Shown: positions 1 through 31,434 of the stretch, piece after piece
How positions within the stretch are numbered: position 1 is the first letter of the stretch
How the letters are laid out: every line of letters starts with the position of its first letter
Virus record (IMG/VR): IMGVR_UViG_3300048549_001496
Location: 1 to 31,434 of that record
Strand: one strand, 5' to 3'
Origin: a virus
Length of the DNA: 31,434 nucleotides
Notes under the pieces: model-generated
The model's input: the letters and a program-made list of their open reading frames with translations, nothing else
The model's database searches: none
What the model was told of the DNA's origin: nothing
Position numbers and translations under genes: made by a program

Positions 1-105
1 GAAAGAGAGGAAGTTAAGGAAGCAATGAATAAGGTCTATCAATATGTGAAGCAGCATATGCATTACCTCGACTACGGAAAGGAGCCATTGCCAGATGAAG
101 ATTAA
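1..105 (+). CDS. C-terminal end of an unidentified rightward gene (partial)
   Basis: The frame is open from the first base and ends with TAA at 103-105, giving 34 residues of a charged C-terminus that ends PLPDED. The start lies outside the window, so no function can be given. The next gene begins inside its last codons (ATG at 95), a translational-coupling arrangement typical of phage operons. This makes it likely to be real coding sequence. Confidence 0.6.
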   Translation, partial: EREEVKEAMNKVYQYVKQHMHYLDYGKEPLPDED

Positions 106-271
106 AAACTACTTGGTGATAGTCGAGGAAGTAAACCGCTTGCAGTTCGAAGTCGAAGCCTCTTCGGAGGCTGCAGCTATCGACTTAGTCGAGGTTGGAG
201 AGGCTGGAGATCCTACCGATCAAAGGGCAATGGAGTTTAACTGTCTCTCTGTAAAAGAATACATTAAATAA
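95..271 (+). CDS. Small hypothetical protein, 58 aa
   Basis: ATG at 95 overlaps the previous gene by 11 bases; the frame runs to TAA at 269-271. The 58-residue product starts MKIKNYLVIVEEVNRLQFEV and ends SVKEYIK. The alternating hydrophobic/charged pattern followed by an Ala-rich helix (EASSEAAAIDLVEVGEAGD) suggests a small alpha/beta fold, of a kind common among unassigned phage proteins. I do not recognise a family. It is the last rightward gene before a hairpin at 278-306 and a change of strand, so the operon probably ends here. Confidence 0.6.
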   Translation: MKIKNYLVIVEEVNRLQFEVEASSEAAAIDLVEVGEAGDPTDQRAMEFNCLSVKEYIK

Positions 272-277
272 AAACCT

Positions 278-306
278 CGTAACTCGTTGACTATCAGCGA
301 GTTACG
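278..306 (+). terminator. 9-bp perfect hairpin after the rightward operon
   Basis: CGTAACTCG (278-286) pairs exactly with CGAGTTACG (298-306) around an 11-base loop, seven bases after the stop of the 58-residue gene. No T-tract follows; GC-rich sequence does. It may therefore be a rho-independent-like end without a U-run, a processing site or a protein-binding palindrome. The motif GTAACTC recurs at 329-335 in a weaker second hairpin. Confidence 0.4.
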
Positions 307-494
307 GCGGCGCGGCGGCAGCTGGCCCGTAACTCACTATCAATCAGTCACTTACAGCGTTTTTATCTGCGAGTATCTGACATAAAGAAAATCTGCGATT
401 GGGCGGGAGGGTTATTTATTGGGGTTTATTTAGATCTGGGTTATTTGGGGTCTATATCACGACCTGCCTTATTTGTATCTTACGCTATAGTTCT

Positions 495-515
495 ACTCCC
501 ACCTTCGGTGGGAGT
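495..515. repeat. Perfect 9-bp GC-rich hairpin
   Basis: ACTCCCACC (495-503) and GGTGGGAGT (507-515) form a perfect inverted repeat with a three-base TTC loop (or an 8-bp stem with loop CTTCG). No T-tract lies on either side, so it is not a standard terminator. It sits between the two copies of the repeated motifs of this non-coding region, so a structural or binding role is as likely as termination. Confidence 0.5.
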
Positions 516-683
516 CAAGGAAAAAATCGCGGCTAATCGCTTATTTAGAATGTTTCGGTTGACCTGTGTTTATTTGGGGCTTTTCTCTTGACCTGCGGCG
601 CGGCGGCTAATCGCCTATTTGTTTATTTGCGGCTTGTATCACGACCTAGCTTTTCTTTTATTTATTTGTTTTTATTGGCGGGG

Positions 684-809
684 CTAACCGTCAGACCAAT
701 AATCGTCGATCTCCTCATCACGATGACTGGTCCTACCACCGTTCTTAAGCGCACTATAAAGCAACAAAAAGAATAATACGATTGTCATAAAGATGTCAAA
801 TCCGTTCAT
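684..809 (-). CDS. Small membrane protein, 41 aa
   Basis: ATG at 807-809 and TAG at 684-686 give 41 residues. A short N-terminus (MNGFDIFM) leads into one strong membrane segment (TIVLFFLLLYSALK, residues 9-22), followed by a charged acidic tail ending DEEIDDYWSDG. The topology is that of a single-pass small phage membrane protein. It is the last gene of the leftward array, separated from its upstream neighbour by about 180 AT-rich bases, so it may have its own promoter. No family is recognised. The call rests on the composition change and clear transmembrane helix in a tiny frame. Confidence 0.5.
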   Translation of the reverse strand: MNGFDIFMTIVLFFLLLYSALKNGGRTSHRDEEIDDYWSDG

Positions 810-993
810 AAGTATTTTAAATGATTAAAAAATGTATTTAAATAATTAAAAAGGCGTAGGAGCTGGTAATTTTCTCAAATCTAAGTTTTCCTGATACCTA
901 CAATGATTTCTTTTATATTATCCCCTATGGTAATCTATATATAGTATGTATACAAACGTAGGGTGATAGGTAGTGTTATGTAATTACAAATGA
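810..993. other. AT-rich intergenic region
   Basis: No leftward ATG-initiated frame of useful length occurs here. The stretch holds runs such as TCTATATATAGTATGTATAC (about 932-951), which on the minus strand could supply a promoter for the 41-residue membrane protein. No clear -35/-10 pair or terminator stem can be defended. Confidence 0.35.
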
Positions 994-1176
994 TTACTTA
1001 AATAAATCGTAATGGGAGGGTGGATCGTTCTGATTGTTAGGTTTATTGTGAACTATACGTTGATTTATCTGTCGTAGTAGTTCCCTAGCTCGTGGTTCTC
1101 TGTCTTGTAAGAGGGTTTCGATCTCGGAAACGAGGTCTAATATATCAAACAATAAGTTTTGGCTATCTGAGTTCAT
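994..1176 (-). CDS. Hypothetical helical protein, 60 aa
   Basis: ATG at 1174-1176; 60 residues. The N-terminal two thirds (residues 8-44) is an amphipathic helix pattern rich in Leu, Ile, Glu and Arg (LVSEIETLLQDREPRARELL), followed by a polar tail. It follows the 80-residue gene with a 4-base gap in the same leftward run. No family is recognised. A small coiled-coil or regulatory phage protein is possible but unsupported. Confidence 0.55.
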   Translation of the reverse strand: MNSDSQNLLFDILDLVSEIETLLQDREPRARELLRQINQRIVHNKPNNQNDPPSHYDLFK

Positions 1177-1180
1177 AGGC

Positions 1181-1423
1181 TTAGTAATCGTAGTCTACTG
1201 ATCCTTCTCCATAACCAGTGTGGGTCTTTAACCTCTCAAAGGTAAAATAGTTAACGCCATGAGTACGCATTGAGATTGAGGCATCAGACAAGTGACTGTG
1301 ATATGTGCGTTCATGTGTGATGAGTTCTTGAGTTCCCTGCTTCAACTCTCCAATAATCTTATTGTAAGCTTCTTCTATGGAGTCAGCGTCCACTATCTTG
1401 TTAAAAGAAAATTTAATCTTCAT
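1181..1423 (-). CDS. Hypothetical protein, 80 aa
   Basis: ATG at 1421-1423 lies inside the end of the upstream gene (11-base overlap), which supports coupled translation. The product begins MKIKFSFNKIVDADSIEEAYNKIIGEL, a beta strand followed by a helix of the kind in small phage proteins carrying a 'VDADSxEEA' turn (DpnD/PcfM-like folds share this pattern). The rest is polar, with a Tyr-rich tail (DYDY). The function is unknown and the fold comment is inference from pattern only. Confidence 0.65.
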   Translation of the reverse strand: MKIKFSFNKIVDADSIEEAYNKIIGELKQGTQELITHERTYHSHLSDASISMRTHGVNYFTFERLKTHTGYGEGSVDYDY

Positions 1424-1718
1424 TGATTAGAATCTTAATGGCTCCCCGAAATCCCTTGAGAGTAACAACATCTCCTGCTTGGGTGTGATGCTTTAACTTA
1501 GTAATAGATATTCTTTTATCTCCCCTAGTCTTAGCCTTATAGAATGTAACTTTTGCTTCGGTTCCATCAGGATACTTGCCCGAAACCAAATGCTTTTGTC
1601 CACATTCTGCCTCTGAATAATCAAAAGAGAACTTCTTGGCTAACTCACAAACTGATTTATTTGCGTCGATAATACTCTTATTGAGCATTGTTTCTGTTAT
1701 GTTTATCTGTGCTTTCAT
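1413..1718 (-). CDS. Hypothetical protein, 101 aa
   Basis: ATG at 1716-1718; 101 residues with an N-terminal helical half and a basic, strand-rich C-terminal half (residues 55-101, TEAKVTFYKAKTRGDKRISI...TLKGFRGAIKIL). The C-terminal pattern of strands and Lys/Arg would suit nucleic-acid binding. It faintly recalls the pseudobarrel domains of EcoRII-N/B3 type, but I cannot confirm this by eye. The gene overlaps its downstream neighbour by 11 bases and sits 6 bases after the upstream one, inside the leftward run that includes the RuvB-like ATPase. Confidence 0.65.
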   Translation of the reverse strand: MKAQINITETMLNKSIIDANKSVCELAKKFSFDYSEAECGQKHLVSGKYPDGTEAKVTFYKAKTRGDKRISITKLKHHTQAGDVVTLKGFRGAIKILINED

Positions 1719-1724
1719 AATATA

Positions 1725-1982
1725 CTAATTAATTTCGTGTTGGTATGTAATCCCTTTGATCTCTAGGCCATCCAACTCTTGGCCAATCAAATCTTTATCT
1801 TCTGTTAACTCCCCCATCTCAAAGTATCTAGCTATGGTGGAATCTAATGTAGCTAGATCGAAGTCATTGGGATCTTCTGGGTTGAAGTGTTTAATGTCTT
1901 CAGAGAACTTATCATCCCCAAGCCAGCAGACAGTCTTAGTCTGATCTACTTCATCTCTTACTATCAATATCTTACTCTTCAT
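1725..1982 (-). CDS. Hypothetical acidic protein, 85 aa
   Basis: ATG at 1980-1982 overlaps the stop of the upstream metallopeptidase gene in an ATGA arrangement. The 85-residue product is acidic, with a strand-like start (MKSKILIVRDEV) and an Asp/Glu-rich middle. No motif or membrane segment is visible and no family is recognised. Its overlap with neighbours on both sides of the operon supports it as coding. Confidence 0.65.
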   Translation of the reverse strand: MKSKILIVRDEVDQTKTVCWLGDDKFSEDIKHFNPEDPNDFDLATLDSTIARYFEMGELTEDKDLIGQELDGLEIKGITYQHEIN

Positions 1983-2299
1983 TGTGTTTGAATAAACTTT
2001 TTATATTCTTTCTTTACTATAGGCATAACCATATGCTCGACAAGTCTTACCAGTGCCTCCTCTGTATTGTCATCATCGAGGATGTGGGATACTCCGCTGA
2101 TGCTAAGGGCTGCGTGGTGAACTTCATGAATCAAAGTATCCAACTGCTCCTCCTCTGTCAACCCCTTCCTGATGTAAATAATCTTCTCATCGAAGTGCAT
2201 CGCACCATAGTCTTCAGTATCTTTTAAAATGATTTTAAACTCCATGCCCCCAACCAAGATCTTGGGAGGGAGCTTATATATTCTTTTCCTTTTTGCCAT
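1979..2299 (-). CDS. HExxH zinc metallopeptidase-like protein
   Basis: The 106-residue product has a classic zincin signature, LIHEVHHAAL, at residues 56-65 (HEVHH 58-62). About 18 residues later a helix with Glu (TEEALVRLVEHM) could supply the third zinc ligand. A short N-terminal beta region precedes the active-site helix. The length and layout match small phage metallopeptidase-like proteins related to the SprT/ImmA types. Whether it cleaves protein or only binds metal is not shown. The ATG at 2297-2299 overlaps the stop of the RuvB-like gene by one base and its own stop overlaps the next ATG, so it belongs to the same transcript. A role in removing a host regulator or processing a phage protein is inference. 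Confidence 0.8.
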   Translation of the reverse strand: MAKRKRIYKLPPKILVGGMEFKIILKDTEDYGAMHFDEKIIYIRKGLTEEEQLDTLIHEVHHAALSISGVSHILDDDNTEEALVRLVEHMVMPIVKKEYKKFIQTQ

Positions 2300-3216
2300 T
2301 AACCTATTCTTTCTAATGCTTTTACACCTTTGCCAGTGATCTCTCTCTTACCATCGATCTTCATGAATCCATTCTTGAGTAGGTGGATCTCTGCCTCTTT
2401 CTGCAAAGCAGTCCTTGACATCCCAGTAACAGCGCAGAGCATTTGTAAGGTGCAAGCTCCTCGATCTTTAAGGATTCTCATAACCTGGAGTTCGGTAGCA
2501 TTGATACCAAATGGCATGATACCCAGTAGACCACATAACTTACTCCAATCCTTTTTATTGAATGAAGCTTTATTGTGGACTTCCGCATATGCCTTGATCT
2601 CCAAAGCTCTTTTAACTGCAGATCGAGCATTGCCCCTCACAGTCTGAGAAACCTTATTGATTAAACCTTTTTCGAATGATAACCAATCAAGTTTCTTTTG
2701 GATGATAGCACCAAGCTCGACACCATCATACGGTTCGAAGTCTAGCTGGGTGAGACGATCCTTAAAAGGAGGAAACAATTTATCCAGTTCAGTAGTGGCA
2801 AATAAGAATGTCTGCTTAGAGAAATCAAACAAAAAGCTAGATTCCCCAAATTCAAACCTCTTAGTCTTAGCATCCTCGACATTGAAGATGGTAAGAAAAG
2901 CATTTTCTAAATCTTTAGGTAGGGCATGGGCCTCATCTAAAAGAACTGTTATCTCTCTGTCTAGGATAGCAGGGATAAAAACCTGATCGAAGAACTGCTC
3001 AGCATTCCTGATCGTGGAACAATTAATCTCTATACATGGCTTACCCAGAGACTTCGCAAATGATTTCGCAAATTCTGTCTTACCAAGCCCCTTCGCACCA
3101 TTGAACAAAAGAAAAGGGAGAGTTCCTGTAGCTTTCTGGGCCTGAGTATAAAACTCTAAACGAGTTTTTATTGTCTCCTGACCGATTAAACCTTCGAACA
3201 TTTCACTTTTAGTCAT
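2299..3216 (-). CDS. RuvB-like AAA+ ATPase (Holliday-junction branch-migration helicase family)
   Basis: Starting at the ATG at 3214-3216 the product has 305 residues. It shows Walker A GAKGLGKT (40-47), Walker B TVLLDEAH (90-97), sensor-1 FLFATTELDK (137-146), an arginine-finger-like FKDR (151-154), sensor-2 GNARSAVKRA and a C-terminal winged-helix domain. That winged helix (NATELQVMRIL ... ITGKGVKALERI) follows the RuvB layout. RuvB drives branch migration of Holliday junctions; a lone phage copy would need a host or phage RuvA-like partner, and none is visible. A longer in-frame extension to 3315 would overlap the upstream gene and has no family support, so I reject it. The endonuclease VII gene nearby fits a recombination role. 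A clamp-loader-like role is less likely given the winged helix. Confidence 0.82.
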   Translation of the reverse strand: MTKSEMFEGLIGQETIKTRLEFYTQAQKATGTLPFLLFNGAKGLGKTEFAKSFAKSLGKPCIEINCSTIRNAEQFFDQVFIPAILDREITVLLDEAHALPKDLENAFLTIFNVEDAKTKRFEFGESSFLFDFSKQTFLFATTELDKLFPPFKDRLTQLDFEPYDGVELGAIIQKKLDWLSFEKGLINKVSQTVRGNARSAVKRALEIKAYAEVHNKASFNKKDWSKLCGLLGIMPFGINATELQVMRILKDRGACTLQMLCAVTGMSRTALQKEAEIHLLKNGFMKIDGKREITGKGVKALERIG

Positions 3217-3220
3217 AAGA

Positions 3221-3457
3221 TCAGTCGTTGAAGGTGTTAATAGAGAACTGAATCTTCTCTTCAGGCTCCTTGGGAGGCTTAGCTGCCTCATCGATGGGGT
3301 ATTCAAACATATCAAGCTCCTCTAATTGGTCGAGATGCTTCTTAGATACCATGATATTGGCATTTTTGCCTAACTGACTAACCAAATGCTTTAGATTCAT
3401 CTTTACAAATGATGATGAGCCTTTGGGCCGTCCTCTTCTCTTGGGTGTTTCGTTCAT
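3221..3457 (-). CDS. Small AT-hook-like protein, 78 aa
   Basis: I choose the ATG at 3455-3457; an upstream TTG (3493) would add 12 residues with no support. The product starts MNETPKRRGRPKGSSSFVKM. The RRGRPKG core is an AT-hook-like minor-groove binding motif and also a frequent N-terminal motif in phage proteins. A Lys-rich helix and an acidic, Pro-rich tail follow. It ends 4 bases before the RuvB-like ATPase start, so the two are probably co-translated; a DNA-binding accessory role for the ATPase is inference. Confidence 0.65.
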   Translation of the reverse strand: MNETPKRRGRPKGSSSFVKMNLKHLVSQLGKNANIMVSKKHLDQLEELDMFEYPIDEAAKPPKEPEEKIQFSINTFND

Positions 3458-3525
3458 ACGCAAGCATTCTATAGGATATCGAACCCCATGCAAGCCTTTT
3501 TTATGTTTTTTTTGAATTTAAATTA

Positions 3526-3684
3526 TTACCAATGCCTGATCGTATTCGCTATTATAAAACCGCAGGTTGTAATATGCAGCAGCCACCAGAATGTTCTGAT
3601 GATAGCCGCAAAATCTGATTCATGTTTTTCTGTAGATATCTTTTCGCCCATCGTTTTGCACCACAATCTCCAAATTCTTTTCAT
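3526..3684 (-). CDS. Small membrane protein, 52 aa
   Basis: ATG at 3682-3684 and TAA at 3526-3528 give 52 residues. The product begins MKRIWRLWCKTMGEK. A second half forms one hydrophobic segment (FWWLLHITTCGFIIANTI, residues 32-49) and it ends RHW. This N-terminal WRLW..K..G.K pattern followed by a single membrane helix and a terminal R-x-W is one I have seen repeatedly as small uncharacterised proteins in marine T4-like and other phages. The function is unknown. It fills most of what would otherwise be a 330-base gap. Confidence 0.68.
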   Translation of the reverse strand: MKRIWRLWCKTMGEKISTEKHESDFAAIIRTFWWLLHITTCGFIIANTIRHW

Positions 3685-3793
3685 GTTTTTACTAATTATA
3701 AAGAAAAAATAAACTTTTTATTAAATTAAAAATCTTTTTAAAACTTTTTTATTATTTTTTTTTAATTTAAAATATTGCAGATGCCTTATTTGG
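3685..3793. other. Extremely AT-rich spacer
   Basis: The 109 bases between the 52-residue membrane gene and the stop of endonuclease VII are almost only A and T from about 3690 to 3775, with several T and A runs on both strands. On the minus strand this lies just upstream of the membrane gene and may hold its promoter, but no unique -35/-10 pair can be picked. Easily melted DNA of this kind can also serve as an unwinding element. Confidence 0.4.
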
Positions 3794-4210
3794 CTAAATA
3801 TCACTCGATCTGGGGGTTTTTAGGTATTTCAAAGCCTTCTCTACTCCAGCTATATCATCACCAAGTAACCCTATAGCTAAATTACAATGGTCACACACCC
3901 AACCTCTGAAAGAATTATCATTATGATCGTGATCCAACGTCCACTTCTTGGGTTTTTCGCCACAACACTCACAGAATTCTGGTTTTTGAGGTGCGGTTTT
4001 GTAAAGATCTCTCCTTATCTTCGATTGTTTCTTCATACAATCTCTACACCTAGTATCTAAGTTGTCTTTGTGTCCAATATGTTTATTGAAACAAGAGAGA
4101 CCTTTTGAAATTCCACAATAAACACATGTTTTATGTGTTTTTTCCTGCTTAACAGAATTAAAATCAACAAATAATTCCGATTGGCATAGATTTTCCCAGT
4201 CTTCTTCCAT
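3794..4210 (-). CDS. Recombination endonuclease VII (Holliday-junction resolvase, T4 gp49-like)
   Basis: The 138-residue product carries an N-terminal CxxC pair (C29/C32 and C55/C58). It then has the endonuclease VII core: FCECCGEKP (79-87), the catalytic LDHDHND (92-98) and WVCDHCNLAIGLLGDD (104-119), with cysteines C83 or C80 and C106/C109 as zinc ligands. The His-Me finger enzyme resolves branched DNA such as Holliday junctions before packaging. It lies immediately downstream of the CAU tRNA and upstream of the RuvB-like gene on the same strand. The family usually has about 100-160 residues. The N-terminal extension with an extra zinc-binding knuckle is seen in several phage versions. Confidence 0.9.
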   Translation of the reverse strand: MEEDWENLCQSELFVDFNSVKQEKTHKTCVYCGISKGLSCFNKHIGHKDNLDTRCRDCMKKQSKIRRDLYKTAPQKPEFCECCGEKPKKWTLDHDHNDNSFRGWVCDHCNLAIGLLGDDIAGVEKALKYLKTPRSSDI

Positions 4211-4226
4211 AATATTTATTAATTAG

Positions 4227-4299
4227 TGCGCCTGACTGGAATCGAACCAGTGACCAAGGGTTTATGAGACCCCTGCTCTAACCGCTGAGCTACAAGCGC
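4227..4299 (-). tRNA. tRNA with CAU anticodon (tRNA-Ile2-like or elongator Met)
   Basis: On the minus strand a full cloverleaf can be drawn. The 7-bp acceptor GCGCTTG pairs with CAGGCGC with discriminator A; there is TA at 8-9, a D arm GCTC/GAGC, an anticodon stem GGGGT/ACCCT with loop CTCATAA, a short variable loop and a T arm ACTGG/CCAGT with loop TTCGATT. The anticodon CAT is at 4264-4266. No CCA is encoded. It lacks the three GC pairs of initiator tRNA. The short D loop (AGCGGTTA) and CTTGGTC after the anticodon stem resemble bacterial tRNA-Ile2, whose C34 is modified to lysidine by TilS; elongator methionine remains possible. Confidence 0.9.
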
Positions 4300-4310
4300 A
4301 TTTAAAATCA

Positions 4311-4523
4311 TCATTTATATTTCTCAGTCCAAGGAGGCTCTTCGTTGTCTGCTTCAACCCTAATAGACTCTTCATATTGCTTGTCTATCATTTGGTTCTG
4401 GACTTGCCTCTCTCTCCAAGATGGAGGATCAAGGACTTTGGGGTCGATCTTACTATCCCGCTCAACAAACCATTGAGCAGGGTGGAACATCCTAAAATTA
4501 AGTATACTTTTAAGTATCTTCAT
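4311..4523 (-). CDS. Hypothetical protein, 70 aa
   Basis: The ATG at 4521-4523 (product MKILKSILNFRMFHPAQWF...) is preferred over a TTG three codons upstream. It overlaps the end of the previous gene by 14 bases. The product has a short hydrophobic start, then a Trp/Pro-rich charged middle (DPPSWRERQVQNQMIDKQYE) and an acidic tail ending EEPPWTEKYK. No family is recognised. It ends just before the tRNA gene. Confidence 0.6.
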   Translation of the reverse strand: MKILKSILNFRMFHPAQWFVERDSKIDPKVLDPPSWRERQVQNQMIDKQYEESIRVEADNEEPPWTEKYK

Positions 4524-4716
4524 CTGTATCAATGACTGCGTTAATGCTTACTTGAGAGTAACCCATAGACTTTAACATAGGGACAACCATAGTGTCCATG
4601 AAGTCTGGAAGGGTCATGTCATCCATTGGATGCTCAAGACTTAAAGTGCTTTGCATGAATTTCGGGTCTTTCTTAGAAGACCAGTTATCTGTCGTTGGTT
4701 CGTATGTCAATCTCAT
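4510..4716 (-). CDS. Hypothetical protein, 68 aa
   Basis: I choose the ATG at 4714-4716 (MRLTYEPTTDNWSSKK...), because the longer frame to 4824 lies inside the upstream gene and has a low-complexity N-terminus. The C-terminal half (MTLPDFMDTMVVPMLKSMGYSQ) reads as a helix that recurs in small phage proteins of unknown role, with an acidic tail. The leader is AT-rich without a Shine-Dalgarno site, as for most genes here. Confidence 0.6.
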   Translation of the reverse strand: MRLTYEPTTDNWSSKKDPKFMQSTLSLEHPMDDMTLPDFMDTMVVPMLKSMGYSQVSINAVIDTDEDT

Positions 4717-4738
4717 TTTATTAATTAGGTTTTTTGTT

Positions 4739-4966
4739 TTATTTGGTTTTAGAGAGAAAGCATGGGGTTGTATCACCCATCCATGCTCCAATTTGATTAA
4801 AATAAAAGAATTCAAACGCTTCATCTTCGGTCATGCCATCAGACTGTAAGCGATTAATTACTTTTTGTTTGTCATAGCAATAAATAGTGGGCTGGCCAAA
4901 TCTCTCAACCGTCCCGACGATGCAATCGTCATACCCATCCATAGTTAGCATTTCTGATTCTTCCAT
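4739..4966 (-). CDS. Conserved phage hypothetical protein, 75 aa
   Basis: The product carries two blocks typical of a small conserved phage family: MDGYDDCIVGTVERFG (residues 9-24) with YCYDKQKVI after it, and DGMTEDEAFEFFYFNQIGAW (43-62) ending with a GDTTPCF motif. The family is widespread in tailed phages and has no assigned function as far as I know. It lies in the leftward array between the 49-residue gene and the 68-residue gene. Confidence 0.75.
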   Translation of the reverse strand: MEESEMLTMDGYDDCIVGTVERFGQPTIYCYDKQKVINRLQSDGMTEDEAFEFFYFNQIGAWMGDTTPCFLSKTK

Positions 4967-4969
4967 ATC

Positions 4970-5119
4970 TTAGAATGGTTTTTTTTCTTTAATGTATTTA
5001 GTTAAACTTTTGTTTCCTTTACTGTCATATTCGAACCACCACTCTTCAGTGTAACCAGAAAACCTGATGATTCTATATATGACACGACCTAAATGATCTA
5101 AGCGTAGATTCTCAAACAT
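4970..5119 (-). CDS. Small hypothetical protein, 49 aa
   Basis: ATG at 5117-5119 to TAA at 4970-4972. The product begins MFENLRLDHLGRVIYRI and contains TEEWWFEYDSKGNKSL. The YDSKGN turn with aromatic strands before it resembles small RHS/YD-like repeat peptides common in phage hypothetical proteins. The frame fits exactly between the MORN-like gene (stop at 5122) and the next gene (ATG 4966), leaving 2-3 bases on each side. That close packing is the main support. Confidence 0.65.
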   Translation of the reverse strand: MFENLRLDHLGRVIYRIIRFSGYTEEWWFEYDSKGNKSLTKYIKEKKPF

Positions 5120-5121
5120 AA

Positions 5122-5559
5122 TTATTCTAGTATCATTTCTCCAGAAAAGATTTTACGACTTATCTCCTCACTATCCCCTTCAATCCTTTTCCCATTAGAG
5201 TAGTAAGCGCTAAACTTACGATACTTTTTGCCATTACTCCAAATAAGAGACATCTGCTTCTGACCATTATAATACCAAGAATCAAAAGGACCGTGAAGTT
5301 TGCCGTTCAAAACTCCAGCTTTAGCAAGCATATTACCATTCCCATGCCATCTGACAGAAGTTCCAGTAAATAACTTATCTGCGCCCATGTCAGATGATGT
5401 ATAAAATGTATTTGTATAAGTGTCAACAAATAATTCTTCTGCATTCACTCTTGGACCATCTGGATAATCTGCTCCTCTATTTAGATACGTCTCTACTCCA
5501 AATTTTAGGAGAAGACTTATTACGAAAAGGGCTATTGATATTTTTATTAATTGATTCAT
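5122..5559 (-). CDS. Membrane-anchored MORN-like repeat protein
   Basis: The 145-residue product has an N-terminal membrane segment (ISIALFVISLLLKFGVETYL, residues 7-26; inner-membrane anchor or uncleaved signal). It is followed by repeats of the MORN-2 type: WHGNGNMLAKAGVLNGKLHG, PFDSWYYNGQKQMSLIWSNG and KYRKFSAYYSNGKRIEGD. Such NG-x-(L/K) repeats build beta-hairpin solenoids in periplasmic and surface proteins of bacteria. The ATG overlaps the stop of the previous gene (ATGA). The ligand is unknown. The soluble part would face the periplasm if the N-terminus is cytoplasmic, which is inference. Confidence 0.7.
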   Translation of the reverse strand: MNQLIKISIALFVISLLLKFGVETYLNRGADYPDGPRVNAEELFVDTYTNTFYTSSDMGADKLFTGTSVRWHGNGNMLAKAGVLNGKLHGPFDSWYYNGQKQMSLIWSNGKKYRKFSAYYSNGKRIEGDSEEISRKIFSGEMILE

Positions 5560-5849
5560 GATTTTTTGCGGCTTTCTGCTCTCTTCGCTAGGATCTCTTC
5601 TCTGTTGTTTTGATAGTATTTTTTATTGTAGTCGCTAACTCTGTTTTTAAACTCCCAATATTCATCTGGCGCTTCATGTTTGTTTAGTTCCATCTTACGT
5701 AAGTAACTATATTTGGTTTCTTCGTAATATTTGTTTTGATATTCTTTTTTCTGCTCCTTGTTCTTCTGGTAATACTCTTGAGCCTTCTCTTTATTCTTGA
5801 GGTAACGCTCTCTACGCTTCTCTGGGTTGTATACAATCTTTTTAATCAT
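5556..5849 (-). CDS. Charged coiled-coil protein with YxKNKE repeats, 97 aa
   Basis: I use the ATG at 5847-5849; a longer frame to 5963 lies inside the upstream gene. The product (MIKKIVYNPEKRRERYLKNKE...) is Lys/Glu/Tyr-rich with recurring 'YYxKNKEqkkEYqnKYYEE'-type units at about residues 16-45 and again near 74-85. This pattern of helical aromatic-charged repeats is common in short phage proteins, some of which precede HNH or endonuclease VII domains. Here no nuclease domain follows. The function is unknown. Confidence 0.65.
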   Translation of the reverse strand: MIKKIVYNPEKRRERYLKNKEKAQEYYQKNKEQKKEYQNKYYEETKYSYLRKMELNKHEAPDEYWEFKNRVSDYNKKYYQNNREEILAKRAESRKKS

Positions 5850-5853
5850 GTTT

Positions 5854-6381
5854 TTATACTGGTGAATACCAATTTGGAGCATCCCTCTTAGTCCATTTGG
5901 CGAAGCGAGACTTGTCATAGTTGTAATACTCTCTATATTTCTCGACAATAGAGAGGTTCTCAAACTGAGGGTGAGTGCGACATCTCTGATCTTGACTAAT
6001 CGCTACAGCAAATTCTGTAAGAGGCCCATATGGGACAGTTGACCTATGCATATTAAGCATACACCACTGGATAAATTGGGCAGAGAAGTGTTCTTTATCT
6101 GTTCTAAACCTTTTCTCTCTAGCCATAGCCATACCATGACGGATTAACCATCTCATATTCTCTTTGGTTTTTACAGCCCAGATACTACATGGGTGCTTGG
6201 CATACGAATGTTTGCGGGGATTACCTTTTTGGCTTCTTGGGCAATCAGGCTCAGCCAAGGTCTCAAGAGTAAAGCAGTTAGCTAACATCTGAGCAGTTTC
6301 AACAACCATCTTAGATACATGTTTGTCGCAAAGGTTTTGCGCTGCCTTGTAGGGATCTTTATCTGTAACGAATATGTTCAT
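5854..6381 (-). CDS. Conserved phage protein, pyrimidine-dimer glycosylase-like family (tentative)
   Basis: The 175-residue product starts MNIFVTDKDPYKAAQNLCDKHVSKMVVETAQML. This N-terminal signature (one Asp-Lys-x-Val-x-Lys-Met block) is well known from many phage genomes. A second block HPCSIWAVKTKENMRWL (about 63-79) and a C-terminal region ending APNWYSPV follow. In annotated phages this family is often linked to Pyr_excise/endonuclease V-like DNA glycosylases, but I recall the link as family naming, not proof of activity. It sits among nuclease and recombination genes, which suits a DNA-repair role. Confidence 0.7.
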   Translation of the reverse strand: MNIFVTDKDPYKAAQNLCDKHVSKMVVETAQMLANCFTLETLAEPDCPRSQKGNPRKHSYAKHPCSIWAVKTKENMRWLIRHGMAMAREKRFRTDKEHFSAQFIQWCMLNMHRSTVPYGPLTEFAVAISQDQRCRTHPQFENLSIVEKYREYYNYDKSRFAKWTKRDAPNWYSPV

Positions 6382-6386
6382 ATCTC

Positions 6387-7100
6387 TCAGGGGTTATGTC
6401 CTAATTTTCGTAGTAGGTCAAGGTATTTTTTAGATTCTATGTATCTCACTTTGTGTTTGTCAGATTCAACAGTGTTACCTGCAAAATGGAAGACATATGG
6501 CAAACTATTTAATTTAAGCAAGATCTCCCTCTCATGACTTTTGGAATGCTGCAATCTTCGGTAAGGTAGAATTTTTGATATTTTTCCAATATCGTCCACA
6601 TCATCTTTATAAAACCCTCTAACGAGAGCTTGGTCTTCTATCCAGTTTGTTCTCGGACATAAATAACCATCCCTTACCACAGATCCGCAGTATTTATCTT
6701 TTAATTCATTTGAATGAGTCCACTTTTCTATAATACTAATAACCCTCTCTGTATTCTTAAAGATTGCAACACCTGTATTTATTGCTGGGGGGTTGAATTT
6801 TATCTCATCTTCACCAAATATAATCTCTTTTTTATATTTATTGATTAAATCAGTTATTGGGGGAGAAACATTGTAAAAAAAGGCATCTGAATCTATCCAT
6901 ACTATATAATCATATTTTTTGATATATTTAAGTATAAAAGGATATCTTTCCCAATGACAGCTTCTCGTTTTGTAAAACCTATCTGAAGATTTTATCAAGT
7001 CATAACCATATTTATCACAATAAATTTTATTAATCTTATAGCAATTATCACCATAAGATTTAAATTTATCATCATACCACATTAAAACTGCGATTTTCAT
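6387..7100 (-). CDS. GT34-like (GMA12/MNN10) glycosyltransferase
   Basis: The 237-residue product shows the GT-A pattern of the galactosyl/mannosyltransferase GT34 type: KIAVLMWYDD start, YDYIVWIDSDAFF (63-75, metal-binding DxD at D70/D72), NTGVAIFKN (108-116), WIEDQALV (153-160) and FHFAGN (204-209). Such enzymes transfer a hexose from a nucleotide sugar to a glycan or protein. Length is near the minimum for the fold. The gene is in one leftward cassette with a sulfotransferase and a family 2 glycosyltransferase, so the three probably modify one glycan. Donor and acceptor cannot be read from the sequence. Confidence 0.85.
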   Translation of the reverse strand: MKIAVLMWYDDKFKSYGDNCYKINKIYCDKYGYDLIKSSDRFYKTRSCHWERYPFILKYIKKYDYIVWIDSDAFFYNVSPPITDLINKYKKEIIFGEDEIKFNPPAINTGVAIFKNTERVISIIEKWTHSNELKDKYCGSVVRDGYLCPRTNWIEDQALVRGFYKDDVDDIGKISKILPYRRLQHSKSHEREILLKLNSLPYVFHFAGNTVESDKHKVRYIESKKYLDLLRKLGHNP

Positions 7101-7137
7101 GTCAATACTATTTATTCAATATGTTTTCTAAAAGAAA

Positions 7138-7713
7138 TTATGTCCGATTATAACAAATGTCAACAAAATCTCCCGATACTTTTAAATTAATGCCCAAAAA
7201 ATCGAAAATACTTTGAACTCCAGACTTACTATTCAAACAATTTATATCAAAAATTTTAAAATTATCCATGTTTTCTTGAAGCTTTCTAGATCTACTATGA
7301 TACTCCTCACAATATAATCTACAAGCTTTTTCTTTGTTATCGATATTGTATTTGGGAAAACACTGATCCCAAGTATCATCCTTATGCCACTTGTAACCTA
7401 AGTGATTCATCCAATGATTTCTACCTACAGTTTTAATCATGTAACTATGAACTGTCTCATCAATATTTCTCTGAAGGCAAACAAAACGGATATTTTCACA
7501 AATCTCATTCATATCTTCGACCAAATTAAGATACCAAAAAGCAACATCCCCATCTAACTTCGAACTTTTTAGTAAATCTAATCGATCTTTAGCTCGTCCA
7601 CCCCCCCAACTAACAACTGGAGCTAGTTCGTGGGTGACATTTAATCCAACTTTTTGTAAAAGTCTAGATAATGAAACCGTCCCACATCTACCTGTTCCTA
7701 AACCAATAATCAT
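7138..7713 (-). CDS. PAPS-dependent sulfotransferase-like protein
   Basis: The 191-residue product begins with a P-loop-like 5'-phosphosulfate-binding motif, GLGTGRCGTVSLSRLL (4-19). It has the 3'-phosphate-binding pattern QRNIDETVHSY (81-91), with R82 and S90 spaced as in the family. These are the two hallmark sites for binding PAPS, the sulfate donor. Sulfotransferases of this size act on carbohydrates or small molecules. The gene lies between two glycosyltransferase genes, so a sulfated glycan is the likely product; host PAPS supply would be needed. The frame is intact. Confidence 0.85.
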   Translation of the reverse strand: MIIGLGTGRCGTVSLSRLLQKVGLNVTHELAPVVSWGGGRAKDRLDLLKSSKLDGDVAFWYLNLVEDMNEICENIRFVCLQRNIDETVHSYMIKTVGRNHWMNHLGYKWHKDDTWDQCFPKYNIDNKEKACRLYCEEYHSRSRKLQENMDNFKIFDINCLNSKSGVQSIFDFLGINLKVSGDFVDICYNRT

Positions 7714-7719
7714 AAAGAA

Positions 7720-8490
7720 TCAACTCCAATCACATTCCCAATTAATCAATTGTTCCTTTGTTTTCTTGGGATATTCTGGTCTAAAACTAATATCATTTGT
7801 TGTTATCAGCGTTCTCTCCTCATCATTAGTGAAGGTATCGTTATCTTTATGTATGCGATACCAATATATCTTCTCTTTTAGAAAATAACATTTATCTTTG
7901 CCAGCCATTTCAGCCATAGGAATATATAAAATTATATCCTGTGGAAACTTAAAGAGTTCACCATCTTTATGTCTTAAGTCTTTATCTCTGACATTTTTTA
8001 ACAAAAAATACTTACAAGATCTTAGGGCGCTTATGCAAAATGTTTGATCTCTCAATGACTTCTCCCAATCTATTTCTGTTAAATGTTCTGGAGCCGCTAA
8101 TTTATAAAAATTTTTTTCTGACGCGACAAAACCTCCATAAGACAACCAATAGCCTTTGGAGTATATCTCCTTCAAAAGACATAAGGCATATTTACTACTA
8201 AGATAATCGTCTCCATCTAAGCTAACAATAACATCTTCATCATGAAGTTCTGCGTGATGATGAAAATTACTTGTCTTATTAAAGACCGCGCCCATATTTT
8301 TATCATTTTTAATAATTTTTATTCTAGGGTCGCCATTAGCTACTTCTGTAGCCACTTCCACAGACTTATCCGTACTCGCATCATCAGTGATATACATCTC
8401 CCAATCAGTTAGCTTTTGGGATAAGACGCTTTCAATACACTGACCAATAAAAAACTCGCAGTTATAACAAGTAGTTATTATCTTAAACAT
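7720..8490 (-). CDS. Family 2 glycosyltransferase
   Basis: The 256-residue product opens FKIITTCYNCEFFIGQCIESVLSQ, then YITDDAST (34-40) and the metal-binding LDGDD (91-95), the standard GT2 nucleotide-diphospho-sugar domain. A later aromatic region with H-x-D-N pattern (WYRIHKDNDTF) fits the acceptor side. It is cytoplasmic with no membrane segment. The gene overlaps the upstream 72-residue gene by 8 bases and precedes the sulfotransferase by a few bases, so they are one transcript. Sugar and linkage are unknown. Confidence 0.9.
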   Translation of the reverse strand: MFKIITTCYNCEFFIGQCIESVLSQKLTDWEMYITDDASTDKSVEVATEVANGDPRIKIIKNDKNMGAVFNKTSNFHHHAELHDEDVIVSLDGDDYLSSKYALCLLKEIYSKGYWLSYGGFVASEKNFYKLAAPEHLTEIDWEKSLRDQTFCISALRSCKYFLLKNVRDKDLRHKDGELFKFPQDIILYIPMAEMAGKDKCYFLKEKIYWYRIHKDNDTFTNDEERTLITTNDISFRPEYPKKTKEQLINWECDWS

Positions 8491-8701
8491 CCTCTTTCAA
8501 TATCTTTTCTATATCGTATTCGCAAAACCTTAAACCAAGCACAACGCAATCCCATAAATAAGGTTCTAAGGTAGCAGAGGCGTTTAGTTCCTCTTTTAAA
8601 CTGTTATAAATTCTTTTTTTTTCTTTATTACAGTCTATATCGATCTGCCGTATCCTTTCAGCAGCCTCTCTAACTGATTTTAGCTTCTCTTCAACACTCA
8701 T
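8483..8701 (-). CDS. Hypothetical helical protein, 72 aa
   Basis: ATG at 8699-8701, coupled to the stop of the upstream 51-residue gene (ATGA) and preceded by a purine-rich GAAGAAAAGGAAA that could act as ribosome binding site. The product is mostly helical with a coiled-coil-like first half (EEKLKSVREAAERIRQIDID) and a second helix containing WDCVVLGLRFCEYD. No family is recognised. Confidence 0.6.
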   Translation of the reverse strand: MSVEEKLKSVREAAERIRQIDIDCNKEKKRIYNSLKEELNASATLEPYLWDCVVLGLRFCEYDIEKILKEDV

Positions 8702-8853
8702 TTTCCTTTTCTTCTTTTAGAATGAGCCTTCTCTTCTTCTGGGCGAACTTGAAAATCAGCGAATTTCATGTCTTTAGACCAGCCAAAAAGCTTTTTTAAT
8801 CTTTCTCTTTGTTCTGGGTTGACATCAAAATCGAATTTGGGTTTTGGTTTCAT
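8698..8853 (-). CDS. Small hypothetical protein, 51 aa
   Basis: ATG at 8851-8853, TGA at 8698-8700 overlapping the next ATG. The product begins MKPKPKFDFDVNPEQRERLK and contains LFGWSKDMKFADFQ, ending in a basic tail HSKRRKGK. Tight coupling to both neighbours supports it. The function is unknown. Confidence 0.6.
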   Translation of the reverse strand: MKPKPKFDFDVNPEQRERLKKLFGWSKDMKFADFQVRPEEEKAHSKRRKGK

Positions 8854-8856
8854 AGC

Positions 8857-9198
8857 TTATTTGGTTTTATTCTGTTCGATCTGGGATCTTTCTTCCATTA
8901 GCATAGCCTTAGCTAAGATAGCGTAATTAACAATGTCATCACACGCATCTTCTACTGATTCATTAGTAACTTTTAGTTCTTTGTCATTAGTGAATGAGCG
9001 GATTCTCTGAATCTTATCGATCACACGCAACAACAGCCCTTGAACTGGGTGGATGTCAAGGATAGATGACGCATTGAAATTGGCGAAAGGATCTGTAGAT
9101 GATTTGCCGCCAGTATAATCACTATTTTTTTGTTCCATTATCCCACGACAAGATTTACATGTCTCGTCATGCAGCTTTAGTAACTCTTTTGTATTCAT
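8857..9198 (-). CDS. DUF1599/Nmad1-like protein (all-alpha NTP-pyrophosphatase-related)
   Basis: The 113-residue product has the helical pattern of the phage family around DUF1599 (nucleotide modification associated domain 1): KNSDYTGGKSSTDPFANF (24-41), a central VIDKIQRIRSF helix and a C-terminal VEDACDDIVNYAILAKAML (82-100), where Glu and Asp pairs would bind metal. The family is related to MazG-like pyrophosphohydrolases. The next gene upstream is a MazG-like protein (gap of one base), so both probably act on the nucleotide pool or modified nucleotides. Assignment is by motif memory and is tentative. Confidence 0.65.
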   Translation of the reverse strand: MNTKELLKLHDETCKSCRGIMEQKNSDYTGGKSSTDPFANFNASSILDIHPVQGLLLRVIDKIQRIRSFTNDKELKVTNESVEDACDDIVNYAILAKAMLMEERSQIEQNKTK

Positions 9199-9199
9199 T

Positions 9200-9511
9200 T
9201 TATTTCTCTTTTACAAATTTACCGTCAACCATTTTACCCTTCCGATCTTTGATCTCGTCATAGGCCAGACTTAAACAATAAGTAGGATCTAGTTTAAGCA
9301 TCTTGGATGCGATAATAATCGTCACCAACATATCACCTATGCCATCCGCTACCTCTGGATTATTAAATGCCGATTCAGTAACCGCATCTATTGTTTCATC
9401 CAACTCTTCTTGAGTCTTATCTAACTGAGCCAAAGGGTCAGCAGCATCAAAGATGCCCCGCTTATGCGCCCAAAATTCTACCTTGTCTACTAGTGTCTCA
9501 AAGTTATCCAT
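9200..9511 (-). CDS. MazG-like nucleotide pyrophosphohydrolase
   Basis: The 103-residue product shows the MazG fold pattern: LDKTQEELDETIDAV (30-44, the EExxE metal site at E35/E36/E39), then VADGIGDMLVTIIIASK (54-70, second acidic site D57/D60) and a C-terminal AYDEIKDRKGKM (83-94). Such enzymes remove pyrophosphate from nucleoside triphosphates, and phage versions can alter dNTP or alarmone levels in the infected cell. One short domain is present, as in other phage MazG proteins. It is one base from the DUF1599-like gene and overlaps the upstream membrane protein by 8 bases. Confidence 0.85.
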   Translation of the reverse strand: MDNFETLVDKVEFWAHKRGIFDAADPLAQLDKTQEELDETIDAVTESAFNNPEVADGIGDMLVTIIIASKMLKLDPTYCLSLAYDEIKDRKGKMVDGKFVKEK

Positions 9512-9764
9512 CGTTTTTTTTCTTTTTGTTTTGTTCCATTCTTTGGATGTGTCTATCCCAGATGTCTTCTGGCATCTCTTCCAACGCTTCTATGCGTCTC
9601 TGCAAATGCGATCTCATCCTTATATTATAGAACTCAATCGGAAAAGTTATAAGGGTTTTTATAAAAACACTTATACAGCTGACCACGGCTAGCATCACAC
9701 CAAACGTCAAGCCAACAAAAATCGTGAAGAATAAACATTCTGCTTTTAAATAATTCATATTCAT
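9504..9764 (-). CDS. Small membrane protein, 86 aa
   Basis: ATG at 9762-9764 (a second ATG is two codons in). The N-terminal half is one or two hydrophobic segments (LFFTIFVGLTFGVMLAVVSCISVFIKTLITF, the stretch at residues 11-41 read in two parts). The C-terminal half is a charged helix ending in a Lys-rich tail. It is the first leftward gene after the divergent spacer with the 9810 gene. No family is recognised; a phage inner-membrane protein is the safe call. Confidence 0.65.
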   Translation of the reverse strand: MNMNYLKAECLFFTIFVGLTFGVMLAVVSCISVFIKTLITFPIEFYNIRMRSHLQRRIEALEEMPEDIWDRHIQRMEQNKKKKNDG

Positions 9765-9809
9765 AAGAAATTCTAAACGCTAAAGATATTCTAGGAGGTT
9801 ACCCAGGCG
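9765..9809 (+). promoter_or_regulatory. Divergent spacer with strong Shine-Dalgarno site AGGAGG
   Basis: The 45 bases separate two divergent start codons. AGGAGG at 9793-9798 lies 11 bases before the GTG at 9810 and 17 bases before the ATG at 9816. It is the only textbook Shine-Dalgarno sequence in front of a gene in this window, where most starts follow AT-rich leaders. A -10 candidate TATTCT (9786-9791) would leave a very short leader, so promoter position is uncertain. Confidence 0.5.
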
Positions 9810-10190
9810 GTGGCAATGAATATCTATAAGAGCTTAGAGGGAATCCTAAACAATATCCAGCTATGGTCAAGAGATTTTTTCAAGATTAATAAAAAAAGTG
9901 TAAATTTAAGTATGCCTCAACAATTATTAAGCGAAATACACTCCAGCGCATCAGTATCATCGGGGGACTGGGCTAACTTTAGGGCTGAAGTCACAGGCAT
10001 GTATCTTCTAAGTGGTCAAGCTAACAAAGAGTGGGACTCTCAACACTTAATTAGAGAATATAACAAGAATATAAATGACAGATATGAAAGTTGGACTGGA
10101 ACTGCTCCTGTCACCACTGGGTTATTTATCGAACCTTACAATGATGGTCTGAGTTATATAGGAACAGGTAATTTTCGTAACTACCCTTGA
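9810..10190 (+). CDS. Orphan rightward hypothetical protein, 126 aa
   Basis: The only rightward gene between 271 and 14.7 kb. GTG at 9810 is favoured by the AGGAGG spacing; the ATG at 9816 would shorten it by two residues. The product has a helical first half (YKSLEGILNNIQLWSRDFFKI), a central FRAEVTGMYLLSGQANKEWD and a Gly/Tyr/Asn-rich C-terminus. No signal peptide, membrane segment or known motif is visible. Its end overlaps the convergent nuclease-like gene by 10 bases. It may be a recent insertion. Confidence 0.65.
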   Translation: MAMNIYKSLEGILNNIQLWSRDFFKINKKSVNLSMPQQLLSEIHSSASVSSGDWANFRAEVTGMYLLSGQANKEWDSQHLIREYNKNINDRYESWTGTAPVTTGLFIEPYNDGLSYIGTGNFRNYP

Positions 10191-10720
10191 ACCTTTTCAA
10201 TAGGTAACTCATATTCTTGGTAAGGTAAAAACCAATGTTCGCAATTAGACAAGACATCCCCCAAAGTCACCATTGACATCCAGTCTTTTCTACCGTTGCG
10301 CTGGTATCCTTTATATAGACACTCGCTAACTTTAGTGACTCTATTATGCATATCACATTTGTCTTTAGCTAAATTATAAAGATCAATATTTTTAACATGG
10401 AGGAAAAAAGCTCCGACATCAAAAGCTATCCAAACAGGAGTGCCTTTCTCATTGCACCAGCCAGTCTTACCATTGACATTAGTAAACTCCAAAAGAATTC
10501 TCCCTTCTCGCGTAGAGTTCTTAATACCTTTTAAGTCTACAGTCTCACCGTCTACAATGAAATCGACATGACCAATATCTTGCATCTTCCCCGTCTTCTT
10601 TATTACCAACCCAGCAGACAAGCATGAGTGATGGTAACGTTTTGTAGACTCATCCATAAGCTTCTTAGTGTGAGCGACATGACTAGAACCTGACAGACCT
10701 TTAGCTTTATTAGAAATCAT
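10181..10720 (-). CDS. Probable PD-(D/E)XK-like nuclease
   Basis: The 179-residue product contains GHVDFIVDGETVDLKGIK (about residues 49-66), which fits a D...(D/E)xK active-site strand pair, D52 or D57 with VDLKG. Further strand blocks GRILLEFTNVNGKTGWC and VWIAFDVGAFFL follow. In other phages a similar arrangement (V-D-x-K, then E-x-x-N-x-x-G-x-x-G-W, then a W/Y-I-x-F strand) marks uncharacterised PD-(D/E)XK-like proteins. Whether it cuts DNA is not shown. The gene heads the leftward array, after the terminator at 10763-10795, so it probably has its own promoter in the AT-rich leader. Confidence 0.6.
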   Translation of the reverse strand: MISNKAKGLSGSSHVAHTKKLMDESTKRYHHSCLSAGLVIKKTGKMQDIGHVDFIVDGETVDLKGIKNSTREGRILLEFTNVNGKTGWCNEKGTPVWIAFDVGAFFLHVKNIDLYNLAKDKCDMHNRVTKVSECLYKGYQRNGRKDWMSMVTLGDVLSNCEHWFLPYQEYELPIEKVQG

Positions 10721-10762
10721 ATAAATATAATATATAAGTAATTAAAAATTGCAAGAAAAAAT
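10721..10762 (-). promoter_or_regulatory. Putative promoter with near-leaderless start
   Basis: Between the terminator at 10763 and the ATG at 10718-10720 the minus strand reads TTGCAA (a -35 candidate), 16 bases, TATTAT (a -10 candidate), then only about six bases to ATG. This would produce a leaderless or nearly leaderless mRNA. The spacing and AT-rich sequence are suggestive, not proof. Confidence 0.4.
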
Positions 10763-10795
10763 AAAAAAAACCCCCTACCCATTACAGGCAGGAGG
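10763..10795 (-). terminator. Intrinsic (rho-independent) terminator
   Basis: Read on the minus strand: CCTCCTGCC (10787-10795) pairs with GGTAGGGGG (10771-10779), nine pairs including two G-U type pairs around a seven-base loop, followed by eight T (10763-10770). It lies 20 bases after the stop of the 60-residue holin-like gene and closes the leftward lysis/virion region before the nuclease-like gene. Confidence 0.85.
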
Positions 10796-10815
10796 TTGAT
10801 CTAGGAGAAACTAGA

Positions 10816-10998
10816 CTATTTATTTTTGGCTTTACCAACATTTAGAGCCGCCCAGTCAATTATCGAATAGATTTTTGCCCATAGCGTTCCCTCTTTTGGG
10901 GTTGGGGTTGCAGCAGCGATTGCAGATGCAAAAGCAATTCCAGCAGTCACTACGCCAAACCAAGGATTATCTTGAACCAGTTGAATAATTACGTCCAT
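10816..10998 (-). CDS. Small holin-like membrane protein, 60 aa
   Basis: The 60-residue product has one clear hydrophobic segment (WFGVVTAGIAFASAIAAATP, residues 13-32), then a KEGTLWAKIYSIIDWAALNVGKAKNK tail (given here as its two key parts: a short turn with Pro-Thr-Pro and the ending LNVGKAKNK). Small phage proteins with one membrane helix followed by an aromatic helix and ALNVGKAK-type end are common next to lysis genes and are often called holin-like. It is the last gene before the terminator. The start is preceded by GTGTAAATTA four bases upstream, a motif shared with two other genes. Confidence 0.65.
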   Translation of the reverse strand: MDVIIQLVQDNPWFGVVTAGIAFASAIAAATPTPKEGTLWAKIYSIIDWAALNVGKAKNK

Positions 10999-11024
10999 AC
11001 TTTAATTTACACTATTCAGAGTAA

Positions 11025-11261
11025 TTATGAACCAATTTGTTTTGTGGCGTAACCTTGATATTGATCAGCAGGATCTAATTCCCAACCTTGGATACCAAAC
11101 TTATGCGCTCCAGTCTCAGCACTCTCGATATCATATATATCTGGCGAATCCAACTTGTGACAGCAGGAATCAATAGGGTTGTCTTGCTCATTTAAAACAG
11201 CGATCATCAACTCTTTGTAGCCATTAGGACCAATAATCCTACTGTCGTATCTGTAGCTCAT
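11025..11261 (-). CDS. Hypothetical protein, 78 aa
   Basis: ATG at 11259-11261, overlapping the end of the previous gene by 4 bases. The product starts MSYRYDSRIIGPNGYKELMI and is otherwise polar with CCH and Asp/Gly-rich stretches and a Trp in the middle (GWELDPADQYQGY). No motif or membrane segment is recognised. Confidence 0.55.
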   Translation of the reverse strand: MSYRYDSRIIGPNGYKELMIAVLNEQDNPIDSCCHKLDSPDIYDIESAETGAHKFGIQGWELDPADQYQGYATKQIGS

Positions 11262-11680
11262 TCTGCACTAATTACAATGTAATCGTGAAAGTTTTTATAA
11301 CTATCAGCATACTCAACACAAGATTTAAAGTCGCCGACATGATCAACATAAGAAGAATCAATTACAAAGTACTTTCCTTCTGGGATCGGGTATGGTTCTG
11401 CTCCCCTCGCTAGATGAGTAGAAGAGATTCTCCAACCGTTGCCATCGCTCTTGACCACAGTTTTAAATTTTAAAGTCTCAGCGGGATGAGCATCTTCCTC
11501 AAACGTCTTTAGCATCTTAGTAAGCTGCCACTTCGTCAGAAAAACATGGGCATTCACTTTCTCTGGGGGAACAACCTTAACAGTCTCTTTAACTTGGACC
11601 TTTGGCTCTTTGTAACCATGCCAAGCAGCGACTCCCCATAAGGGCAAACAAACAAGTAAGAATAATATTGTCTTTTTCAT
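11258..11680 (-). CDS. Membrane-anchored or secreted hypothetical protein, 140 aa
   Basis: I choose the ATG at 11678-11680 (MKKTILFLLVCLPLWGVAAWHGY); the TTG eight codons upstream is less likely. A run of G (TATGGGGGGCG) precedes the ATG. The N-terminus is a signal peptide or membrane anchor (residues 4-19), without a lipobox. The rest is a soluble domain with a Pro/Val stretch and strand-rich C-terminal half (GKYFVIDSSYVDHVG ... YIVISAE). It lies in the lysis/virion region and could be periplasmic; function unknown. Confidence 0.62.
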   Translation of the reverse strand: MKKTILFLLVCLPLWGVAAWHGYKEPKVQVKETVKVVPPEKVNAHVFLTKWQLTKMLKTFEEDAHPAETLKFKTVVKSDGNGWRISSTHLARGAEPYPIPEGKYFVIDSSYVDHVGDFKSCVEYADSYKNFHDYIVISAE

Positions 11681-11700
11681 ACGCCCCCCATAATAGAGAC

Positions 11701-11910
11701 TCAAAGCTCCTTGGCAAGCACATTATTCACTTCTCTTCTAATAATAACAATAGGATCATTGTAAAAATTGCAATCTTGTATTCTAGCTTTATTATAACCC
11801 CAGTAATCCAGAGCGCCTTTTTCGTCATTGAACTCTGGAGTATTTGGAATAGGTTCGTATACAAAACCTCGATCTTTAGCAATTATGTGGACTTGCCTAT
11901 AGTTCTTCAT
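11701..11910 (-). CDS. Hypothetical protein, 69 aa
   Basis: ATG at 11908-11910, two bases from the stop of the beta-propeller gene. The 69-residue product begins MKNYRQVHIIAKDRGFVYEPIP and ends NNVLAKEL, with two strand-like stretches around a polar centre. No family is recognised; the tight spacing within the leftward run is the main support. Confidence 0.58.
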   Translation of the reverse strand: MKNYRQVHIIAKDRGFVYEPIPNTPEFNDEKGALDYWGYNKARIQDCNFYNDPIVIIRREVNNVLAKEL

Positions 11911-11912
11911 TT

Positions 11913-13262
11913 TTAAAATTCAAGCTTAATCGCTCTGGAAGTGCCAGCCAACCCTAAGTAAACATCGCTACCCTTGACTAAGGCTGTTGTTGAATAGCCA
12001 GTTCCTAGACTCATAATACCAGAACCTTCTTTAGCTGTAGGCTTACCATCCATGAATTCATGCTCATAATCTTTCCACTGAACCTCGTAAGTCTCTGGAT
12101 TAATTCGAAAACACTTAGTATCTGCCCAGAATGCACTATAAATCCAACCATCAGGAGCTAAGAAACCATGAAAATTTTTGTTCTTATTAGCTACTGCAAG
12201 GTAATCTTCTGGCAAATCTACCTCTTCATAAGTATCATCGGCGCAGTTAATAATTAAAATCTTTTTGCCTTGCCTTGGTAAACAAAACACTTTGTCAACA
12301 GCCTCTACATAAATCGCACCAACGTATTTATGAGTCCACCCTGAAACTCCTGAAGTAGCTGGAGGACCATCCAAGTAAGAGAAAATACCGAACTTATCAA
12401 TCTTAGCTACACTAGTACCTAATACTTGAGGCATGTATATCTCACCTTTTTTATCTACGGCAGCACCCCAGATATGATTACAGAATGTATACCGACTAGG
12501 TTTCTGGGGAGTAATAGACGCTACTTCACCAGTATTTGTGTTATAAGAAAAGATATGCAAGGTTTTCGTATAAGAGGGCATATAAATAATTCCATCATTA
12601 CCTTCTGCCCCAGATCTAATTTGAGGGCAAGAGGCAAATTTCTTTTCTAAAGTTATAGAGCCTGTCTTCCTACCTAATTTACCAATAGAAGTCTGGTAAG
12701 CTGGCAAGAAATATGTATAACCATCGGAAGCTTCGACGTTACCAATAAAACCTTTATAACCTACGCCATTTCTTTTTATAGAATCTGTAGATGTATCAGT
12801 CTCGATATGCATATCAGACTTATAACCTAAAGAATGTATTGTCCCGTTGTCATCTAAAGCCATTGTGCGGGTCTTAGTGAGATTGCCTACTATTTCATTG
12901 TCTAAATATTTAAAAGTTGGCCAAGAATGAGAGTTTAAATTAGTCGAGGAAGACCCAATACCCACGCTAGACGATCCGACTCCCACGCTAGACGATCCGA
13001 CTCCCACGCTAGACGATCCGACTCCCACGCTAGACGATCCGACTCCCACGCTAGACGATCCGACTCCCACGCTAGACGATCCGACTCCCACCCTAGACGA
13101 TCCGACTCCCACGCTAGACGATCCGATACCAGCGCTAGACGATCCAACCCCTACGCTAGACGATCCGACACCAATGCCAGAAGCCTTGTCCTCCAAATCT
13201 TCCATTTTTTTTAAAGAAGACTTAAGACTCTTTATTAATTTTCTAATTATACTATAGAACAT
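11913..13262 (-). CDS. Beta-propeller-like protein with tandem GVGSSSV repeats
   Basis: The 449-residue product has three parts. A short basic amphipathic N-terminus (residues 1-28) is followed by eleven tandem copies of a 7-residue unit G(V/I)GSSS(V/A/T) (about 30-107). The rest (115-449) is a region of recurring blade-like units of about 45-60 residues with pattern DG-x-I-Y-x-P and x-I-x-K-I, such as NDGIIYMPSYTKT, KKGEIYMPQVLGT and PDGWIYSAFWADT. Six or seven blades are plausible. No catalytic motif, signal peptide or membrane segment is evident. Virion-attached receptor/glycan-binding protein is one possibility given its position near lysis genes. A second ATG at 13203-13205 (MEDLEDKA) could be the true start; neither has a clear ribosome site. 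Confidence 0.72.
   Translation of the reverse strand: MFYSIIRKLIKSLKSSLKKMEDLEDKASGIGVGSSSVGVGSSSAGIGSSSVGVGSSRVGVGSSSVGVGSSSVGVGSSSVGVGSSSVGVGSSSVGVGSSSVGIGSSSTNLNSHSWPTFKYLDNEIVGNLTKTRTMALDDNGTIHSLGYKSDMHIETDTSTDSIKRNGVGYKGFIGNVEASDGYTYFLPAYQTSIGKLGRKTGSITLEKKFASCPQIRSGAEGNDGIIYMPSYTKTLHIFSYNTNTGEVASITPQKPSRYTFCNHIWGAAVDKKGEIYMPQVLGTSVAKIDKFGIFSYLDGPPATSGVSGWTHKYVGAIYVEAVDKVFCLPRQGKKILIINCADDTYEEVDLPEDYLAVANKNKNFHGFLAPDGWIYSAFWADTKCFRINPETYEVQWKDYEHEFMDGKPTAKEGSGIMSLGTGYSTTALVKGSDVYLGLAGTSRAIKLEF
12942..13175. repeat. 21-bp tandem repeat (about 11 copies) inside the beta-propeller gene
   Basis: Units of 21 bases with consensus CTAGACGATCCGACTCCCACG run head to tail. Six consecutive copies are identical at DNA level and the copies at both ends diverge. 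One internal copy has ACC instead of ACG, giving SSR in place of SSS. Each unit encodes one GVGSSSV heptad. In-frame multiples of seven codons mean that copy number can change without frameshift. Confidence 0.92.
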
Positions 13263-13266
13263 GATA

Positions 13267-13404
13267 TTATCGACCTTGCCCTCTATATTTCTTCTTGTAA
13301 TTCTTACTAGATTTATTGGAAGAGTTTTTATTCTTTGAATGGACCCCTTTATTTTTAACCTTTTTCTTGGTTGGAGCCATTGATCCTGATGTTTTTTTAG
13401 CCAT
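13267..13404 (-). CDS. Small lysine-rich basic protein, 45 aa
   Basis: ATG at 13402-13404, TAA at 13267-13269. The 45-residue product starts MAKKTSGSMAPTKKKVKNKG and ends in SKNYKKKYRGQGR; about one in three residues is Lys or Arg. Small basic proteins of this kind, with NK/SN spacers and a YKKK end, occur in many marine phages with no fixed role; DNA or RNA binding is plausible. It packs exactly between the beta-propeller gene (start 13262) and the gene ending at 13407. Confidence 0.6.
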   Translation of the reverse strand: MAKKTSGSMAPTKKKVKNKGVHSKNKNSSNKSSKNYKKKYRGQGR

Positions 13405-13406
13405 AA

Positions 13407-13697
13407 TTATATTTCTACGTATTTGGGAGCAATCTCAGCTATCTCCTCACAAAGACTTTTTATCTCTCTAGAAGACATTTCTCTAGCAAGCCTTTTTAAT
13501 TTCACGACTTCCCAATAAAATTTTTGATATTCCTCATTCTGATCTAAATAATTTTGAGTTTTTAAATCATAGATGAAAGCATCATAAACTTCATACCTTG
13601 TAGAGTCTATACATTTTTCTATAGGCTCAAACAAAGAATTACCCACTACGTATGAGAATATATAGTTAGGATCGACTTCTATGTTTACTTTAGACAT
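13407..13697 (-). CDS. Hypothetical protein, 96 aa
   Basis: I use the ATG at 13695-13697 (MSKVNIEVDPNYIFSYVVGN...), not the TTG one codon earlier. The second half is helical with a coiled-coil look (EEYQKFYWEVVKLKRLAREM). No membrane segment or known motif is visible. It sits between the endolysin and the lysine-rich gene, in the same direction. Confidence 0.6.
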   Translation of the reverse strand: MSKVNIEVDPNYIFSYVVGNSLFEPIEKCIDSTRYEVYDAFIYDLKTQNYLDQNEEYQKFYWEVVKLKRLAREMSSREIKSLCEEIAEIAPKYVEI

Positions 13698-13731
13698 CAA
13701 ACTATATTCTACTAATGAGATTTTATTTCTA

Positions 13732-14352
13732 CTAGAAAATTCTAATTCTACTCCTTATTTTTGAGACATGCCTACGTTTTTCTAAAACAGATCCTCCTTC
13801 TCTGCTGCCAGCTCCGTTAGTATTACCCTCAATAGTAACTACATAACCACTTGAGTCGATATCTTTAACAGCTAGACCTATATGAGAGAATGAAAAGACG
13901 ACAATGTCACCAGCTTTAATGTCCTCATTTGTAGGCTTCCGCAAATCAACCCCTTTTGAGCCTTGCTTTCTAGCCCAGTTTTCAAAATCCCAAGCTCCTG
14001 CTGTTTGAGGTCTTTTGAATGAAACATCCTGCCCTTCAATAGCTTCTTTAACCAACCAACAGATGAAGGCTGCACACCAAGGCCACCCCTTATCAGGGTC
14101 CAACCAAGTAGCGGCTTTATATACGTCAACCCTTGGGCCGCAGTTACTACCGTCAATTTCTGATACCCCAATTTCTCCGCGAGCTAAATTAACCATTTTC
14201 TCGGAAATACTACTTCCAGAAACTTCCGTTTCATCTGTAGATAACTTAGCTAGTATAGCGTTCCAAGTGACTGGACCATCAGATCCATCAGCAGAAACAC
14301 CTAATAGTTTTTGAACGGTTTTAACAACTTCTTTTTTTGATTTAAAGTCCAT
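13732..14352 (-). CDS. Endolysin: CHAP amidase/peptidase with N-terminal peptidoglycan-binding-like domain
   Basis: The 206-residue product has an N-terminal PG_binding_1-like block (VVKTVQKLLGVSADG and GPVTWNAILAKL, residues 9-37), a Thr/Ser linker, and a CHAP domain. The catalytic cysteine is in WPWCAAFICW (C93), histidine in FSFSHIGLAV (H157), and Glu/Asn in TIEGNTNG (E175, N177). CHAP enzymes cut peptidoglycan peptide or amide bonds. There is no signal peptide, so export depends on the holin encoded by the next gene upstream (5-base gap). Size and order match phage lysis cassettes of diderm hosts. Confidence 0.9.
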   Translation of the reverse strand: MDFKSKKEVVKTVQKLLGVSADGSDGPVTWNAILAKLSTDETEVSGSSISEKMVNLARGEIGVSEIDGSNCGPRVDVYKAATWLDPDKGWPWCAAFICWLVKEAIEGQDVSFKRPQTAGAWDFENWARKQGSKGVDLRKPTNEDIKAGDIVVFSFSHIGLAVKDIDSSGYVVTIEGNTNGAGSREGGSVLEKRRHVSKIRSRIRIF

Positions 14353-14357
14353 TTTAA

Positions 14358-14672
14358 TTATTTTTTAATTATTTTTTCAGGGTTTTTTGCATATTTTTTA
14401 GCTAATGCAATCAAACCATTTATGATTTCAGGACTAATTACACCAACAACACCATATGAAACAGCTTTAACTAAATCACTTATGGGAGCATCATGCAGAA
14501 TGAACCATAAAATCATAGAGAGTATTGCTGCAGAACTAACATTTTTTGCAAATTCCTTCCAACAGTATTCTACTTTCGAGTTCAGCATACGAGCTATCAT
14601 TCCTGCAGCCCCAATTATTGGAATAACCCATCCGCCATCCAGAAATTCTCTCATTAGATTTTTTAGGTCCAT
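14358..14672 (-). CDS. Holin
   Basis: I choose the ATG at 14670-14672 (MDLKNLMREFLDGGWVIPII...), with a TTG six codons upstream as a weaker alternative. The 104-residue product has three hydrophobic stretches: GWVIPIIGAAGMIARML (14-30), AAILSMILWFIL (48-59) and AVSYGVVGVISPEIINGLIAL (70-90), then a basic tail ending EKIIKK. The layout and GAAGMIARML and ISPEIINGLI blocks match a phage holin family found beside endolysins. The gene directly precedes the endolysin. The start is six bases after GTGTAAGTTA, a motif shared with two other genes. Confidence 0.85.
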   Translation of the reverse strand: MDLKNLMREFLDGGWVIPIIGAAGMIARMLNSKVEYCWKEFAKNVSSAAILSMILWFILHDAPISDLVKAVSYGVVGVISPEIINGLIALAKKYAKNPEKIIKK

Positions 14673-14722
14673 GTAAATTAACTTACACAAAATGCTACCA
14701 AATATGTGTATATATTATTAAT
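14673..14722. promoter_or_regulatory. Divergent promoter region between holin and acidic-protein genes
   Basis: The 50 bases separate the leftward holin ATG and the rightward ATG at 14723. The rightward side has TATATATTATTAAT just upstream of the ATG, with a candidate -10 TATTAT that would give an almost leaderless transcript. The leftward side carries GTGTAAGTTA six bases before the holin ATG. No single -35/-10 pair is conclusive. Confidence 0.45.
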
Positions 14723-15928
14723 ATGGACAAACACAGTAAAGATATTTCAGAAGCAAAAGCTTTTGCTAAAAAATACTGTAATCCAAAAGATAGCGACATT
14801 ATTTCTGATTTAGATCGCCATGCAAGAGAAACAGCATGGACATTACTTCAAAGGATAAAACATTTAGAAAGAAAGTCCTGTGTTTGTGAAGAATGTGGCT
14901 CTGAAGTAGAAGAAGAAACTGTAACCGAAGAGATTACAGAAGAGGAAGAGAGAGAAGAAGCCCAAGTCGAAAAAAATAAAAATCAAGAAGTCAAAGGTGA
15001 AACCCCTGAGACTTCTACTATGGATAAACTTGGAGAAATAGCTGAAAAAAATAAAGATATTTTAGATAAAGCCGCAAAAGGCACGGCGGCTGCAGCAGCG
15101 GCTGGAGTAACAACCCAAACTGCAAGTGCTGCCACTGGTTTAAGTGCTTTTGTGCAAGAGACGGCTCAAAAAATAGGGACGATTGGAATCGCTGGTACTA
15201 TGTCCATAGGTAGTGGAGCCTACTTTCAAGCCAAAACGACAAAAGAAAAGGGTACTGAAATAGCTGTTGTGGCAGAGCAAGAGCATAAAGTATTTTCTAA
15301 TTTAAACGATTTTACTGAGACAACAATTGGTTTCCAACCTTTTGGTGGCGTTACCGAGGCGATTGTAGAATACGCCGAAAAAGGTTATGGAGATGTCGTC
15401 GGTACATCTGAAGAAGGTTACGAAGGAGACGAAGAAGGAGAAGGTGAAGGATCTAGTGGTGAAGAAGGAGAGGGCGAAACGTCAAATGAAGAAGCCTCTA
15501 ATGAGGGAGAAGGAAATGAAGGAGAGCCTACAGAAGAAAGTAATGAAGAAGGTGAAGAAAAAGCAGTTAAAGAGGAAGACTCTGTAGAATCCGAAGAAGA
15601 ATCCGAAAGTGAAGAAGAATCTGAAGAAGAAGAGACCAAAGAAGAATCTGAAGAGGAATCTAAAGAAGAAAGCGAAGAGGAGACTAAAGAGGAGGAGCCT
15701 GAACAGGAAAAACCCGAAGAAGAAGAAAAAGAAGAAGAAGAAGAAGTGGAGGAAGAATCTGAAGAGGGTGAGCCTGAAGAAAAAGAGGAGCCTGAAGAAC
15801 AGTCTGAAGAGGGCGAAGAGGAAAAAACAGATATTGAGAATTCAGAAGAGACATTTGAACTAGAAGAAGATGATCAAGTCACTCAAGTCCCTGATGTGAT
15901 TAAACTCCCCAACATGATCAGAAAATAG
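14723..15928 (+). CDS. Highly acidic, Glu-repeat protein with Cys motif and Ala/Gly-rich hydrophobic centre
   Basis: The 401-residue product has four zones. An N-terminal helical part (1-50) ends in a CVCEECG knuckle (C53, C55, C58, with C19 further away), which might bind a metal. A helical part and a hydrophobic Ala/Gly-rich stretch (119-168: KGTAAAAAAGVTTQTASAAT and IGTIGIAGTMSIGSGAYF) may insert in or lie on a membrane. A small folded block (190-225) is followed by an acidic Glu/Ser low-complexity tail (229-385). The tail DNA is rich in GAA/GAG words. I recognise no family. It starts the rightward island inside the lysis region. Confidence 0.68.
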   Translation: MDKHSKDISEAKAFAKKYCNPKDSDIISDLDRHARETAWTLLQRIKHLERKSCVCEECGSEVEEETVTEEITEEEEREEAQVEKNKNQEVKGETPETSTMDKLGEIAEKNKDILDKAAKGTAAAAAAGVTTQTASAATGLSAFVQETAQKIGTIGIAGTMSIGSGAYFQAKTTKEKGTEIAVVAEQEHKVFSNLNDFTETTIGFQPFGGVTEAIVEYAEKGYGDVVGTSEEGYEGDEEGEGEGSSGEEGEGETSNEEASNEGEGNEGEPTEESNEEGEEKAVKEEDSVESEEESESEEESEEEETKEESEEESKEESEEETKEEEPEQEKPEEEEKEEEEEVEEESEEGEPEEKEEPEEQSEEGEEEKTDIENSEETFELEEDDQVTQVPDVIKLPNMIRK

Positions 15929-15933
15929 TTATT

Positions 15934-16125
15934 ATGGAAGATTTATTTGAAAAAATACTTGCTCCTTACATGGGATCAATGCCTGAGTTTATTATTTCTA
16001 TCTTGGGTTTATTGGGGACGCTTTCTTATATTGTACCTGAAGATAGTAAGCTAGGTAGGTTGTTAGGTAAGTTGACGGGGAATCTAACTAAACTTAAAAA
16101 CTTTATACTAAAAAAGAAGAAATGA
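15934..16125 (+). CDS. Small membrane protein, 63 aa
   Basis: ATG at 15934, five bases after the previous stop. The 63-residue product has one hydrophobic segment (FIISILGLLGTLSYIV, residues 19-34) between a short acidic start and a basic Lys-rich tail (LKKKK). One pass with N-out or N-in orientation is not decided by sequence. Its stop overlaps the ATG of the PEP-CTERM-like gene, so the two are translationally coupled. A third holin-type protein or an anchor/partner for the next protein are both possible. Confidence 0.62.
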   Translation: MEDLFEKILAPYMGSMPEFIISILGLLGTLSYIVPEDSKLGRLLGKLTGNLTKLKNFILKKKK

Positions 16126-16949
16126 AGCGCACACTAATAACTTTACTCTCAATTATTTCCGTAGCTAAATCTGCTGTTATTACCTCTGTAGAAGGAAATG
16201 TATTCCTAATAAACCCTACAGAAAACCCTAGCATCAACCCTGTAGTCAATATCCAAAGACCCATCCAGATCAGCAATGAGGAAGTTATAGATATAGCTGA
16301 AAGTGAAGATAAGAAATTAGATATGGTTATCACTTGGGACGCAGAAGAAGAGGATATTTATGATTTTTATGACGCTCCAAATTGGGATTTTTCACAATCA
16401 GATTCTCTGGAATTAGATAGGGATTCTCCTATCGCTAACATATTAACTATTACAGACGCTTTGATACTTGAAGATAGCCCCTCTTATTCAAATATCGAAA
16501 TCGGTGATGGGTTTTCAGTAACATTAAAATCTACGAATTTTACTTTTCAAAACAATAATGGTTTTACTGGAGTAGATGATGATGATAATGTTTATTCTAC
16601 TTTAAATATAACTGAAGGGTCGAGTATGGACGCTATGTTTTCTGCAATCGGTTTAAAGATAAATGTTGATTCAACCAGTAGTTTAACTCTACGAGGGGCT
16701 GGAGACTCAATCAATAGTCAAACCGAAAGGTCTATCGTTAACTTATCTCCAAATGCCCAACTCACTTTAAGTTCATTAGATCAATTCGCGGTACAAGGCG
16801 ATGATATTTACTTCAATGGTGTATCATTCTCCCAAAACCCTGAGATTTTAAAATTTAATGGTAATACAGGCACTGCAATCCCAGAAGCACATTTAATTTT
16901 GTTGAGTGCCATATCCACAATATTACTTTTAGGTCAAAGAAGAAGATAG
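16122..16949 (+). CDS. Secreted PEP-CTERM-like (exosortase substrate) surface protein
   Basis: The 275-residue product has a Sec signal peptide (MKRTLITLLSIISVAKSA, cleavage near residue 18). A strand-rich, Asn/Asp/Ser-rich extracellular region contains MVITWDAEEEDIYDFYDAPNW (residues 68-88, key Trp72 and Trp88), recalling the W-D...N-W start of secreted verrucomicrobial and planctomycete beta-helix-like proteins. The C-terminal tripartite tail is IPEA (253-256), a hydrophobic helix (257-271) and RRR (273-275). This is the layout of PEP-CTERM sorting signals, where the PEP core here reads PEA. Such tails are recognised and cut by exosortase in the inner membrane. No exosortase is in the window, so the host enzyme must serve. 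A different C-tail anchor cannot be excluded. Confidence 0.7.
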   Translation: MKRTLITLLSIISVAKSAVITSVEGNVFLINPTENPSINPVVNIQRPIQISNEEVIDIAESEDKKLDMVITWDAEEEDIYDFYDAPNWDFSQSDSLELDRDSPIANILTITDALILEDSPSYSNIEIGDGFSVTLKSTNFTFQNNNGFTGVDDDDNVYSTLNITEGSSMDAMFSAIGLKINVDSTSSLTLRGAGDSINSQTERSIVNLSPNAQLTLSSLDQFAVQGDDIYFNGVSFSQNPEILKFNGNTGTAIPEAHLILLSAISTILLLGQRRR

Positions 16950-16965
16950 TAATATTTAATCAGCA

Positions 16966-17226
16966 CTATTTCCCACTGGGGAAATAAAGTTGCCTCTCAA
17001 GTTTGCGAAACCTAGCATCAGAATGCCAGACTTCGTTTTTTTGCGGAGTGTAAATACCTTTTTCAGTCTGAATCGGCTGGTCCTTCTGTAGTTTTAGAGT
17101 AGAAGGCTGATAAATGTTTAAATCTTGAACGCTCTGAGATAAGTCTTTCGCGCAAGAGGTCAGCCCTATCAGAGTCATTACTACCGCCGCGCTGCCTAAG
17201 ATCTTCGATTTCTTGAATGATTTCAT
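16966..17226 (-). CDS. o-spanin lipoprotein (Rz1-like)
   Basis: The 86-residue product begins MKSFKKSKILGSAAVVMTLIGLTSCAKD with a lipobox LTSC (L22-C25; cleavage before C25), then a short polar mature part with QPSTLKLQKDQPIQTEKG. The gene starts inside the i-spanin gene in another frame and runs past its end, as in overlapping Rz/Rz1 pairs. The o-spanin sits in the outer membrane and joins the i-spanin across the periplasm to fuse or disrupt the envelope. The short length and lipobox match this role; function is inferred from architecture and context. Confidence 0.78.
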   Translation of the reverse strand: MKSFKKSKILGSAAVVMTLIGLTSCAKDLSQSVQDLNIYQPSTLKLQKDQPIQTEKGIYTPQKNEVWHSDARFRKLERQLYFPSGK

Positions 17227-17332
17227 ATTCTAATTTCTTGTGTTTATTGTGCAAATCATAGTAAAATTGTTTATTTTTAAGAGCTAAAAACAATTCTAAA
17301 GATTTTAAAATAGATTTTATTAATGTCAACAT
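17063..17332 (-). CDS. i-spanin (Rz-like), overlapping o-spanin
   Basis: The 89-residue product begins with a short hydrophobic/amphipathic segment (MLTLIKSILKSLELFLALKN, residues 1-20), followed by a charged helix likely to form a coiled coil (KKLEYEIIQEIEDLRQR and ADLLRERLISERSRFKHL). The frame shares 164 bases with the o-spanin gene. The N-terminal segment is weaker than a classical transmembrane anchor, which is a caution. Position in the leftward lysis region and the embedded lipoprotein gene support the i-spanin call. Confidence 0.72.
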   Translation of the reverse strand: MLTLIKSILKSLELFLALKNKQFYYDLHNKHKKLEYEIIQEIEDLRQRGGSNDSDRADLLRERLISERSRFKHLSAFYSKTTEGPADSD

Positions 17333-17526
17333 TAAGCCTCAACCCCATGAGTATAGATTTTTTTCTCTGTTCTCTGTAAATCATCAGCTACTTGAGTCAC
17401 ATAACCATCGACTGCTCTTGCACAATCAATAGCCCAATCGCGAGAACCTTTAAGTTCAGCACTGTAAGCGTGATGGTATTCACCTTTTCGAGTATAGACT
17501 TTGTAAAGAATTGTTTTTGTTTTCAT
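17332..17526 (-). CDS. Hypothetical protein, 64 aa
   Basis: ATG at 17524-17526, overlapping the upstream GNAT-like gene by 4 bases, with its stop overlapping the i-spanin ATG by 1 base. The product starts MKTKTILYKVYTRKGEYHHAY, then a helix (SRDWAIDCARAVDGYV) and a short polar tail. Compact alpha/beta pattern; no family recognised. Confidence 0.6.
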   Translation of the reverse strand: MKTKTILYKVYTRKGEYHHAYSAELKGSRDWAIDCARAVDGYVTQVADDLQRTEKKIYTHGVEA

Positions 17527-18239
17527 TTGTTAGGAATAAATTCTAAAGAAATATTACCGACATTCTGTTTGTTGTCTGACAGATGTCCATAGATAATAAC
17601 AGCCTTAGACAAAAAATCAATACCTTTTTCATCTAAAAGGTAAGTATCCTCCCCGTCAGAGAACTCTCTTAATAGCCCATGCTTGATCTTTTTTGTCCCT
17701 CGCAACAAAAGATCTTTACCCATAAGATGAGCAGTAGTCTTATTAGCCCCTACAACTTTAAATTTAATTGTCATTATATCTCTATTACACCAAACGACGG
17801 TATTTTTATCGTCGTTAAATATTATGACTTTTTTATCATACCTTTCAATGAATTTTTTAAATGAGTTAATTTTATGCTTTCTTATGATATTGCTCTTAAT
17901 GTAATTTTTTCCTAATTGTTTTATAGCATAATCAAATATATGTCGAGCAGTAGCCATTAGATCAGGACTTGTGAAATTTTCCGTAATCATGAATATAAAG
18001 GTAAGGTCTAGGTAATCCCCAGCGTCTAAAATAAAAGCTGCTACTTTGAGTTTAGAGTTTTCTTCGACTAGATAAACCTCTGAGGTTTTGCAGTAGTTGG
18101 AAAATAAAGTCTCTATTTTTTGTCTTCTTAAATGCGAAGAACGTATATGATCTAAATCGTAAGGCTTAGATCTTAAAAAAAAATTATAAAACTCAAGCCC
18201 CAGCTTCTCATCATGTCCTTTTAGATGTGTAATTTTCAC
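17523..18239 (-). CDS. GNAT-like acetyltransferase fold protein (tentative)
   Basis: The 238-residue product (GTG start at 18237-18239, with AAGAAG just upstream) has an N-terminal part with strand-helix-strand pattern. VYLVEENSKLKVAAFILDAGDYLDLTFIFM and the later helix SFKKFIERYDKKVIIF (key parts only) resemble a GNAT-type fold seen in phage proteins beside tail genes. A second, strand-rich domain follows. The acetyl-CoA P-loop (Q/R-x-x-G-x-G/A) is not clear, so activity is doubtful. It is the first leftward gene of the lysis region, opposite the tail operon. Confidence 0.5.
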   Translation of the reverse strand: MKITHLKGHDEKLGLEFYNFFLRSKPYDLDHIRSSHLRRQKIETLFSNYCKTSEVYLVEENSKLKVAAFILDAGDYLDLTFIFMITENFTSPDLMATARHIFDYAIKQLGKNYIKSNIIRKHKINSFKKFIERYDKKVIIFNDDKNTVVWCNRDIMTIKFKVVGANKTTAHLMGKDLLLRGTKKIKHGLLREFSDGEDTYLLDEKGIDFLSKAVIIYGHLSDNKQNVGNISLEFIPNK

Positions 18240-18280
18240 TTCTTTTTAATATTATATACTAATAAAGTGTAAATTACATT
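18240..18280. promoter_or_regulatory. Divergent promoter region: lysis region (left) and tail operon (right)
   Basis: Forty-one bases separate the GTG at 18239 and ATG at 18281. On the minus strand TATAAT (revcomp of 18250-18255) lies about 14 bases before the GTG, with AAGAAG after it. On the plus strand TATACT (18254-18259) is a -10 candidate and GTGTAAATTA (18267-18276) ends four bases before the ATG. The two -10 candidates overlap, so divergent transcription may be mutually exclusive. Confidence 0.5.
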
Positions 18281-20401
18281 ATGGCGGAAGAAGGAAAAAA
18301 TAAAGTAGCGCGTAGCTTGTTAGATCTACAACCAACTGCTATATTGGAGATGTTCAGGGTTTATCCTGACAGGATAAATAAGCCAGATTCTTGGCTAGGT
18401 TTTCATGGAGGCTCCATATATTCTGACTGTATAACTTGGCAAGGTTCTAAATATGAACCTTTAGCTATGGAAAGCGAAGGCTTCGATATATTAGGGGATG
18501 GAAAATTAGCTCGACCTAAAATCCGCGTATCTAATAAAAACAATATAATAACTCAACTATTACAGGTCCATAAGGATTTTAAGAACGCCAAATTTGTAAG
18601 AAAAAGAGTATCTGTAAAATTCATCGATGATGTCAATTTCGAGGGCGGTAACCCATTTGGAGAGGCAGACTCGAAAGCAGAACTAACAGACGAGACATGG
18701 CTAATGGGTAGAAAAACTCAGGAATCTAAATTATTTGTCGAGTTCGAACTTAATTCACCGTTAGACTTAGAGAGTTCTAGTATAAATTCTCGTAGCGTAG
18801 TTTCTAAATTCTGCTACTGGCAATATAGAGGGGAGGGTTGTAGATATCAAGGTTTACCTATAGAAAGGGATGATGGTGAGAAATTCCAAGATCTAGATGG
18901 GAATGGAGTCTCTCCAAATTATTCCCCACCAATCGGTTCGCCAGTTTCATTTTTTAATGACCAGTCTGCGATATGGAGCAGTTCAAGAGACTATGTCAAA
19001 GGCGATGTTGTTATGACGAAAAGTCCAACTATTTTTTTAGCGAACCCCAATCCAAATTTAGAAGGAGAACCTCTAAAGACCGCTTATGTATGCGTACAGA
19101 ATAATAAAGGGCAAGCTCCAGAAGGTAATCCCAGTTTCTGGCAAAGAGACGGATGCACTAAAAGACTCTCCGCATGTAGAAAAAGGTTTAATACTATAGA
19201 TTTAGTAGCATTCGAAGAGGGGCAAAATATCAATAGCGGTTTTAATGCAGTAAAAATTTCTGGTATGAAAAGCGAGGGGGATGATATCCCGACGAATACA
19301 GGGTTATTTCATACTAACGAGCTAGGATTAACAGGTCAACTCACAGGTGAATTCACTATTATGGGTTGGGTTAATATCGACATTAATAGCCCAGCTGGAG
19401 CAGGAATATTAAGCACTTCGCCGAGAGACGATCAGTTCTGGCCCAATACACAATATCTAAATATCAATGCTAATACTAGCCTACTTAATATAACAAGTTC
19501 CTCACAAAACTACAAAAGAGGGGATAAGACCAATCAAATATCAGCTAGTTATTTTGGTTATAAGATAAGCCCAAGTACGGATCATCCAAATAGCAATGCT
19601 TATAGGACTATAAATCTAAGCAAAGAGCAAAATGCTGGAGATTCAAGAGAATGGGTCCAGTATGTAATAACACATAGTAAAGATGATTCTGTTATTAATG
19701 GGGGCGGGGAAGACCAGAATACATTAATTAAATTTTACGTGGATGGGCAACTTCTATCAGACCCCAAAAACGCCAATACTATTGGCACCGCAAACGCAGC
19801 GAATAAACAAGGTAATTTCGCCAGTTTAACTCAAAGAAAAAATATGAATTGGGGTACTGATGGCGAAATAGCGCTACCTCAAACATTTATGTTGGGTGCG
19901 GTAGAATTCTATGGAGGAAGAAGAGGTTATGAACTTCCCACAACACCTCACACAACTTCAATGAATGGTGCGCTTGGGCCTTGGGCAGTATGGAATAGAC
20001 CGATCAACGATGAAGAAATAAGCTACCTCTATAAAAAAATACCCACCCCAAATAATACTTCCAACACTTTAGATTTTGCCCCTCGAAATTATTATGAATG
20101 TACTGGAAGATTTGGGACATTAACGGGAAGTGGTGATGGGACACTTTCTTACGGAAAGGACAGTCTAGTCGCTTGGTGGGATGCCTCAACTGGACTAATA
20201 CCATCCACTTCAGATATAGGAATGTTAGATATTCATACAGGAAATCTCCACTTAACTGGAAGCGGCCAATTCACAGGGATACTCCAAGATTACAAACAAG
20301 CGCCATCAACACTTTTACCAAACCCAACCCCAGAATTCCCAAACTTTGGAGGATTTCCTGGAACTGACGGATTCGGCTATGCAAGAAATACACAGATGTA
20401 A
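18281..20401 (+). CDS. Tail tip protein gpL-like, with CBM-like insert and LamG-like C-terminal domain
   Basis: The 706-residue product begins with a gpL-like domain: FRVYPDRINKP, then WLGFHGGSIYSDCITWQGSKY. It has the cysteine set C50, C178, C187, C292 and C299 (FCYWQYRGEGC and GCTKRLSACRKRF), the sites that hold an iron-sulfur cluster in lambda gpL. Between C187 and C292 lies a CBM5/12-like insert (WSSSRDYVKGDVV ... YVCVQNNKGQAPEG ... FWQRD, 232-290). Residues about 320-600 form a LamG/concanavalin-like jelly roll (GEFTIMGWVNIDI, WVQYVITHSKDDSV, FMLGAVEFYGGRRGY, GALGPWAVWNRPINDEEISYLY). It assembles at the tail tip with gpK, gpI and gpJ, and the additions may bind glycans. It starts the rightward operon. 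Confidence 0.86.
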   Translation: MAEEGKNKVARSLLDLQPTAILEMFRVYPDRINKPDSWLGFHGGSIYSDCITWQGSKYEPLAMESEGFDILGDGKLARPKIRVSNKNNIITQLLQVHKDFKNAKFVRKRVSVKFIDDVNFEGGNPFGEADSKAELTDETWLMGRKTQESKLFVEFELNSPLDLESSSINSRSVVSKFCYWQYRGEGCRYQGLPIERDDGEKFQDLDGNGVSPNYSPPIGSPVSFFNDQSAIWSSSRDYVKGDVVMTKSPTIFLANPNPNLEGEPLKTAYVCVQNNKGQAPEGNPSFWQRDGCTKRLSACRKRFNTIDLVAFEEGQNINSGFNAVKISGMKSEGDDIPTNTGLFHTNELGLTGQLTGEFTIMGWVNIDINSPAGAGILSTSPRDDQFWPNTQYLNINANTSLLNITSSSQNYKRGDKTNQISASYFGYKISPSTDHPNSNAYRTINLSKEQNAGDSREWVQYVITHSKDDSVINGGGEDQNTLIKFYVDGQLLSDPKNANTIGTANAANKQGNFASLTQRKNMNWGTDGEIALPQTFMLGAVEFYGGRRGYELPTTPHTTSMNGALGPWAVWNRPINDEEISYLYKKIPTPNNTSNTLDFAPRNYYECTGRFGTLTGSGDGTLSYGKDSLVAWWDASTGLIPSTSDIGMLDIHTGNLHLTGSGQFTGILQDYKQAPSTLLPNPTPEFPNFGGFPGTDGFGYARNTQM

Positions 20402-20786
20402 AGGGGAGGTAACTGCCCTCCATAAAATAAAAGAAATGTCCCACAGGCATTTCACTCAAGAAATATGTGGTTTTTTAGGTTACGATAATGAGAAAAAAGA
20501 ATTTATCGTCCAACGTGAAGACAATATAGCCGAAGACCCTAGATCACACTTCCTTATCAACCCTTTAAGCTACCTACTTTTCAAAGACTCTTGTAGTATG
20601 GTAGGGGTTTTTCATAGTCATATAGTAGGAAATGAAAAAGAATCAGAATTTGATGTGAAAATGGCAGATAATTGTTGCCAGCCATTCTTAATATACAGTC
20701 TTAACACAAAAAAAATAAATATTTATACGCCCAAAACCATAGAATCAGATGTAAATATATTGGAAAGGGTAAAGGCTGTAAAATGA
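20379..20786 (+). CDS. Tail assembly protein gpK-like, JAMM/MPN domain only
   Basis: I use the ATG at 20379 (MQEIHRCKGEVTALHKIKEM...), overlapping the end of the gpL-like gene by 23 bases; a TTG at 20346 is the weaker longer start. The 135-residue product carries EICGFLG (28-34) and an intact JAMM metal site H-x-H-x7-S-x2-D (FHSHIVGNEKESEFD; H79, H81, S89, D92), as in lambda gpK. Lambda gpK also has a C-terminal NlpC/P60 domain; here the frame ends after the JAMM domain. The metalloprotease is thought to act in tail tip assembly. Its stop overlaps the gpI ATG (ATGA). Confidence 0.85.
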   Translation: MQEIHRCKGEVTALHKIKEMSHRHFTQEICGFLGYDNEKKEFIVQREDNIAEDPRSHFLINPLSYLLFKDSCSMVGVFHSHIVGNEKESEFDVKMADNCCQPFLIYSLNTKKINIYTPKTIESDVNILERVKAVK

Positions 20787-21397
20787 CGATAGTAAATATA
20801 CATGGAATTCTAGCTAGAGAGTTTGGTAACTCATTTAAATTAAGCCTTCCTAATCCAAGAGATGTCTTAGAAGCTATAGACTGTAATAGAGAGGGTTTTC
20901 TGCAGAGATTAGTAGAATTGCAGAGAGAAGGGCTTTGTTATGACCTTATAATAAATAAAGAACGAATCACTAATGGCCCAGATATGGATAACATATCGAA
21001 TGCAGCTACGATAGATTTAGTTCCCGCTATCTCAGGTAGTGGAACGGCAATTGCAATGGGTCTAAAAGCAATCGGAACATTCTTAGCTAAGAAAACTTTG
21101 GCAGCTACTCTAGTGAAAGCAGTTCTTTTCGCAGCAATTAGTTATGCGCTATCACCAAAACCTGAAAACGAAGCTCTAGAGATAGAAGTTGATGGGTCGA
21201 AAAGCTCCCTTATTTTTAGTAATCCAGTAAATGTAGCCAGCCAAGGTTCTCCAGTCCCCATAGGTTATGGCAGATTGCAAGTCGGATCACAAGTAGTGCA
21301 AGCCACAATCAAATCGTTCCCACAACATCAAGAACCTTCAAAGGCTTTAGGAGCCGATAAAGGTAATCCAAATTTTGTAGGTAATAGAACATCATGA
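20783..21397 (+). CDS. Tail assembly protein gpI-like (ubiquitin-like domain)
   Basis: The 204-residue product has an N-terminal ubiquitin-like beta-grasp pattern (TIVNIHGILAREFGNSFKL ... NRLVE-type helix). A central hydrophobic Ala/Gly-rich part (AIAMGLKAIGTFLAKKTL ... ATLVKAVLFAAISYALS) and the C-terminal block PVNVASQGSPVPIGYGRLQV, shared by gpI proteins, follow. gpK (JAMM) and gpI (Ub-like) are encoded side by side in lambda-like tails, matching the order here. It is essential for tail tip assembly in lambda. Starts and stops overlap neighbours by four bases on both sides. Confidence 0.88.
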   Translation: MTIVNIHGILAREFGNSFKLSLPNPRDVLEAIDCNREGFLQRLVELQREGLCYDLIINKERITNGPDMDNISNAATIDLVPAISGSGTAIAMGLKAIGTFLAKKTLAATLVKAVLFAAISYALSPKPENEALEIEVDGSKSSLIFSNPVNVASQGSPVPIGYGRLQVGSQVVQATIKSFPQHQEPSKALGADKGNPNFVGNRTS

Positions 21398-24300
21398 AAC
21401 ACCTCCTAAAAAAGTTAAGCATAGCGGGAGCAGGGAGTAAAGGTAGTAAACCTAAACCTCCTATTTACAAACCTCCTATCATGGGCGAACTCCAATATGG
21501 AGCATCTCATAGTTACGCAGAGACTTTAGATTTAATAAGCGATGGTCCTATTGAGGGGATTGTTAATTCGAATGGAGAAGTAGTAGACGGCTTGGATATT
21601 CTACAGGGTATTTACTTAGATAATACAGCTGTAGCCATTACTAATCAATTAGCTCAAAAGAAAAACAGTCTCACACCATTAGAACAAGAAACGTTTGATT
21701 CTCTAAACATAGAGTTAAATTCTGCTACATCAGTTGATTATGTTAGTAAATTTTTTCTAGAATTAGAAAAAGTAACTCAAAGGAGTGCTGCTGGTAAGAT
21801 TACATCTTTAAAATCTACACCCACGAAGCCTGTAGATATATTTGAGGTTGACTCATCGAATAATGCTAACATGGTATTTTTAAGGACGCATACAGATCAA
21901 TTCTCACCTATAGAGGCAAAAAACGCAACAGAACCCGCCGTTCTACCTAAGAAAATAACTGACTACGCTCTTTCTATAAGGCAATTTATTAAGTATAGAG
22001 ACGCAGGACCAGATCACACATTCCATCTGCATTTTGGTGATAATATATTATCTGCTTCTGATAATAACGCAGCTTATAGGAATGATGCTCAAGCAAAAGG
22101 GACTGTACAAACACAGAACTTAATATGGGCAGATAATGCCGCATTGGACTCGTCGAAATTTTTATTCGCTTTAAACCCTAGTATCGATTTTATATCAATC
22201 GATGGTCAGGTGGGCGTAATCGGGAGATTGAAAACTTCACTACATAAAGACTCTCAAATATTTGCTGGTAATACTCAAGTCCTCACTGACTCGACATTAT
22301 CTGATCTTGATGAAATTTTAAACTTGTATAATAATAATAGCACAAGTGAAGGAAATCAATTGCAGAAAGAATTAGCGTATAGAGCTTTATCGACAATAGG
22401 ATGGGAAGAGGGAGCGGTAAATAGTTTACTCCCTAATTACTTAGATAGTTCTGCTGGAGGTGTGGTTATATGCAAGATAGGAGATACAGATTATTCTAAT
22501 TTACAAACTAAAAATATCTTAGATGGCGATTCCTTGATTAAAATGAGAACTCTGCCATATGGTACTAAATATAAGTCTAACCTCATAGCTTATCTTCAAA
22601 ATTCAGATGTGAGAGTAACGGATGTTACTTGCCCAGAAATTTCTACAGATGGGCTTTTGACTGGGAAGATGCATGGGTTCTTAATTTTTGAATTCCCGAT
22701 TAATATAGAAACTAGTGATAATTATATTAGAAGGGCTAGAAATAATCAATCATTAGACCCTTTATTTTATGGTAAGAACCACACGTTTCAAATACCAGAC
22801 TATGTTATAGAACTTTTAAAAGACATAAGTTCATTTAGATACTCAAAGACAATTCAAGATGGATCTAATTCGACAACTTTGTCTTTAGACCCAACAATTA
22901 ATTCTATTCACAGCAACCAATTAAAATTTAATTACAGTAATGTATTAGCTGAAATTCGTAAAGGTGAAGAAAGTCAAACACCTTTTGATAACTTTAAAAA
23001 GATTTTCATCGATCACCCTTACAGTAGAGAATTATTTGGACCTTTTGGGACGGCTAAAGCAAAAGGTAGCGCGATAAACAATAATGAACAAACAAACGCT
23101 CCTCAACGAATCTCTGCTAACACTAACATGTTAACTAGGATTAACGTTTTAGAGAAAGATGCTAATAATTTTAACCTTGAGTTAGGTGAAGATGGACTAC
23201 CTACCACTGAAGGAAGTGATGATATAAGAATAGATTCGGGAAACAAAGATCGAAATTATTCAACTTGGGGGAATAGCTCTTTCCAGAGTTTTGATGAAAA
23301 AGCTATTCCAGTAATTCATACAATTTACAATCCTAATGTAGAAGAAGTTTTTATCACTTTAGATATATCCTCTCTAAAAGACACTCTTGTTAGAGATGTA
23401 AATAACGTTAGAAACAGCCCCCTACCAGATAATGAAAATTTAAAAACAGGGACAACTTTCCCTACAGTTTTAAATATAAGTGTTACCACTGGTTTTTTTG
23501 ATGAAAATGGAAATGAAGTAGAGTTCAGAACTTATGACTATAGAATAGTAGCATTAATAGATGGAAGCACTTTAATAGATATCGGGAATCCAGATTACAA
23601 ATCTACTGGTAGAGATTTCGTTGTAGAACTCAATAACTCAGATGATGATTTGAATTATCTTTCCCGACCCTTCCAACTCCCTGATAATAATATCCGAGAA
23701 AACTCATCTCTTAACGCAGATGGAGAACGGAGTATAGAAGCTGGAGTTATTGATAAAAATCAAGACAGAAAAAGATACGTAAAAATTCAAAAACTATCTT
23801 ATGAAACTAATTCTGTTTTACTGTCTAAAGTAGTAGCAGTAAGCAAAGTCACAGAAATAATAAATGCAGATCTACCTTATCCATTTTCTGCTATAGTAGG
23901 GACAAAATTAGACTCTAGATCTTTTGGTAGTATACCCAAAAGAAGTTTCGATTGTAAACTTAAAAAGGTAAAAATACCTAGTAATTATTTTCCTACTAAC
24001 AAAGGTATAGATAAAAGGTATTATAATACCACAGCTGAATTTGAAAATGCTAGCCAAGTAGATAAATCGATTTACAAAGGAGATTGGGATGGCTCTTTTC
24101 ACCAAACTCTACAATGGACAGATAACCCAGCGTGGATACTTTACGATCTACTGACAAATGTTAGATATGGGATGGGTTCTCACATCAGCGCAGACAACAT
24201 AAATAAATGGCAACTTTATAAAATAGGTAAATTCTGCGATAATGTAGATAATGAAGGAAACTTCTTAGGGGTAACTGACGGGAGAGGGGGGATAGAGCCT

Positions 24301-26070
24301 CGCTTTTCTTGCAACGTAGTATTCGATCAAGGACAAAAAATATTTGACGCTATAAATACTATAGCATCTCTCTTTAGAGGCCGAACTTTCTTTAGTAATT
24401 CTGAAATTAATTTTGTTGATGATAGACCTAGATCAGCAGTTAATCTTTTTACTAATGAAAGTGTAAAAGATGGTTTGTTTTTTTACTCAAACAACAGGAG
24501 AGACGAACAGTTTAATACTATAGAAATAGGCTATAGGGATAGATTCGATAATTACACCCCTAAAATAGAAGTCGTAGAAGACGAAGAGGATATTAAAGAG
24601 AGAGGGATTTTTAAAAAACGTATTGAGGGGGTCGGAATAACTTCTAGAGCTATGGCTCGTAGGGCAGCTCAACACCAAATCTTTTCTAAAATAAAAGAAA
24701 ATCAACAAATAGCTTTTACCGCTGGCTTAGAGACCCTCTTATGCAAACCTGGAGATCTAGTTATAGTAGAAGATGAACTGAAGACTAATATAACTAATTT
24801 CGGCAAAATTCTAGATGTTAACCTAGAAGATGAAACGATTAGACTTAGTAATACATCTTCTTCTTTAATGACGACGGGAGTTTTAACTGTTTATAACCCT
24901 ACTGGTAGTGACGACATTGATGAGTTAAATATAGCGGCAAATCAAAATAGGCAACGATATAATGGTTTTACTATTACTGGAAACAGTTCTTTGAGTGCAA
25001 GTTTTTCCCCATTTACTGGCCAATACAGCTTCTCAAACTACACAGATGGTTATAATCAATCAACTGGATTTAGCTCAGCAGATACTAGATATTCTGAGTA
25101 TGCTTTTTATACAGGGCTATCTGGCACATACTTATATTTTGAAACAGGTGTGACAGGGTGGGTTTTTGGGTCTGGAAATGCCAAATCTTTGTATTCTGGA
25201 GATTTTATTTCTAAAGAGACAGGGGCGCAAACACTTACAGAATTTAATACTGGTAAGATATGCGCTTTAAATATGAACACCTCAGATAAAAGGAATGCAT
25301 TCTCTATATCATTCTCAGGCTTTGATTCAGATAGTTTTAGAGGTTATACCAGAGGTATAACTAATTCAGAGTTATCTGGTCTAGCACCTGAACAAATAAT
25401 TGATATTAACGTAACTGGGATTGTAACTAATCTAGATTATGGATGTTCCCTTTCAGGCTTTGATAAACCAGAGCTTTTAAAATCTATCCACTTAGGTAGT
25501 GCAGCGAGATTTCAAATTAAAGATGCTAGTCCCTTCTTTTACAAAGTGATTTCGATGAAAGAAGAAAATCCTAATGAATATCTTGTCACTGCAACAAAAT
25601 ACGATACTGGTAAATTTGATCTCATCGACAAAAATATAAGCATAGAGAACGAAGCTAATACATTTAGTTACCAAGTAGCTCAAACAATTAACGGGGTGAC
25701 CTATGAGACTTTAAGCGCTCCCGCCTTTGCAGGAGATGTCACTACTGGGATACCTAATGCAACAGATCAAACCTTCAATATAACAGGAAATTGGAGCGCT
25801 GTAAATAATAGTACTGGTTATGGGGTAAGACTCACTCTACCAAACGGTCAAGTATTTAATAGTAGTACCACAGATACAGGCATTAGTATTTCTGGACTAA
25901 ATCAAGTGGGCGTGTTCAATCTAGGTGTAAATGCTCTTGGGAATATGGGGAGAAGTTGCGGTGGAAACGCATACTATGATTCTCCATATGTAGATACTGG
26001 AATATTTATTATTTACGAAGACGCTCTCACTTATACTAAATCATTTTTAAATAAAATAACCATTCTATAA
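21394..26070 (+). CDS. Central tail tip protein, gpJ-like
   Basis: The 1558-residue product starts with a gpJ-type N-terminus (GELQYGASHSYAETLDLISDG ... GIVN, key parts). It contains the conserved gpJ core around residues 830-1130: RSFGSIPKRSFDCKLKKVKI, WILYDLLTNVRYGMG, FDAINTIASLFRGRTFF, SNNRRDEQFNTIEIGYRD and CKPGDLVIVEDE. The C-terminal third has Ig/FnIII-like strand patterns (near 1470-1550: TFNITGNWSAVNNSTGYGVR). Residues 60-500 include an extra Asn/Ser-rich part. gpJ forms the hub from which the fibre and receptor-binding parts extend. The ATG overlaps the gpI stop and the stop overlaps the fibre ATG. Confidence 0.9.
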   Translation: MKHLLKKLSIAGAGSKGSKPKPPIYKPPIMGELQYGASHSYAETLDLISDGPIEGIVNSNGEVVDGLDILQGIYLDNTAVAITNQLAQKKNSLTPLEQETFDSLNIELNSATSVDYVSKFFLELEKVTQRSAAGKITSLKSTPTKPVDIFEVDSSNNANMVFLRTHTDQFSPIEAKNATEPAVLPKKITDYALSIRQFIKYRDAGPDHTFHLHFGDNILSASDNNAAYRNDAQAKGTVQTQNLIWADNAALDSSKFLFALNPSIDFISIDGQVGVIGRLKTSLHKDSQIFAGNTQVLTDSTLSDLDEILNLYNNNSTSEGNQLQKELAYRALSTIGWEEGAVNSLLPNYLDSSAGGVVICKIGDTDYSNLQTKNILDGDSLIKMRTLPYGTKYKSNLIAYLQNSDVRVTDVTCPEISTDGLLTGKMHGFLIFEFPINIETSDNYIRRARNNQSLDPLFYGKNHTFQIPDYVIELLKDISSFRYSKTIQDGSNSTTLSLDPTINSIHSNQLKFNYSNVLAEIRKGEESQTPFDNFKKIFIDHPYSRELFGPFGTAKAKGSAINNNEQTNAPQRISANTNMLTRINVLEKDANNFNLELGEDGLPTTEGSDDIRIDSGNKDRNYSTWGNSSFQSFDEKAIPVIHTIYNPNVEEVFITLDISSLKDTLVRDVNNVRNSPLPDNENLKTGTTFPTVLNISVTTGFFDENGNEVEFRTYDYRIVALIDGSTLIDIGNPDYKSTGRDFVVELNNSDDDLNYLSRPFQLPDNNIRENSSLNADGERSIEAGVIDKNQDRKRYVKIQKLSYETNSVLLSKVVAVSKVTEIINADLPYPFSAIVGTKLDSRSFGSIPKRSFDCKLKKVKIPSNYFPTNKGIDKRYYNTTAEFENASQVDKSIYKGDWDGSFHQTLQWTDNPAWILYDLLTNVRYGMGSHISADNINKWQLYKIGKFCDNVDNEGNFLGVTDGRGGIEPRFSCNVVFDQGQKIFDAINTIASLFRGRTFFSNSEINFVDDRPRSAVNLFTNESVKDGLFFYSNNRRDEQFNTIEIGYRDRFDNYTPKIEVVEDEEDIKERGIFKKRIEGVGITSRAMARRAAQHQIFSKIKENQQIAFTAGLETLLCKPGDLVIVEDELKTNITNFGKILDVNLEDETIRLSNTSSSLMTTGVLTVYNPTGSDDIDELNIAANQNRQRYNGFTITGNSSLSASFSPFTGQYSFSNYTDGYNQSTGFSSADTRYSEYAFYTGLSGTYLYFETGVTGWVFGSGNAKSLYSGDFISKETGAQTLTEFNTGKICALNMNTSDKRNAFSISFSGFDSDSFRGYTRGITNSELSGLAPEQIIDINVTGIVTNLDYGCSLSGFDKPELLKSIHLGSAARFQIKDASPFFYKVISMKEENPNEYLVTATKYDTGKFDLIDKNISIENEANTFSYQVAQTINGVTYETLSAPAFAGDVTTGIPNATDQTFNITGNWSAVNNSTGYGVRLTLPNGQVFNSSTTDTGISISGLNQVGVFNLGVNALGNMGRSCGGNAYYDSPYVDTGIFIIYEDALTYTKSFLNKITIL

Positions 26071-29000
26071 TGAATTACACGGGATATTCAGTATTAAAAA
26101 TACCTAAGACTGGAGCAGCTTTTGCATACGCAAAAGAAGCAAGGGATTTCGCTACTGGAGCTACAGGAGTAGGAGGTTATTTACGTTCTGACGCAACTAC
26201 TTCTGGATGGACAGATGTGCGTTTTGTGAGCGCAATTCTAGAAGGCTCCAGCTCTTTACCTTTATCCATAGGAGCCACTTACTCGGATCTTTATACTGGC
26301 GCAGCTACTGTTATTGGCGGCTCTACCCCTATCGGAGATTTAAGATCAGAAGATGGACCCTATGTTGGTGTAGGTAACAGTTCAGTTTATTCGACTAAAA
26401 AAGGTCAAGAATACGGAGCAGCTTTCTATGCCACTTATATCGGAGGTACTAATTCAGCACCTAAAAAAATTGGTATAGGAACCAGCAGCAGTGAAATTAG
26501 TACAAGCGGTTACTATGAGGGCAATTTTACCACCCGAAATATTAACGAATTTGAAAGCAATTACAATGCGGATCTAGACGATCCTACAAAAATAATTACA
26601 GGTAGTGGAGTATACACAAATGGGGCAGACATATCTCTTCAATTTAATATTCTAAATAGAAATGGTGAACTACTAACATCAGCAGCTCAAATAGCTGCTG
26701 ACCCTTTTGTTAGTAAACAAATAATTAGTATTTTAGATACTGATTCAAATGTAGTGTTTCCAAACTACAGAACCAATGGGGACTCAACCTTTAATTTCTC
26801 TCGTTCCCAAAATATAGATGTTTTTGGCTCTTATAACAGAAACTTTGGAATAAGAAATGAGGTTGTAAACCAAGACGGTGGAATTACGACTGGAGAGTTC
26901 TATCTCTACGCTAATACAGCTACATTCGATGGGGTGATAGTCCAAGCCTCTGGAGAGACATCTCTAAACCAAAACCTTAGTAACCATTTACCCCCGAACA
27001 CTGGCACTATAACATCTGCAGCTGATAGAGCAGATGCGATAAAATATTTTAATGATCAACCAATTAACGCTTCTGGATCTACTGGATTTATAGAGTTAAC
27101 ACTAAACTTCAACGAAAGTCCTAATTTTACTAACTTAGGAGATGTAGCTATATGGAATGGGACATCTGGCGATTTCGACACAAACAGAGGGAGTTTTGTA
27201 GGTAATTATCCATTAAATTCATTACAAGAAGGTCAAAAAATAATACTTACTGCCAATGATGGTATTATAGAAGGCACTGGGCTTTTCTTTAAATTGATTG
27301 CAGATAGTGCTGTAGGTTTTGAGCCAGAGATTTTAACTATAGGGCCATATACTCTTGAGCCTAATATAGAAGGCCCAGATTTAAATGTCTACAATCAAAG
27401 TATTGATCAACAAATTATCGTATCAGACATTTCTATTCAGGGTGGTGTAGAAGGAAATGCAACACAAGGTGGTCATTTAGGAATAGGTACGAGTGCGGTT
27501 AGTTCGTCGCAAATGTTGATTCAGGGCAACAATACTAGTGTAGAAATAGCTAATTCAGAAGGTTACGCAGTTAACTCTGAACAAAAATCAGCATTAGCCT
27601 CAATTGGCGGGACTATATCATCAACAGGATCAATGATCGCGGGAGGATCAGGTCATCACATTAGTGGCGATTTTGATACTATCGCTGGAGGAGCATTAGG
27701 AAATATTTCTGGAGGAGATTTCAACTTTATTGGTGGTGGATCTGGAATTGATGTAACCAACTCTGACTTTTCATCTTCACTTGGTGGTAGAAATAATGAT
27801 ATAAGTGGGGCTGATTATTCTGTTATACTAGGTGGAACTACTAACTCTATTATTACAGGGCAGAGTCATTTTATCGGAGGAGGTAGTCTTAATCAAATTT
27901 CAGGAACTAATGCAAACGATGACTTTTCTAACTCTTTAGTCGGAGGAACGGACAATAGAATATTTGACTGCCAATATTCGTTTATTGGAGCAGGAGCTTC
28001 GAATACCATTTATTCTAGTAGCTCCGTAATTGGTGGAGGCTCCAGTAATATCGCTTCTGGTGACTCTTCTGTGGTTTTTGGCGGCACGAATAATCAAGCT
28101 CTTGCTAATAAAAGTGTAGCTGCTGGCGCTTATTCTAAAGTTCAAGCGGGACATCATGGAGCTTTTGTATTTAGTGATTCTAATACCACACCAACATTAT
28201 CTACTGGGGCAAATACCGCGACTTTAAATTTCGAGGACGGAGTCTATGTTCAAACAACAAGCGGTCTTTATGTTAATGGGAACCCTGTAGTAACTGGATC
28301 TACAGCAGGAACTGATGATTTACAAGATGTTACTGATCGTGGTAATACTACAACTAATGATATTAGTATTGGATCGGCAACTAGCCCGAGCTTTACATCA
28401 GGAGGTGGTCTACAGATAACTCATGCTACTCAAGCAAATCTTAGATTATCAGACTCTACAGATGCTAGTTATAATACAGACGTAGCGATGTCTAATGATG
28501 ACTTCTTCCTTGTGAATAGGTCAGCAACAGGACACTTAAAATTCAGAGTGAATAATAGCACTGAAGCTATCACTGTATTACAAGATGGTAAAGTCGGTAT
28601 AGGGGCAACTGCTCCATCAGTAGGATTACAGCTTGGAAACAGTGCATCAGGGGAAACAAAAACTGCCATTTTCAATTCAGAAGGCGGCGCAGAAATTGGT
28701 CTCAAAATAAAATCTAGAACCAATAGAGCCAAACTAGCTGTATCTGATAATGATACTACTGCTTATGTGGTAGCAGAAGGGACGATAGCCTCATTTGGAA
28801 GATCGGATACAGCAGCATCTACTAACATATCAGTATTAGCTAATGGCAATGTCGGTATAGGATCAACGAGTCCTAGCCGTCTATTGACCCTAGAAAATAA
28901 CTCTTCCACAGTAACGAATAACTCCCAATTGAGAATCAATAATGCTGGAGCTGGTGATGCTTACATATATTTATTCGCTGGAAGTGATTGGTCATTAGGT

Positions 29001-31434
29001 ATCGACAATAGCGACAGTGATAAATTTAAACTATGCACAACCAATGATGTTAGTGACGGGACTGAAGTAGTTACTGTTGATAGAAATGGCAACGTTGGTA
29101 TAGGAACAACTAATCCAGATTCAAAACTTTCTGTAACAAGTTCAACAATTAATAGTGAGGACATTCTATATTTAAAATCAGGTGCAGACAGTGTTAATGA
29201 TTATTTAGGTATTGCATGGGAAATTGGAGCAGGTGGAAACGGTCCTCATTCCGCAATAAGATCCTTTGCAGGGCCGTCAGGATCAGATGCGCGTCTTGGT
29301 TTTCTAACAACTAGCAATGGAGGCACTACTCTTACAGAAGGACTTAGTTTAGCTCATAATGGTTATGTTGGCATAGGAACAACTACTCCAGCTACGCCAC
29401 TCCATGTTACTGGAGAAGTTAGGGTAGATGCTACTGAAGGTGTAGCAGCAAAAAAAATTAGATCTAGCTACTTTTCAAGTAGTCAAAATTTAGATTTAGT
29501 TTGCGGGGCATCAGCAAGTCTAATACTTGGAGATGGAACCGCAAGATTAACATTGGCTTCTGATGATAGCGCAACCTTTGCAGGATCTATCACTACTAAT
29601 TTAAGTTCTGCAGGAACATATTTTACAGGAGGTTCTGGAAGTATAAGACAATTGTCAATTACAAGTGGTACAAACATTTCTGCACATGCTCTTCACACTT
29701 TTAATATAGCTTCATCTAATGGTAAATACGAGTTTGATATTAATGGACTTACAGAACTTTCGTTAGATAGCTCTAGGGCAACTTTTGCAGGGGCTGTTAC
29801 AATAGCAAATTTATCAGTATCACAAACAGCACCTACCACTCAACTTCTTTTTGATAATAACAATATTGATGATGGTGGAGGTTATAATATTGATTTTAAA
29901 TCAAGTTCTAATGATACCGCCAATAGATTCATGGCAAGAATCCAAGCATTGCGAGGTAGCGGTGCTATAAGTAGTTTAGGATTTTTTACAGAAACAGGAT
30001 CGGCATTAACAAGGGCGTTGCTATTAGATAGCTCACAAAACGCAACTTTTGCAGGTGATGTAACCGTAAGTGGCGGCGATATCACATTAGGTGGAACAGG
30101 TAGAATACAAGGGGTTGATACTGTAACAGACGGTACAGACGCTGCCAATAAAACTTACGTTGATAATGCTGTTGGAGGAAGTGGCGGTCCTTTCTTACCA
30201 CTAGCTGGTGGTACGATGACTGGTGACATACTATTGGGAGCTTTCAATAAAATAAGTGGAGTAGCTACTGACAATTTAGTAATTGGAGTTGATAAGAATA
30301 ACGCAAGTGGAAGCTCTAGTATAGATTTTCAATTAGATGGAAGTACGTCTGCTTTGTTTATTAATAATAGTAGAAACGTTGGTATAGGAACTACTAATCC
30401 TTTGGGATTATTACAAGTCGGCAAATACACAGTAGCATCACAGGGAAACCAAGGAGTTTCTGGAAATATAAGTAGTTTCGCTGATAGCGACACCAATAAC
30501 ATATTTTTAGGGTTAAAGAACGGCACTTATCCTAATAGGGGTTTCGCATTCAGAACTGTAGCAGTAGGCGTTAATTCTGATTTTACTATTTACGAACACG
30601 GGCAAGGCTCTGCGGAAGTATTTAGAATAACCGCTGGCGGTAACGTTGGTATAGGAACAACAAGTCCAACTTCCAAGCTCTACGTATCAGGACAAGCAAG
30701 AATTGACGGTTCTACAACAGATGGACTGACAATAACATCTAGCGCAGGAGCAAGTAAGGGATTATTACTTTTCAATAATTCAAGCACAGATACGGCTAGT
30801 ATAATAAATTTCTATGATGGCCCATTAGTATTAGGACAGGCTAATGCGGAGGTCATGAGAATTCATGATAACGGCAAAGTCGGTATAGGAATAACGAGTC
30901 CTGAAAAAAATCTTTCTATAGGTGACGCACAGGCAGAAGGTATACAATTTAATTATGGTGCAACCAACAACTATAGAAACCAGATTTTAAATTATTGGAA
31001 CTCTAATGCTGATTCCAGAATGGACTTCAATATTGCACGTACTAGTGGTCAAACACCAGTAACTATAATGTCTGTTGGATATAATAGTAATGTCGGTATA
31101 GGAACAACGAATCCAAACAGTTTACTAACTGTAGTAGATTCAGGTGGAACGGGTTTAGAATTCATACCTCAAGACGCTTACAACAGGAACATTATATTCA
31201 GTTACAAGAGATCAGCCTCCACATACAAACAATTAGTTTTAAGTGCTAATGATTTCTCTTTCGTTACAGGAGGAGTTAATGACAGAATGGTCATTGAAAA
31301 CGGAGGTAACGTTGGTATAGGAACAACGAGTCCATCTGAAAAGTTACATATATCAAGCGCAACAACTACGACATTAGCAATTCAATCTGGCTCTAACAAT
31401 GCAGAAGGGAGCAAGATGCGACTTACTGAAGGAG
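26070..31434 (+). CDS. Giant receptor-binding tail fibre (partial, runs off the window)
   Basis: ATG at 26070 overlaps the gpJ stop (TAATG). The frame stays open to the end of the window, at least 1788 residues. Residues about 1-510 are a non-repeating Gly/Ser/Asn-rich head-proximal part. Residues about 510-700 repeat 'IGGGxxNxxSGxxSxVxGG' units like the YadA head beta-roll. From about 840 to 1750 come nine copies of (N/K)VGIGTTSP-type motifs, each starting a segment with xLxVxG strands; degenerate copies are at 26470 and 27478. LAGGTMTGDILL near residue 1375 is a further tail-fibre motif. It probably forms a trimeric fibre with a C-terminal tip or chaperone domain beyond the window. Confidence 0.9.
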   Translation, partial: MNYTGYSVLKIPKTGAAFAYAKEARDFATGATGVGGYLRSDATTSGWTDVRFVSAILEGSSSLPLSIGATYSDLYTGAATVIGGSTPIGDLRSEDGPYVGVGNSSVYSTKKGQEYGAAFYATYIGGTNSAPKKIGIGTSSSEISTSGYYEGNFTTRNINEFESNYNADLDDPTKIITGSGVYTNGADISLQFNILNRNGELLTSAAQIAADPFVSKQIISILDTDSNVVFPNYRTNGDSTFNFSRSQNIDVFGSYNRNFGIRNEVVNQDGGITTGEFYLYANTATFDGVIVQASGETSLNQNLSNHLPPNTGTITSAADRADAIKYFNDQPINASGSTGFIELTLNFNESPNFTNLGDVAIWNGTSGDFDTNRGSFVGNYPLNSLQEGQKIILTANDGIIEGTGLFFKLIADSAVGFEPEILTIGPYTLEPNIEGPDLNVYNQSIDQQIIVSDISIQGGVEGNATQGGHLGIGTSAVSSSQMLIQGNNTSVEIANSEGYAVNSEQKSALASIGGTISSTGSMIAGGSGHHISGDFDTIAGGALGNISGGDFNFIGGGSGIDVTNSDFSSSLGGRNNDISGADYSVILGGTTNSIITGQSHFIGGGSLNQISGTNANDDFSNSLVGGTDNRIFDCQYSFIGAGASNTIYSSSSVIGGGSSNIASGDSSVVFGGTNNQALANKSVAAGAYSKVQAGHHGAFVFSDSNTTPTLSTGANTATLNFEDGVYVQTTSGLYVNGNPVVTGSTAGTDDLQDVTDRGNTTTNDISIGSATSPSFTSGGGLQITHATQANLRLSDSTDASYNTDVAMSNDDFFLVNRSATGHLKFRVNNSTEAITVLQDGKVGIGATAPSVGLQLGNSASGETKTAIFNSEGGAEIGLKIKSRTNRAKLAVSDNDTTAYVVAEGTIASFGRSDTAASTNISVLANGNVGIGSTSPSRLLTLENNSSTVTNNSQLRINNAGAGDAYIYLFAGSDWSLGIDNSDSDKFKLCTTNDVSDGTEVVTVDRNGNVGIGTTNPDSKLSVTSSTINSEDILYLKSGADSVNDYLGIAWEIGAGGNGPHSAIRSFAGPSGSDARLGFLTTSNGGTTLTEGLSLAHNGYVGIGTTTPATPLHVTGEVRVDATEGVAAKKIRSSYFSSSQNLDLVCGASASLILGDGTARLTLASDDSATFAGSITTNLSSAGTYFTGGSGSIRQLSITSGTNISAHALHTFNIASSNGKYEFDINGLTELSLDSSRATFAGAVTIANLSVSQTAPTTQLLFDNNNIDDGGGYNIDFKSSSNDTANRFMARIQALRGSGAISSLGFFTETGSALTRALLLDSSQNATFAGDVTVSGGDITLGGTGRIQGVDTVTDGTDAANKTYVDNAVGGSGGPFLPLAGGTMTGDILLGAFNKISGVATDNLVIGVDKNNASGSSSIDFQLDGSTSALFINNSRNVGIGTTNPLGLLQVGKYTVASQGNQGVSGNISSFADSDTNNIFLGLKNGTYPNRGFAFRTVAVGVNSDFTIYEHGQGSAEVFRITAGGNVGIGTTSPTSKLYVSGQARIDGSTTDGLTITSSAGASKGLLLFNNSSTDTASIINFYDGPLVLGQANAEVMRIHDNGKVGIGITSPEKNLSIGDAQAEGIQFNYGATNNYRNQILNYWNSNADSRMDFNIARTSGQTPVTIMSVGYNSNVGIGTTNPNSLLTVVDSGGTGLEFIPQDAYNRNIIFSYKRSASTYKQLVLSANDFSFVTGGVNDRMVIENGGNVGIGTTSPSEKLHISSATTTTLAIQSGSNNAEGSKMRLTEG
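27600..28165 (+). repeat. YadA-head-like coding repeats
   Basis: The coding sequence repeats short blocks of about 40-45 bases that encode (V/I)(I/L)GG-x2-N-x-(I/S)-S-G units, such as SVILGGTTNSIITGQ and SVIGGGSSNIASGD. In bacterial trimeric adhesins such units form a left-handed parallel beta-roll. Confidence 0.75.
28591..31335 (+). repeat. Nine dispersed GVGIGTTSP coding repeats
   Basis: The words GTTGGTATAGGAACAAC or close variants occur at 28591, 28848, 29091, 29363, 30375, 30642, 30876, 31089 and 31308, always in the reading frame and always as (N/K/Y)VGIGTTSP or a variant. Several copies are almost identical at DNA level (for example 30642 and 31308), while the segments between them differ. 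Homologous exchange between copies could shuffle fibre segments. Confidence 0.9.

Follow-up and report, generated by a model that had tools for sequence, protein, structure and literature searches.

Unrelated marine phages share a three-gene cassette in which the ectodomain of the last, predicted exported protein has been swapped, and this cassette is the larger feature that a preliminary description of the DNA had missed. The stretch analyzed here, called the window, is a 31,434-b IMG/VR virus record. We consider it reasonably probable that the phages make a host-derived surface protein whose C-terminal tail would be read by the host exosortase, and that the cassette moves between unrelated phages.

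The cassette adjoins the lysis genes

The window encodes a lambda-like tail module, L/K/I/J, at positions 18281 to 26070, and the cassette lies at lower positions, in the order acidic protein, TM63, tailed protein. The first gene (14723 to 15928, plus strand) encodes an acidic, Glu-rich protein of 401 amino acids with two Gly/Ala-rich hydrophobic segments, and homologues of it stand ahead of TM63 in those loci that extend far enough. The second (15934 to 16125, plus strand), the partner of the tailed gene, encodes TM63, a basic, single-pass membrane protein of 63 amino acids. The third (16122 to 16949, plus strand) encodes the PEP-CTERM-like protein of 275 amino acids, predicted to be exported, with an ectodomain that we call type A; the assignment draws on the open reading frame, the IMG/VR loci, and alignment A1. 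Stop and start codons of the last two genes overlap in an ATGA (16122 to 16125, plus strand), an arrangement seen in 17 of 17 loci drawn from both ectodomain types, and the corresponding offset of -4 is listed in 20 further loci.

In the gene order, the tailed gene falls between a holin-like gene and two overlapping frames that form a putative Rz/Rz1 pair. The holin-like gene (14358 to 14690, minus strand) matches the holin family phrog_785 weakly (E = 0.027), and next to it lies a CHAP-domain endolysin gene (13732 to 14352, minus strand; PF05257, E = 1.9e-7, and PHROG endolysins). On the other side, a putative Rz1-like lipoprotein with the lipobox LTSC (16966 to 17226, minus strand), conserved in homologous loci and without a match in PHROGs, is overlapped in another frame by a putative Rz-like coiled-coil subunit (17063 to 17332, minus strand) that is conserved beside the cassette. 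Judged from their sequences, these two frames look like an Rz1/Rz spanin pair.

Elsewhere in the window, a frame on the minus strand (11913 to 13262) encodes a protein, without a Pfam match, in which numerous SSSVGVG repeats precede a likely beta-propeller, and a long open frame that resembles a tail-fibre gene and contains NVGIGTT repeats (26071 to 31434, plus strand) runs off the contig. A small membrane protein is encoded at 10816 to 10998 (minus strand); its homologue in T4-like phages matches phrog_9685, a family of unknown function, and adjoins the cassette directly. No kinship between this protein and TM63 was detectable (hhalign probability 0.9%, E = 0.058), nor did TM63 have a detectable relative in PHROGs.

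The third gene encodes a protein with a tripartite tail

The preliminary description had claimed a frame of 275 amino acids with a signal peptide, a W-D...N-W body, and an Ile-Pro-Glu/hydrophobic/Arg tail, and both the sequence and its homologues bear out this layout. Residues 1 to 18 (16122 to 16175, plus strand) form a putative Sec signal peptide, MKRTLITLLSIISVAKSA, in which inspection reveals typical n, h, and c regions and an AXA-like site, and which is conserved in homologues. The putative beta-rich type A ectodomain follows (16176 to 16874, plus strand); its W72-D73 and N87-W88 are invariant in the 27 homologues of alignment A1. The protein ends in the tail AIPEAHLILLSAISTILLLGQRRR (16875 to 16946, plus strand), composed of A-I-P-E255, the stretch A256-G271 without charged residues except His, and QRRR, and thus has the hydrophobic stretch of about 14 residues and the terminal basic cluster of a PEP-CTERM sorting domain.

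We recovered 31 loci of the type A protein from IMG/VR, with 71 to 93% identity, and 32 in a second scan. At the codon level, I253-P254-E255 is invariant in 28 homologues despite synonymous variation, and residue 273 is K or R in all of them, so that the spacing from the glutamate to the basic residue is fixed. In the same 28 genes the letters of the hydrophobic stretch vary while its character is kept. Homologues in other phages retain the Pro-Glu and the basic end; indeed, each of 50 distinct C-termini from the slot has Pro-Glu, whichever ectodomain type precedes it. The next residue is A, I, L, V, S, M, or F and in none of the 50 is it Pro, so the replacement of Pro by Ala at the third motif position, noted earlier for the window protein, was read correctly and extends as a non-Pro residue to the whole family. 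The near-invariant Pro-Glu-Pro of the PEP-CTERM sorting domain (TIGR02595/PF07589) is therefore absent. Among 14 host tails found without requiring Pro, 12 have the second Pro, and some host proteins (PEV, PES) likewise lack it.

The structure prediction proposed in the preliminary description for the type A body yielded no usable model (AlphaFold, pLDDT 31). For the alternative, type B, ectodomain, AlphaFold gave a beta-rich model of medium confidence (pLDDT 61, pTM 0.60), whose Foldseek matches in the PDB, to CBM-like and jelly-roll folds, were weak, the best reaching E = 1.1e-3 with a TM of about 0.3; we therefore left the fold unassigned.

The tail resembles verrucomicrobial sorting tails

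We formulated a tail rule, PE followed by 12 to 18 uncharged hydrophobic residues and a basic end. None of 92,800 shuffled phage C-termini satisfied it; across 393 kb of phage sequence, it was satisfied by the five copies of the tailed gene alone. No curated sorting model, including those for PEP-CTERM, scored above its cut-off on the window protein or its relatives. The best curated match of the window tail was a sub-threshold one to PEFG-CTERM (E = 0.022, 14.5 of 25 bits), and TIGR02595 and PF07589 gave sub-threshold matches on single relatives only. Whole type B proteins aligned over body and tail with the NCBIfam PEP-CTERM family NF038120, at E values of 0.0024 to 0.0086, below its cut-off.

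An earlier HMM of host tails had been built in part from matches of the phage profile and was circular; it was rebuilt without those, from 22 verrucomicrobial PEP-CTERM tails none of which had been fetched via a phage profile, and the result held. Searched against 1,837 phage C-termini, this HMM returned cassette proteins as its first 14 matches, with E values down to 8e-8 for type B, 0.01 for type A of T4-like phages, and 0.25 for the window copy at rank 12. Similarly, an HMM built from just 12 tails, which TIGR02595 had detected in marine Verrucomicrobiota, returned cassette proteins as its first seven matches. Because type A tails score lower than type B tails, they make the weaker case. 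Two loci link the ectodomain types: L193 combines a type B body with a tail resembling type A, LPEASAILFAAIPMILLLSKKRR, and L354 a type B body with the type A-like tail TAIPEASVALLSGLSILLLLQRRK.

By layout and relatives, as read from these sequence comparisons, the tailed protein is PEP-CTERM-like; its motif and its scores against the curated cut-offs place it outside PEP-CTERM in the strict sense. The earlier reading as a PEP-CTERM-like exosortase substrate thus stands as far as a sorting-like tail on a phage protein is concerned, and falls short at the curated cut-offs and at the second Pro, which all homologues lack. We think that the protein is probably handled by a verrucomicrobial exosortase.

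The cassette occurs in three phage backgrounds

Many copies of the cassette are present in IMG/VR, distributed over siphophages with lambda-type tails, a lineage of about 118 kb, and T4-like myoviruses. The T4-like carriers have gp32, gp59, gp2, gp4, and tail tube genes, and neither the window nor the 118 kb contig has any of the T4 genes tested; the 118 kb contig lacks the tail genes of the window and has its own tape measure gene. Holin-like and Rz-like relatives are common to the 118 kb lineage and the siphophages, whose contigs are fragments; some parts of these two lineages may therefore be related to each other.

Across the three backgrounds, TM63 homologues are 60 to 100% identical. With a dN/dS of about 0.03 to 0.05, a value read at saturated synonymous sites, TM63 is by this codon comparison under strong purifying selection.

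Some cassette carriers encode further predicted envelope or secreted proteins. Likely outer-membrane beta-barrel genes were seen in phage loci at L189:4969-5643, L192:1496-2170, L205:5738-6412, and L024:4106-4882, three of the four directly 3' of a type B gene. A secreted EF-hand protein (Pfam EF-hand) is encoded in T4-like carriers at L024:14324-14791 and L023:10618-11088.

The ectodomain is exchanged between phages

The slot after TM63 holds either type A, as in the window, or the non-homologous type B ectodomain, and each type was found in all three backgrounds. Between the window and L021 the flanks are 98 to 100% identical and the tailed gene 67 to 88%; between the siphophage L022 and the T4-like L019, the first part of the tailed gene has 92 to 98% DNA identity. 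Read from these alignments, the pattern is that of allele replacement at one gene. Since the exported part is what is swapped between phages, this suggests that the phages may clothe the infected cell in surface proteins borrowed from the host. Two ectodomains in three backgrounds beside a near-invariant TM63 amount to a natural swap experiment, which suggests that the tail and TM63 form the constant core and that the ectodomain is the part that varies.

Verrucomicrobiota as candidate hosts

Verrucomicrobiota are our best guess for the host phylum, judged from Shine-Dalgarno use, the A1 and A3 matches, and exosortase frequency. Phage genes (window, G001, G002, and T4-like loci) use Shine-Dalgarno motifs at background (0.01 to 0.13), as do most sampled Verrucomicrobiota, with the exception of BACL9 (G009; 0.53); low use fits Bacteroidota and some others too. 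The A1 profile matched one of 388 Verrucomicrobiota genomes, its columns 160 to 252 aligning with the N-terminal domain of a secreted protein (E = 9.8e-12) whose C-terminal part looks, by eye, like a sialate-esterase-type enzyme. With A3, the type B alignment, seven of eight matches in 289 genomes fell on host PEP-CTERM tails, with one PEV. Exosortase is encoded in 213 of 289 Verrucomicrobiota and is thus common in the predicted host phylum.

No exosortase gene was found in the phages, and no whole-protein homologue in bacterial genomes (A1 genome scan, profiles in Opitutales, 388 Verrucomicrobiota genomes). The closest cultured T4-like relative, C48C1, has a Shine-Dalgarno use of about 0.5 and no listed host. 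The cassette provides candidate markers for phages that infect marine Verrucomicrobiota, of which few are cultured.

Proposed mechanism and alternatives

We propose that the tailed protein, made together with TM63 through ATGA coupling, would leave the cytoplasm through Sec and be anchored in the inner membrane through its Pro-Glu/hydrophobic/basic tail, as in verrucomicrobial PEP-CTERM proteins. The host exosortase would then most likely recognize the tail and bring the ectodomain to the surface of the cell or into the matrix, and the three-gene cassette would move between unrelated phages of the same hosts. As for its role, we tentatively favor, as the most likely one, a changed surface of the infected cell to which further phages, rivals or progeny, would adsorb less. 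Eased release through the matrix or envelope seems rather unlikely, and occupation of the exosortase less likely still. Exchange of alleles in a protein that is predicted to be exported and is encoded next to lysis genes would fit an interaction at the cell surface on which selection shifts, for example, superinfection exclusion, release, or occupation of the exosortase.

Alternatively, the product might be an uncleaved type I membrane protein that works in the periplasm and forms an inner-membrane complex with TM63 and the acidic protein, controlling lysis or blocking the DNA entry of other phages, the tail being merely an anchor. Membrane-like segments in all three cassette proteins, the position among lysis genes, and the strong purifying selection on TM63 would agree with this, as would a topology like that of a unimolecular spanin minus the lipid. 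However, such an anchor needs neither an invariant Pro-Glu at fixed distance nor a match to host sorting tails, neither ectodomain type has a lipobox, and Rz-like genes already accompany the cassette in two of the backgrounds, the siphophages and the 118 kb lineage; we regard it as unlikely. A true unimolecular spanin, such as gp11 of phage T1, has an N-terminal lipobox for its outer-membrane lipid anchor and a C-terminal TM segment. We rejected this candidate, since no Cys stands at the end of the signal peptide in type A or, according to alignment A3, type B.

The tail could also be a decoy that binds exosortase, is cleaved poorly without the second Pro, and blocks sorting of host surface proteins late in infection. 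This would account for a non-Pro residue after Pro-Glu in 50 of 50 phage C-termini of both types, compared with Pro in 12 of 14 host tails. Yet it requires neither two different conserved ectodomains nor allele exchange, host PEV and PES proteins also lack the Pro, and the motif of the true host may be a variant one; we judge a decoy improbable. Finally, the possibility that an ordinary phage protein happens to end in a hydrophobic stretch, to which the sub-threshold curated scores of the window protein would conform, is very hard to reconcile with conservation in 50 distinct C-termini on two bodies, with 0 of 92,800 shuffles, and with the top ranks in the host-tail HMM searches.

Returning to host-sorted surface display, a bolder version can be offered as speculation that we hold to be doubtful: a mobile three-gene system of unrelated phages of marine Verrucomicrobiota would employ the host exosortase to cover the infected cell with exchangeable proteins of host origin, whose alleles would set which competing phages or which matrix is tolerated, and the missing second Pro would tune or block release from exosortase.

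Relation to known systems

The PEP-CTERM/exosortase system (EpsH, PF09721; TIGR02595/PF07589) was described by Haft et al. 2006 in Verrucomicrobium spinosum and others (PMC1569441). The cassette protein resembles its substrates in a putative signal peptide, diverse ectodomains, Pro-Glu, a hydrophobic stretch of about 15 residues, and a basic end, and both the phage ectodomain and the tail have relatives in Verrucomicrobiota. Unlike them, it is phage encoded, belongs to a three-gene cassette, never has Pro after Pro-Glu, and scores below curated cut-offs, and its processing by exosortase is putative. Within NCBIfam, the PEP_CTERM_QFxxD family NF038120 comes close to type B, whose ectodomain and tail align at profile positions 78 to 215; however, type B reaches 17.8 of the 80 bits needed, and the type A body has no match. 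The MYXO-CTERM/myxosortase and GlyGly-CTERM/rhombosortase systems share the logic of a tripartite C-terminal tag but use other motifs and enzymes and are encoded by bacterial genes (PMC11980579, PMC3237569).

Among open-access titles and abstracts in which PEP-CTERM or exosortase was sought in combination with phages, prophages, or viruses, we found no phage-encoded exosortase-type substrate. Prophages of Gram-positive bacteria encode LPXTG proteins, for example, staphylococcal SasX, which are phage products displayed by the host sortase. The cassette protein is likewise the product of a phage gene that would be sorted by the host, here by a predicted exosortase route. LPXTG systems involve sortase, the cell wall, and temperate Gram-positive phages, whereas the cassette is predicted to involve exosortase and an outer-membrane/EPS envelope. 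If this is true, phages of Gram-negative bacteria remodel the surface of the infected cell via host protein sorting, as Gram-positive prophages do via sortase.
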